A stretch of DNA of 64,000 bases, taken from contig JAJEKV010000201.1 in the NCBI GenBank assembly GCA_021234155.1, positions 186,001-250,000 on the forward strand, written 5' to 3'. Below are positions 1 to 64,000 of the stretch, piece by piece. Within the stretch, counting starts at the first letter, position 1. Every line of letters begins with the position of its first letter. Under the pieces are notes generated by a model that saw nothing but the letters and a program-made list of their open reading frames with translations, made no database searches and had not been told where the DNA came from. The translations under genes were made by a program, and so were the position numbers. Source of the stretch: Isoetes taiwanensis. Lineage: Eukaryota; Streptophyta; Lycopodiopsida; Isoetales; Isoetaceae.

Positions 1-1071
1 GTCATCCCATTCCGATGCATATGGAAGAAATTCCTTCTTAGTAAACCCCAGGAGAATGAAAAAATTGTATGAAAAACATGTTTCCAGCTACCTATAGCAT
101 ATAGCATTTAAGTTTCATGAAAAGAATTGAACTTGCAAGCTTTGAACTGCCGAGAATGTCAGCATAAAATGGTTGGTTGGAGTCTTTTGAGGGCAAATCT
201 CTGGCATCACCATTTGCCATATTAATTTTTGGGCACCAAAACTGGCCCTAAATACTGTTTTGTTTCAAGCTCCTTTGAGTTAAAGGTTATGATGCAACAT
301 GTTACAGAGCTGGCTAGTTCAAAAGCATGTTCTACATTATGCCTAAATTTTACACTGGCTTCCTAAAAGTAGCTACCCGACGGGTTGCATGCATATCCAT
401 AACACAAAGGTGCGCACGTCCAGATTAAAGCAAGGGAATGTTGCAACAATTGGTCCGTAATTAAACAGGTTCAACAAAATGATAAAGTGCTTCAAAGTTG
501 TAGAAAAGAACGTATTCTCTACGATTGGATGGGACTGTGGACGTCCATGTGAATAGATTAAGACTTTGTTAGTAAGTATCACATAGAAGTTAGCATTCTA
601 TAATGGACTTATGTTATCGAGACATCGCACCTATAGATGTGCTTCCATTCGATAAAAGTACATGAAATGTAATATGAAAATCTAAAGAAGGGTCAAATAA
701 TTGAAATGTCCTATTTTCTATTTTCAGATGGCTACAGAAGTATTGCAAAGAAAAGAAGCACTTTAGCCTTGCCATGTCCAAAGTATTATTAATGTTCTCA
801 TATTATGAAAAGTATGGGTCTTCTTGTACTAACATTTCATTTATTGCTTTGATATAGCCCATATATTGACCAATTAAACCATGCAAGAAACCAATGGATT
901 GTTCTTGGAAGACCAGAGAGGAGACTCAATAATTCTTGAAAAGGGACTGCTTGACAAGTAAGTATACATGCCAATGTTTTCTATTTGTATTTTGGAACTG
1001 CTATTATTGCATTAAATTCCCATTACAATTTAGGAATTTAAAGAACTAGCCAAATAAACTATAATAAATAA
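1..1071. other. AT-rich stretch, no gene recognised
   Basis: No reading frame here resembles a known family. A short frame at about 882-950 is followed by a GTAAGT-like donor, so it could be an exon, but it is too short to name. Nothing else is seen. Confidence 0.4.
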
Positions 1072-1320
1072 GGGGGCAAAGCCTAGGAGTTGCACCTATT
1101 GTATAAGGGGTATGCCACCTACGTGCAAGAGATTGCAAAAACTCCCTTGTATACGCCTTTGAATTTTCTTAGAAACACCATTTTAGCCTTATACTGTGCC
1201 AAATCACTCTAAAAACTCCAAAGAACTACCCCTAGGTACGAGTGTATGTCAGATTCATGGGAAAAACAAACCCTTTCGGGTCATTCACCTGGTTCGTATA
1301 AGTAAAACTATGTGAACCCC
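1072..1320. repeat. Degenerate copy of the MITE seen at 19715-19953
   Basis: This stretch shares an ordered series of short matches with the 239-bp insert in the LINE at 19715-19953: GTTGCAC near the start, a 'tataaggggtatg' block, 'cccttgtatacgc', and TTCACC near the end. It is AT-richer and more decayed. No target-site duplication could be read. The family link is inferred from motif order; an alignment would settle it. Confidence 0.4.
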
Positions 1321-1601
1321 CCTTGGGGCAAAGAGGAATGATTCAAACAAACCGAGGCTCGGTGAACATTACAAATTTAAACTCTTGTTTGATGCAACAT
1401 TGACGAATTGGAACACCAATTGGAGTAGGTGGAAGAATAAGGATTTGAATGATTGGACATGAAATCCACTTGAAAAACCAAAGTCTTGCATTCTTTAACA
1501 TTCCTTTTACGAGGTTGGTGCATGGTCTAGGTAATAATATGCTTGAGCTTACAGAAAGAGTTTTATATTGTGGGTGTCATTGAAAAGGCCGAAGGAGAGG
1601 C

Positions 1602-1868
1602 ATGGTATTGTTGGCGTTGGTAATTGTACAAACTCTTATAAGAAGAAGAGGACGAAAGAAGGTATTAATCAATTCCTTTAATACATTGAAAAGTCTGAAG
1701 TGTGATTACGTGGATCATGTGAAAGCTTTTAACATTAGTGATGAAGATCTCCAAACATATATCTCAATGTCATTACATTATCTAAATCCAACAAAAAAAA
1801 TATTTGATAGACCGATCTTCTTATGCAGACGGTATGAATGGAAGGCCGCTAAATGTAGTCCCACTTAG
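1602..1868 (+). pseudogene. Exon-like frame, possibly an older copy of the middle of the ParB/methylase/FCP1 gene
   Basis: An 88-codon frame with a basic N-terminal patch (RRRGRKK) and a segment NISDEDLQTYI. That segment resembles NVSNDDIKKYV at about 4960-4990 in the large gene downstream, where it also lies N-terminal to the FCP1-like part. The frame precedes the FCP1-like relic at 2162-2700 in the same order and on the same strand. The match is short, so an unrelated exon or chance frame cannot be excluded. Confidence 0.25.
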
Positions 1869-2161
1869 GCCTCAAGTTGCTCAGTATCTGATAAACTCTT
1901 TTTATGAGAAAGACTATGGTTCATGAACTACCTCTATAGTACACTTGTCTAAACAACTATATATTTTGGTTCTCCATGTCTCTTTCCTCTTCCTTCTTCT
2001 CTTTCCTTTTCTTTCCTCATTTCTCCTCTCCATCGAACTCAAGTTCGTGAAACTTTTTATTAATAACATATAGTAATATTAGTTTGGCTTTATTTCCCTA
2101 TGTTTTGAGTCAGGAGTCAATGGCGAGAACCTCCAAGAATCTAGAGTTGTAGGGCATATGC

Positions 2162-2700
2162 ATGCAATTGACTGACTATATTGACGAGGATGATAGGAAT
2201 GGCAATATCACACAACAAGAATGTATTATCACTAACCCACTTGTTTGTATAAAGCTCTTGATATTAAGTGTCAATGGAGTTCTTTTGTATTCATGTCAGA
2301 AAGGACAAGTATCTACCAAGCATGTCACATCAATCGAATCGAAGATGAAGCGTATATTTCTGTGCCCAAGAGTTCTTGACTTTATTCAGGCATCTTACAA
2401 GTTTTTGATGAAGCTATTTGGTCTGTCTATAAGTTGAAGAGTAGCAGGTCAACTCTAAGTACACTTCTTCCAGATGCAATTATGAAATCCTTTATTTTCA
2501 TTTGGTCCCATACTGTGTATTGGACCCTCAGGTAAGCTTCATAAGTGGGGAAAGAGGCCTTTGTTCCTTAAAACTTTCAAAAAGTTGTATGATAAGTGTT
2601 TTAGCAAATACAAATTAAAGAGATACTTGATATCTAATTATATGACAGACGACTATCTGATGAAAGAACTAATATCAAAATTGCAGGTTGTAAGTATATC
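2162..2700 (+). pseudogene. FCP1/SCP1-like phosphatase domain relic
   Basis: The frame from 2162 contains KLLILSVNGVLL, which aligns with the hhhDxDxT region of FCP1/SCP1 (NLI-interacting factor-like) phosphatases; the first catalytic Asp is replaced by Ser and the second by Asn. It continues MKRIFLCPRVLDFIQASYKF. In a T-run at 2402-2406 the frame then shifts by one base. The next frame reads FFDEAIWSVYKLKS, then FIFIWSHTVYW, equivalent to the AIWSS and FVWDQSKC blocks of the family. A later piece, GKRPLFLKTFKKLYDKC (about 2540-2600), matches the usual KPLFLKDLRKLW block. Domain order is therefore kept but broken by a frameshift and internal stops. The active-site loss predates or accompanies the break. 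It is a likely paralogue of the C-terminal domain of the gene at 3164-6862, about 450 bases upstream on the same strand. Confidence 0.6.
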
Positions 2701-3163
2701 ATAAAACCTTGTGGAGGTTTTGCAATCATTTCTAGAAATGAAGAAGATAAATGATGGTGTTGATGAGAAGATATCAGGTCCTTCAATGCACATCAAGAAG
2801 ACTAGTTGCACTAAATCCTTATAATTATAATGGTGCAAAATTCTTACGGTAATATTATGGAAGTAAAATGTAATCTTAGTATCTTCACGAACTCGTGTCT
2901 ATGAAAATAAGTCTGTGTATAAAGAACTTTGCCCTTTTTTGTTCTTTTTAATGTGCGGCATTAATTGTACTACATTAATGGTGCACAAGTCATGTTGTAA
3001 CATAGAAGTGAAATGTATAATCTTCATGGATTGCAATGTCTTTATGAACTCATGTTTATGAACATAATTATATGTCTAGTCTCAAATGTTATGTCCTGTA
3101 ATTGAACCAATTACCTTTACAGAGAAATAATATCAAAATATGTCCACAAAAAAATAAAAATAG
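2701..3163. other. Non-coding stretch before the ParB-like exon
   Basis: AT-rich sequence with no convincing frame. It ends in an acceptor-like 'aaaatag' at 3157-3163 just before the open exon, so part of it may be an intron of the downstream gene. Any first exon of that gene was not found. Confidence 0.35.
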
Positions 3164-6100
3164 GAAGTGGGATTTTTGCAATTTAATTGCATAAGGCTTG
3201 GCAGGGAAACACCAGACGTTCTACGCATTACAGATATGACTAGTGATGACGATAAGGCGAGACAGTTAGAGGCCATGAGCAAACTCAAGAAGTATGCTGA
3301 CAAGTATCCACTGGGCCTTAACTTCACGCATCCAGTCCATGTCGACAGGCTTTTCAGGTCCACGAAGGCTATGTTCGTCAGCAGAAGATACGATAAGCAG
3401 CACGCAATGGAAATAGTAAACAGCATGATCGAAAACCCAGGGCAGGTGCCAATGCCGACAGATGTGGTGCCTTTTGATATGAAGACAAAGAAAGTGTTGA
3501 TATGGAATAAGCTTGAAGATTTAATTGGCAACCTGGATATTCACTTCATGGTAATAGATGGCCAGCATTCAGAGGAGGCGCAGAAGGTTTTGATCAGTCA
3601 AGCACAAAAAACTGGAAACCAGTTATTCTATAGATTATACTCAGTCAGAAATTGCCGGTTCCTCAGTGGCTCAACAACAGCAGCAGAATTAGCCGAAATC
3701 AGCGCGCTACTCAATGACATGGGAAAGACATTCCTATACAAAAGGTATTTTATTTTCCCACACATAGCTAGTCTAGAACTTCCAAACCGCGCCAGGCGCG
3801 ATTTGTTGCTTTAATGTGTATGTCCTATAGCAATCCAAATCGCGCCAGGCGCGTTTTGTATTGTTATTGTTTTGACGGCCTGTCTATTTTATTTATCTAA
3901 CGGCCCATATTTTGCAGTCCGTATGTGGAGCAGTTGCGGCACGCTCGTAACCAATGGATCGAATATGGAAAACCAATGCCGACCAGACAAGGGCAATCTA
4001 AGAGTGCCGAATTCAAATTACTAGAAAGGACACTGTGCCAAACAGTGTAGTACCGTACTTCCCGTACCGTACGTGTACAGTACGTATGCAACGTATAGTA
4101 CGGGGTAACATACGATGGCCAGTTTAACGTACAAACGTACGTCAAAAGTTGTTTAAAGTACGCGTACGGTACGTACGGTACCATAAAATACGTATGGTAC
4201 GTACGGTACCGAAAAAAAAATTTATTTTTTTTTATTTTTTTTGAAAAATACTTGTACCGTACCTATAAAGTACGTACCGTACCGTACCTGTACCGTACCT
4301 ATAAAGTACGTACCGTACCGTACCTGTACCGTACTTATAAAGTACGTACCGTACGCGTACGTAAACAACAAACCAAATTTTTTTTTTCTTATTTGATGCA
4401 CAAAATGAATAAGTACGTACAGTACGTATGGGTACGGTACGTTAAGTATGGAAAACGTAACGTACGCGTACTTAACCTACACTGGTGCCAAACCATAATA
4501 CAGGACAAGAGTAAGGGCACCAGATCAAAGAAGAAAAAGGGGGATGCACAAGCTGGCTCAGAAGATCAAACGGTGCCAAAGGATGCCTGCAAGATTGTTT
4601 TTTCTTCTGACCAGGTATGGGAAAAGTGGAACGAATTTTGGGATGCCTATAAGGAAAAGAAGTTGCCAGATTCGTATGGCAGGTTTCCTCCGCAAGATAC
4701 GTCTATTTTTTATATAGGTATCACAGAGATGAGAAAGGCACAAGGATTGGATGATGCAGAATTAATCTCTGTCTTAGAGAGGTGCATCAGAAAGGAAGTT
4801 GTCTACAAGAAAACGTCTGCAGCAAAGCACTTGACATCTTTCGAAGATGCATGCGAATCGCTAAAAAATATGAAAGTCTTGAAAAAGGCTGTTAGCGAAG
4901 AACTACAAAGGCTTACATGAGACTTCATGTTATCAGAGATAGGCTTAATGCAAAAGTACAACGTATCTAATGATGACATTAAGAAATATGTGTTTTGGTC
5001 AAAAGATTTTGTGAAGCAGCAAAAGGCGAAGAATGTGGCAACTCTAAAGGGGATTCACACGAAAGTGGCGTCTGACCTAAAAAGAAAAGTTGCTTTGGTG
5101 AAACAGACGCCAGAAGAGGAGTCTCCTTTTTTCTATAAGGTGTCCATTGGTTATAAGTGTGCCATACCAGACGTGGGTGATGGGCCAACCGACATCACTC
5201 TATTTGTTCTTGATAGCCGTGGCACGAGATGGACACAAGATGATTACAGCACCTTCTTCAACACATGCAGTGGTTTTACGACTGAGATGCATTATACTAT
5301 CGTGACAGTTTGCCACTCCGACATGTCCTATGCATATGCACTATCTGCTGCAAATGATCTCGAATGCATTAAAGTGATGAAGCAAGCAGTAATGATAGAT
5401 GAAAACAAAGATAATGAGTTCAGTACCGAAAGTAAGATCTCACATGTGCTAGTCCTTATGATAGCCATTATGGATGATAAAGAATATGAAAGACTCAAGG
5501 GGAAACCAGAAGGTGAGAAGATTGCTTGGCAGTGCTATCGGCTAGATGAACCCCTAGTGAAGAATGTTTTTTATGTCGAATCCAATGCTGAAGACAAAGG
5601 GAAAGGGATTGCAGATGTGGATGTGGACCTTATAGAGGACGAAGAGGAAGAGGAAGAAGAAAACTGGGTCAACCCTGTCCTTAATTCACCAATCAAGTAT
5701 GAGCTCCTGATGGTGCACAAGGGGAGGCTGAATAAGTACGGGTTTTCTTTGGCCCTTTCGAGTTTTCTGATTGAAGCCTTCTGCCCTTTAGAGTCAACGT
5801 GTTGGGAGTTTCATGTTGGAGGTTATGTCAGTCGGGAAGCTCTGAAGCTAGCTAGGAAATGCCAAAGTGTGGTCTCTGATAGTCAAGCGAAGGACTTCCT
5901 TGATATTTTTTTCGAGAAAGTGCTCGAGGTGGCACCTAGGGGTCCGATAGGTAGTGCAAGAAATAAAGCTTCTACCTCTAAGGCCGAATTACCTCCAGAT
6001 CTGGCTAAAGAACGGGAGAACATGAGAAAGCAGATGGATCAGATAAAGATGAATTTCGACAACCAGCCGGCTAACTATGCGGCCGAGATCGTCCCTATAC

Positions 6101-6862
6101 TTCCAATCACATATGAAAATCCGACGGAAGGGAATGTAGAGAACGCAAACCAAAAAGACAAAATCCAAGATGATACAGTGGAATCGGAAAGCTCTAGTCA
6201 GGTTAGCATAAAGAGTAATGAAGTATCAACCATAGTTCAAACACTAAGTGATGTGGTTGACACTTCTGGCAGACCGAAGACAACCGAGAGTAAGCTCATC
6301 ATTGCAGAAGTTGAACAGGAACCAGAAAGGTATGTTCTTCAAACAGAAATGAAAATCGCGCCAGGCGCGATTTCAATTTTCTTTTTCCTTGTCTCACAAG
6401 TGTCTGCTTTCTTATTACAGACCTAAACCAGTTTCCTCCAAAATTCTGGTGTTCGATTTGAATGGAGTGCTCTGCAAAACGTTACCTAAAGCACAATTCG
6501 ACCTATCATGGTATGCACAGAAACCATTTGAGACACGTACGAAATGGGTATATCCGCGGCCGTATCTGAAGGAGATGTTAGACCAAGCTTTCACTTTATT
6601 TCGTTGTGCAATTTGGTCATCGATGGAGAATAGAAATATACAGGAAGTTTTGAGAGTAGTTCCTGAATTACATAGAGATTGGGCATCTGTTTGGAATCAG
6701 AGCAAATGTAAGTCATTTAAAAACCTGAACGATCCGTCAGGTAAAAATATATTTGTGAAATGCTTGAGCGACATGATGGATGACTTGGGCGTTCAAGAGA
6801 AGGAAGACATCATTATAGTTGATGATGATGCTTTGAAGTGTTGCTTCAATCACATTCACTAA
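3164..6862 (+). CDS. ParB/DGQHR-like + DNA-methylase-like + FCP1-like fusion protein, interrupted by stops
   Basis: Four exons joined by GT-AG introns with matching phases: 3164-3744, 3918-4044, 4504-6329 and 6421-6862, about 990 codons. Exon 1 has a ParB/DGQHR-like core, HFMVIDGQHSEEAQKVL (about 3541-3590), where the family has (V/I)DGQHRxEA. Exon 2 is basic. Exon 3 opens with SKGTRSKKKKG, a possible nuclear signal. It then has a region like N4/N6 DNA methylases: ITLFVLDSRGTRW stands where motif IV (DPPW/DPPY) is expected, and LIEAFCPLES plus WEFHVGGYVSREALKLARKC stands where motif I (VLDPFAGSGTT..A..LGR) is expected. Both catalytic motifs look decayed. An acidic run (EDEEEEEEE) lies between them. 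Exon 4 is FCP1/SCP1-like: VFDLNGVLC (second Asp lost), AIWSSMENRN, WNQSKCKSF, IIIVDDDALKC. In-frame stops at 4918-4920 (TGA) and 6860-6862 (TAA) interrupt regions that otherwise keep homology, so the copy is probably decaying or has sequence errors. The start is unknown; an ATG at 3236 is available. Bacterial and phage ParB-methylase fusions are known; the added FCP1 part is the novelty here. Confidence 0.6.
3785..3855. repeat. Two CGCGCCAGGCGCG hairpins in intron 1
   Basis: The perfect inverted repeat CGCGCC-A-GGCGCG occurs at about 3788-3800 and 3840-3853, both flanked by AA/TTT. A third copy with the longer palindrome AAATCGCGCCAGGCGCGATTT lies at about 6353-6373 in the 91-base intron 3. 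The function is unknown; the sites contrast sharply with their AT-rich surroundings. Confidence 0.75.
4045..4503. repeat. GTAC/CGTAC palindromic satellite forming intron 2
   Basis: The intron is dominated by TACGTAC, CCGTACC and CGTACGC words on both strands. It holds a 36-bp unit (core CCTATAAAGTACGTACC) repeated three times at about 4252-4350, with inverted GTACGGTAC blocks on either side. The GT at 4045 and the AG at 4502-4503 join exons 2 and 3 in phase 0. A near-duplicate of exon end 'cactgtgccaaac' (4031-4043) occurs just before the acceptor (about 4481-4494), as if the array had entered as an insertion that became spliced. Confidence 0.75.
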
Positions 6863-6982
6863 ATCCACCATCCTATCATCCCCGATATGGTTACCACGGA
6901 TGATTTTCTGCTAAGCTTCATTGGTGTCATGCACCGGGGAAAATGGTACAAGAGATACAAACACTATACCCCAAGAACTTGA
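6863..6982 (+). pseudogene. FCP1-like C-terminal tail beyond the TAA stop
   Basis: Reading straight on in the same frame after the TAA at 6860-6862 gives IHHPIIPDMVTTDDFLLSFI and then a short basic tail ending at TGA 6980-6982. FCP1/SCP1 domains normally end with a Pro/His-rich loop, a 'DD..L' helix and a final leucine-rich helix. Homology therefore appears to extend past the stop, which supports a nonsense change or sequence error rather than a natural C-terminus. Confidence 0.5.
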
Positions 6983-7178
6983 TCGGACAGAGGAAATTGA
7001 CAGGGACCTTGAGAAAATCGTTCTAGAAAGGGAACTCTTTTGATATATATGTATATCGGAAATACACTTTCCATAAATGTTTTGAATATGCAATATACTT
7101 TACACGAAAGGTTTTGAATATCCTATATTATAATGTTATGCGGTGTTGAATCACGCCCTAAATCGGGCTATGATTGAC

Positions 7179-7689
7179 TTACCGGATCGGACAATCCGAC
7201 CTCAAAAACCTTTCTTCCTTATCTGAGGGCAAAGCCCTTTCTTCCTTATTGAGGGCAAAGCCGCCACGCCATGGCATGGCGAAACAGCAATCAATCGGAT
7301 CCTTCTTAGTCTTCGATCCATAGTTATGGCATCGGCAATCGCCTTTGGAGGAGTGGAGCATATATTCGACTAAACCTCTGTCTCTTTCACCGGATCTGAA
7401 GTGTCGCCCTTTCTCAAGTAAGCTAAGCTTTATCTTTTTTTTTTTCATTTGTTTTCTATTCCATCTAATATCTTCTTATGCGTAAAAACTTCGAAGTTGT
7501 TGCTTGCATCCAAGAAACTCGAAGTTTACGAAGATGAGTGGCCCGCAAAAGAACCGAGATGGCCCGTATGACCTTTACCAAAAATATGACGGTCCCGTAG
7601 TCATGGGTCGATACTGGAAATAGGGCTCTCCCCGATAGTTTGGATCTAGAGGCTATGGATCTAAAAAGCAAATCTGGATGCTAGAGTGC
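7179..7689. other. Helitron interior, no gene recognised
   Basis: Contains a short near-repeat 'cttccttat..gagggcaaagc' at about 7203-7260 and no coding similarity that could be named on either strand. Confidence 0.3.
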
Positions 7690-10600
7690 CGATTTTCTAA
7701 AGCCACGATTTGGTTAGGGCCGCATTCGATTGTGGGTGCGTTTAGACATGAGATATATGGGGAAAAGATTATAATAGAACGCTGCATTGCAGAGTCTGGA
7801 AATCTCTTTTGCATGAGCGACTGGCAAGGTTTGTTACTGCTCTCTCTCCGTTCAGAACCTTTAGAGCTTGTAGAAAGAAAATGACAGTTAAGTGTAGACA
7901 TTTGTTGAATATGAATTGAGCAACGATGTATCTGCACCGAACTTAGACTCTTAGCAGATTTTTCAAAACTCATTCCATCGTGAGCATTTTTGTACTTATT
8001 GCAAAATCCGAATTGGAGAAGAAACTCATTAAAAAGAAAAGACCTTAAAGAGTTAATGGTTCATTTTGATGTAAGAGGCGTTTTAACTCTTTGGCAATTT
8101 ACAGTGTTTTCATCATCTGACATACTTTAGCTCATTTTGTAGATAGATGTGCAAAACCCTTGCGTTATTATGTCTCAGGACAAGAGTCCAAGCTTTTAAC
8201 ACAAAGCTCGATAAGGAAAAGTTCGAGGTAGTACTGCATTTAGGAAATATTTAGAATGTGTGTTTTATAACTTTATTTTCATTTCTTATGTGTTAACATC
8301 CAGCGTTGGGGCAAAGGGGTGGTACATTGCAGTCATTGTAACACAAACTTCCCTCTTCCATCTCTAACATGATCTATGTTGCTTGCAGTTCTTTTATACG
8401 GCAACCTTATTGCCACAAGAAAACAACCTCCGTTGTATTCTATCTTATGGTAAAGTTAAGAAACAACTGCAAAGAAAGAGATTTACCATGGACCAGGTCG
8501 CTGCAAAAATAAATGTGCGCTGTGGAATACTCATCTGCATTTCAATATTATTGTAATTGCCTGCTACTTAGAGAAGTTATCTTTTCAGATTATAAAAGGA
8601 GCAATTCAGGATATAGAAACAAAGTTTAAACGGAATGCTGAGTATATTCATCGACATCTTGCATGGAAGTATGCTAGTTTATACAGAATTTTGTATCATT
8701 GACATGTGCTAAGCATTGTTAAATTTTTTTTTTTTTTTTTTTGAGGGCAAGATATTTTTATTTTTATTAATAATATGTAAGTAAATACATTTATTCATGG
8801 CTCTATAATAGCCAGATAGCCTAACCATGTCTGCACAAGTACTAAAACCACCCAGGTATGGAGGTAGAAAACAACACCACTTATAGGAGATCATCGAAAG
8901 GAAAAGAACCCCATGATGCATGTAGAAGATGCCACTAGAAACACCACCCGAAAATACTGATAAACAAAGGTAGAGGTGAAGGAATGTCTTCCCGCGCGTT
9001 AACTTGGCCCCAAGCTGCACATCTGCAAAAAGGTACTACAAGGAGACTCCGTCCTCTTTTCCAAGAGATAAGTGCCTCGCTATCTTCTCAAGATGCCAAT
9101 GCCTTCTAGAGGCCTCCCCAATGGGTGGTCTACTACTTCATCATCTACTTTGTCACCAGCTTGGGCATCATCAACATTGTACTCAACCAACCAGCAAGCT
9201 GATAAGCAATAGTAAATACATTTGGTCCTCCCGATCCAAATGCCTCCTAGATCTTCGCCTTAATAGAGCCCCCTTTCATAATATTGTCTCCAACATCCAG
9301 ACCTTCCTTCCAGCTGGGATGGAAGAGGGCCAACATGAAAAAATTGAACCCCTTCCAAGACGCACATATTAAAGCATTCAGAATTTGCTAAACCTGAAAA
9401 TGAGCAAAAGCAATGCAGTCACACTCCCCCAACACCTTCCAAGACATCACCAACACTCAGCTAAAGCAGCCCATTTCTTATGGTCATTTGCACACCTTGA
9501 GCATCCACCGAAAAATTTCATACAAAGGAGCATTACAAGAATCAGGATACTAGATATAACACAAGTCTGCTCAACATCAGAAAATCATTGCAAAATATTA
9601 GTGCTTAAGATGCCGGCTGAATAAAACTTGAGCACCAATCTTGCAATGGCCAACCTGCAGTCGATAAGAAGTGTGGCATACCCCAAGTATTGGCCAGTGC
9701 CTCAGCAGGCAAATGATAGAGGGACCTCACTGTTCAAGTTCATTGTCTGCTCCAACTGATCCCAATGCCTTAAAATATCCGCTTAGAAGGATGGATTTTT
9801 CTTCCATGTTAATGATCTGAAGAACATTCAACCTGGTTATTATGGCTTGAACACCTCCCCAACATAGGAACCGAGCCCAGGAGTATCACAGAGCCCCATA
9901 CTGCAGTGAGTGCAGTAGATTTCTTTTACTGCAATGAGTGCAGCAGCCACCTAGCATAGCCACACTGAGTGCAGCCTTTCTATTCTGACCCGAAATCTGA
10001 CGAAATAAACTGGCCAAGAAACCCACAAAAGAGAAGGAAAGATCATACCATAAAACCCCTTAACTGAATCTTCTTCAGCAGCACCAACAAACAAGAACAA
10101 CCTTGTTGATGCATCATGGCTTCTGTATAAGCTGATTTAGACGCAGAAGAAAGGGCAAGAAAGTTTCCTGACCTCAAGGTCTTGTGCTGGAGAGTATCTT
10201 CGAATGTTAAGGCGAACACCAAAGAAACCTCTGCTACAAAACTTGAAGCTGCGTCCACCTTCTCAAAATCTGCTAAGAAATCACCGAATGCATAAGCCAG
10301 TAACCAGATTCTCCACTGGCTACTCGTCCAGCGGCAGACGTGCAAGAAAAATAGAAGCACGAGGTCGGGCGGCCGCCTGCCGCCGCCCTAGCCGCTGCTA
10401 AACCCTAAACTCATTTTTTCCATCCTTATGACGATTGTTGCCACATTGTTAAAATTTGGTAACAGATTTAATGATTAGCATTGTTAAAAATTGGTAACAG
10501 ATTCAATAACCAGTTAGCTAAAAAGGGTTTCATGGGCCACCTTCAGGTTGACTATGTTTCAAGAGAACTCTCATTACAAGTGAGTATTACATCCCTCTTT

Positions 10601-10992
10601 TTGGGTCAAGTGATTTCTTTTTATCTTTCGTTGCTGTCTGATGCAGGTGCAAATGCCTCAAGAAAATTCAAGGATGTCTGTGAATGATACACGTGCCTTA
10701 TCCGGTATCCCCAAGCGTAACTGTCAATTTTAACTTTACCATTCCAAATAATGCTCACACTATTTAACTTTACAGGTGGGAATCGGTCATTCTCAACTCT
10801 AAGTTTTGCACTAGCATTGCATTCAATGATTGAGTCACCTTTTCGTGCAATGGACGAGTTTGATGTTTTTATGGTATGATATTGAAAGATCAGCAATTAT
10901 GTGGTACCTCTTTTGTTATCTACTATCAACATTGTGTTTTGTAGGATGCAATAAGCCGGAAAATTTGCCTGGAAATGGTTGTAGAGGGCTAA
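7690..10992 (+). pseudogene. SMC6: Rearranged SMC6 gene fragment captured in a Helitron
   Basis: SMC6 is the ATPase of the SMC5/6 DNA-repair complex. Exon-like pieces match it in order. 7690-7828: AFRHEIYGEKIIIERCI. 8143-8227: IDVQNPCVIMSQDKS, then a stop and frameshift. 8389-8508: FFYTATLLPQ. 8589-8668: KFKRNAEYIHRHLAWK. 10501-10579: FNNQLAKKGFMGHLQVDY. 10647-10704: VQMPQENSRMSVNDTRALSG. 10776-10873: the ABC signature [16 protein letters not shown] and Walker [13 protein letters not shown]. 10945-10992: DAISRKICLEMVVEG, then a stop. Splice donors and acceptors with compatible phases survive at most junctions. The Walker A N-terminus, nearly all of the coiled coil and hinge, and the final residues are missing. 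The signature motif has N for E. An internal deletion joins N-terminal and C-terminal parts. This is a dead fragment, typical of Helitron gene capture. Confidence 0.85.
8712..10488 (-). mobile_element. Poly(A) retroposon in an SMC6 intron, with 12-bp target duplication
   Basis: The direct repeat AGCATTGTTAAA at 8712-8723 and 10477-10488 flanks the insert. A run of about 18 T follows the left copy, i.e. a poly(A) tail on the minus strand, and the opposite end is GC-rich (GGCGGC blocks near 10365-10395). This is the pattern of a non-LTR retrotransposon or SINE-like element inserted on the minus strand. The 3' sequence before the tail (TTATTAATAAAA) resembles that of the LINE at 17149. No reverse transcriptase was recognised inside. 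A second near-copy of the acceptor region lies at 10444-10468, so the right border is slightly complex. Confidence 0.7.
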
Positions 10993-11948
10993 TTGTGCCA
11001 TACATGGCTCAAACAATGTTTTTCAGCCACCCATATGGTGCATTCCATCATAAGGGCAAGCACTTCTGCCATGTCAAAGCTCTGCCATATAATTGATACT
11101 TGGGCAATGTTTTGCCATAATCTGCCAGATTCAGCTTGAAAATTTGTCATATTTTGCCAGAATAAGCTTGAAATATTTGCAAACGTTATAACTGTAGCGG
11201 CACATCTTCAAGATAAACAAAAGGCACACGAAACCTCGGACTTGGCGCCAAATGCCAAAAACAACTAGGCAAAGAAATGAGGAAAGAAATATGTTTCAGC
11301 CAACAAACATAGATGAAGGGGAGCAAAATAGTCTCGGAGAATCGATCGAGCAAAAGTCAAATGAAATACTTAAACTAAATAGGCGATTCAAAGGCGTGTT
11401 CAGTACCCGGCTTATTGTATTGCAATCTATCTCATGTACTTGAGATTTGCACCATTATTTTTAGGAATATTGTAGAAGTTAACAAATAGCCAACTTATTG
11501 TATTGCAACCTATCCCATGTACTTGAGATTTGCACCATTATTGTTAGCAACATTCTCTACAATTTTAACATTACCATCGACCAGAATATTACTTGGTGCA
11601 AAAGCTCCTTTACTTTTTCAAACATTAATAGCAACCAGTGCAGAAACAAAAAAGATAATGTTGTCATGCAAAAAAATGTCTTAGGCTTTCTTCACTTTTA
11701 ATTAGCAAACATATCATTCATAGCCCTAGCTCTTATACTGTACTATGCCTCAGCTCTGCAATGTGTACTTTTGTAGATATGAACAACATAAATTCAAATA
11801 TGGAAACAACCTCAACAATTATTCCTACATGCTCCCAAGATGATCCAAGGGCCCAGAAGTTTCTCTATGCTCCCAAGATGATCCAAGGGCCCAGAAGTTT
11901 CTTTATGCAAACGTACAATTTTTCAGCATTTACAGATTTTCAAATTAT
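10993..11948. other. Helitron 3' part, no gene recognised
   Basis: Holds a duplicated block 'cttattgtattgcaa.ctatc.catgtacttgag' at about 11411-11444 and 11493-11530, and a 33-bp tandem duplication 'ctcccaagatgatccaagggcccagaagtttc' at 11831-11895. No coding similarity was seen. Confidence 0.5.
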
Positions 11949-12715
11949 GCCCAGCAACGCTGGGCACCATTACTAGTATATTATGTTCTTGTAGCAGCAT
12001 TATTGGTACTATGTACATATTGTATTATTAGATTACTAGAAAAAGTGCCCAGCGTTGCTGGGCTTTTCGTCAGGCATGAGTTTAGAAAACTAATACAGAT
12101 GGTGGATTGAAGTTGAGACATTTAGTTTTTGGTTTGCATTGAATGAGTGAACGTCAGTGATGGAATCGTGAGAGAACTTGTGCATGTGTTGCCAATATTG
12201 GTGCTATATGACGTGGAAGATATGTTGCATTGCATTGTGTAAACCACCATTATGTCAAAATTCTTGGTTATTATTTACCCTATTATTTATTGTTCTTATG
12301 TTTGTTCAAAATGCATGTAAACCTATAGTGGTACCATATTACATTGCAAATATGCTTCACTGCGTTGTTTAAACCCCCATGACATATTACTTGTGAGGAT
12401 AGCATGGAGATCTCTCGTCAATACTATGATTTAAACAACAAAATCAATCTTGTTAAGATAAGGGGCCTTAAACCAAGCGTATACACCACAAAAAAATTAT
12501 GTGCCTCGCAGAAGCTCCATCTCGGACTTCCTTGACAAGATTTTAAAATATTTCTATTTTTTATTCTAGATAAATACAGTATACAACTTCCCAGAGATCA
12601 GATCCGTTGAAGTACCTATTTAAACCTATAGAAGGATCAATCTGGAAGGAAAGAAAACTGAAATACTTAACTCGCATGCTTCAGAATCAAGCTACCGGAG
12701 ATGGCGTAGTTCAGA

Positions 12716-12887
12716 AGCTCTTGAAGGGATGGTGTCTGCCAATGATGTTGCCAAGATTCAGAGCCACAACACTCTCATTCTGATGGCCGCCACAAGTTAC
12801 TCCAGTCCAGTTGCACAAAGGAATATTTGTCTTCCAGTCATAAAGGGAATTAAAAGGATCCTCAAGAATGGCATTCTTCAATTGTAG
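12716..12887 (-). pseudogene. LRR receptor-like protein N-terminal fragment
   Basis: The minus strand reads LKNAILEDPFNSLYDWKTN, then PLCNWTGVTCGG, then VVALNLGNIIG. This is the N-terminal cap (LRRNT_2) and first leucine-rich repeat of plant receptor-like kinases and proteins, whose hallmark is '(F/L)K..I..DP...L..W......C.W.GV.C'. The frame stops soon after, and no further LRRs or kinase follow. There is no signal peptide exon in view. It lies inside the minus-strand Helitron, same strand, so it is best read as captured cargo. Confidence 0.75.
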
Positions 12888-13379
12888 TGATATAGATGAA
12901 TCTGAAGCAACTTTAGCACTACGAATTTGAAAAAAAAAATGCAGTGTATAGCAATAGTGACTGTGAACAAACAGAAGCAGGTCTCATAGATAAACGCATT
13001 CCTTACTTTCTAGGTACTGAAAATAGAGTTAATAGAACATGAAAGTAGTTAAATAGAATGACTGAAAACAACTGGTTCAAATATGAACTCAGAATCCCGT
13101 AAGAAGAATTACTTATATTAAACCTGCATGTTATATATTCCTTACTCTCCAAGTACTAACCACCTTGAATAAAAAGTTTGAAATGGCTTCTCATCTGTCA
13201 GCTTCTCATGCATCCAATGAGTTGAGATTTCAGAAGCAGATTTATTTTGTTCAGTTGAAAATATATTTCAATCATCTAATACGTGAAAAATAAAGGACAT
13301 ACATAATAGCAAGACAATATATCAAGGAAGCAAGCAACGACCAGAATCTCATCAATAAAGTGGGGATCTATTTCTGTGA

Positions 13380-13690
13380 AGCATCAACACAAGCTGTCTA
13401 TAAGATAGTCAAATTATTGTCATACTAATAGAAGTCTTCTCCGTTATAAAAGATATGGACAAGCTCTCAATAAGATATCTTAAGCTAATAGCCATCAAAG
13501 TCTTCTCCATTATGCAAAATATGGAAAAGCTTTCAATAAGATGTCTTCAATTAGTATACTAATACCCTTATCCATTATGCAAAATATGGACAAGCTCTCA
13601 ATAAAATGTCTTGAATTACTGCCATACTAATGGCTAATAGTCTTCACTTCTGCAAAATATAGGACAACTTTGTCCATTATAAAATGCTGA
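13380..13690. repeat. Degenerate tandem repeat, about 65-bp unit
   Basis: The block 'aaaatatggacaagctctcaataagatgtctt' recurs with variation near 13453, 13519 and 13583, with a partial fourth copy upstream near 13390 and a decayed one near 13655. It lies inside the Helitron and is non-coding. Confidence 0.7.
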
Positions 13691-14376
13691 TTAATTTCAG
13701 TCAGAAACAACTCTAGCTCCAAGTTGTTAATAATTTACAATGCCCACCCTGCAATGGCATTGTTAAATATGGTTGTACTTCAGAGATAATAATACCACCA
13801 AAGATAGATACTTACTATAAACTGTTTTGAATAAATGGCCCAGCCATAGAAAATTTTCTAATCATCTGCATGTCATTCTTTAAAGATATACATTAGCAGT
13901 AAAGCGCAATGTATTCCTGCATAACTGTTGGTGCATCCCAAAAGCCAGCTTAAGAACTCCAGGACCTCCATATGAGGGCAGACTTAAGCATATGATGTTC
14001 AACTAAGTTGTAACATATTCAAAACTTTCAAAAGCCCAAGAACTTTTTTATTTTGTACAATAGGGAATCAACTCAACCTGCTGCCGCATACTCAATAGAA
14101 AATCATATGCGGCTTTCTTTAGTCGTCAAGACTTTCCAGCATGTCAAGAAGTAACATTTATGTATGAGGGCCATTTCAGAGGCGTATGAAATATCTATGC
14201 ATTGCAACTTTCCCACATGTCAAGAGGTAACATGTATGGTAGTATTACAAAACTTATTTCAAAGGTGTATAAAAAATCCAGAGGACCTTTGGCATCGATC
14301 AGAAATAAACTTTCTTCGGAGAAGTTATTCTGAGGTATATTTATTCCACTTGCTTTGATGTTATAAGCACGTTCAC

Positions 14377-14476
14377 CTTTGTAAAAAGGTGCCTGCAGAG
14401 GAACCTAGCCATGTCTTTGAGTGGAGCAAGTCCTAGGTAATTCACATTCTTACTCTTGTCAGCAGAGGCAAGGTAT
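14377..14476 (-). pseudogene. Captured exon of unidentified gene
   Basis: The minus strand shows an acceptor (tttgcag) at about 14477-14483, a 100-base open exon beginning YLASADKSKNVNYLGLAPLK and ending CRHLFTK, then a GTGAAC donor at 14376. Another exon-like piece, YLDIRKKQYDQKMYVDFTVE with an upstream AG, lies at about 14838-14900. I do not recognise the protein family. Both sit inside the minus-strand Helitron, so captured gene pieces are likely. Confidence 0.4.
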
Positions 14477-15079
14477 CTGCAAAACACATGACGAGCATAC
14501 AGCAACTGAGCAAACAAGGATATGGTCAAAGATATAATTCCCTTACAGGAGCAAATTTTTACAGAGGTTTTATTGGTGATGAATCCTTCACAAAAACGCA
14601 CATGTCAACAATATGCCACAGCTTTGAACAAACTCAGGACTTTATATAGAAGAAAACAAAGTACTGAGCAGTGCTATTAGAAACTTGCATATGCAAAACG
14701 TTGCAACGTTTTTAATCTAAATGGCTCCTATCAATGTAATAGATGGAGCTCAAAGCTCCACTCTAATAAGGCAGATCATTTGGCCATACAGTGTTCCCAA
14801 AAACATTGCAATATTCAAGTAAAAGTTATAAGGTTCTCTACCGTAAAATCCACGTACATTTTTTGATCATATTGTTTTTTTCTAATGTCCAGATACTGCA
14901 CGAAGTTAAATATTGTTAGAAAAGCTGGCATGCTAAGCAGCTATGAAACATCACAGCAATGAAGTAACTACTGTACATGACATGTATATTTCGGACAAGA
15001 CAATTTCATGGTGCATGATAAAAATTATTGATTGCCAGAACTAACAAAATAGAAGGATATAAAAATTCAATAAGAAAAT

Positions 15080-15245
15080 GAAGTACGCACAGACAAAGCT
15101 ATGTGTTCCGCATCACATCCTGACACCAATGTTGCAGCTATTGATATTTGCAGGCCCTTCTTTAGGAGGTGACATGGTTTTACATCATGATCAAGGTGAG
15201 AAGGCAATTGCAGTGCATCATTCTTTAGAGAACTGTTAGTAAAGC
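15080..15245 (-). pseudogene. Exon-like frame of unidentified gene
   Basis: The minus strand is open through LLKKGLQISIAATLVSGCDA with an upstream stretch DALQLPSHLDHDVKPCH. It precedes the exon-like pieces at 14838-14900 and 14377-14476 in transcript order, so all three may come from one captured gene. No family is recognised. Confidence 0.3.
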
Positions 15246-16160
15246 TGGACTCCTCTGCTTCTTTGTTTGATCATACTTTGTAACAACCAGTGAAAAAATC
15301 CATCTTGACATCTCACGTTGCTCGGCAGCCTTGTCTGCCACTAATATAGATGTGCATGTCCTTGCTCAAACTATGCACATGTCACATGTTGTCATCTCAG
15401 AATGTTAAGGTTGCATCCCTTGTCAGAAGCCGATGGTGGATTGCCTCCAATATCTGCCGAAGATGAGGAAATGATGGAGCTATAAAATAATGCTGGAGTA
15501 GACAAAAATATTATGCTCCTTCCACTAAGCAAACCCTAACTTAGGATTCTATTTTCTAAAACCGATTCAAAGAAGAGATGCACTGTGAGATCTGCCCATG
15601 AAATATGGACTCATGAATTCACTTACCTTCTGAGAGAGACTTTAGGCTTTTGCATTTGCACAATCGACAAGCAATTTTCAGCACTTCTGCTTCTTTGGCT
15701 ACATGAGAAAGCTCATCTTGTAGAACGGGCTCCTCTTCATCAAATCATTTTGGAGTTTGTGGATGTGGCAAATTAATCGAAACAGCTTCAAATTCACCGC
15801 AGAAAGATAGATTGTGTGCAACGAACAGGGAAGAAGGAATAAGGGACCGTGCCGCCCAAACAAACCGTTGCCTGCAATTAGACGCCAAGCGTCATTTTCT
15901 GTTGCCGCCCTTGCACCAGATGTCTCTAAAAATCTCTGTCATTTTAACCTAATTTGCTTCGGAGCCATGAAATGGAAACTGGCTGGAGAAGCAATCGCGG
16001 ACAAGGAGAACATGGAGCCCAGCCGGAATGGTGCAAAGCTACCACGACTCCTCAATAACCGCAATCAAAACAATTTTGAAAGCATCTCGACCGTCGGTTT
16101 AATTTAACGGTCAAGATTGCGCACAGACTATCACAAAACTCCTTTATTATTATATATAGA

Positions 16161-17148
16161 TGTGTATGGTTTGCTATACTTGCAATAATTTGTATGTATA
16201 TACCGTCAATAATTCAGGTGTGTATAAATAGATATGCATGAAATTGCCAAACGATCGGCTTCGGCCTCCGCCTGCTTCTTGTTATTATGGCACATTCTAT
16301 TACCTGCAAGATGACCCATGAGGACCTCTGCAGGTGCCGCCAGCTAGAAATAGAACTTGAGGACTGGTTGAATCCCGTCCGCTTCTATGAATCCCGTCCG
16401 CTTCTATCCTGATCCCTTTGATGTTGTAATCCATCTTCAATGGAATCCAGAGCATGCTTTGTTCATGATGGAGAGGATCTCAGGAGCGCCTGTCGACGAT
16501 GAATCGGATTAGTTTTTTTAGTTTATATTCTATTATAATGCTATATTTATGCCAACGAAATCGCGCACGCCTGCGATTTGAACCCACCTAAAAATCTAAG
16601 TTTTGTAGCAACTTGCTTTGCCGTTATTTATTTGTAAAGCACTAAAATTTCAATCTATAGATTTCGTTGTCGTCTGTGATGGTACGAAATAATAAGCAAT
16701 TTCCTACTTTCTATATTGCCAACATTCTGTCATAATATGAGTGATTTGCATCGAATATTTGAATGCCTTTCCATTTCAACACAAAATGCATCTTCCTAGC
16801 CCGAAAATAAACTCAGTGCAAAAGTGTGGTTAATTCAATATAATGGTCAATAAAAGGCTTATACGGCGCGATTTTGGAATAGACATAATCCCAATTTAAT
16901 TGAATGATGGTTCAATGTGCATATGCTCTTTTTTGGAACTAGAGGCGAAAACAAAGAACGCAACGAGCCCAACGATAAAGGTCTGTCTCTTACTAAGGAT
17001 GATAATCTCTTACTAAGGATGATAATCTGGAATGAGTGTATGATAGAAAGTGTAGCAAACTTAAATTGTTGGATTTATTTTGTCAAACGTACACTAAATG
17101 CAAAATGATGTTCCATTTGAATTTAAAGTAATGTTTTTTATTTTGTCA
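16161..17148. other. Intergenic, no gene recognised
   Basis: AT-rich DNA between a Helitron and a LINE. It includes a 22-bp tandem duplication ('gtctcttactaaggatgataat' type) near 16984-17027 and a palindrome-like 'aaatcgcgcacgcctgcgattt' near 16559-16580. Nothing else is evident. Confidence 0.4.
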
Positions 17149-18542
17149 AATTTTTTTTTTTTTGAAAGATCAAGTTAACTAATATTAATACAGAGAAAGT
17201 ACAAGACAAGCGATGCTAGGGTACTCCTGCCAACACTGGAGCGAGAACCCACACGGCATGTATACCTACCTACGACTCATGACACAAACCTGCCAATACT
17301 GTCTACAATGTGGAGGGTCCTTTCCCAGACCGCTCCCTTGAACTGCTCTTTCCGAGGGGACGCCAGGTAAGAGAGATATAATTTGTACCTCAACTGTTGG
17401 ATCAAAACCCCAGGCTGCACCTCCTCATTCCTAAACACCTTCATGCATCATCGCTTCCAAATGAGCCACAGCAACCAGGCTTTACACAAATGGAAGGCCA
17501 GACTGTGAAGCTGGGACCACCCGCTAGGGTACACCCCCAACAAAACCTCTTGACTGCAGAGCGAAATGTGAAAGAGGCACTAGACCCACTGCCATGCCGG
17601 CTAGATGTCAGAGCAAAGAAATATACAATGCTCCAGGGTCTCTACAGAGGCACCACACATTAGGCACAGGTCGCTAATCAGCGGATTGATCATGTGAACC
17701 CACGTGTTCACCCTCAGGGAACGGTGCACTATCTGCCACAGCAACACCCGAATCTTTGGGGGCAAGATTGGGTTCCACACCCATCTCCAGATGTTGCCCC
17801 AGTCATCTCCTGGCACCTGGAGACTCCAGCCGTCCGACGGAGGCAGCTCATCCTGAATTGCCAGAAGCTCATAGCAGGACTACGAAATTTGAGGAATCAA
17901 GTTTTGGGTGATACCTCCACACTCGTCCTGATGCCTACGGGGAGTTCAGTGGTAGAGCATTAGCCACCCATGCCCAGATAGCGCAATCCCGGTCCTGAAG
18001 TCGAAATCTGCGGCGAAAAAGCTGCCAGGGTGCCAGCTGCCCATCGACATACCACTCCCCCACCGTCAAGACCCTCCGCTGCGTCCATCTGCGCAGAACT
18101 CGGGGATCGACGGATGCTGCGAGCACCAAAGGTGATGTACCTAGTCCAAGCGGGATCCACCATGGCGATGCCTCTAACTGAATACAACCAGCAGCGTTAA
18201 TCGCGAACAGTGGGCGGACCTGCTCCCAGGCTCGCAGAAGCCCCTTCAGAAAAGGAGAGGCATGGGCATACGGCCTGATATCAGCGAATAACACCCACGG
18301 GAGCCGCGCAGGCACAGACGGCTTGGGGGAAAACTACTGAATGAGACAGCGACTGGTGAAGCAAGACCATGCCCGGGGAGTCGAGCGCATTCTCAAGAAT
18401 CGCAAAGACGAACTTGGACAAGAGGACGTTGCTATGGAGCGAGAGGTCCAAAAAGCCGAGTTCGCCCGCAGCTCTTGGGCGCATGCATTTCCACCAAGCC
18501 ACCTTAACGACTGTCCCTTCCTCATTGCCTCCTCATACGAAG

Positions 18543-19700
18543 TTACGAACCATCGAGGAGATTTCCTGAACCTTGCTTTCTGGCGCCAAAATGATAGATG
18601 CCATATAAATATGCGTAGAGCATAAAACAGACTTCGCCACCGTGACCCTGCCAGCCATGGAAAGTTTCCCCCCTTCCACCAATTAAGGTGCCGACGCCGT
18701 CCCACCAGAATGTCCTCCCACACACGTGCCGCCGAAATGTCGATGCCAAACGGTATACCCAACAGCCTAGAGCATGTGCCCTGCGGCTGCGTTTGCTAAG
18801 GAAATTGGGACACGACCACGGGCATGGGGTCTGCTGTCGGCCATAATGCCGAGCACTCGTCCAATTAATGAGGCAGCCAGAAGCAAGGGAGGATGTGTCC
18901 AACAACTCCTTCGTGTTTAACAAATTCCTCTCATCGGCCTGTAGGAAGAGAAACGAGTCATCGACGTACTGACTTCCTATCTGCTGCGACCCGTCTGCCG
19001 TCCTCAACCCCTCCATAATACTCCCCTCCGCTGCGGAGGTCAACAACTGCGAGAGGGCCTCTGCAACGATGGTAAATAGCAAGGGCGCCAAAGGGCATCC
19101 TTGGCGAACTCCACGCCCCACACTAAAGATCGGCGATGACTCGCCATGACATAGAAGGGTGGCTCTGGCGGACGTCAAGAGCTTCAAAGTCACTGCCGTA
19201 AAGTTCTCACCACACCTAAAGGCTAGCATCATCTTTTCCAAAAACTCCCAACGAACACTATCATAGGCCTTCGCGAAGTCCAGCTTCAGGTACACAATCT
19301 GCTGACCTGTTCTGCGCGCCCAGTGAATGCCCTCAAATGCCCCTGCTACATTGTTAAGAATCTGCCTGCCCGGAATGAAGCCAGACTGCATGGGACTAAT
19401 AGCCTTCTTCAGGACAACTTGCAGTCTAAGCGAGAGTGCCTTCGCGATAATTTTGTACACTGCCGACAGAAGCGTGATGGGACGCCAATCAGAAATGACA
19501 GATGGCTCCTTCACCTTCGGTATTAACGAGATGCAGCAAGTATTGAGTCTATAGTCTAGCGTCTCTGCCTGAAGCAGATCTTGATAGGTCTGCAGCACTG
19601 AGTCCCCCACCCAGTCCCAATATTCTTGGAAGAACTCCACCAGAATGCCGTCCAGATCAGGGCACCTATGAGGGGCCAAGGCACGGCAAGCCTCCTCAAG
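18543..19700 (-). pseudogene. LINE reverse transcriptase core
   Basis: The longest surviving frame of the LINE. RT motifs appear in order: RCPDLDGI near 19635, SDWRPITLL near 19480, FIPGRQ near 19365, DFAKAYDSV near 19265, GVRQGCPLAP near 19110 and YVDD near 18960. After YVDD the frame drifts into non-homologous sequence, and the true continuation is in other frames (18334-18762, then 17935-18315). The catalytic residues look intact, but the protein is not. Confidence 0.85.
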
Positions 19701-19714
19701 CTCCTGCTTTGTAA

Positions 19715-19953
19715 CCCAGGGGTTGCACTTATACATAAGGGGGGGTATGTCATCTGCATTCGGAGGGTAGCAAAAAACCCCCCTTGTATACGCAATTTTA
19801 AAAGGCAATTTGACCCCTCTGTATATAGATATTGCTCCAAATTAGTGCCTAAAAACACCCCTAACCCCTAAGTATACGTACGCAAATGGTCCAAAAAACA
19901 CCCCTCTGTTGAACTCTCATGGGTTATACGCTGATCAAAGGTGAATCCCCCGG
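19715..19953. mobile_element. Mutator-like MITE, 239 bp, inside the LINE
   Basis: The insert is flanked by the 9-bp direct repeat GCTTTGTAA (19706-19714 and 19954-19962). Removing it restores the LINE reading '..RPLTK|QELEEACRAL..'. Its ends are imperfect inverted repeats (CCCAGGGGTTGCAC against CCGGGGGATTCAC read from the other side). A 9-bp target duplication with short inverted ends fits the Mutator-like superfamily. A decayed relative is at 1072-1320. Confidence 0.75.
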
Positions 19954-20270
19954 GCTTTGTAAGCGGGCGCTGTAATGCCTGCCTTCTATCCGCCGACACC
20001 TTGCAAGACACCTTACTAAGCACGATCTTCTCCATCACGTCCGAGTAGGGATATCGCTTTTCTTGAAAAAACTGAGAGAAATGCTGGAAAGTAGCCCGTT
20101 TGATGTCTACAGAATCAATGCGTAATCGACCATCGGCTAATGCCAGAGACGACATTGAGGCCATATAATTCTTCTATCGCGCAACCCTGAAGAACATACG
20201 CGAATTGGTGTCCCCTTCCCGCAGCCAGGTGATCCCAGCCGTCAGATGGGGTGTGGGAGAATGAGATATT

Positions 20271-21304
20271 GCACCACATTGCGGCAGATGAATCCAAGAG
20301 GGCTGCTCCTGCAAGGGTGAAGGCGATTAATTTGATCATGATTAAGCTGCTTATTATTATTGGTGCAATTACTTCTATTTCATTCTTTCTTCCTTTGTTC
20401 GTTATGCATGATACAACAATAGACTCACATCTAAAATACAAATTTGTTGAGAAAAGAGAACATTTATTCATGAAGAGACAAAAATGATAAAAATTGAACG
20501 TAGAATTACCACAAAAAGGACTCGTGATTTGGACACAAATTTAACAATGGTCTCATTTGTGTTCATAAAATTGACATGTAGATGTCACAAAAAGACTCAA
20601 ATATTGACACAATTTTATTATTTAACTATTACGAAAAGGAAACTAATTTGTCATAACTGTATAATTAAAGATCACAATAATGTTCTTAAAATAAAATAGG
20701 CTCGTTATAAATTGCATAATAAAAAGATATACAACTGAAATAAGAGAGTTACGAATATGACCTAACAGATATCAATCAATGCAAGATAAAAATGCCAATA
20801 TGGCGTAACAATTTAGTGGTATAGTCAAGACGAATTTGCTATAAATATGACGCAGCTATTGACGAACTTAGATATAAGCTCTGGCAGAAATGTGCTATGC
20901 ATTTGCCACAAATGTAGTTATTGTATTAAGACTAATATGATAGAAAATAGGACACAAGTATTGAATAACTTGGATATAAGCTCGACACAAACATGACATG
21001 CAATTGTCACAAATTTAGTCATTGTGTCAAGAGTAATAGGACTGAAAATATGACGCAATTATTGAATAAACTTAGATATAACTCGTCGCAAACATGCTAT
21101 GCAATTGCCACAAATGTAATCATTATGTCATTTTTGCGTTATATAGCCATGATGCAATACTTGACACAAAAGTTGACGTCCATGCGACATCAAAGTATAG
21201 CACTTTTAGTGTCAATCTTGTGACATTTAGTAGGTCTTTGAGAACACACATAGCGTCACTTTGTTTGACGCTATACCTGACGAAAACACCCTATTATATT
21301 GTAG
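20271..21304. mobile_element. Right end of a CACTA-like transposon
   Basis: The right border reads 'ccctattatattgtagtg', the reverse complement of CACTACAATATAATAGGG, like the CACTA-superfamily terminus. A hairpin TAGCGTCA..TGACGCTA (about 21252-21274) and the 102-bp subterminal repeats lie inside. The border falls exactly at the start of Gypsy coding sequence (DGYLGYNQI), as if inserted into it. The left end and a transposase were not found, so the left limit is arbitrary. Confidence 0.45.
20871..21140. repeat. Tandem repeat, 102-bp unit, about 2.6 copies
   Basis: Units begin at 'gatata' at 20871, 20973 and 21075 and share 'caaacatg.tatgcaattgccacaaatgtagtcatt' and 'gacgcaa..attgaataa.ctta'. 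They lie just inside a CACTA-like end, where subterminal repeats are usual. Confidence 0.75.
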
Positions 21305-21305
21305 T

Positions 21306-22994
21306 GGGATGGTTACTTAGGATATAATCAGATCCAAATCTATCCACCACATCAAGCAATGATGGTTTTTCGAACACCTTTTGGCATCTATGCTTATAAG
21401 GTATTACCTTTTGTCCTCACAAATGCTCCAGCCACATTTCAGCGAGCTATGACATATGCTTTTCATGACATTTTAGACTTTTTGAGAGTCTTTATAGACG
21501 ACTTAATAGTATTTTCTAATCCAAGAAGGGATCATTTGGATCATCTCAGAAAAGTTCTTGAAAGATGCCGATTGTATGACATAAGATTGAATCCTGCTAA
21601 GTGTATTTTCTTCACTAGAGGAGAAAAACTATTGGGCATTATGTTTCAGAAAGTGGATTACAAGTGGAGAGGAAACCAATCAGCACGTAGCATTTCGGGA
21701 TGATGATGCCGTGTTACAAGGATTTATTGAGACTGTGGATCTTTGGTAGCTAATATCTATAGGTACCTACAAAATTAGACTTATTCTTTATCATTTTTCA
21801 AGCAACAAAAGCATGCTCTGAGAATACAAGCAGCTGGTTATGTGGTGCATGAGACTATTCTTTATAAGAGAACTATGGAAGGTCTCTTATTAAGGTGTTG
21901 CTGGTCAGCAAACTCATGATTTATTGCAGCAAGCACATGATTGTCAGGGGCATTTTGTTGCCAGAACAACAGCTAGGAAGATCCTCCATTGGGGATATTA
22001 TTGGCCAACTCTTTACAAGGATACTAGAGACTTTGTTTGCAAATGTGAGAAGTGTCAAAGGCATAAACAATTAACAGGCCATTATAATATGCCATTCCAT
22101 CCTATTTTGAGCATTGGTCCGTTTCATATGTGGGGATTGGATTACATTGTGTCTATCGATCCTCCATCTTCCAAAGGTCATAAGAATATCTTGGCAGCTA
22201 CATGTATGTTTACGAAGTGAAGCAATCCAAAGAAAGCATGCTACGAAAGTACCACAGTAAGCTTTCTTTATCACAATTTGATTTCTCTGTTTGGTGTTTC
22301 AACCACTTTTTTGTCGGATGGGGGAACTCATTTCATGGGAAAAGTAGTAGCTCAGTTAACAGAAAAGATTGGTGTTCAACATGTGCAAGCTTCTGCTTAT
22401 TATCCACGGGGAAATGGACAAGCTGAGTCTACTAACAAATGAAAGCTATCTACAGTGAAGGATAATCAAAGAAATTGGCATGAAGCTTTTACTGGTGCCT
22501 TATGGATTTCAGGTGTACTTACAAGTTGGCTATAGGATTTACACCATTTGAATTGGTTTATGGAGTGCAAGCGATAATGCCTATTCATTTGGACATTCCT
22601 TTGTGTTTATTTGTAGAGCTACCTTATTATGAGAATTTAGGAAGAGTTCCACCTCCAAATCAAGTGCATAATAGAATGGATGATTTGATGCAATTGCAAG
22701 AGATGAGACACGGCAGTAGCGTACTTCAATATGAGGCATGAACAAAAGTAAAGCTTATCAAAGATAAGTTACAGTGTTGTCAATCCATTTGAGGAAGGGT
22801 AATTGGTGTTGTGCAGGACCACTAAGAAGCATCTATCCAAATTTCAAAGCCCATGGGAAGGCCCATTTCTGATTGATAAAGAGATACCAGGTGGGGCTTT
22901 CTACTTGATGAATCCAGAAGAAGAATTGTTGCCTAATCCCAGAAATGGCAAGGATCTCAGGTCATATTTTGAAAGATTAGATAAGATGAGATAA
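21306..22994 (+). mobile_element. Ty3/gypsy retrotransposon remnant (RT and integrase)
   Basis: Reverse transcriptase (21306-21702): DGYLGYNQI, FRTPFGIYAYKVLPFVLTNA, PATFQRAM and FIDDLIVFS in the catalytic place, then NPAKCIFF. Integrase (21900-22480): the zinc finger with H..H and CEKCQRH, then the DDE core with GLDYI, LSDGGTHF and RGNGQAESTNK in different frames. A final part (22502-22994) has GFTPFELVYG and HLSKFQSPWEGPF, typical of the integrase C-terminus of Ty3/gypsy elements. RNase H is mostly missing between 21700 and 21900; several frameshifts and stops occur. No LTR, primer-binding site or gag was seen. The order RT before integrase separates it from Ty1/copia. Confidence 0.88.
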
Positions 22995-24734
22995 ATTTTT
23001 ACGTCCACGGGAACCCAATGGGTTATGGGACGGCACAAGCAAGGGCAACAACCCATCTAAAACCTGGGGACCAGGCCCCATCACCAAACAGAATAACCAA
23101 ATATTAAAAGACTATGAAGAAGAAGATAATGCTAATGCTAGTGGTAATTTTGTGCTTCTAAGAGAAGTGCTATTCTAAGGGATTCAGATTTGGCGTAGCT
23201 CTAATTACACAGAATTTTTGGAGAATTTTTGGGTTACAATAGGTTGTTTTTCTAAAAAATAGATGGTGATAGTTCAATAATACTTCATCTATCCAACATC
23301 AAAAGATGTGATTCGACGATACGAATCCAAAGAGCTATGGTGCAGGTCAAACAGAGTTCTGGAACTCAAGATATCAGCTTCCAAAGTTTGCCACAGTTAC
23401 AGAGGCTCAGTTTTGTCACTATCGTTTTGGATCAATTTGTTTTGTACTAGTTATTTAGATTTAAGGAGGGTAATTTTTTTTCTAAACGTACATGTAAATG
23501 TGTCAATTGGGGACATGTCCCAAGGACTATACTAGTATATTTTGGTGTGGGTTCTCTGCCACGGGGTGGCATATTTTCCCACTGTGGTCGCCACTGTTGG
23601 GGTGGTCACATTCACCACAGTTGGGGTGGTATAGGAGACCGTATACATGGTCGTATATGGCAGGTATATATACATATATGTACACACATGCATGCGTGCA
23701 GGATATATGCACGTATGCATTATGGTGTAGAGGATCTATTATCATCACTGTGTTATCTAAGCAGAGAGAGAAAACAGAAAGATGGTGTATTGGGAGAGAT
23801 TATTTTTGTTTGATCTAGCTATGGAGATTATGAAACTTTATGTTGTGCATTGCATAGATCTGGTAGCTTGAAGCTTGGATTATTGGTTTTTCATCCTTCT
23901 TGCAAGGTTAGAGTTTAGGCTCTAACACCTAGGCTAATATTGGATGTCCAAATTAACCACCCAATTATATCCGGATTAAGCACATCCTGGTTGATTTATA
24001 CATAGTGCTGATGTTCTCCCTTGGTAGTTTTGCCAACATTGCTGCTCATCCGAACTTGGAATTTCATCCACACTTCTTGTTGCAGAGTCACTAAAGGCAC
24101 AGATCAAGGGATTGAAAACTTAGCCATTTAATCTCTGTTTAAAATCATCTATCGTTTGCCTATTGTAGTGCCAGAAGGAGCACATCTAATATACAAATCT
24201 TGGGCTTGCTCGCTCCTCTTATGCACAACAAAAATGCTGAGTTTGGATACTTGAATTCCTCTAGACTCCCCTCTTCATAAAGCTTTTAAAGATTTCCCTT
24301 ATCAAGCTCCCTTTGATCCCATGGATCTATGCTGCAATCTTAGTGCAACATTGGATCTCCCTTAAGAGAAACTTAGATTTGTGAATGCAATACTCTGTCT
24401 AATACTCTAAATGACACTACCAGAAGAAATAAACTCTCTCTGATTTCTCAAAGGGTTCTCTCTTCAACTCAAGAACTGCACCAAAGCAATGGCACTCGCG
24501 ATTCTTCCAAATCGTGGGCCTTTTCAAGACCCTCCGAGTTTCTCTTATATAGGCATTTAAAGCTAGGGCTACCAGATCAATACCACATGTTGAAGAACTC
24601 ACACACTGCCAATTCCAAAACATCCATGATCAGAGAAAGGTTTTCTCTTGTTAGGCCTAAGCAAATCGGCTTTGGCCACATGGATCTCAATTCCAAAGCT
24701 CTAAAAAAATATATTATTTTAACATTGTAATTAA
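22995..24734. other. Intergenic or retroelement 3' flank, no gene recognised
   Basis: Contains a polypurine-like 'gggaacccaatgggttatggga' just after the integrase end. At 23655-23720 there is an alternating purine-pyrimidine stretch (TATATATACATATATG, CATGCATGCGTGC). No coding similarity could be named. Confidence 0.4.
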
Positions 24735-24922
24735 CTAGTTACGATGCCTAACATTGTTGGGCAAGCTACTCTCGGCCGTCAGATTGGCCTTTTCGATCCC
24801 ACACCACGATGTATATTAAAACCAAAAAAAGACCGCATGATGGTCCTCGGACTAGTTTAATGCGATCTCAGCCGTTGAATCTATTTGATCCACGACATAC
24901 TAAAACTTCATAATATAGAAGA
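24735..24922 (-). mobile_element. 188-bp mini-Helitron
   Basis: On the minus strand it starts A|TCTTCTATATTATGAAG at 24922 and ends with the hairpin GCCCAACAATGTTAGGC followed by a spacer and CTAG|T at 24735. Flanks are A (24734) and T (24923). The 5' 60 bases resemble the starts of the larger Helitrons at 43990 and 62190 (shared GTTTTAG..TATGTC.TG and GAGATC blocks). It carries no gene. Confidence 0.65.
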
Positions 24923-25900
24923 TCATGAACTTAGCATATCCCCTACTGCAATTTTGGTAGTACTCATTGCCATAGAAAAACGAAATCAACACCGTCGGCC
25001 CTTCAACAAGTACTCCGTCATATGGATGTCCATTAGGCTTGCAGTTATATACCGCACCCAATAGTTGTAACACTCACAAAGAATTGGAGTATTTACATGA
25101 CTCTTTATGCATCCAACATTTGCAAAATTGGCAGTATACAGAGTCTAGAAGAGAAATTTTGACATGCATCTCTATGGTAGATGGTTGTAAAATTTGATTC
25201 TGCCATTTCTGTCCAATTCTATTTGTTAAAAAAATCAAATCGACCATTCTAGCAGTTATAACAGCGAGCCCATGAGAAAGATATCCAGGTTGATTAAGAT
25301 ATGAAGTCTGCTCTTTCTGTGAAGTCAACCTTGGATGATTGAGATTGAAGCTTGTCCTTTTTGTGAAGTCAACCTCATAACAACTCAGTAAACCCTATGT
25401 TAGTAAAGGCCCAACTACATAACAAATTTCTCAAGGAGAAGGAGCAGTTCAAGGGGATTGCAGAATTAAGGATGAATTTATGTAGGAAAAATTAGGGCAA
25501 TTAATTCTGATAACAATTAGCAGGTGAATAATTCTAAGATGAGCTAGATTTTCTTTTGGATAGCATTTCTGCTTCCGAGATGATCTTAATTTTTACTTTG
25601 TCAATGTCAATTGACGACCATAACATCAAACATATAAAAAACAAAAGGGGAATCTTTAGACTGAGCTCTAGTTAAATAAGTTAGGGTTATGAACTAGAAA
25701 TCGTGTTCAAAGGATCATTATCTAAAAATCGAGTTGCTCATTTTGAACAGAGATAGTGGATTCAGACTGATAGGCTTGAAATCGATTCAAATTCAATCAA
25801 AGAAATTTCAAGCCTTGGGCGCTGGGATAAATTTCCTATAACACAATTTTGACAAGCTCACCTACCTAATATTTACAAACAATTCCATTCTTACATGGTT
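24923..25900. other. Intergenic, no gene recognised
   Basis: AT-rich sequence without a supported gene on either strand. A near-repeat 'tgaagtcaacct' with flanking match occurs near 25320 and 25360. Confidence 0.35.
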
Positions 25901-25915
25901 CGAGTTAATACACAA

Positions 25916-26010
25916 CTAGTTAATGCTAGGCATCACTGGGCACCCGTTTACTAGTTCTTTTGATTTGATGTGGTTTTTGGTTCAAAACTGGGCACCGGCC
26001 CATTTACTAG
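25916..26010. mobile_element. Cluster of Helitron-like 3' termini
   Basis: A hairpin-like GCTAGGCATCACTGGGC is bracketed by CTAGT on both sides (25916-25919 and 25951-25954). A second GGGCACCGGCCC hairpin is followed by ATTTACTAGT at 26007-26010. Both forward ends share 'actgggcacc..tttactagttc'. No matching 5' TC end was found, so the bodies may be truncated. Confidence 0.4.
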
Positions 26011-26213
26011 TTCATTTGTTGTGGTAGTCGAAAGCAGTTCGAATCTTAAGATGCATGAGCTTCATTTTTGTATAGGGGAATGTCACCTAAAGTGACATTA
26101 CCCAAACATGAAGTTTGGTTAGGCTTTATTCTGTCATTTTTTTTCCTCTTTTTTTTTCCTCTGTTCCCATTGCGTCTGTGTTCTTGGTTGGCGATCTTCC
26201 TGTTTGCGGTGGC

Positions 26214-26475
26214 GCCATCGCCGTTGTTGCTTCCGGTGGCGCCATCTAAGTGTTAGGATGATTGGGACAAAGTTTTAGAGGATTTGGACGAGTTTTTGAA
26301 GAATATTGTTCTATTTTTGAAGAATCTTGCTCTTTTTTTCCTTCTGCCATCGCCGTTGTTGCTTCCGATGGCGCCACCTAAGTGTTAGGATGATTGTGAC
26401 GAAGTTTGAAAGCATTTGGACGAGTTTTTGAAGAATCTTGCTCTGTTTTTGAAGAATCTTGCTCTGTTTTTCCTT
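26214..26475. repeat. Tandem duplication, 132-bp unit
   Basis: The block starting 'gccatcgccgttgttgcttcc' at 26214 is repeated at 26346, each followed by 'ggcgccacctaagtgttaggatgattg' and two copies of 'tttgaagaatcttgctct'. It is probably non-coding. The rest of 26011-27480 shows no gene. Confidence 0.8.
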
Positions 26476-27511
26476 TTGCCATAGCCGATGTCATAGTTTC
26501 TGGGCCATTTCTGTTTTTTCTTTGCTTGAAGTTGGACGAAGTGGTGAGAAGATTTAGGAAGATTCTTTGCTTGCATGTTGCTTTCTTGCTACAATATGTG
26601 TGCGGGAGCATGTAGCACGACTTGGAAGACGGTCAGGATGCCTATTTTGCAAGAAATTCTTGCATGCAGGTTCTCTAGTCGAAGTTTTCTGGTTCCTAAT
26701 TTGTTTCAGGTTCTGATACTTGCTCTAGGACGAGTTTCAGAGTTCTATTTTAGGTTCTTGTTTGATCCAGGTGGTTTGCTTCAGGATTGTGTCAAAAAGG
26801 CAAGTATCATTCTTGTTTCTTGTTACTAATCTGCAATGTTTCTTGTAGGTTTGTGCTATTCATGTCTAAGGAAATGATCAGCGAAATGATAAAGGGTTTT
26901 GGCCCGAAAAATTGTGGAAGTTCTACTGGTTTTGGCCCTGCTACTACTCCTAAGTTCTTGTGTTTTAATGTTTTTTATTCTAATGTTTTTTTGAGGAATT
27001 GATACTTTTAGTATCAGACTTTGACTTGTAATCTGGACACTCAGATTGAATCAGATATGAAGTTATTTTGAGTCCTAAATTTGTTGTATAACTGAATTGC
27101 AAGTAAATTTGTTGTATAACTGAATTGCAAGTAGACATAGAATTGCAATTAACTTGAAGACATTTCTGAAAAAGAAAAACATGGTAGAATGTGGGATGAA
27201 AGTGACAGAATGAAGCCTAACCAAACTTTACGTTGCTACAAATACCTTCGAATGCGACATAATTAACACCACAATTCTCTTGGAGTGCGGAAATTTGCAA
27301 GGAGGTTGAGAAAAGTAGGACAGCAAGTGAGGCAAGGCCAAAATTGTGAGGGTGCCAAATAGGCCAAAATTGGAGGTTCCCAAATAGGCCAAGATTGGGA
27401 GGGTGCCAAATTGCTGACTCAAACTTTTGTACAGGATGAACATTTCATTTTAAAAGGAACATTTCATCTTAAAAGAAGCATTGCAGAATTTAGGATTGCT
27501 CTGTTTTAGAA

Positions 27512-29498
27512 ATGAGAATGGAGAGCTTCGGAGTCAAAGGAACTCCGGCAGCCATAGCCGAGGCCGAAGCATTGGAGCCTGTCAGCCCCTCCGACAGAAT
27601 GTTTATGGCCCCAGATTTTTACATGACCGTCTGTGTCGTCATCGGATTTGCAAATCCTATCGATATCGATGCATTTCTTCGCGTTCTCGACAAATCCATG
27701 CTCCGGCACAAGCGATTCATCAGCATTATGGTAAAAATCCTCTCCAATTTTTTGCAGTTTTCATTTTCTTTAAGCCCGCCAAATTGGTGTACTTATTCAC
27801 GATGCAGAAAACAGGAAAAGACGGAAAGGTTTTTTGGATTCCGACCAAAATTAACCTTAAGGATCATGTAATACCTGCAAAGCCCGAAGAAATGGAGTCT
27901 GAAAATTTTGTAGAAGAGTACATTGCAAAGCTTCAAGATGCAAATCCGTTTGATATGTCAAAGCCCTTGTGGGAGCTTCATGTGTTGAATAAGAGATCTA
28001 AAGAAGCAGAGGCATGTGGCATTTTTAGGTTTCACCATGCCCTTGGAGATGGAACATCTTTAATGTCTCTTTTTTTGGCATGTACCAGAAGAACTGACTG
28101 CCCTGATGCCCTGCCCACAGTTCCCAAATATAAACAAAGGCCACTTCCTAGTTTTTTTCTCAGATTATGGTCTTTAGTTTTACTGTTTTGGTATTCTCTG
28201 ATGGATCTTTTTGAACTGCTTGCCACTCTTTTATGGCGCGGTGATACCCAGACCATAATCAAAGGGGTCTCTGGCTGTGAATATTGGCCTAAGGCATTTA
28301 GCATGTGTGCTGTCAGCCTTGAAGATATGAAAATCGTGAAACAAGCATCTAATGGGGTGAGAGTTTTCTTTCAGATTCTACTTGAATTCACACATCAAAC
28401 TTAAATCTTTCCTGGACTTTTACAGACAATCAATGCCGTAGTACTTGCCATGCTTGCTTCTGGATTCAGGCGCTATCTGCTACAAAGAACAACGTCTTTA
28501 GATAAAAAGGACCTTCTTGAGAATGTTTTGTCAAGAGCTTTAGTAGTGATGAATACTAGAAAAAATCCAGGGATTCAAGTACGAAATCGTGTATCTTGTT
28601 TATATTCTTGAAGGTGCAAAACCCAAGGTTTAATTTCCTTTATTTCTCCCATTCAATAGGAAGTTGAAGAGATGTTAAAAAAGGGATCCCACGCAGGATG
28701 GGGCAACCATCTTGGCTACATGATGTTCCCTCTTGAATTAAAAAAATTGAAGAATCCTGTGCAATATATCCAACGGGCAAGTGCTCAAGCAGATCGGAAA
28801 AGACTATCCTTACATAGCAAATTCACATATTTCCTTGCCTGGTATGGAGATAAGGTATGCTAATCTGGAGATTCACATGCTTGCTTAGTATGGAGATTAG
28901 GACATGTCACATTGTTTAAAATGCCATGATGTTTTTCTGGCATCAATATCAATATTCTTGATGTCTCTCTACCAACATTCTTGATGCCTGTCTAGATTAA
29001 TATTGTTTATGTATTGATCTAGGACCCATCCTAAGAACGTTGGGATGGGGAAGTTTGTCTAGAATAGTCCTATTTATGTATTGATCCTAGAACCCATAAG
29101 AATGTTGATCTTATGAAGTTTAATTGATTTGGAAAATGGCAGTTTGCAAGGAAGGTTCTCTACAAAATGGCATTGCAAACTACTCTGACATGCTCAAATG
29201 TTGTGGGGCCTGTGGAAGAAATATCTTTTGCCGGGAACCCCATCACATATATTATCGCCACAATTCCTGGAGTTCCTCAGGTTTAGAGTTTTATTTGAGT
29301 ATTTAACACCTTTCATATTAACTAAGTCATTGTTGTCTATTTCTCGTACAGGCCCTGGTTATTCATGTAGTAAGCTACAATGGCACTCTCAGATTTGGAG
29401 TTAATGTAAAGAAAGATATAATTCCAGATCCTGAAGTTCTATGCCAGTGCTTTGTGGATGCTTTGCAAGAGATGAAAGATGCTACCCTTCAACGATAG
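27512..29498 (+). CDS. WSD1-like wax ester synthase / diacylglycerol acyltransferase
   Basis: Plant WSD1-family enzymes join acyl-CoA to fatty alcohols (wax esters) or diacylglycerol, usually at the ER. Six exons fit GT-AG introns, all in phase 0: 27512-27730, 27808-28356, 28426-28578, 28660-28854, 29143-29280 and 29352-29498, giving 466 residues (Arabidopsis WSD1 is about 480). The catalytic HHxxxDG motif is present as FHHALGDG in exon 2. A hydrophobic helix (FFLRLWSLVLLFWYSL) follows, as in the family. The C-terminal DUF1298 domain shows NVVGPVEEISFAGNP (exon 5) and SYNGTLRFGV (exon 6). The frame has no internal stop. ATG 27512 is the first in frame and gives MRMESFG. An AATAAA lies about 70 bases after the stop. 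Substrate choice cannot be told. This is the one clearly intact gene in the window. Confidence 0.9.
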
Positions 29499-30329
29499 TT
29501 CTTCCTTAATGAAATGCAAGAAAGCAAATATGAATCCCAAGATCTACAAATAGGTTCGGTTAAGTTCCAATAAATGCCCTCAATCATCTATCTTCTACTA
29601 AATCTTTGTACTTTTTTGTTTTTGTGTTAATGGGAGATGTATTTTTCTTGATTTGAAAAAAAATAAAAATTCAAACTAGCAAAAAGGCGCAACAAGAGGC
29701 TTGGGCAGTTTTAGACTTGGATTTAATTTTTTATTAGAAAAGCATGTAGAAGACAAACTATTAGCATAAAGAATCATATATACTAAAAGAACTTATAGAC
29801 ATTGATTAAAATCATGATTAAATAAATTATATAGTTTTTTTTTTTTTTCAAGACAAAGAAATTAATAATATAGGGCTGTTGTATTTTCTCTAAATGAAGT
29901 AAAAAACTCCATTTTGAATGACACATTAGAGCAATATCGTCAGATAAAAGCATTTGAAGTTTTGAGCAATTGATGCAAAGGACATAGTGAAGACCTTGTA
30001 ATATGCCTAAAGAAAATTGCATTCCTTATGTAATGATTGATTGTCACCATATAGCATATGAAAGTAATAGTTACAAAGATTTGAAGGAAATTGAATTAGA
30101 AAGTTGCAGGACCTTGGATCAAGATAATCATAAACAGAGGTCGAAGCGATTTTCCCAAAGTGCACAACTCATGAAGATGCAGGTGCTAATGAGATGCCTC
30201 ATAGTGTTAACGAGGTGATTTTTTGTTTCTAAAGCGTCAATTGATATGTTTCCTATCCATATGTCACTTAGTCAACTTAGATATAATTACTTGTACAAGA
30301 AATTTATCGCGGCGGCCTTAACTCACGTA
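29499..30329. other. 3' flank of the WSD1-like gene, no gene recognised
   Basis: Contains a probable polyadenylation signal (AATAAA near 29568), a T-run near 29836 and otherwise AT-rich sequence. Confidence 0.4.
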
Positions 30330-30480
30330 TTGGTTTGAAAATGTGTGCGAAGTTAGAACAATGTTGTGTTCTACCTCCTAGACGTTTTCTTTGTGACTCC
30401 CTTATTGGTTTGAAAATGTGTGCAAAGTTAGAACAACGTTGTGTTCTACCTCCTAGACGTTTTCTCAAATTGCACTCTGA
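30330..30480. repeat. Tandem duplication, 75-bp unit, two copies
   Basis: 'ttggtttgaaaatgtgtgc' followed by 'cctcctagacgttttct' starts at 30330 and again at 30405 with few differences. Confidence 0.85.
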
Positions 30481-31912
30481 TGTGAATGTTCTCCACGTCA
30501 AACGTTTTACATTCACACAGATTTGGCATCCCATAATCAAATCATGAAGCTTATCACATTGTCCAAGCATCCAAAATGGTATTATGCCAAATGTTCTAAT
30601 CACTGAAAAAAATAGTAAGTTTTAACTATTGTGTAATTATAAGAACTATAAATTAGAAACTATTGTGTAATAATAATTATAATATGTAGAAGTGCAATAA
30701 ATAATGATTATTTCACAATGCATATAAGAACAGTAAACTAGAAACTTTAGAACATAGGTGCTACATAACCCTATGCTTAAGCAAGGCAATGGCATTGCAA
30801 TTGGAAGCAAGGCCATGAAGGTGCAATCGTGGAAGTGGACTACATTACATGCGTCAAACCCCTGAACCATCTAAAATTGCCAACGTTTAAATAAGACAGA
30901 GTTTGATTGTTGGGCTGATGTGATTTTAGGTAAGATTTTGAAAATGTTAGTCTATACGTGCACTTCATCTAAACCCCATGGTTAAAAGCTGCACAACAAT
31001 GGATTGGAGGTATGCCTTGTGCCGTGATGAAGTTTAATCATCATATTGTTGAGCTTAAAATGTACAATTATTATGTTTGTGGTTAACCTTGCTTCAGCAA
31101 GCAAGACGCACAAAAGAAGAGGCACAACGACTCTCTTCCACTAGACTGAAGACCACTCAGATATTGAAGGTGCAATGGTCTTTAATTTCTTTCGAGCACG
31201 ATAGTTTTTTTGCCACTCACGATGTTGAAGGATTTTGTCTATCTGAACATCGCTAAGGTGTTCAGAGTTCGGCCGAGGCAGTCTATAAAAAGAAAGATCC
31301 TCTAATATTTATTAAGAAAAATACGTGATCTAATTTAATTAAAAATCATAAATTAATGATAGAAGCTACTGCTATACATTGCAAAGAAGCTAATCAAAAT
31401 TCTGAATATACGCTACACTAGAATTGAAATGTTTCTACTAACCTCGGACGCCCTCCTTTTTTTAGTCATCGTTCTATGTTGCTCATCATCTACCTCCATA
31501 TTCAATGTATTTGACAATGGTCTTGATTTCTTACATTCTATGTAAGGGAATTTAATGATAATAATATTAATGCAATTCTCGATGTATTTTAATTAACAAA
31601 TATTCTATATTTGAAACCCTGAAGATGTACCTTGCGTCGTGCTCTGTATCACTTGAGTTAGTGCATAGATCGAGTTCATTCTTGTTTGAAGTCACCATTT
31701 TTCGTTTCCCCTTTTCCATCTGTGAGATATCGTTTCTGTTAGACTATGTAATGCATAATTTAACCATACACAAATACATATAAAATTTTAACCTCGATTC
31801 ACTTCTTGATGTTTTTCGTTTATTTCATTAATCAAATTAATGGGCCTCAAAATAGTCTCGTAATTTATCCATGGACTTTATCCTGCATTGGCTATGGCCC
31901 TGTGATACTAAA
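30481..31912. other. Intergenic, no gene recognised
   Basis: AT-rich with several short direct repeats ('aactattgtgtaat' near 30625 and 30657). No coding similarity was seen on either strand. Confidence 0.35.
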
Positions 31913-32065
31913 AAAAATAAGGTAAATCTTATAGGTTATTCTATGCCCAACCTCTATAAGGTAAATCTTATAAGGTAAATCTTATAGGTTATTCAATGCC
32001 CAACCTCTATAAGGTAAATCTTATAAGGTAAATCTTATAGGTTATTCTATTCTATTCTATTCTTG
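31913..32065. repeat. Short tandem repeat of 'aaggtaaatcttata' units
   Basis: 'ggtaaatcttata' occurs five times between 31921 and 32040, alternating with 'ggttattctatgcccaacct'. It ends in a (TATTC)n microsatellite. Confidence 0.85.
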
Positions 32066-32097
32066 CCATTCTGTATACGATGGTTCTAAGTACGCCC

Positions 32098-32680
32098 GAT
32101 TTGGGTTGGCCTCCCACGGAAACCCTTCCGGGTTTTAATGGAAACCCTTCCGGCTTTCCATGGAAACCCTTCTGGGTTTTAATGGAAACCCTTCCGGCTT
32201 TCCATGGAAACCCTTCTGGGTTTTAATGGAAACCCTTCCGGTTTTCAATCAAACCCGGAAGGGTTTCCATGGAAACCCTTCCGGTTTTCCAGAATTTGAA
32301 AACCCGGAAGGGTTTCCAAGGGTTTCCACTAAAACCCGGAAGGGTTTCCATGGAAAGCCGGAAGGGTTTCCATATTGGAAAGCCGGAAGGGTTTCCACAG
32401 AATATTTTTTTTTTTTAATATTTACACACGTGAGCCTTTATGGCTCACGCCTTTCCAAACGGACGCCCGACATTAAGGCGCACGTCCATCGAGCGCACGT
32501 CACTCAAAATTCAAATTTTGAGTGGAAACCCTTCCCGATTTCCTTGCATGATGGAAATTGGGAAGGGTTTCCACAGGAGGAGGAAAATAGGAAGGGTTTC
32601 CACAGGAGGAGGAAAACAGGTTAGGTTTCCACATGAGGAGGAAAATAGGTTAGGTTTCCACATGCAGTTAGAAACTCCAT
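32098..32680. repeat. Inverted/tandem array of GGAAACCCTTCC(GG) units
   Basis: In 32115-32260 the unit 'ggaaacccttccgg' repeats about every 40 bases in forward form. From 32265 to 32400 it recurs as its reverse complement 'ccggaagggtttcc', so the whole can fold back on itself. A second set with 'gggtttccacaggaggaggaaaa' (32560-32680) follows a 50-base spacer containing CACGTG-like words. The same unit reappears at 35939-36040. Confidence 0.85.
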
Positions 32681-34350
32681 GGGGTAAGATTAACTAAGAA
32701 TTGAGACCAGCTTTAATCTATTCTGGACCAGCTCTAGATTATTTGGATCCATATCGATATGTTATTGTAGAAGACGTTCGGCAAATAATTTGTATAAAAA
32801 TAACATTTGTTGATATTTTGTGTAGCTTTTATAAGTTGTACGTGGGTGATGGATTCATAAGCGTAACTTTAACATTCCCTCCCAATGCACATTCTTTACT
32901 TTAAATGCTTACTCTCCTTGAGGACACGAGCACATGGAACATGGAACACGAGTTGCAACACAGCCGAACATCAGTTGCAATAACATGTTTGGTTTTAGTT
33001 GCAATAACATGTCTGGTCGATGAACGGATGCACACATGATATGTGCATTCGATACTTACAACAAAGTTGTCAAAAGTGAATCGATGCACACATGATATGT
33101 GCATTCGATACTTAAACAGAGTTGTCAAAAGATCAAAAAGCTCATTGTATCCTCTTTGATGATTTAATAGAGGGGCCCACTCATGAACATGGAAATCCAA
33201 CATGTTTAAGGGATTCTAGCAAGGATATTCTAGTACAATATCATCACCAAACTGACAAAGACATAAAGTTGGCGAGCTAAACTCTGCAATAGTTGTTCTT
33301 CCAAATAAAGCCTCTTCTATTGCGAATGGCATCTGTAAACCTCTAACTTCAAGGGCTTTAACTACTCTATTGTCTAGTAAGGTACACTCTAGTTCAAGTA
33401 TTACAATGCACAAAAAAATTAACATCGAAAGGACAAAGTAATGCAATGATGATGATGGCTTTGAATACCAAAGTATGTGACAAACAATTAATCTATTCCA
33501 AATGCATGTTAGAAAGATCTAATTCATAAAGCCTGGAAGACCAAAATGGCTTATAGAAAGCAACTATTGAAATATTGAAAGTGGACTGTAGAGCGGTTCA
33601 TCTCATCTCATTATCAAGAATAAGAAATGCACTTTTTTTATATCACTCTTCATTTTAACACTAAAGCATTCATTAAATATATGTAGCGATGCTATTGTTA
33701 ATAGTCGGCTGCTATTATGAAATTTAATCTTGCTCTTTTCTCGTCTCAACTATTTGGATTGAAGGAAGGTTATCCACTTGAAAATGCCTTTGCAAATACT
33801 ACACCAATGCAAAAAGAAGGAAAAATGAGGAGATAGCAAAAAAGCAGAATCAACACAGAGTGATTTGTGGCTTTAGTCATCGAAAATCATCTCCAAGAGC
33901 TTCATCCTCCAAATTTGCCTAGCCAAAATCAAGGGGTTATTAAATTGGCCATCACAATGAGGTTTAAAGCATAAAGAAACACTTAAAATTTGATTCATGC
34001 CCGCTCTGAACTCAATTACTAAGAAGTAATAACACCAGTAAATATACCAAATTCATGGCTGATAATATGAACATGCAAGTTAGAAGATGTTCCAGCTTAT
34101 ATCCACTTATAACTTAAAGGCGCTATATATTTCCTAAAGAAGAAGGTGCGACATCAAATAAAACGTGGGCCCGCAAAATTAATAAACTACATAGTTGCCT
34201 TAATAAGCAAGGAAACCATCCGTTGGATCCCCTCGACGCTTGACCAAAATTTCCTTCACATAGCATTTTACATGAAGAAGATATTCTAGCTCACATAATC
34301 CAAAGGAAAAAATAAAGATAAAGATGCCAATTAGAAATTTCCCATCTGTG
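32681..34350. other. Intergenic with short direct repeats
   Basis: 'gttgcaataacatgt' repeats near 32964 and 32998; 'tgcacacatgatatgtgcattcgatactta' (core TGCACACATGATATGTGCA) repeats near 33028 and 33084. A minus-strand frame at 33216-33446 has protein-like composition but no recognised family. Confidence 0.4.
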
Positions 34351-34359
34351 GGCACTTGT

Positions 34360-34665
34360 TGTGGATGAGAACCTATATGTCAGTGGAAGGATTTTTTGTA
34401 ACAGTCAACAGTATGAAACTTCACGATGCCATTATATATGGTAACGAAACTTTCTCATTATACATACATGTTTGGTGTACTCAATATTAGTTATTCCAAT
34501 AACTTATACTACGCTTTCCCACAATTTCTGGATAACAATGTCAGTGAGGTTCAAGGAACACTAGTCAGAGATGGATACCTATATGTGAGCGGCAGAATCT
34601 TTTGCAATGGCGTAGAATTTCATTGCTTGATCCGCGATTCAAACAACCGGGCTTCATTACATTGA
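34360..34665 (+). other. Duplicated short coding-like segment
   Basis: The frame ending at 34665 contains YLYVSGRIFCNGVEFHCL. About 190 bases upstream (34368-34405) the sequence reads ENLYVSGRIFCNS in another frame. The repeated peptide suggests a decayed coding repeat. No family is recognised. Confidence 0.35.
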
Positions 34666-35310
34666 ACATCTTAAGCTTGGCCTCTTGATTTCCCCGTAGG
34701 GATCGGGATGAATTTGTTTACGGGTCGCCAAATGATCTCGAGATCTCTTGAAATTTATTTAATCCTCTGGTATACAATAGAAACGGCTTTCAAAATGAGA
34801 AATTGTAGAAGCAAAAAGGTTTGCCTTTCTGGATTCCACAAGAACGCACAATCCTTAGCAGCGAATTATTACCAGAGTCACAAAGGACCATAACCCATTA
34901 GAAAATAGAGCAGAAATTCCGTGCCATAGCTCCTGCCGATTAACGGTTAATCGCAGGATTAACCGTTAGTAAATCAAATAGCTCCTGATTGGCACTACAT
35001 ATGAAATATTTGAGCAGACAAACTCAAGAACAGCAGCTTCAATCCTTGTATTATGCAAGAAAGATAGATACAACAAATAAAATGTTGCCATGCAGTATCG
35101 GTTGCAGGATCAGATGGCACCCTTTTTTTTCTAAAGTTCTGAAAAATTAGACATGCACTTAAAAAATAGCTACATTTTCAACCACCCAGAAAGAATGCCT
35201 CAACAGGTCCAAAGCTCATACTCTAGTGCTCTATGGTTGCTAACGACTAAAAGGTGGTCTGCTAGCACATCTCTCATATCTGAAAGCACAAAAGTAAAAT
35301 CGTAATGCTG

Positions 35311-35774
35311 TTAACAAAGGACTCCAATGTAGACATGAAAGCATGCTTGGACATTCAAAAATGGGTAACTCATTGAAAGGCTACTCAAGCCTAAAGCTAA
35401 GTTGCTGGAAATCAAAGCACCAAGGGAAAATATCCAAACCATGAGTTCAAGAACAAGGTGCATGACGAATCCTAGCATACCTCCAAGGAAGCTCAAAATG
35501 CCAACTCCAATCCGGTTGCAGATCCGGTTACAGCTGAAGCCCTTTAAAAAACCTAACATCTGCAACAGTTTTGCTCCCGCACATGCTATATCTTAAGCCA
35601 TTATTCTACACAACGGTATGATCTGATACAACAAAATAACACACTCTAATCAAGAAATTTCATACATATATTTCACCTGCTAGTCGAAGATGTAAAAAAC
35701 ATGTACCTAAGAGCTAAGTGCTTCCGTTCTCTAACATCGTCTCCTTTGTGAGCGGTTCTCCAAAGCTTCGACAT
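35311..35774 (-). CDS. Possible small membrane protein gene, two exons
   Basis: On the minus strand an ATG at 35774 opens MSKLWRTAHKGDDVRERKHL, ending at a GT donor (35706). After about 140 bases, an acceptor CAG at about 35560 precedes MLGFLKGFSCNR. That is followed by a very hydrophobic segment (GVGILSFLGGMLGFVMHLVL, then FSLGALISS) ending at a stop near 35311. The exon phases do not join cleanly, so the model may be wrong or the gene broken. Function is unknown. Confidence 0.25.
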
Positions 35775-35938
35775 TCTGGAAGGGAAAGAAAGCGCGGGAT
35801 TAGGTTTACAAATCACCGGAGAGGTAGCCGTAGGAAGAAAAAAAAATCTTTCTGAAAAAGCTTCCTCAAAAATAGCGGTGTTGAGAATTTAATTCTATCA
35901 TTAATGAATGGCGGATATCTTCCTAAAAAAATCTATTT
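35775..35938. other. Short non-coding stretch
   Basis: Nothing recognised other than a possible 5' region of the preceding minus-strand model. Confidence 0.3.
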
Positions 35939-36045
35939 TTAGTGGAAACCCGTCCGGGGTTCTAATATGAAACCCTTCCGGGGTTCAATGGAAATCCGGA
36001 AGGGTTTCCACATAAAACCCCGGAAGGGTTTCCATTAATTTATTT
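35939..36045. repeat. Second fold-back of GGAAACCC..GGGTTTCC units
   Basis: Two forward units ('gaaacccttccgggg') are followed by two inverted units ('ccggaagggtttcca'), the same sequence family as 32098-32680. The block can form a single long hairpin. Confidence 0.8.
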
Positions 36046-38962
36046 AATAACCCCAATCGGGGGGAGATAGTGTGAGCGTTCTGTATAGCTTCATTTTGTA
36101 GAGGTCTCCAGACCTATTATGCATATGTCTGAGAAAAGTGGGCACTAAATTAAATAAATTTATAGACTCCTGGATGGATAGATTTGCATAATAGTGTAGT
36201 GTGGTTGCCTTATCTAACTAGAAGGCCAAATCACGAGAATATCCAAGAAAAACTCTAAACCCATGGGTTCCCTGATCTGGGTTAATTGGGACGTGGGCAG
36301 TGCTAAGAATAAGTTCTGCACCCAGATTTGTGGCTGGTGCAATTTAAACATGCCTCGGATTTCAACTTAGTCCGAGTGGGTTTCAGCCACAATATGAACT
36401 GCATCCTCTGCCCCTGTTCTCTACCAATTTGCTAGAGAGCTCCACCAATCAGAAAGCTTCGCATGAATTTTTTTTGCAAGTTCTGGGTATTGAAGGGAAG
36501 GCTGCAAAAAATCTCCAGAGAAAAGGATTTCGATCAACCTATAATACAATGATGGCAGTTTGCATTGACAATCTGGGAAAATAATGCACAATGCCATCAC
36601 AATGGGGGGAAGTTGTGTTTCTGCAATAGCTAGTTTCTGGAAATTTTTTGAAGCACCGTGGACCCTGCTGCATTGTTATGCGATGCCGTGTTTAGGATTG
36701 CAGAGTAGTCATAGTAATTGAACTAAGATCTTGCATAAACAGGGGATAGAAGCTAAAATTCGGCTTATGAGAAAGCACAGACACAAAAAATGATACACAT
36801 TGTGGCATTTGCATTCAAATCTGGCATGAAACAGGGGGTATTGAAGCTCAAATCTGGCAATAATCAGAGATTTGACATAAAGATTTGTAGATCCATTTGG
36901 AAGCCCATTTTGGATCAAACCTACTAACGTGATCGCTGTTGAGCTGTTTAATCCCTTGCTTCCGATGCTCACAGAGCCGGTTTTTCATAATCCACGCAAA
37001 TTCAAGCCTATTTACAGGCTTTATAAAATCGGCAGATGCTTTTGGGCTCCTTGCAACAATAAATTTATGGTCTTGAAAATCTAAATCTTTGTTGGGCTAT
37101 CTAATCCCTTCATTCTGATCCCTGCAGAGCGTTTTTTCATAATTTAAGTCAGATTGAAGCCTATTTACAGGCTTTGTAGAAGCTCTGTAGAATCGGCAGA
37201 TGCTTTTTATCATGTGGTCAAACTGTTCTGTGTCTAATTTCCTCCCTGTTTCAATTAATAAGCGAGCCTATTGGGGTGAATTAAGTATCGGAAAAGCTGG
37301 AAGGTAGAATTCATTTCGAATTTTCCTCTAGGTTACTTATTGCACTATGACTCGAGGTGACGGATTTGAGGAGCCATCAGCATATCCGGACCGGTCTGCA
37401 TCAAATTTGAACAGACTAATCCTCCTCGATACCTAGGAGGCCGAATTGCTAAACGAGTCTTCGTTTTCATGCTCACCATGTTTTCCGGTGAAGACTGAGG
37501 AACGAAATGCACATCCAAAAATCCCTGTAGGTAGCCTACCCAGGAAAAAGAACCTGAAAAAGTGGATAGGTGTCGTTTGAATAAGAGAGCACAAAAGAAT
37601 CGAATCTTCGGAGAAATAATTATATATGTGTTTGACAATTGTTCTCTACTGTGATAGGTGAATTGGTTCTTATAGCGTTATTGCGCTTTGCTGGTTGGTT
37701 TCCTTCCTCAAAAACATTTGCTTGAGGCATTGGCAAATATGGTCCTAGCTCAACAACAACATCAAATTATATTATGCAAATAATGAAAAGAGTCTTATGT
37801 GCATAGCATCCTATACAGGGTGTGAGCCTCTAAAACCAATGCCTGGCATTATAAGACCACATCTCTTGCATATGAGATGTGAATTTGTAAATAAAGAATG
37901 AGATTTTTGTTATATTTGTGCTTCCACATCCCAAATATAGGTCACATATAGACACATTGTATGCCCTTATGGTGGCAAGGATCCCAAGTAGCATCCTCCT
38001 ACAGAACATCCCACACACATGTATGTACACCCTTGTTCTAAGTCATTGGCTTTCCTAAAAAAATTTCCATGCAATATTTGGATTTGTTCAAGGGCCATTC
38101 ATGTTTTAGTTGCATTCATGTTTGGGTTTGTTTTGATGTGGCATATTCATGAGAATATACCGCGTTCCAATGATTCCAAGTGAGAAATTAATGAGCAATC
38201 ACATGTTATGCAATGTAAGGAAGAGGTAATTTTCACCGCCCACTGGCTCACCTGGCGACCGCCAGGAAAACTGGGATACAAACACTGAGACTTTCAAAAA
38301 AAAGAAAGTAAAATACGCATCTAAAAGCAAAAAACACAAATAGACTCATTTGTCTCCTAATAGAAAGACTTTACTTTTCTGTCCATCTTGAAGTGCTCTA
38401 GTTTTTTAAGTTGACCAGTGCCTATCAACTCCAGTACTTTCTCTAGCATTGTAACTTCCAATTTCCTCTATTTGATGAAGCTCCTCAATAGATTCAAGTT
38501 TGAAGTCTAACCTTTGTATCTTGTTTATATCCTGCAGGACAACCAGTGTAAACTTCAACAAGCAACCACAAAATGCAAGATTCACAATACCAAGTGCGCC
38601 ATCTGGAACTCACCCTGGCAATTATTATCTAGTGTCTATTCATAAACATAAGATTGATCCACTAATTAGTGTTTTCCCTACCAAACATAACGCGTGAAGA
38701 GTATCTCTCGACCACTATAATAATTCATTTTCTTTAGGTGTTATAACTCAACAAAAGAATATAAGCAAAATACCCAATAATTGCAAGGACCAATTCAATA
38801 AACAAGATCCATGCTATTAGTTAGACACACTTGTTAAATTCACAACAAAATCTCAGTCCTTTAATGGGAAAAAGCATCAACAATTCTAGCGCGTATAGGG
38901 GTACATAACTGCAGGCACTCTTGCTTTCATGGTGATTTCCATTTGCTTGAATTTCATTATTA
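36046..38962. other. Intergenic, one diverged duplication, no gene recognised
   Basis: The block 'cctatttacaggcttt..aaaatcggcagatgctttt' at about 36960-37045 is repeated with changes at 37105-37210. No frame on either strand resembles a known protein. Confidence 0.45.
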
Positions 38963-40914
38963 CTAGGAATAGTGTCCAGCGTTGCTGGGCATAAGTTGAG
39001 AGCCTATAAATACTTTGGGTTGCAATGAGAAAAGCCCTATCCCAAAGCCCTTTCCCTTTTGCTCTATCCTGCATTTCACTTTTTCTTATTTTCTCTACAC
39101 TTTTATTTTTTCCTTTTTTTTTCACGTTTCCTTATTTACCCATCCCTTTCCTTCCTTCCCCCCTTCCATTTTCCTGATAACCCTTTTCCCTTCCCTTTTG
39201 CTCCGTTTTTCACATTTTTCCTCTTCTCTTTTTGCTTTGTCCTTTGACCTTTTCCCCTTCCCTTGCCCATTTTTCATGCCTTCTCTTTTCCCCACCGTTT
39301 TTCTATGCCTTCCCCTTTCCTCAACCTTTTACTCTTTTGTTTTTTTCCATGTTTGTTTTCCCTTCTCTTTTCTTCCTTTTGCCACCCTTTCCCTCTCCCT
39401 TTTTTTGTGTGCCCTTTTCCCTTTCTTTTTTCTTTTGTCATATTCTATTCTATTCTATTCTATTCTATTCTTCCATTTCCCATGCCCTTTTCACCTTCCA
39501 TTTTTCCATCTCCTCACCATTTCCCTCTTTCCCTTTTCTATGTTCCCTTTTTCTCTTCCCTTTTCCCATTTTCCTCTTTTCTTTTTTCCCGTGCCTTCTC
39601 CCCCTTTTCCCTTTTTCCCTTCTTTTTTCTTTTCCATTTCCCTTTTTCCATGCCTTTTTTTCCCACCCTTTTCCTCTTTATATTTTTCTCGTGATCCCTT
39701 TTCCTTCTTTTCTGACATTTCCCTCTTCCCTTTTTTTTGTGCAATTTTTCCTTCTTTCCACCCTTCCTTTTTCTTTTTCCATGTCTTTTTCCCCTTTCCC
39801 TCCCCTCCACTGCTCCCTTGCTTCCCTTTCCCCTTTTTCTCCTTCCCTTTTCCTGATGGATTTTCTCTTTGTGTTTTCCTCCTTTGCCGATCCATTCCCC
39901 GTGCACTTTTTTTCTTCCTTTCTGTTTCCTTTTCCACCTTTTGCACATTTGTCTTATTCTCTTATTTTTCTATACCCATTTTCCTCTTTTTCTCACCCTT
40001 TCTCTCTTCCTCTTTTCTTTTCCTTTTTTTTTCGCTTCTTTTTTTCTCTTTCTTCACCATTTTCCTCTTCCCCTTTCTCTCATGCCTTTTCCCCTTCCCT
40101 TTTCTCATTTCACTCTTTCCCTTTTTCTTGTGCCCTTTTTCCAGGTTCCCTTTCCCCTTTTTCTTTCTTCTCATTTTTTCTTTTTCTATGCCCTTTTTCC
40201 CTTCCCTTCTTCCCATTCTTTTCTTGTTCCCCCTTGTCCCTTCCCTTTTCCTCATTTTCCTAACCTTTCACTCTTCCCTTTTTCTCGATGCGCTTTTTCC
40301 CTTCCCTTTCTCTCTCTTTTTCTTTTTCCTTTTCCTATGCCATTTTCCCCTTCCTTTTTCCTCTTTCCTCAACGCTTCTCTTTTTCTCCCTTTTCCCACG
40401 CTCTTTTTCCCCTCCCTTTTCCCATGTTTTTTTTCTCCTCCCTTTTTCCATGCTTTTTTCCTCCTTCCTTTTCCCCTTTCTTTCTCCTTCCTTTTCTCAT
40501 TTCTTCAACCTTTCCCTCTTCCTTTTTTTTCGGTACCCGTTTCCCTTTTTTTTTCCACTTTACCTCTTCCCTTTTCCCTCGTGCCCTTTTCCCAGGTTCC
40601 TTTTTCCCTCCCTTTTTTTTTCATCTTTCCCTTTTCCTTTTTCCATGTCTTTTTCTCTTCTCTTATCCTCATCCTTTTCCTGTTTCCCTTTTCCCCATGC
40701 CTTTTTGCCCTTCACATTCTCTCTTTCCACTTTCCTTTTCATTTTCCCCCCTTTTCCTTTACCCATTCGCCTTAAGAGATTAAAGCATGACCAATCACGG
40801 TAGAGGTAAGTCGAGCAATAAATCTCGGCCTTCAAATGCACCAAGATGATCTCGACCATTCAAATTAGGGCTTGATCCAATCCAAGACTTACGGTATAAC
40901 ATTATAATGTAAGA
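38963..40914 (-). mobile_element. Polypyrimidine Helitron A
   Basis: On the minus strand it starts TCTTACATTATAATGTTATA at 40914 and ends with the hairpin GCCCAGCAACGCTGGAC (38974-38990), a spacer and CTAG|T at 38963. The left flank is A (38962). Its 5' end abuts the CTAG of Helitron B, so B appears to have inserted at A's own A|T junction. Nearly all of the interior is a polypyrimidine tract; the 5' 130 bases match those of Helitrons B and C. Confidence 0.7.
39050..40765. repeat. Polypyrimidine tract, about 1.7 kb
   Basis: The plus strand is almost wholly C and T, in units such as CCCTTTTCC and TTCCCTTTTT, broken by occasional ATGCC or GTGCC. A (TATTC)n microsatellite occurs at about 39442-39472. 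The long Phe/Ser/Pro-rich frames across it are a by-product of the composition. Mirror-like purine/pyrimidine tracts of this kind can form triplex DNA. Confidence 0.95.
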
Positions 40915-41019
40915 CTAGAAATGGAGCCAGGCCTTTGTGGGCATAGCTAGGAACTATAAATGACTCACTGGAGTAAATTGTTAGATGAATTCACGTTCTT
41001 AAAATCACACAATTACATT

Positions 41020-42130
41020 TCCACCTCCCCTTCCTTTCCTTTTCCTTTTCCTTTTCCTTTTACGCTTCGATGCCCTTTTTTTTTCCCTCCTTTCCCTTTT
41101 TTGATTTTTTTTATTTACCTTTTTTCTTTTTCCACTCTTCCATTTCTACCATCTTCCTTTTCCCTTTTTTGTTTTCCCCTTCCATTTTTATTTTTTTGAT
41201 TTCGCAATCCATTTTCTCCCATTTCTGGTTGCCCTTTCCTTTTTCCTTTTTCACCCTTTCTCCACCCCTTTTCCTTTTTCCTTTTTTGCTTCCTTTTCCA
41301 TTTTTCTATTCCCTCCTTTTCCCTTTTTTCTTTTTTCTATTTTTCTCTTCTTTTTTGTTCTCCCCTCCACTTCCTATTTTCCTATTTTACCTTTATTTTT
41401 CCCTCATTCCCTTTCTTCTCCTCCCCATTCCACTTCCCCTTTTTCTTTTATCTTTTATCCTTTTCTTTTTCTCCGCTCCCCTCTCCTCTCCTTCCCTCCC
41501 CTTCGCTTCGCTTCCCTTTTCCCTTTCCCTTTCGCTTCCAATGGTCTTTTTCCCTTCCCTTTTCCTCCTTTTCCAGCCTTTTCTCTCTTCTACTTTTTCC
41601 TGTACAATTCTCCCTTCCATCTCCACCTCCCTTTTCGTTTTCCTATTCTCTTCCCTTTTCCCATATCCTTTTCTCCAGTTTTTTCTTCTCTTTTTCCCAG
41701 TGCCTTTTTTGCCCTTCCCTTTATTTTCGTGCTTTTTTTCCTTTTTTTTCCTCCTTCTTTGTTCTTTTTCCTTTCCTTTCATTTCATACCTTCCCTTTTT
41801 CCCTTTCCTCACACTTTCCCTCTTTCTTTTTTTTCCCTTCACTTTTTCCCCGTTCTTCTAGTTTTTTCTATGCCCTTTTTCCTTCCCTTCCCCGATTCCC
41901 CCTCTCTTTTTCTTTTCCCTTTTCCTTTCTCTTCTGCCCTCCCTTTTTCTCTTTCCCTTTTCCCGTGTCCTTTTTCCCTTCCCTTTCGCCTTTCCCCACA
42001 TTTTTCCTCTTCCCCCTCCCAGTGTCCCTTTTCACTCCCTCCCCCTCCCCCTTTCCCTTTTCTTTTCCCTTTTCCCTTCCCTTCTCTCTACCCTTTTCCT
42101 CTTCCCCTTTTTCCCGTACCTTTTACTCCT
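41020..42130. repeat. Polypyrimidine tract, about 1.1 kb
   Basis: Plus-strand C/T tract of the same type as 39050-40765, within Helitron B. It is repeated at 47945-49060. Confidence 0.95.
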
Positions 42131-42139
42131 GTCCTCACC

Positions 42140-43530
42140 AGATTGCGGCAACTAGAGGTTCCTGTGGATATGCAAAATCACGATATCACGAGGTTATGCG
42201 AGAGTTATGCAGGCCGGTCACGGATGGCCAGACAACCATTCACTAGCGATGTTGGGGTCCGCCCGGGGATGTCCTCTTTTCCCAACATTGTTTGGTGCGT
42301 ACATTGACCAGGTTGGAACAACGGCTCATGGACAATGGGGTGGCGGGACCCAACTTTTGCATCGAGTCATCGGACAACTCATCTATGCGGGCGATGTTGA
42401 CCTCTTAGCTCACACTCCGGAGGATATGCGGTCTCACTTAGATGCTCACGGATACATTACCCGCAGACCCGCGGACATGAGCGTCAATCGGCCAAGACCA
42501 AGGTGGTCCTAATCTCATCCTCGCGCCATCCAAGGCCCCCTTCATTCACTTATCGAGGGCAACAAGTGGAGGTGACACCCACCTACATGTATGCGGGGAG
42601 TGGAGTTTCCTTCTACACTATCTTTGGGACACTTCCATAAGATTGCGTGTAGCGGCGTGGTACGGAAAGCACTCTATGCAATGCGAACAATAACCCGCAG
42701 GCGAGAACTATATGATTGGGGGCATCGGGCCTTTTATCTGTTCGGGGGTATTGGTAGAGCCCGCGTTCTTTTTTGTGCGGAGTTGAAGTCCGGGGCCCGG
42801 TGTGTCCCTTGCTACTTGGGCGACTTGGAGCAGTCTGTAGAAGGCCTTCTTAGCCGCGGGCTTTTCGAGTGAAATCCGCGGTCCCATATCAAATTTTGTT
42901 GCGGGGAGGCGGGTTTCACCGCCACCGCCGATGGCCCTTGATGTACACATCGTCTATTTCGAGAAGGTGGTGAATATGGATGATGATCGTCTACCGCTTG
43001 GCTTATCACGGTGGCAATGGGACCACAACGACTCAAGAATTGTTGGAAGGATAAAAGTCACGGTGGCTAACTAGATGGAATGTCGAGGAGCACATGTGCA
43101 TCCGGTAGAAAGCGAGGCGGTCGTGGCGTGCACTGAGATGTTACCTTGATGCTTGTTTCTCCAGCAAGCTTTGGGATTCGGGCTCGGAGCAAGTCAAAAC
43201 AGCACACATTACAAGCGACACATAAATCCGGGCATATCGCCTCCATTCGCCCGCGAGTGCCCACCATCTGGATTGAGGCAATTCGATGGATTGGGGAGCC
43301 GCGTCGGGGATAGGGTTTGTTAGTCTTTGGGAGCCGTGAGGGATGAGTGTCACACTTTCGAGCTGCCCAAAGATATGATCGATTCGGACACGCTATGCTC
43401 GAGTTGATTAGACACGATGAGCCGCTACACATGATGATCTTTGGGCACGACTTGGTCGCCCACTTTCGGATCATACATTCGGGAAGTCTTGGACTTGAGG
43501 GGCTCGGATATGCCCCTCCAACCATTTAAT
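42140..43530 (+). pseudogene. LINE-type reverse transcriptase remnant, copy 1
   Basis: Pieces in shifting frames read as the second half of a non-LTR reverse transcriptase. They are GCPLFPTLFGAYIDQ; a damaged YADD site followed by DVDLLAHTPEDMRSHLDA; a VEFPSTLSLGHFHK block; and a C-terminal 'CHTFRAAQRYDRFGHAM..HDEPLHM' block with ..LVAHF. It is a different family from the L1 at 17-20 kb (GVRQGCPLFPTLFGAYID type). It sits in Helitron B on the opposite strand. Many frameshifts fall at CAG/CTG sites and may be sequencing errors. Confidence 0.75.
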
Positions 43531-43990
43531 TGATGTCAGTAGTCTTATTGCTGCCACGGTGTTTCCCTCGAAAACCCTTCGGGGCGGGGGTTTTTTAATC
43601 CGGGCAGTAATGTGACTGCTGCGCTTTTTGTATTGGGTCCCATAGGCCGATTGGTCTCCGTGGACGATAAAAACAATTCTATTCTATTCTATTCTTTTCG
43701 TAGTGTCCTTTTTCCGTTCCTTTTCTCCCTTTCTTTTCTTTTCCCTTTTTCTGTGCTCTTTTTCCTTTTATTTTCCCTTTTCCTTCTTTCCTTTTTACCC
43801 GTGCCTTTTTTCCTTTCACTTTGCCCTTTTCTCCTCCCATTTCCTTTTTCCTTTCCCTTTTCAAGGCATGGCCAATCACAGTGGTAGGAAGTCGTGCGAT
43901 AAATCTTATCTTTCGGATGTAATTAGATGATCTCGACCGTATAAATTAGGGTTTGATTCATGACATACGCTAAAACTTTATAATATAAGA

Positions 43991-44465
43991 TGTATAGGGT
44001 AGATTGCAGTTTGGATTTGGGGGAATCCAGCAAATGCCATTTTGATCCATTTATTATGAGCAAGAACTCTCGAAGATGGAAAAAAGATTCGTAGAGTGTT
44101 ATAAAGCCATTTTTATTGACAATGAATTGGCTCCTAGAACAAAATCGAGAAAAAATAAAGATGGAAAAGAAACCCTCAAAAGATTATTGAACCTGAATAT
44201 AGAACCATAGGATCTTTTATCAATGTCATGGAATCTTTTATCAAATTCAAAACATAATGATCAACTACTGCTAAGTTTTGGAATAAATAACCAGGATGCA
44301 ATTTCAACTTCCAAAATATCTTGCTTAGCCGAAAAAATTGCCATCAAATGAAATAGGCAATCTTTTATGAAGCAACTAAAAAGCAGAAAAAGAACATCGC
44401 ATAACCCAAACAGCAAAAAATTGAAGGAGGCACATTTCGATAGGTAAGAGTTCGCCAGTCATCAC
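43991..44465. other. Flank of Helitron B inside the duplication, no gene recognised
   Basis: AT-rich; near-identical to 50906-51385. A short direct repeat 'atcttttatcaa' occurs near 44211 and 44232. Confidence 0.4.
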
Positions 44466-45240
44466 CTAACACATCTTCGTATATGTGGCATAGTTATGAT
44501 AAAGGACGTCGGGGAGACTCTTCAAAGTCATGGTGCGCCTCGGTGTCAGCATCATCGTATTGTGGTCTCTCCCACCATTTGATTGAAGACAGAGCTTCTT
44601 ATTCAAATTCACCTTTACCATTACCTCATCTTGTTTATTGTGCCTTTTAGCCAAATCTGGCTAGTTATTGGATATTTTCTATCTTATGTTACGTCCTCTG
44701 GCAATTCTTTGCTAGTTCTTGAATCAGTTCCTACTATGGTAGCATTTCTTATGCTATGTTACGACATTTCTATCTTTGAAGTCAAGTAGTGCATACTTGG
44801 TACATGGCAAGATACATCCATCTTTTAAGCAATCTTCTAACCAATCGTAGAATATAATAGACTGGAATAGATAATAAAAAAGCATAATCTCCAAACATCG
44901 AAGGAATGTTATCTTCAAGTTCATATCTACGAAAAATAAAGCTCATAAGCCAATGGTTAGTAAAGAATGATGCAATACGCAAACACACATATAATTGCCA
45001 ATTACAATATACGAATGCTTAACTAGAGTACTTCTATTTGTGAAAGATTTCATGCACCAAAAGGAATTCTGATATACCGGTGCTCTGGAATGCTTTAACT
45101 TGGAAAGGTCTATAGCCTTTTCCAAAATTCTTTATTGATTGCAAGAATATGAGTCCCGCCATCATCCTTAAATTCTTCCATTAATATTATCATGTAACCA
45201 CCAAGGCTAGTAACTTCGGGACTTCCAAATGTCACGCAAA
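44466..45240 (-). pseudogene. BRCT-like exons, copy 1
   Basis: Read with its better copy at 51386-52160. The minus strand has VTSLGGYMIILMEEF and GGTHILAINKEFLEKAIDLS (about 45060-45240), then WLEDCLKDGCILP... (about 44780-44870), then an acidic exon. LGG, THILA and W.EDCL..G are the landmarks of BRCT domains. The parent protein is not identified. In this copy several CTG/CAG positions are altered. Confidence 0.35.
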
Positions 45241-45245
45241 CTAGG

Positions 45246-45262
45246 CATCCCCCCCCCCCCCC
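45246..45262. repeat. Poly-C run
   Basis: About 14 consecutive C; the duplicate at 52171 has about 12. Such runs on one strand can form i-motif/G-quadruplex structures and often vary in length. Confidence 0.9.
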
Positions 45263-45706
45263 ACCCATCCACAAGAAGGCATGTATATCACCAAATAATC
45301 CTATCTTTTGAATCTGTCGATTATTAGTTTCAAGCTCTATATCAGATCACGAGGGCGTTTTTTACTGCTTGCAAGATTTCCCTTGAGAATATATAGGTAG
45401 GTTTAAAAGGCAATCCTTAACCTTTTGTATCCATTCTCTACAAATTTTGATAAGTTCTTTTCTTCTTACGCTAGAATTCTAATCCCATCAGATCAGCACA
45501 ATGCTCCTCATTAATACGATCTGGATTACAAGGCATGTTTCCTTTTTCATGCCCATCTCCTAATACAACAAACAATTCATCTTACACGATTCACGCTTCA
45601 CCCGGCACCCAAACTTTCCACATCTAATATTTTTTACAATTTAAAAAGTAGAGTTAGAATTATGAACCTTCATTTGTCGAATAATAAATTCAAATTAATG
45701 CCGATG

Positions 45707-45780
45707 GTCCTATTGGGGCTCGAACCCGCGACTTTTCGGTTCATAAGACCGATGCTCTATCCAAGCCGAGCTACAAGATC
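45707..45780 (-). tRNA. tRNA-like unit (UAU anticodon loop), copy 1
   Basis: Minus-strand cloverleaf-like sequence with T-arm GGGTTCGAGCCCC (B box) and anticodon stem-loop TCGGT-CTTATGA-ACCGA, giving UAU in the anticodon place. The D-arm reads CTCGGCTTGG here but CTCAGTTGG in the duplicate, so this copy probably has a base-calling error. Two further degenerate units follow at 45824-45895 and 45944-45987 (3' half only). Confidence 0.5.
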
Positions 45781-45823
45781 TTGACTAACTTATTAATGAT
45801 GCATTCTGATTTGAATTGATGCA

Positions 45824-45987
45824 TATTCTAGTGGAGCTCAAACCTAGATCCTTCGACTTATAAGAACGATGCTCTAACCAATTGGGTTAGTCACATTTCA
45901 AGGACACTAATATGTTGCATTACATATTTGACTTGATGCCTATGGTCCTAGTGGGGCTCGAACCCATGCCCTTCGGCTCATAAGATC
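45824..45987 (-). pseudogene. Two degenerate tRNA-like units, copy 1
   Basis: The unit at 45824-45895 keeps the D-arm and the anticodon arm (TCGTT-CTTATAA-GTCGA), but its T-arm and acceptor stem are decayed. The unit at 45944-45987 keeps a perfect B box (GGTTCGAGCCCC) but stops within the anticodon loop. Spacing between units is about 115-120 bases. Confidence 0.6.
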
Positions 45988-46588
45988 AAAGAGGATTATA
46001 GTACCAACGTGTGCACGTCACACTGACCCCAATTTTTGGTCCACATTTGTTTTTTAGTTATGCGGAAGTGTTGTTTTATGCCAAAACAACACCAAAATGG
46101 CCCCCCAAAGTCCATGTGGCCCGTTTATCCGGATTTGCACAAAGAGACAGTGGTTTTTTGGCAAAAATTTTCCACGGTGGTCTTTTGGCAGAAAAATCCA
46201 CGCGTAGGAAAAATTGACATAGTTTTTGTGATTTTTTGTCAACGTGTCCTTTTTTTTCACTGTTGTTTTTATCAGTTTTTTCTACGTGTGGTTCTTTTTT
46301 TGTCACTGTTGTTTTTTTGAGAAGTCATGCGTTATTTTTTTTAAAAGTACATGCATAGATTTACGTATTACTACACATGAAGAAGTAAAAAAGACAGATC
46401 TTTTTTTCTTTTTCTATACGTTTTGTTTTTTTTTCTCTACTTGTAGTTTTTAAAAGTTGTCATTGTTTTCTTAGAGAAAGATACATAGTTTTTAAAGAAA
46501 TCCACATGTAGCATCTAAAAATAATTGCTATTTTTAAACATTGTTTTCCTCAATATTATATGTAGCTATTAAAAAGTAGACACGTTAC

Positions 46589-47842
46589 TTTTTCCTTCTT
46601 TCCACCCTTCCTTTTTCTTTTTCCATGTCTTTTTCCCCTTTCCCTCCCCTCCACTGCTCCCTTGCTTCCCTTTCCCCTTTTTCTCCTTCCCTTTTCCTGA
46701 TGGATTTTCTCTTTGTGTTTTCCTCCTTTGCCGATCCATTCCCCGTGCACTTTTTTTCTTCCTTTCTGTTTCCTTTTCCACCTTTTGCACATTTGTCTTA
46801 TTCTCTTATTTTTCTATACCCATTTTCCTCTTTTTCTCACCCTTTCTCTCTTCCTCTTTTCTTTTCCTTTTTTTTTCGCTTCTTTTTTTCTCTTTCTTCA
46901 CCATTTTCCTCTTCCCCTTTCTCTCATGCCTTTTCCCCTTCCCTTTTCTCATTTCACTCTTTCCCTTTTTCTTGTGCCCTTTTTCCGGTTCCCTTTCCCC
47001 TTTTTCTTTCTTCTCATTTTTTCTTTTTCTATGCCCTTTTTTCCCTTCCCTTCTTCCCATTCTTTTCTTGTTCCCCTTGTCCCTTCCCTTTTCCTCATTT
47101 TCCTAACCTTTCCTCTTCCCCTTTTTCTCGATCGCTTTTTCCCTTCCCTTTCTCTCTCTTTTTTTTTTTTCCTTTTCCTATGCCATTTTCCCCTTCCTTT
47201 TCCTCTTTCCTCAACGCTTCTCTTTTTCTCCCTTTTCCCACGCTTTTTTTCCCTCCCTTTCCCATGTTTTTTTTTTTCTCCTCCCTTTTTCTATGCTTTT
47301 TTCCACCTTCCTTTTCCCCTTTTCCCAGGCTCTTTTTTCCCCCCTTTTCCCATGTTTTTTTTCTCCTCCCTTTTTCCATGCTTTTTTCCTCCTTCCTTTT
47401 CCCCTTTCTTTCTCCTTCCTTTTCTCATTTCTTCAACCTTTCCCTCTTCCTTTTTTTTCGGTACCCGTTTCCCTTTTTTTTTCCACTTTACCTCTTCCCT
47501 TTTCCCTCGTGCCCTTTTCCCAGGTTCCTTTTTCCCTCCCTTTTTTTTTCATCTTTCCCTTTTCCTTTTTCCATGTCTTTTTCTCTTCTCTTATCCTCAT
47601 CCTTTTCCTGTTTCCCTTTTCCCCATGCCTTTTTGCCCTTCACATTCTCTCTTTCCACTTTCCTTTTCATTTTCCCCCCTTTTCCTTTACCCATTCGCCT
47701 TAAGAGATTAAAGCATGACCAATCACGGTAGAGGTAAGTCGAGCAATAAATCTCGGCCTTCAAATGCACCAAGATGATCTCGACCATTCAAATTAGGGCT
47801 TGATCCAATCCAAGACTTACGGTATAACATTATAATGTAAGA
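46589..47842 (-). mobile_element. Helitron A, 3'-truncated duplicate
   Basis: Duplicate of 39745-40914: polypyrimidine tract to about 47695, then the 5' end (TCTTACATTATAATG on the minus strand) at 47842. The CTAG/hairpin end is missing because the duplication breakpoint lies inside the element. Confidence 0.75.
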
Positions 47843-50800
47843 CTAGAAATGGAGCCCAGCGTTGCTGGGCATAGCTAGGAACTATAAATGACTGGAGTAA
47901 ATTGTTAGATGAATTCACGTTCTTAAAATCACACAATTACATTTCCACCTCCCCTTCCTTTCCTTTTCCTTTTCCTTTTACGCTTCGATGCCCTTTTTTT
48001 TCCCTCCTTTCCTTTTTTTGATTTTTTTTATTTACTTTTTTTCTTTTTCCACTCTTCCATTTCTACCATCTTCCTTTTCCCTTTTTTGTTTTCCCCTTCC
48101 ATTTTTATTTTTTTGATTTCGCAATCCATTTTCTCCTAATTCTGGTTGCTCTTTCCTTTTTCCTTTTTCACCCTTTCTCCACCCCTTTTCCTTTTTCTTT
48201 TTTTGCTTCCTTTTCCATTTTTCTATTCCCTCCTTTTCCCTTTTTTCTTTTTTCTATTTTTCTCTTCTTTTTTGTTCTCCCCTCCACTTCCTATTTTCCT
48301 ATTTTCCTATCTTACCTTTATTTTTCCCTCATTCCCTTTCTTCTCCTCCCCATTCCACTTCCCCTTTTTCTTTTATCTTTTATCCTTTTCTTTTTCTCCG
48401 CTCCCCTCTCCTCTCCTTCCCTCCCCTTCGCTTCGCTTCCCTTTTCCCTTTCCCTTTCGCTTCCAATGGTCTTTTTCCCTTCCCTTTTCCTCCTTTTCCA
48501 GCCTTTTCTCTCTTCTACTTTTTCCTGTACAATTCTCCCTTCCATCTCCACCTCCCTTTTCGTTTTCCTATTCTCTTCCCTTTTCCCATATCCTTTTCTC
48601 CAGTTTTTTCTTCTCTTTTTCCCAGTGCCTTTTTTGCCCTTCCCTTTATTTTCGTGCTTTTTTTCCTTTTTTTTCCTCCTTCTTTGTTCTTTTTCCTTTC
48701 CTTTTTTCCATACCTTCCCTTTTTCCCTTTCCTCACAGTTTTCCTCTTTCTTTTTTTTCCCTTCACTTTTTCCCCGTTCTTCTAGTTTTTTCTATGCCCT
48801 TTTTCCTTCCCTTCCCCGATTCCCCCTCTCTTTTTCTTTTCCCTTTTCCTTTCTCTTACGCCTCCCTTTTCTCTTTTCCTTTTTTCGGTGTCCTTTTTCC
48901 CTTCCCTTTCGCCTTTCCCCACATTTTTCCTCTTCCCCTCCCAGTGTCCCTTTTCACTCCCTCCCCCTCCCCCTTTCCCTTTTCTTTTCCCTTTTCCCTT
49001 CCCTTCTCTCTACCCTTTTCCTCTTCCCTTTTTTCCCGTGCCCTTTTACTCCCCGTCCTCACCCGGATTAAGCGGCAACTAGAGGTTCTGTGGATATGCA
49101 AAATGCAAATCACACGGGTTGTAATGCGAGAGTTATGCACAGCCGGATCTGGGATGTGGGACAACCATTCACTAGCGGTATTGGGGTCCGCCAGATGTCC
49201 TCTTTTCCCAACATTGTTTGGTGCGTACATTGACCGGTTGGAACACCGGCTCATGGACAATGGGGTGGCGGGACCCAACTTTTGCATCAGGTCATCGGAC
49301 AACTCATCTATGCGACGATGTTGACCTCTTAGCTCACACTCCGGAGGATATGCGATCTCACTTAGATGCTCTGGATACATTACTACCGGGCCCGGAGACA
49401 TGAGCGTCAATCGGCCAAGACCAAGGTGGTCCTAATCTCATCCTCGCGCCATCCAAGGCCCCTTCATTCACTTATCGAGGGCAACAAGTGGAGGTGACAC
49501 CCACCTACATGTATCTCGGGAGTGGAGTTTCCTTCTACACTATCTTTGGGACACTTCCATAAGATTGCGTGTAGCGGCGGGCCGGAAAGCACTCTATGCA
49601 ATGCAGAACAATAACCACGAGGCGTAACTATATGATTGGGGGCATCGGGCACATCTGTTCGGGGTATTGGTAGAGCCCGTTCTTTTGTGCGGGTTGAAGT
49701 CAGGGGCCGGTGGTGTCCCTTGCTACTTGGGCGACTTGGAACAAAAGAAGGCCTTCTTAGCACGGGCACTTTCGGGTGAAATCCACGGTCCCATATCAAA
49801 TTTTTGTTGCGAGAGACAGGTTTCCTGCCACTTCGAAATGAAATGGCCCTTGATAGACACATCGTCTATTTCCGAAAGGTGGTGAATATGGATGATGATC
49901 GTCTCACCGCGACTTGGCTTATGCAAAGGGCAATGGGACCACAACGACTCAAGAATTGTTGGAAGGATAAAAGAGTGCAGTGGCTAACTAGATGGAATGT
50001 CCGGGAGCACATGTGCATCCGGTAGAAACAGAGGCGCATCGTGATGACTGAGATGTTACCTTGATGCTTGTTTCTCCAAAGCAAGCTTTGGGATTCGAGG
50101 GCTGCGGAGCAAGTCAAAACAAAGACATTACAAGCAAAGACATAAATCCGGCATATCGCCTCCATTCGCCTGAGTGCCCACCATCTCTGGATTGAGGCAG
50201 TCGATGGATTGGGGAGCCACGTCGGGATAGGGTTTGTTAGTCTTTGGGGCTGTTGAGGATGAGTGTCACACTTTCCGTACTGCCCAGCATATGATCAGAT
50301 TCGGACACGCTATGCTCAGTTGATTAGACCTGATGAGCCGCTACACATGATACTGGGCACGACTTCGGTGCGCCCACTCGGATCATACATTCAGGAAGTA
50401 CTGGACTTGAGGGCTCAGATATGCCCCCAGTCAACCATTTAATTGATGTCAGTAGTCTTATTGCTGCCACGGTGTTTCCCTCGAAAACCCTTCGGGGCGG
50501 GGGTTTTTTAATCCGGGCGATAATGTGATCGTGCTTGCGCTTTTGTATTGGGTCCCATAGGCCGATTGGTCTCCGTGGACGATAAAAACAATTCTATTCT
50601 ATTCTATTCTTTTCGTAGTGTCCTTTTTCCGTTCCTTTTCTCCCTTTCTTTTCTTTTCCCTTTTTCTGTGCTCTTTTTCCTTTTATTTTCCCTTTTCCTT
50701 CTTTCCTTTTTACCCGTGCCTTTTTTCCTTTCACTTTGCCCTTTTCTCCTCCCATTTCCTTTTTCCTTTCCCTTTTCAAGGCATGGCCAATCACAGTAGT

Positions 50801-50905
50801 AGGAAGTCGTGCGATAAATCTTATCTTTCGGATGTAATTAGATGATCTCGACCGTATAAATTAGGGTTTGATTCATGACATACGCTAAAACTTTATAATA
50901 TAAGA
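47843..50905 (-). mobile_element. Helitron B, duplicate copy with intact hairpin
   Basis: The minus strand starts A|TCTTATATTATAAAGTTTTA at 50905 (flank T at 50906) and ends with the intact hairpin GCCCAGCAACGCTGGGC (47854-47870 region) and CTAG at 47843, against Helitron A's TC. The polypyrimidine tract is at 47945-49060 and the RT remnant at 49065-50450. Confidence 0.75.
49065..50450 (+). pseudogene. LINE-type reverse transcriptase remnant, copy 2
   Basis: Duplicate of 42140-43530. Better preserved pieces: CPLFPTLFGAYIDRLEHRL, MDNGVAGPNFC and LAHTPEDMRSHLDALDTLLP. The YADD site is again broken (TATGCGACGATG where a YADD codon run is expected). No intact frame remains. Confidence 0.75.
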
Positions 50906-51385
50906 TGTATAGGGTAGATTGCAGTTTGGATTTGGGGGAATCCAGCAAATGCCATTTTGATCCATTTATTATGAGCAAGAACTCTCGAAGATGGAAAAAA
51001 GATTCGTAGAGTGTTATAAAGCCATTTTTATTGACAATGAATTGGCTCCTAGAACAAAATCAGAAAAAATAAAGATGGAAAAGAAAGGAAACCCTCCAAA
51101 AGATTATTGAACCTGAATATAGAACCATAGGATCTTTTATCAATGTCATGGAATCTTTTATCAAATTCAAAACATAATGATCAACTACTGCTAAGTTTTG
51201 GAATAAATAACCAGGATGCAATTTCAACTTCCAAAATATCTTGCTTAGCCGAAAACATTGCCATCAAATGAAATAGGCAATCTTTTATGAAGCAACTAAA
51301 AAGCAGAAAAAGAACATCGCATAACCCAAACAGCAAAAAATTGAAGGAGGCACATTTCGATAGGTAAGAGTTCGCCAGTCATCAC
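50906..51385. other. Flank of Helitron B duplicate, no gene recognised
   Basis: Near-identical to 43991-44465; differs by small indels such as a duplicated 'aagaaaggaaac'. Confidence 0.4.
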
Positions 51386-52160
51386 CTAACACATCTTCGT
51401 ATATGTGGCATAGTTATGATAAAGGACCTGATCAGGAGACTCTTCAAAGTCATGGTCTGCCTCAGTGTCACTGTCATCTGTATTGTGGTCTCTCCCACCA
51501 TTTGATTGAAGACAGAGCTTCTTATTCAAATTCACCTTTACCATTACCTCATCTTGTTTATTGTGCCTTTTAGCCAAATCTGGCTAGTTATTGGATATTT
51601 TCTATCTTATGTTACGTCCTCTGGCAATTCTTTGCTAGTTCTTGAATCAGTTCCTACTATGGTAGCATTTCTTATGCTATGTTCTGACATTTCTATGCTG
51701 AAGTCAAGTAGTGCATACTTGGTACATGGCAAGATACATCCATCTTTTAAGCAATCTTCTAACCAATCGTAGAATATAATAGACTGGAATAGATAATAAA
51801 AAAGCATAATCTCCAAACATCGAAGGAATGTTATCTTCAAGTTCATATCTACGAAAAATAAAGCTCATAAGCCAATGGTTAGTAAAGAATGATGCAATAC
51901 GCAAACACACATATAATTGCCAATTACAATATACGAATGCTTAACTAGAGTACTTCTATTTGTGAAAGATTTCATGCACCAAAAGGAATTCTGATATACC
52001 GGTGCTCTGGAATGCTTTAACTTGGAAAGGTCTATAGCCTTTTCCAAAAATTCTTTATTGATTGCAAGAATATGAGTCCCGCCATCCTTAAATTCTTCCA
52101 TTAATATTATCATGTAACCACCAAGGCTAGTAACTCGGGACTTCCAAATCAGCATACGCA
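51386..52160 (-). pseudogene. BRCT-like exons, copy 2
   Basis: The minus strand gives VTSLGGYMIILMEEF, GGTHILAINKEFLEKAIDLS and VYQNSFWC (about 51990-52155). Then comes an exon with FYDWLEDCLKDGCILPCTKY (about 51710-51790), then an acidic exon with DDSDTEADHDFEESPDQ (51386-51480). LGG, a THxxA strand and W-EDCL-x-G form the usual BRCT pattern found in DNA-repair proteins. A complete gene was not assembled, and both copies are fragments between a Helitron and tRNA-like units. Confidence 0.4.
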
Positions 52161-52624
52161 ACTAGGCATCCCCCCCCCCCCACCCATCCACAAGAAGGCA
52201 TGTATATCACCAAATAATCCTATCTTTTCAGGCTCTGTCTGATTATTAGTTTCAAGCTCTATATCAGATCTGAGACGTTTTTTCTGCTTGCAAGATTTCC
52301 CTTGAGAATATATAGGTAGGTTTAAGCTGCAATCCTTAACCTTTTGTATCCATTCTCTACAAATTTTGATAAGTTCTTTTCTTCTTCTGCTAGAGATTCT
52401 AATCCCATCAGATCAGCACAATGCTCCTCATTAATACGATCTGGATTACAAGGCATGTTTCCTTTTTCATGCCCATCTCCTAATACAACAAACAATTCAT
52501 CTTACCTGATTCCTGCTTCACCAGCACCCAAACTTTCCACATCTAATATTTTTTACAATTTAAAAAGTAGAGTTAGAATTATGAACCTTCATTTGTCGAA
52601 TAATAAATTCAAATTAATGCCGAT

Positions 52625-52697
52625 GGTCCTATTGGGGCTCGAACCCACGACTTTCGGTTCATAAGACCGATGCTCTATCCAACTGAGCTACAAGATC
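52625..52697 (-). tRNA. tRNA-like unit (UAU anticodon loop), best copy
   Basis: This 73-base minus-strand unit has A box TAGCTCAGTTGG, a perfect D-stem (GCTC/GAGC), an anticodon arm TCGGT-CTTATGA-ACCGA (UAU, would read Ile AUA) and B box GGTTCGAGCCCC. The acceptor stem is imperfect (one clear mismatch, several G-U pairs). It could be a tRNA gene, or the tRNA-like head of a SINE-type repeat. Three arrays of the same trio favour a repeat. Confidence 0.5.
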
Positions 52698-52740
52698 TTC
52701 GGCTAACTTATTAATGATGCATTACAGATTTGAATTGATG

Positions 52741-52904
52741 CATATTCTAGTGGAGCTCAAACCTAGATCCTTCGACTTATAAGAACGATGCTCTAACCAA
52801 TTGGGTTAGTCACATTTCAAGGACACTAATATGTTGCATTACATATTTGACTTGATGCCTATGGTCCTAGTGGGGCTCGAACCCATGCCCTTCGGCTCAT
52901 AAGA
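52741..52904 (-). pseudogene. Two degenerate tRNA-like units, copy 2
   Basis: Same as 45824-45987: a decayed full unit (52741-52814) and a 3' half ending inside the anticodon loop (52863-52904). Confidence 0.6.
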
Positions 52905-53512
52905 TCAAAGAGGATTATAGTACCAACGTGTGCACGTCACACTGACCCCAATTTTTGGTCCACATTTGTTTTTTAGTTGTACGGAAGTGTTGTTTTATGC
53001 CAAAAACAACACCAAAATGGCCCCAAAAGTCCATGTGGCCCGTTTATCCGGATTTGCACAAAGAGACAGTGGTTTTTTGGCAAAAATTTTCCACGGTGGT
53101 CTTTTGGCAGAAAAATCCACGCGTAGGAAAAATTGACATAGTTTTTGTGATTTTTTGTCAACGTGTCCTTTTTTTTCACTGTTGTTTTTATCAGTTTTTT
53201 CTACGTGTGGTTCTTTTTTTGTCACTGTTGTTTTTTTGAGAAGTCATGCGTTATTTTTTTTAAAAGTACATGCATAGATTTACGTATTACTACACATGAA
53301 GAAGTAAAAAAGACAGATCTTTTTTTCTTTTTCTATGCGTTTTGTTTTTTTTTCTCTACTTGTAGTTTTTAAAAGTTGTCATTGTTTTCTTAGAGAAAGA
53401 TACATAGTTTTTAAAGAAATCCACATGTAGCATCTAAAAATAATTGCTATTTTTAAACATTGTTTTCCTCAATATTATATGTAGCTATTAAAAAGTAGAC
53501 ACGTTACTTTTT

Positions 53513-54500
53513 AAATTAGTTGTTTCCAAGTGTTGTTTTTGCAAGAAAATTAAAATAAAATATCCGTGGACTTTTTTTAAGTTTACAAAAACAACATGTT
53601 TGGTTCCACGTGGACATCTTTTTAAGCAATCAAACTTTGACACGTGGCACTCATTCTTTATACATGGATATCTTTTTAACTAATCAAACCTTGACACGTG
53701 GCACCAATTCTTTAAAAAAAAAATCACAGCTAGTAGTGATAATTTCAATCTGCAAAATATAAAGCACCGCAACATTTGAATACAAACACAAACAAAATGA
53801 ATACAAATGAATACAGCCTTTTAAGAAAGGCTTTAAGAATCAAACCCAAAAATTAAGACAAATATTATTAGATTGCAATCTAAATTTTAACATTACATTG
53901 AGATTAATGGTTAAAGGTTCAGAATAATTAAATTAACGGTGATCAAAACATGAGACTGTTACTCATATAACAGGTAATTTGAAAACACTGTTACTCATAT
54001 AACCGGTATTGACTCGGTACTAGCATAGTTGACTGTGCCAATGGCACTGTAACATCCTAAAACATAAAAATGTCTAAAGCATACAAATGTCTGCGAGGAT
54101 TTGTCTTTTAGCAAAAATAATTTGCTTCTGCCAGTGTTGCCTTCAGCAATAGTGTGTTTATTTTAGCTCCAACACCTAGAGCAGACTCTGTTTTGCCGTC
54201 TGCCACAAGTTTGAAAGAGACCCCTTTTCTTGGAAGTAATCCTGCCCTATTGAAGACATATGTGTCTGGATCAAAACAAACAATTTAGAAAAAGGATTTT
54301 AGAAAAAGCTAAGCAATGAAAAACAAACAGACTGGACTTACCTGATTTGGACAAGTCTCAAAGGCTGTCGCATCTAATCCGGAACACAAGTTCCTGATTT
54401 GCAGGGAACAACATGGTAGCTGGGGGATCTGCTAGATTCTGGAATGTACAAATGATGCTGATGATATTGAATGGGACAGCCATGAGCTGATCGGCCGCTC
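53513..54500. other. Right flank of the duplication, with a G-box cluster
   Basis: No gene was recognised. A direct repeat of about 54 bases near 53610-53705 carries ACACGTGGCAC twice and CCACGTGG once (see separate entry). 'ctgttactcatataac.ggtat' repeats near 53952 and 53989. Confidence 0.4.
53608..53706. promoter_or_regulatory. Three CACGTGG (G-box/ABRE-like) motifs
   Basis: CCACGTGG near 53612 and GACACGTGGCAC near 53638 and 53694 match the plant G-box/ABRE core bound by bZIP and bHLH factors. The last two belong to a local tandem duplication ('atctttttaa..aatcaaac.ttgacacgtggcac'). No gene start is obvious next to them. Confidence 0.4.
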
Positions 54501-54539
54501 CTCTTCCAGCCTTAGGTACAGAAAGGACGCAGGTCTATT

Positions 54540-54745
54540 AAGCTATGCTGGGAAGCAGAACTCGGCCACCAAATAGAGACCAGCCACACTAACCCCAACC
54601 TTTTCTTAAATCCGTGCAGATCTAGCCACAATAGTCGAGGAATAAGATCTGCTATACTGGCCTCTCCCAGCAATTTAAAATTTTCAGCAAGCAGGGCACT
54701 AAGCTGAGCGCCTTGGATAGCTCTCCTGATCAACTGAGAAAAGTT
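54540..54745 (-). pseudogene. Cytochrome P450 (CYP71-clan-like) fragment
   Basis: The minus strand reads ALLAENFKLLGEASIADLIP then RLLWLDLHGFKKRL. In A-type plant P450s the F-G region has '..e...l.G.fn.sDfiP.L.wlDlqG..kr', so the match is good though short. No heme-binding FxxGxRxC, EXXR or I-helix motif was found near by. Upstream on the same strand the frame runs into a minisatellite. It is an isolated fragment. Confidence 0.55.
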
Positions 54746-54774
54746 GATTTCTTTGATGATCCGAATCCGAATCA

Positions 54775-54957
54775 GGGCAGCATCACCTGTAGGGAGGCTG
54801 TGAAGCAGGGAAGCGCCATAGCCGTGAAGTAGGGCGGCATCAGCTGTAGGAGGACCGTGAAGCAGGGCGGCCATAGCCGTGAAGCAGGGAGGCATCGGCT
54901 ATAGGAAGGCCGCGAAACGGGGGGGCGCCATAGCCGTGAAGCAAGGCGGGCAGCTCT
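54775..54957. repeat. Minisatellite, about 57-bp unit, three copies
   Basis: 'gcatc..ctgtagg..g.cgtgaagcaggg.ggc.ccatagccgtgaag' repeats starting near 54777, 54832 and 54890. It is GC-richer than the surroundings. Confidence 0.8.
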
Positions 54958-55910
54958 CCCCTTTCTCTGATTGGGACGCATAGAGTAGGAAAGCGGGAAA
55001 GTAGCAAACCAATAGGAGCAAAGTACTCGGATCACCATCCGGGCCGTTTATATTTGCTAAATCTGGACCGTTCTTCTTAACCTTTGATGGCATTTTTTCA
55101 TCCATATAATTTATCTTCAATTTTAAACTTATGATAAATGTTCCACTCCTTTGGGGGGGAGGGATTTTTCCTTATGGGTTCTGCTACGTTCAAGCCATAT
55201 GGCCATAGCCAAGATGGCTGGGACGTGCACTGCGCCACCTTCCTGGTTGTATAAGCTCAAGAAGTCCTTATTTTTAATTCTCAATGAGTGCCCGAAAATT
55301 TTTGAGGACAACTCATTGAAATTGGAAAAATCTCCCAGCAAATATATTTGTACAAAGCAAAACATTCCCTGTAGGATCTCACAGTCATTAGCTCAAATTT
55401 AAGTGCATTAACTCAAATTTAAGAATCTATAGGCAATGCTGAAGTCATGGGTGAAAAGCTTTTGAAAAAAAAGTATAGACGGAAATTTGCCAGAGTTCAT
55501 TGCACCAAATGTATGTCCAACTCGTTTGTCCGTATTGAATACTTTGAATTGTACCTCGCGTATTTTTAATTTTTTAACTGCAGAAACAGAAAAACAACAT
55601 AAGACATACCGATGGGATTATTTTAGAAAAATTACTAGATAAGATTATTTATTTATGGACTTCTTTGCATTCTTTAACAGACAATTGAGGATCTACATAA
55701 GGTTGGATGCTCATTGGTAGAAGAACAAAGAATCGTCATGAAAATGCGCATTTCAGATGAATACATGAAGAAGCAAGTTGGGCCTGGTGGTGCTTTATCC
55801 CTCTCAATGTTCCAAGTTTCGAACTCCAGCCAAATGAAAGCAGAATCTTGTTATACAAACAAAATGGCAAAATTTTGACCCAATAGCCACCTAGGCACCA
55901 ACGAATTTTG
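54958..55910. other. No gene recognised
   Basis: AT-rich with a doubled 'attagctcaaatttaag' near 55387-55425. Frames on both strands give no recognised family. Confidence 0.35.
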
Positions 55911-55914
55911 ACGC

Positions 55915-56682
55915 ATGCCACCTAGGCACCAACATGCCAAGGTGGCTCAAACATGCCAAGGTGGCTCAAACATGCCACGTGGGCTCCAACATGCCACCTA
56001 GGCTCCAGCATGCCAAGGTGGCTCAAACATGCCACGTGGCTCCTAACATGCCACCTAGGCTCCAACATGCCAAGGTGGCTCAAACATGCCACTTGGCTCA
56101 AACATGCCAAGGTGGCTCAAACATGCCACCTAGGCTCAAACATGCCAAGGTGGCTCAAACATACCACTAAGGTGGCTTCAACATGCCAAGGTGGCTCAAG
56201 CATGCCATGCTGGTTCTAACATGCCATGCAGGCATTAACATGCCAAGGTGGTGCAAACATGCCACGTGGGCTCCAACATGCCACCTAGGCTCAAACATGC
56301 CATGCCAAGGTGGCTCGAACACTCCAACATGCCACCTTGTCATGTTGGAGCCTAGGTGGCATGTTTGAGCCACCTTGGCATGTTTGAGCCTAGGTGGCCT
56401 GTTAATGCCCACGTGGCATGTTGGGGCCTAGGAGGCATGTTGGAGCCTAGGTGGCGTGTTTGAGCCATCTTGGTATGTTTGAGCCAACTTGGCATGATTA
56501 AACAACCTTGGCATGTTACAACTTACGTGGCATGTTTGAGCCACCTTGTCATGTTTGAGCCTAGGTGGCATGTGTGAGCCACCTTGGCATGTTGGAGCCT
56601 AGGTGGCATGTTGGAGTTCACGTGGCATGTTTGAGCCACCTTGGCATGTTTGAGCCTAGGTGGCATGTTGGAGCCTAGGTAG
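55915..56682. repeat. Head-to-head 20-22-bp minisatellite
   Basis: From 55915 to about 56335 the unit ACATGCCAAGGTGGCTCAA (with variant ACATGCCACCTAGGCTC) repeats in forward form about 20 times. At about 56336 the array inverts, and from there to 56682 the reverse complement (TTGAGCCACCTTGGCATGT, GGAGCCTAGGTGGCATGTT) repeats. The centre reads 'ccaacatgccacctTGTCATGTTGG', a natural hairpin tip. Frames across it are repetitive and not genes. Confidence 0.92.
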
Positions 56683-58896
56683 CGTTATGGAGGTCGAGTT
56701 TTATTCAGTTGCACTTGAGACATGGTCGAGAAGCTGCAGTTGAAAACAAGAAGCAATAGAAACTGACGAAATGGGGTTTGGATTTACCGAGGCATGCTTT
56801 CCTACCAGTGCTTCTCCGGGAGGGCAAATGCCAATGCCTCCCTTCCCGGAACCCGGTTTCCCTATCCGACCGTTGAATTCTCCATTCAAGTAACTTGCTT
56901 CGAGCAGGTTCAAAAAAATTCAAGATCTGTCCGGGAGAACATATCAAACCGCAAAGTGTCCTGCAGTCGACCGTGTAGAAACCCAAGTGTTTTGTCGTTC
57001 GGGCAGTACAAAGGCTCCGGAATGGAGATTTGACTTCGCCATGTCGTCCGAAACAATGAAATTACCCTAGGGACCAAGTTACACGGTCATTTTTTGCAGC
57101 AAAAGAAACACGAACCCTCTACATGGCAGTATTCTGCACCCTCCGCTAAGGCCAATTCACTACGAACGTGTTGGACATGAGCTACTTTGGCGCTTCCTGG
57201 AGCAGGGGTGGTCTTCTGCCCACGAAACTTGGTCTCCAGGGTAATGTCGATGTTTCGAGTCCGTTGGCAGAGTCAGATCACAGTTCCGGGGTGGGAGAGT
57301 TGCCCGTCCGTGGCCAGGGACCTTCCAGAGAGGACCTTTGGGTCGAACTGCTTCTAGAAGGTTTTAGGGCTCCGTCTTCTGGTGTCAATGCCCTCCCACT
57401 ACCTCATGACATTGTGCATATCCTGCTCCAATCTGGCTAGCGTATGGCCTCCAAAACGCAAACCCTGTGCCTTGCCAGGTTATTGTAGGGTTTACATTGT
57501 GGAGGCCAAAACGTGGTCAGTTGCACTTGGGACCTGGTATACCTCTTTCGAGCATGCATGCGGAGCCATGGCAACTGAAATAACAGACTTTGGATCTATT
57601 GGCGATCCCGAACCATTCCAAAAAAATTTGCTACTACAAAATGTGTTCTTGACTTCTAATTGCGACACTGGGAGGAGGATAAATCCAAACCTCATTTCGT
57701 CAGTTTCTATTGCTTCTTGTTTTCAACTGCAGCTTCTCGACCATGTCTCAAGTGCAACTGAATAAAACTCGACCTCCATAACGTAAACCCTACAATAACC
57801 TAGCAACGCACAGGGTTTACGTTTTGGATGCCAAAACGTGGTCGACTTCTTTGATAACTAGGTGGACCATTTCTAAACATGCATGGGGAGCCATGAGAAC
57901 TAAAATAACAGAGTTTCGATCTAGTCGCTAATCCGAGTGACCCCAAACAATTTTGCTACTGCATAAGGCGCTCTACACTTTTAATTGCAAAACTAGGAGG
58001 AGAATAAATCCAAACCCCATTCTTGCAGTTTCTATTGCCTCGTGTTTTCAAATGCAGCTGCTCGACCATGTCCCAAGTGCAACGGACCAAAGCCCGACCT
58101 CCATAACGTAAACCCTACAATAATCTGGCAAGGCACAGGGTTTACGTTTTGGAGGCCATACCCTAGTCAGATTGGACCAGGATCTTGCACAATGTCATGG
58201 GGTAGTGGGAGGGCATTGACGGAGCCCTAAAACCTTCCAAAGGTCCTCTCTGGAAGGTCCCTGGCCATGGACGGGCAACTCTCCCACCTCGGAACTGTGA
58301 TCTGACTCTGCCAACTGACTCGAAATATCGACATTACCCTGGAGACCAAGTTTCGTGGGCAGAAGACCACTCCTGCTCCAGGAAGCGCCAAAGTAGCTCA
58401 TGTCCAACACGTTCGTAGTGAATTGGCCTTAGCGGAGGGTGCAGAATACTGCCATGTAGAGGGTTCGTGTTTCTTTTGCTGCAAAAAATGACCGTGTAAC
58501 TTGGTCCCTAGGTGTAATTTCACTGTTTCGGACGACATGGCGAAGTCAAATCTCCATTCCGGAGCCTTTGTACTGCCCGAACGACAAAACACTTGGGTTT
58601 CTACACGGTCGACTGCAGGACACTTTGCGGTTTGATATGTTCTCCCGGACAGATCTTGAATTTTTTTGAACCTGCTCGAAGCAAGTTACTTGAATGGAGA
58701 ATTCAACGGTCGGATAGGGAAACCGGGTTCCGGGAAGGGAGGCATTGGCATTTGCCCTCCCGGAGGAGCACTGGTAGGAAAGCCTGCCTCGGTAAATCCA
58801 AACCCCATTTCGTCAGTTTCTATTGCTTCTTGTTTTCAACTGCAGCTTCTCGACCATGTCTCAAGTGCAACTGAATAAAACTCGACCTCCATAACG
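56683..58896. repeat. Long inverted repeat, arms about 0.8 kb
   Basis: The left arm, about 56683-57500, is the reverse complement of the right arm, about 58108-58896, with only scattered differences. Between the arms is a spacer of about 600 bases. Identical peptides can be read on opposite strands (for example MGFYTVDCRTLCGLIC at 56986 on the minus and 58593 on the plus strand), which shows the symmetry. It has fold-back-transposon form, but no known terminus or transposase was found. Confidence 0.9.
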
Positions 58897-59265
58897 TAAA
58901 CCCTACAATAACCTAGCAACGCACAGGGTTTACGTTTTGGAGGCCAAAACGTGGTCGACTTCTTTGATAACTAGGTGGACCATTTCTAAACATGCATGGG
59001 GAGCCATGAGAACTGAAATAACAGAGTTTCGATCTAGTCGCTAATCCGAGTGACCCCAAACAATTTTGCTACTGCATAAGGCGCTCTACACTTTTAATTG
59101 CAAAACTAGGAGGAGAATAAATCCAAACCCCATTCTTGCAATTTCTATTGCCTCGTGTTTTCAAAAGCAGCTGCTCGACCATGTCCCAAGTGCAACGGAC
59201 CAAAGCCCGACCTCCATAACACAAACCCTACAATAACCTGGCAAGGCATAGGGTTTACGTGCCAT
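57660..59265. repeat. Direct repeat, about 0.47-kb unit, two copies
   Basis: About 57680-58150 (spacer plus start of the right arm) is repeated directly at about 58793-59262, starting 'aaatccaaaccccattt' and ending 'acagggtttacgtttt'. Within each copy, 'acgtaaaccctacaataacc' and 'cacagggtttacgtttt' form small hairpins that recur at every junction of the region, probably the recombination unit. Confidence 0.85.
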
Positions 59266-59474
59266 ATCCCCACTCGGAGTGCCTAGATGGCATGCTTGAG
59301 TCTAGGTGCCATGCCTGACCCACATTGGCATGTTGGAGCGTATTTGGCTATGATACCTTCGTGCACATGACTCGGAAGCAAGGTTTTCCCGAGCAAGGTT
59401 TTCCCGAGTTTGTGTTTAGGTTTAAGGTGTTAGCTGTGATATTTTGCTTGATGGCTCCAACAATTACATCTCTA

Positions 59475-59651
59475 ATTCTTAGTGCAAATCGTCTAAGTGC
59501 AATAAGTTATCTTGTTTTTCAAAGAACCATTGGATTCTTAGTGCAAATCGTCTAAGTGCAATAAGTTATCTTGTTTTTCAAAGAACCATTGGATTCTTAG
59601 TGCAAATCGTCTAAGTGCAATAAGTTATCTTGTTTTTCAAAGAACCATTGG
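59475..59651. repeat. Tandem repeat, 59-bp unit, three copies
   Basis: Units begin 'attcttagtgcaaatcg' at 59475, 59534 and 59593 and are virtually identical, suggesting recent expansion. Confidence 0.95.
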
Positions 59652-59724
59652 ATAAGATAAATTAGATACAATTAAAACCATTGGATGACGTGGATAACTA
59701 TTGGATCGTCTATAGCGAACCTTA

Positions 59725-60102
59725 GTACCAACTTAGGCATGGTTTAATGGTGTTCCACTAATGATATCCAAAATGGGGGGATAATGTTAGGATATTGCGT
59801 AGTCTTGCCATTTTATAATGCTTGGGGATTTGTTGCAATGGTCCTATTCCCCATAAACAATTACATCTCAAATTCTTAATGGTCTAAATTATACCAAGAT
59901 GTCGGAACGGTTTAATGGTGTTCCACTAACGATATCCAAAATGGGGGAATAATGGATATTGCATGGTCTTGCCATTTTAATGCTTGGGGATTTGTTGCAA
60001 TGGTCCTTTCCTCTATAAAGAAATACATCTCACAATTCTTAATGGTTTGTTATGCAAAAATGTAGGCGTGGTTTAATGGTCTTTCTCTAACAATATCCAA
60101 AA
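59725..60102. repeat. Tandem repeat, about 170-bp unit, cut by Helitron C
   Basis: 'ggtttaatggtgttccactaa.gatatccaaaatggggg' recurs near 59741, 59908 and 60069. The third copy is interrupted after 'atatccaaaa' by Helitron C and resumes at 62191 with 'tgttaggatattg' and 'gggatttgttgca'. Confidence 0.9.
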
Positions 60103-62190
60103 CTAGAAACAGTGCCCAGCGTTGCTGGCATAGCTAGAAACTGTGAATGACATACTGGAGCAATTGTTAAATGGATTCTTGTTTTTAAAATTGGATAATC
60201 AAGAGCATTCGACCACATTTCGCACTTCCCCTTATCTTTTCCGTTTCCTTTTTCATTTTGCCTTTGTCTATTATTTTTTTTTTCCTATTTCCCCCTTGCC
60301 CCTTTTCCCTTTTTACATTTTTCAATTTACTTTTTTCTTTTTCCATTATTCCATTTCCTCTTTTTCTCTTTTTTGTTTCTGCTTCCCCATTTTTCCTTTT
60401 CTATTTTTCCCTTCCCTTTTCTCCAATTTGTGGTTGCCCTTTTTCCCTTTCCTTGTGCCCTTTCCCCCCTCTCTTTTCCCATTTCCCTCTTCCCCTTTTC
60501 CTCGTGCCCCTCTTTCTATGTTTTCCTTTTCTCGCTTTCCCCTTTCCTTTCCTTTTCCCTTTTCCCCTTTCCTTTCCTTCTCCCCACCTTTTCTTTTTTT
60601 CCCTTATTCCCTTCCCTTTTCCTCTTTTGCCCAAATTCCCTTCATCTTCCTTTTTTTCTAGTGCCCTTTTCCCTTCCTTTCCCCCCCTCATTTTTTCTTT
60701 TCCCTCTTTCCCTTTCCCTTTTTCCATGTCTATTTTTCCTTCGGTTTTCCCCTTTCCTCACCCTTTCCCTCTTCCCTTTTTTGCCATGTCCCTTTTCTCT
60801 TCTATTTTTTCATGCTCTTTTTTTTTCTCCTCTTTTTTTCCCTTTCTTCACCTTTTTCCTCCTCCCCCTTTTTTCCTTTTTTCCTTCTCTTTTTTTTTTT
60901 CTATTTTGCTTTTCCTTTTTATTCACCTCCCCTTTCTATTTTTCCATTTTACCTCCCGTTTTTCCCTTTTGCCTTTTTCCATTTGCTTCCACTTTTTTTT
61001 TCGCTTTGCCTTTTCCATTTTCAACCTCCTTGTCTTTTTTTTCCCTTCCCTTTATTTCTCTTCCCCCTTTTACAATTGCCATTTATTCCTTCCCTTTGCC
61101 CACCCTTTCCCCCTCTTCCCTTTTTTTCTCGTAGTCTTTTTTTTTTCCCTTTCCTCCCTCATTTGTTCTTTTTTTCTTTTTCCCTTTCCCTTTCCTCCCT
61201 CCTTTCTCTTCCTTTTTTTTGGTCGCTTCTCTCCTTTTTTTTTCTTCCTCTTTTCCCCATGCCCTTTTTCCCTTTTGCCCCTCCCCTCGCTTTTTCCTTT
61301 TACCCTTTCCATCCCTTCTCTCCTCCCTTTTTCTCTTTCCTTTTTTTTTTTTTTTTTCCTTTTTTCCCTTCCTTTTTTCTCCTTTCCCCACCTTTTTTCT
61401 CTCCCCCTTTCCCACTGTCCCTTTTCGCTCCCTCCTCCTCTCCCCTTTTTCCCTTTCCATTTTCCTTTCCTTTTCCCTTTTCCTTTTCCCTTCCCTTCTC
61501 TCTACCCTTTTCCTCATCCCCTTTTTCCCTTCCCTTTTACTCCTGTCCTCACCCTTTCCCTCTTCTCCTTTTCATAGTGCCATTTTTTCCTTTATTTTCT
61601 CTCTTACTTTTCCTTTCTCTTTTTTGTCCTATTTTCTATCCCTTTTATCCATGCCTTTTTTGCCTTTCACTTTGCCTTTATCTCCTCCCTTTTCCTCCTT
61701 TCCCCACCTTTTTACTCTTCCCATTTCCCAGTGTTCCTTTTCACTCCCTCCTCCTCCCCCTTTCTTTTACCTTTTCCTTTCCCTTTCCCTTTTCTTTTCT
61801 TTTCCCTTTTCCTTTTCCCTTCCCTTTTCTCTACCCTTTTCCTCATCCCCTTTTCAACTTCCCTTTTACTCCTATCCTCATCCTTTCCATCTTCTCCTTT
61901 TCATAGTGTCCTTTTTTTCTTTATTTTCCTTTCCCTTTTTCGTGCTCTTTTCACTTTTCTTTTTTCTTTTCTTTCTTTCCCTTTTACCCGTGCCTTTTTG
62001 CCTTTCACTTTGCCATTTTCTCCTCCCTTTTCCTTTTCCCTTTCCTCTTCACACATTAGAGCATGGCCAATCATGGTGGAGGGAAGTCGTGCGATAAATC
62101 TCGACCTCCGAATGCAATCGGATGATCTCAACCATCCAAATTAGGGTTTTCATTCATGACATACTTACGCTATAACATTATAATATAAGA
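60103..62190 (-). mobile_element. Polypyrimidine Helitron C, with readable empty site
   Basis: The minus strand starts A|TCTTATATTATAATGTTATA at 62190 and ends with hairpin GCCAGCAACGCTGGGC, a spacer and CTAG|T at 60103. Flanks are A (60102) and T (62191). Joining the flanks restores 'atatccaaaa|tg', which matches the uninterrupted copies at about 59767 and 59934. The interior is a polypyrimidine tract (60225-62050). The 5' 130 bases match Helitrons A and B ('gcatggccaatca', 'gtcgtgcgataaatctcgac' in plus orientation). Confidence 0.8.
60225..62050. repeat. Polypyrimidine tract, about 1.8 kb
   Basis: Near-pure C/T on the plus strand, in short CCCTTTTCC-like units, with internal duplication: blocks near 61395-61560 recur near 61700-61890 ('tcctcaccctttcc', 'ctccctcctcctc'). 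Frames across it are compositional artefacts. Confidence 0.95.
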
Positions 62191-62410
62191 TGTTAGGATA
62201 TTGTTAGGATTTTGCGTGGTCCTATGACATTAATGTTTAGGGATTTGTTGCAGCAATCCTGCACCCCCTCAAGGAATACAAATCAAATTCTTGATGGTTT
62301 TGTTATGCAAAAATAGGTGTTAAGTAATTGAAGTAGTTGAAGTAACTTGTCTTACATGGAATACTAGTATAAGGACATGTGATCGTGCACGTGCATCACA
62401 TGTAGCAAAT
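62191..62410. repeat. Right remainder of the 170-bp repeat
   Basis: Continues the repeat broken by Helitron C ('ggatttgttgcagcaatcct', 'ttcttgatggtttt'). Confidence 0.7.
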
Positions 62411-62890
62411 CAAGTACTCTGTCCTACCACTATAAAGACCCGTGATATGGAAGGATAGGACATGTAGAGAATCAAGTATTCTTTCCTACTTCTATAAAGA
62501 CATGTGACAATAGAAGTATTACACATGTCGTAATTCATGTATTCTTTCCTACAATGCCTTAATAAATAAAGTACTCTGTCCTACTACTATAAAGACATGT
62601 GACATGGAAGCATACGACATGTAGAGAATCAAGTATTCTTTCCTACTTATAATAAAGACATGTGACAATAGAAGTATTACACATGTCGTAATTCATGTAT
62701 TCTTTCCTACAATGCCTTAACAAATAAAGTACTCTGTCCTACTACTATAAAGACATGTGAATGGAAGTATAGGACATGTAGAGAATCAAATATTCTTTCC
62801 TACATCTATAAAGACATGTGACAATAGAATTATTAGACGTAGAAATTCAAGTATTCTTTCCTACAGTGGATTGTATTATAAAATGACATG
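62411..62890. repeat. Tandem repeat, about 158-bp unit of three related subunits
   Basis: 'aagtactctgtcctac' starts units at 62412, 62569 and 62728. Each has about 53-base subunits built on 'tataaagacatgtga..tggaag.ata..acatgta'. Confidence 0.9.
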
Positions 62891-63078
62891 TCACAATAGA
62901 AGAAACTACAAAACAACAGTGGATGTTTTAGTCCACTGAAAAAAGAACACCATTATCGAACAAAACCATACCTCCACAAATCCACATGTAGGATTCTTTG
63001 AAAACAGGACATGTAGACCTACCAAAACTGATGTTTTCAATAGTGGACCAAAAACCGGGGTGAGTGTGCGTTCTTTTT
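62891..63078. other. No feature recognised
   Basis: Short spacer between tandem arrays. Confidence 0.3.
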
Positions 63079-63438
63079 AAAGAGATTTACAAATTCATTT
63101 TGAGTCATTCGCACATCAAGGGCGACTGGATATAAAGGCAAATAATAGAACTTAATATAGCTAGGTAATTGAAAAAGGTAACTTTTTTAGGCTAATGAGA
63201 TAAATGTGCTTGCCAATTGGCAAACAAGTCTAAAACTTAATATAGCTCTGTAATTATAAAAGATAACATTTCTAGACTCATAGGACAAACGTGCTAGCCA
63301 ATATTTGAACAGGTCTAAAACTTAATATAGCCCGATAATTAAAAAATATAACATCCCTAAGCTAATAGGATAAATGTCCTAGCCACTTTTCAAATAGGTC
63401 CCTGATCTATCAAATAATAAATTTGAATTAATGCCTAT

Positions 63439-63511
63439 GGCCCTAATGGGGCTTAAACCCACGACCTTCGGCTCATAAGACCGATGCTCTAACCAACTAA
63501 GTTACAAGACC
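63439..63511 (-). tRNA. tRNA-like unit (UAU anticodon loop), third array
   Basis: A 73-base minus-strand unit whose acceptor stem can pair along all seven positions (GGTCTTG with TAGGGCC, counting G-U). Anticodon arm TCGGT-CTTATGA-GCCGA, B box GGTTTAAGCCCC (one change from consensus), weak D-stem. It is followed by degenerate units at 63554-63619 and 63668-63711, the same arrangement as at 45.7 and 52.6 kb. Confidence 0.5.
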
Positions 63512-63553
63512 ATTAGTTAATATGCTGCTGCATTAGAAATTTGAATTGATGCG

Positions 63554-63711
63554 TGGTGGAGCTCAAACCTAGAAACTTCGTCTCATAAGAACGATGCTCT
63601 AACCAATTGGGTTAGTCATATTTCATTGACACTAATATATTAAATTACATATTTGATTTGATGCCTATGGTCCTAGTGGGGCTCGAACCCATGGCCTTCG
63701 GCTCATAATAT
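63554..63711 (-). pseudogene. Two degenerate tRNA-like units, third array
   Basis: A decayed full unit (63554-63619) and a 3' half with perfect B box (63668-63711), truncated in the anticodon loop exactly as in the other two arrays. Confidence 0.6.
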
Positions 63712-64000
63712 CAAAGAGGATTATAGTGCCAATGTGTGCATGTGTTTTTTAATGAGATTTAAAAATCGATTCTGGGTCATTCGCACATCAAGGGTGTCTG
63801 GATATAAAGGTAAATAATGCAATTTTTTCTCATAAAACTTAATATAGCTAGGTAATTAAAAAGGGTATTTTTTCTAGGCTAATGGGATAAATGTGCTAGC
63901 CAATTTTCAAACAGGTCAAACTTAATATAGCTCTGAAATTAAAAAACATAACATTTCTAGGCTAATAGGACAAATGTGCTAGCCAATTGTTAAACATGTC

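Follow-up and report, generated by a model that had tools for sequence, protein, structure and literature searches.

The 64,000-nt stretch of the Isoetes taiwanensis genome analyzed here (assembly GCA_021234155.1, contig JAJEKV010000201.1, positions 186,001–250,000 of the forward strand; hereafter the window) carries at 3200–7043 a decayed, inactivated copy of gene B, an accessory gene borne by a 12.3-kb DNA transposon with terminal inverted repeats (TIRs). This copy belongs to the right part of one such element (3200–16912, + strand), which blastn showed to be 5′-truncated at ~3200 and to have received two insertions. Relative to seven other copies, homology began at 3200 at the earliest, broke at 7108–7121 and restarted at 16144/16145; upstream gene B exons that are present in other copies are missing from this one.

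The first retained exon (3200–3744, + strand) contains a ParB/DGQHR-like core, with VIDGQHS at 3551–3571, and is followed by an intron (3745–3917, +; GT...AG by eye) bearing two palindromes at ~3784–3804 and ~3837–3857. A long exon (3918–6329, +), covered by a 15-copy alignment and split by an insert, comprises in order a helical segment recognized by eye, a methylase-like segment and an acidic linker, with the motifs LDSRG at 5209–5223 and EFHVGG at 5806–5823. After a second intron (6330–6420, +; GT/AG by eye), which holds the palindrome AAATCGCGCCAGGCGCGATTT at 6353–6373, the last exon (6421–7043, +) encodes an FCP1/SCP-like HAD domain of the NIF family (Pfam NIF, 3.2e-12), in which DLNGV at 6455–6469 replaces DxDxT. 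A preliminary description of this locus (3164–6982) had located the open exons and these motifs correctly; the start of the copy, the insert, the stops, the frameshift, the continuation of the element and its repeat nature differ from it.

The damage is of several kinds. The long exon is interrupted by a 442-bp non-autonomous insert (4043–4484, no strand assigned) with ends CAGTGTAG/CTACACTG and an 8-bp target duplication, GTGCCAAA, on either side (4035–4042 and 4485–4492), which we take to be hAT-like from its ends and duplication; by blastn, the other aligned copies run from ~4043 to ~4479 without it. In-frame stops occur in the long exon (4918–4920) and in the NIF exon (6860–6862), and a frameshift near 6935 makes 6982 a stop in the shifted frame, the family's own stop being 7041–7043. 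Further downstream, a secondary insertion or rearrangement of ~9 kb (7122–16144, no strand assigned; blastn), at whose edges no clean target duplication was seen, separates the gene from the remainder of the element, which runs from 16144/16145 to the right TIR, AACCATCATTCAATTAAATTGGGATTATGTCT (16881–16912, − strand).

Gene B as an accessory gene of a DNA transposon

Gene B is a dispersed repeat, far beyond chance, and not a single-copy gene, because 86 gene B places were scored (from 4403 first-look candidates) in the 1.66-Gb genome; a single host gene is ruled out by these dispersed places. The element that carries it has a 32-bp TIR, and a 30-mer pattern from it (≤2 mismatches) matched the genome 3163 times, versus 0 in a reversed control. 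All ten TIR pairs that were read, plus one further element, are flanked by a 4-bp target duplication, versus equality in 2 of 90 mispaired-flank controls. The element also encodes a transposase recognized by Pfam DUF7869 (5.3e-36): at least 12 of 62 scored transposase places (from 16170 candidates) lie within ~14 kb of a scored gene B place, as paired by eye, and the two genes are divergently oriented in 12/12 pairs. Gene B is thus an accessory gene of a 12.3-kb TIR transposon with 4-bp duplications and a divergent DUF7869 transposase, not the plant host gene it had been taken for. In two elements (D and E), gene B is heavily broken, with 22 and 25 stops, yet paired TIRs and target duplications are present, implying that any need for gene B can be met in trans.

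Given the element context, transfer of a chromosomal ParB-methylase to the host was likewise rejected. As to an endogenous viral origin, no relative of the long exon was found in viral contigs; in phages, neither the ParB-like nor the long exon of copy L024 had a relative at E values up to 10.

Sola transposons are described as having 4-bp duplications, TIRs of 11–1124 bp and sizes of 2–9 kb, with some >15 kb, in the part of that account available to us (PMC12477816 treats a giant member; ranges from PMC10741241), and the 4-bp duplication, 32-bp TIR and 12.3-kb length of the B element all fit the reported ranges. The likeness to Sola consists of duplication, TIR and size, the transposase here being known by its Pfam DUF7869 match alone.

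Domains, selection and a sister family

In the gene B product, a ParB/DGQHR-like region is followed by a segment that looks helical by eye, then by a methylase-like region, an acidic linker and, last, the NIF domain. The earlier proposal of ParB/DGQHR-like, methylase-like and FCP1/NIF-like modules in this order is largely upheld. Profile searches returned a NIF match above the Pfam cut-off of 21.8 bits in both the window copy (46.9 bits) and copy L024 (63.6 bits); the DndB/DGQHR model reached only E 0.0049 in the window copy, below cut-off, and the methylase had no Pfam match there. DndB also gave no match in two other gene B copies searched, and across the 1.66-Gb genome all 16 places reported for this profile were gene B paralogues (E 0.24–0.93, all below cut-off). 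Among PHROGs, only families of unknown function were found: the ParB-like exon matched one at E 3.5e-4, and the middle region, which had no Pfam or phage match, gave chance-level results in PDB and PHROG (best PHROG E 0.0043). In the PDB search, query A1 had no match and queries A2 and A3 had chance-level matches. NCBIfam yielded two HAD models for the NIF exon, both below cut-off, and chance matches elsewhere; AlphaFold predictions of two window segments alone had mean pLDDT of 42 and 37, too low to be of use.

Standard catalytic motifs are absent from the methylase-like and NIF-like parts, as previously noted. The beta-class motifs [DNS]PP[YF] and FxGxG are replaced by LDSR (16/18 copies) and HVGGY (16/18), and the FCP1/SCP motif DxDxT by DLNGV (17/18, across two subfamilies), which keeps the first Asp. 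IDGQHS is intact in 9 of 16 covered rows and altered or out of frame in the other 7. In a third subfamily, 46–50% identical, IDGQHS and DLNGV occur in 4/4 copies, HVGGY in 3/4 and LDSRG in 2/4, and a more distant family, K (~23% identical), retains the domain order with VEVNCGGN and DMNGV. Between two gene B subfamilies, dN/dS was 0.095 (dN 0.137, dS 1.43) over 958 of 1222 codons, the remaining 264 lacking a majority in one group, with copies D and E excluded from both groups and dS saturated in two of six segments. By segment, the ratio was 0.18 in NIF and 0.52 in the acidic linker; single-copy changes relative to their own group's majority gave 0.37 and 0.34. Judged from this codon comparison, the gene B protein has been under purifying selection between subfamilies. 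The description of these motifs as decayed is accordingly untenable: decay is ruled out by motifs common to the subfamilies, in 16–17 of 18 copies, together with the dN/dS of 0.095.

The C-terminus resembles NIF/SCP/UBLCP1-type HAD phosphatases (PF03031) in passing the Pfam cut-off and in mostly keeping IIVDDD, a motif retained in most covered gene B copies; those enzymes carry DxDxT, where gene B instead has DLNGV. Five host-like NIF domains in the same genome have DxDxT in 5/5 cases (150 of 3263 candidate places scored, ten fetched).

A sister family, M, combines a ParB-like region with a methylase of intact motifs, in the same domain order as gene B (150 of 1444 methylase candidates scored, five fetched). 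Its methylase matched Pfam at 2e-17 and 4e-18, carries D[LI]PY in 4/5 copies and DAFSGSGTT in 5/5, and has CcrM and MboIIA as its nearest solved structures. Family M matches beta-class N6-adenine methylases (CcrM, MboIIA, RsrI), whereas gene B is without DPPY and FxGxG. The one M element read is laid out like the B element, with a TIR of its own and the target duplication ATAT on both sides. In a search of genome contigs, the M methylase exon matched one archaeal locus.

A profile of B and K aligned with M in three collinear segments (P 0.053, 0.024 and 0.047), at an HHalign probability of ≤2% and with one out-of-place segment also scoring P 0.04. Over the methylase-like region, the global alignment of B and M had a z of 4.0, reached by 3/1000 shuffles, and the local alignment was reached by 74/1000; the N-terminal part was weaker (24/1000 global, 112/1000 local). 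Direct profile alignment is weak, with no single significant match, and the methylase reading draws its support from the intact motifs and shared order of M. Because this sister family pairs a ParB-like region with an intact methylase in a matching layout, gene B is probably, by sequence comparison, a catalytically dead paralogue of M's ParB-N6/N4-methylase protein with a fused NIF domain. That the middle region is no methylase relative and resembles one by chance would agree with the missing Pfam and phage matches, the chance-level PDB and PHROG results and the weak alignment to M, but the three collinear segments, shared ParB-like flank and shared element layout make such a coincidence quite improbable.

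Palindromes and the possible role of gene B

Palindromes of ~21 bp recur in the introns and flanks of B elements. Ten gene B loci contained 65 of them, with 0 within exons and 0 expected, and the exact B palindrome occurs 613 times genome-wide versus 0 in a control. Introns of M bear a different palindrome (1474 genome-wide versus 0 in a control); the M type was found 0 times in the ten B loci and the B type 0 times in five M loci. One B element, copy A, holds four M-type palindromes, in a stretch absent from another copy. In the copies read, palindromes lie mainly in introns and the middle of the element, and only some lie ~0.3 kb from an element end. An inverted-repeat scan of three loci of the third subfamily detected none at the threshold used; in L075 and L076, also of this subfamily, both arms have changed with most symmetry preserved.

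We give about even chances to the reading that gene B is a dead paralogue acting as a non-enzymatic, sequence-specific binder of the element's palindromes, with its NIF domain serving for docking. The ParB/methylase fold would bind the ~21-bp palindromes in introns and flanks, the NIF module, its first Asp kept, would dock this assembly on another phospho-protein or on the machinery of transcription, and the element's own DNA would be regulated, protected or marked rather than methylated. Recognition of parS by a ParB N-domain normally requires an HTH as well, which counts against palindrome binding by gene B. A broader and more tentative extension is a lycophyte transposon superfamily with modular, element-coded DNA recognition, every family having one protein derived from a ParB-methylase and an intron palindrome array of its own: M, retaining its methylase, would place 6mA or 4mC on its own DNA within a vascular plant, and B and K, having lost catalysis and gained a NIF pseudo-phosphatase, would use that fold as dead, site-specific binders coupling element DNA to transcription.

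Other roles account for parts of the same evidence. Gene B could be a second transposition protein, analogous to those of Spm/En or Mutator, that assembles or regulates the transposase complex by binding sites in the element, with the methylase fold as scaffold and the palindromes as transposition enhancers. Divergence from the transposase in 12/12 pairs, purifying selection and element-specific palindromes are consistent with this, but the mainly intronic and middle positions of the palindromes, and the paired TIRs and duplications of D and E despite their broken gene B, weigh against it and leave it rather unlikely. If instead the palindromes were hitchhiking intron hairpin repeats, gene B would have another site of action, such as the RNA polymerase II CTD, reached via NIF. 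Conservation of the palindromes indeed exceeds that of the remaining intron only slightly and without significance (0.923 vs 0.896, 505/5000 shuffles; 0.968 vs 0.935, 365/5000); their many places per copy, the different letters in two families and the symmetry largely kept in L075 and L076 argue against hitchhiking, which we consider unlikely. Less probable still is an anti-silencing or anti-competitor function, whereby dead B would occupy element DNA and block host CG/CHG methylation, or would poison the M methylase through inactive heterodimers. It would suit the coexistence of paralogues with intact and lost motifs in one genome, the four CpG and one CCWGG in the B palindrome, and the active/inactive adenine-methylase partners known elsewhere (PMC12695648, as far as its available text goes), but the two families have different palindromes, which were not found together in any of the ten B and five M loci compared, so that no shared targets are seen. 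METTL3-METTL14 and AMT1-partner pairs resemble M and B in that an active methylase exists alongside an inactive paralogue; they are, however, host genes of the MT-A70 class, and an M/B partnership is a candidate only (PMC12695648, same portion).

ParB-methylase accessory genes of algal Sola-1 transposons are already known (PMC12477816, in the part available to us): the accessory protein of Sola1-1_Ec32, a giant DNA transposon of Ectocarpus, joins a ParB-like domain to an N4/N6 DNA methyltransferase and is encoded on the other strand from the transposase, and green and red algal relatives are cited there (Iyer 2011, Petroll 2025). It is a close fit to family M, and gene B is alike in layout; its host is a brown alga, and the available portion of the account mentions no NIF domain, motif loss or palindrome arrays. 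The earlier view that no such plant system had been described holds only in part: the ParB-methylase combination is on record for algae, and we found neither a dead methylase fused to NIF nor the palindromes described. Algal ParB-methylase accessory genes are now extended to a vascular plant genome, with the addition of NIF-fused relatives without catalytic motifs and of two family-specific palindromes as candidate binding sites. It becomes testable whether proteins of this kind guard or mark the DNA of the transposon that encodes them, and whether land plants contain N6-methyladenine or N4-methylcytosine laid down by a DNA transposon. Gene models annotated here as "ParB + methylase + FCP1" should be read with caution, as transposon genes.

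Gene B as a transposon gene

Gene B, which joins a ParB/DGQHR-like region, a methylase-like part, an acidic linker and a NIF domain, is a transposon gene. A search of its long exon against the whole genome (1,658,258,908 bases, 1110 contigs) gave 92 matches, with scores for 86 of the 4403 candidates. Copies read over a longer span have upstream sequence in common, carrying an opposite-strand reading frame with a DUF7869 match (5.3e-36), and a 32-bp TIR is identical at both of their ends. Allowing ≤2 mismatches, a 30-mer of this TIR occurred 3163 times genome-wide versus 0 for the reversed control, and many of the first 100 places formed +/- pairs ~12.1-14 kb apart by eye. The 4-bp flanks were identical in 10/10 TIR pairs read at their ends, against 2/90 for mispaired lefts and rights, and agreed too in an eleventh element. 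With places paired by eye, at least 12 of the 62 scored transposase places lay within ~14 kb of a scored gene-B place, divergently oriented in 12/12. Next to an M gene, a member of the sister family considered below, lies a related element whose TIR is changed (AACCATCATTCATTTAAATTGGATTTATGTC; L057+L073 on C1066, 4659-12061); its transposase is ~50% identical, and of gene B only the NIF exon was detected.

The exons and motifs assigned to the window copy by the preliminary description were all present, with GT/AG introns. Pfam placed its NIF domain over cut-off (3.2e-12) and DndB below it (0.0049), and a Pfam scan of the middle region gave no match; PHROGs matches to the ParB-like exon (3.5e-4) and the middle (0.0043) were solely to families of unknown function. 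This copy cannot make a full protein, because its homology starts only at ~3200 (the earliest start in alignments to seven other fetched copies), positions 4043-4484 are a 442-bp insertion that shows an 8-bp target duplication, and two stops (4918-4920, 6860-6862) and a frameshift near 6935 break its reading frame. Alignment with the seven other copies begins no earlier than 3200, breaks off at 7108-7121 and resumes at 16144/16145, indicating an interruption of ~9 kb in the window copy. A further copy lies on the same contig, ~16 kb before the window start (G000:C1021:169713-170594).

Selection and altered motifs

The family as a whole is under selection and is not decaying. When the majority codons of subfamily 1 (eight copies) were set against those of subfamily 2 (ten copies), 958 of 1222 could be used, and dN/dS came to 0.095 overall, 0.18 in NIF and 0.52 in the acidic linker; dS had reached saturation in the methylase-like part and in the N-terminal part. 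Across the 18 rows of these subfamilies, LDSR and HVGGY, which stand where methylases have their catalytic motifs, were exact in 16 each, and DLNGV, which replaces the DxDxT of NIF, in 17; these values contradict the earlier reading of the motifs as decayed. Of the 16 rows that cover the ParB-like core, 9 have IDGQHS exactly, and in the remainder it is altered or out of frame. In a third subfamily, which shares 46-50% identity with the query where the two align, IDGQHS and DLNGV were kept in 4/4 rows, HVGGY in 3/4 and LDSRG in 2/4. K, a far relative read at C1027, aligned collinearly with gene B (4e-18, 0.007, 1e-7), shared ~23% identity with it over both strong segments, and carries DMNGV.

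All five host-like NIF domains read in the genome, which we infer to be of host origin, have DxDxT (DLDHT three times, DMDET, DLDQT). D[LM]NGV was found in gene B, in K-type copies (L080, L082, L083) and in two further NIF frames. Its first Asp is retained, and the sequence suggests that phosphatase activity has likely been lost. The two further frames (L078, C1037:3992000-3996800; L079, C1051:7004740-7009300) carry DLNGV; upstream of each, another frame shows weak RING-like similarity that stays under cut-off.

The methylase family M and family-specific palindromes

A genome search with the DndB profile reported 16 places (E 0.24-0.93), 0 over cut-off; 13 were fetched, all 13 being gene-B paralogues, while each of the remaining three stops 1.0-1.2 kb short of a gene-B match from the long-exon search. 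The N6_N4_Mtase profile, with 150 of 1444 candidates scored, found a second large family, M, whose listed matches were all over cut-off. Five loci of this large repeated family were read (L053-L057, on C1051, C976, C1039, C1043 and C1066): D[LI]PY was present in 4/5, DAFSGSGTT in 5/5, and GGNHS in the ParB-like region of 4/4 covered loci. Pfam scored the methylase at 2e-17 and 4e-18 in the two loci scanned, and L054 matched CcrM and MboIIA in PDB and phage methylases at 28-33%. The C1051 locus has a diverged transposase relative in divergent orientation (37% and 23% identity), a TIR (4 mismatches in 25) and an ATAT duplication. Most copies read keep intact motifs, and in a land plant M might serve as a source of 6mA or 4mC.

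Gene B is taken as a probable dead paralogue of M; the profile and alignment comparisons fall short of proof on their own. A gene B + K profile aligned to M in three collinear segments (P 0.053, 0.024, 0.047; HHalign probabilities 1-2%), which cover in turn the stretch preceding the methylase-like segment, LDSRG against DLPYG, and HVGGY against FSGSG; one out-of-place segment also appeared (P 0.04). For the middle, the global alignment gave z 4.0 (3/1000 shuffles) and the local score was reached by 74/1000; for the N-terminal part the counts were 24/1000 global and 112/1000 local.

Each family has its own palindrome. The gene-B palindrome, AAATCGCGCCWGGCGCGATTT, occurred at 613 places genome-wide versus 0 for the control; among the 34 sites listed on contigs covered by the TIR list, 33 lay ≤13 kb from a listed TIR and the last ≤15 kb, by eye. 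At ≤3 mismatches, ten gene-B loci held 65 sites (shuffles 0), with 0 in their exons, which make up 35,371 of 53,784 bases. The M palindrome, AAAGTGTATTCCGGAATACACTTT, occurred at 1474 places versus 0, spaced in 42-bp steps in L053. It had 0 sites in the ten gene-B loci, and the gene-B palindrome 0 in five M loci. Copy A of the gene-B element carries four M palindromes, within a stretch missing from copy B. Palindrome conservation over flanking intron was not significant, which counts against function.

Gene B is an element gene under selection that has lost both motif sets, in a family with its own palindromes. It may descend from an M-type protein; its product would bind its palindromes and could dock via NIF, and the element DNA would be regulated or marked as a result.

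Known relatives and other window features

The available part of PMC12477816 describes a 21.5-kb Sola-1 element with a ParB-like and N4/N6 methyltransferase accessory gene opposite its transposase, and refers to further cases in green and red algae. For Sola, PMC10741241, in the part available, gives 4-bp duplications and DDD transposases. M likewise combines a ParB-like region with an N4/N6-type methylase, opposite a transposase relative in the C1051 locus, and, on that published description, is of a known kind. The preliminary claim that no such system had been described is thus only partly correct, given the ParB-methylase genes in the same portion of PMC12477816; for gene B, with its dead methylase, NIF and palindromes, nothing recognised as the same type stood among top-ranked open-access literature matches.

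Elsewhere in the window, features assigned by eye comprise a 432-aa reverse-transcriptase-like frame with YVDDSFLF, a LINE-like remnant (18543-19841, minus strand), followed by a retroelement remnant with an integrase-like reading (~21300-23000), and a 316-aa frame with HHALGDG resembling wax-ester synthase/DGAT-type acyltransferases (27454-28404, plus strand). Long pyrimidine-rich tracts give long low-complexity open frames on the plus strand at 39000-42300, 46570-49430 and 60130-62140, the first two apparently being duplicates of one another. On the minus strand, three tRNA matches exceed the Rfam gathering score (45705-45780, 52624-52697, 63438-63511).
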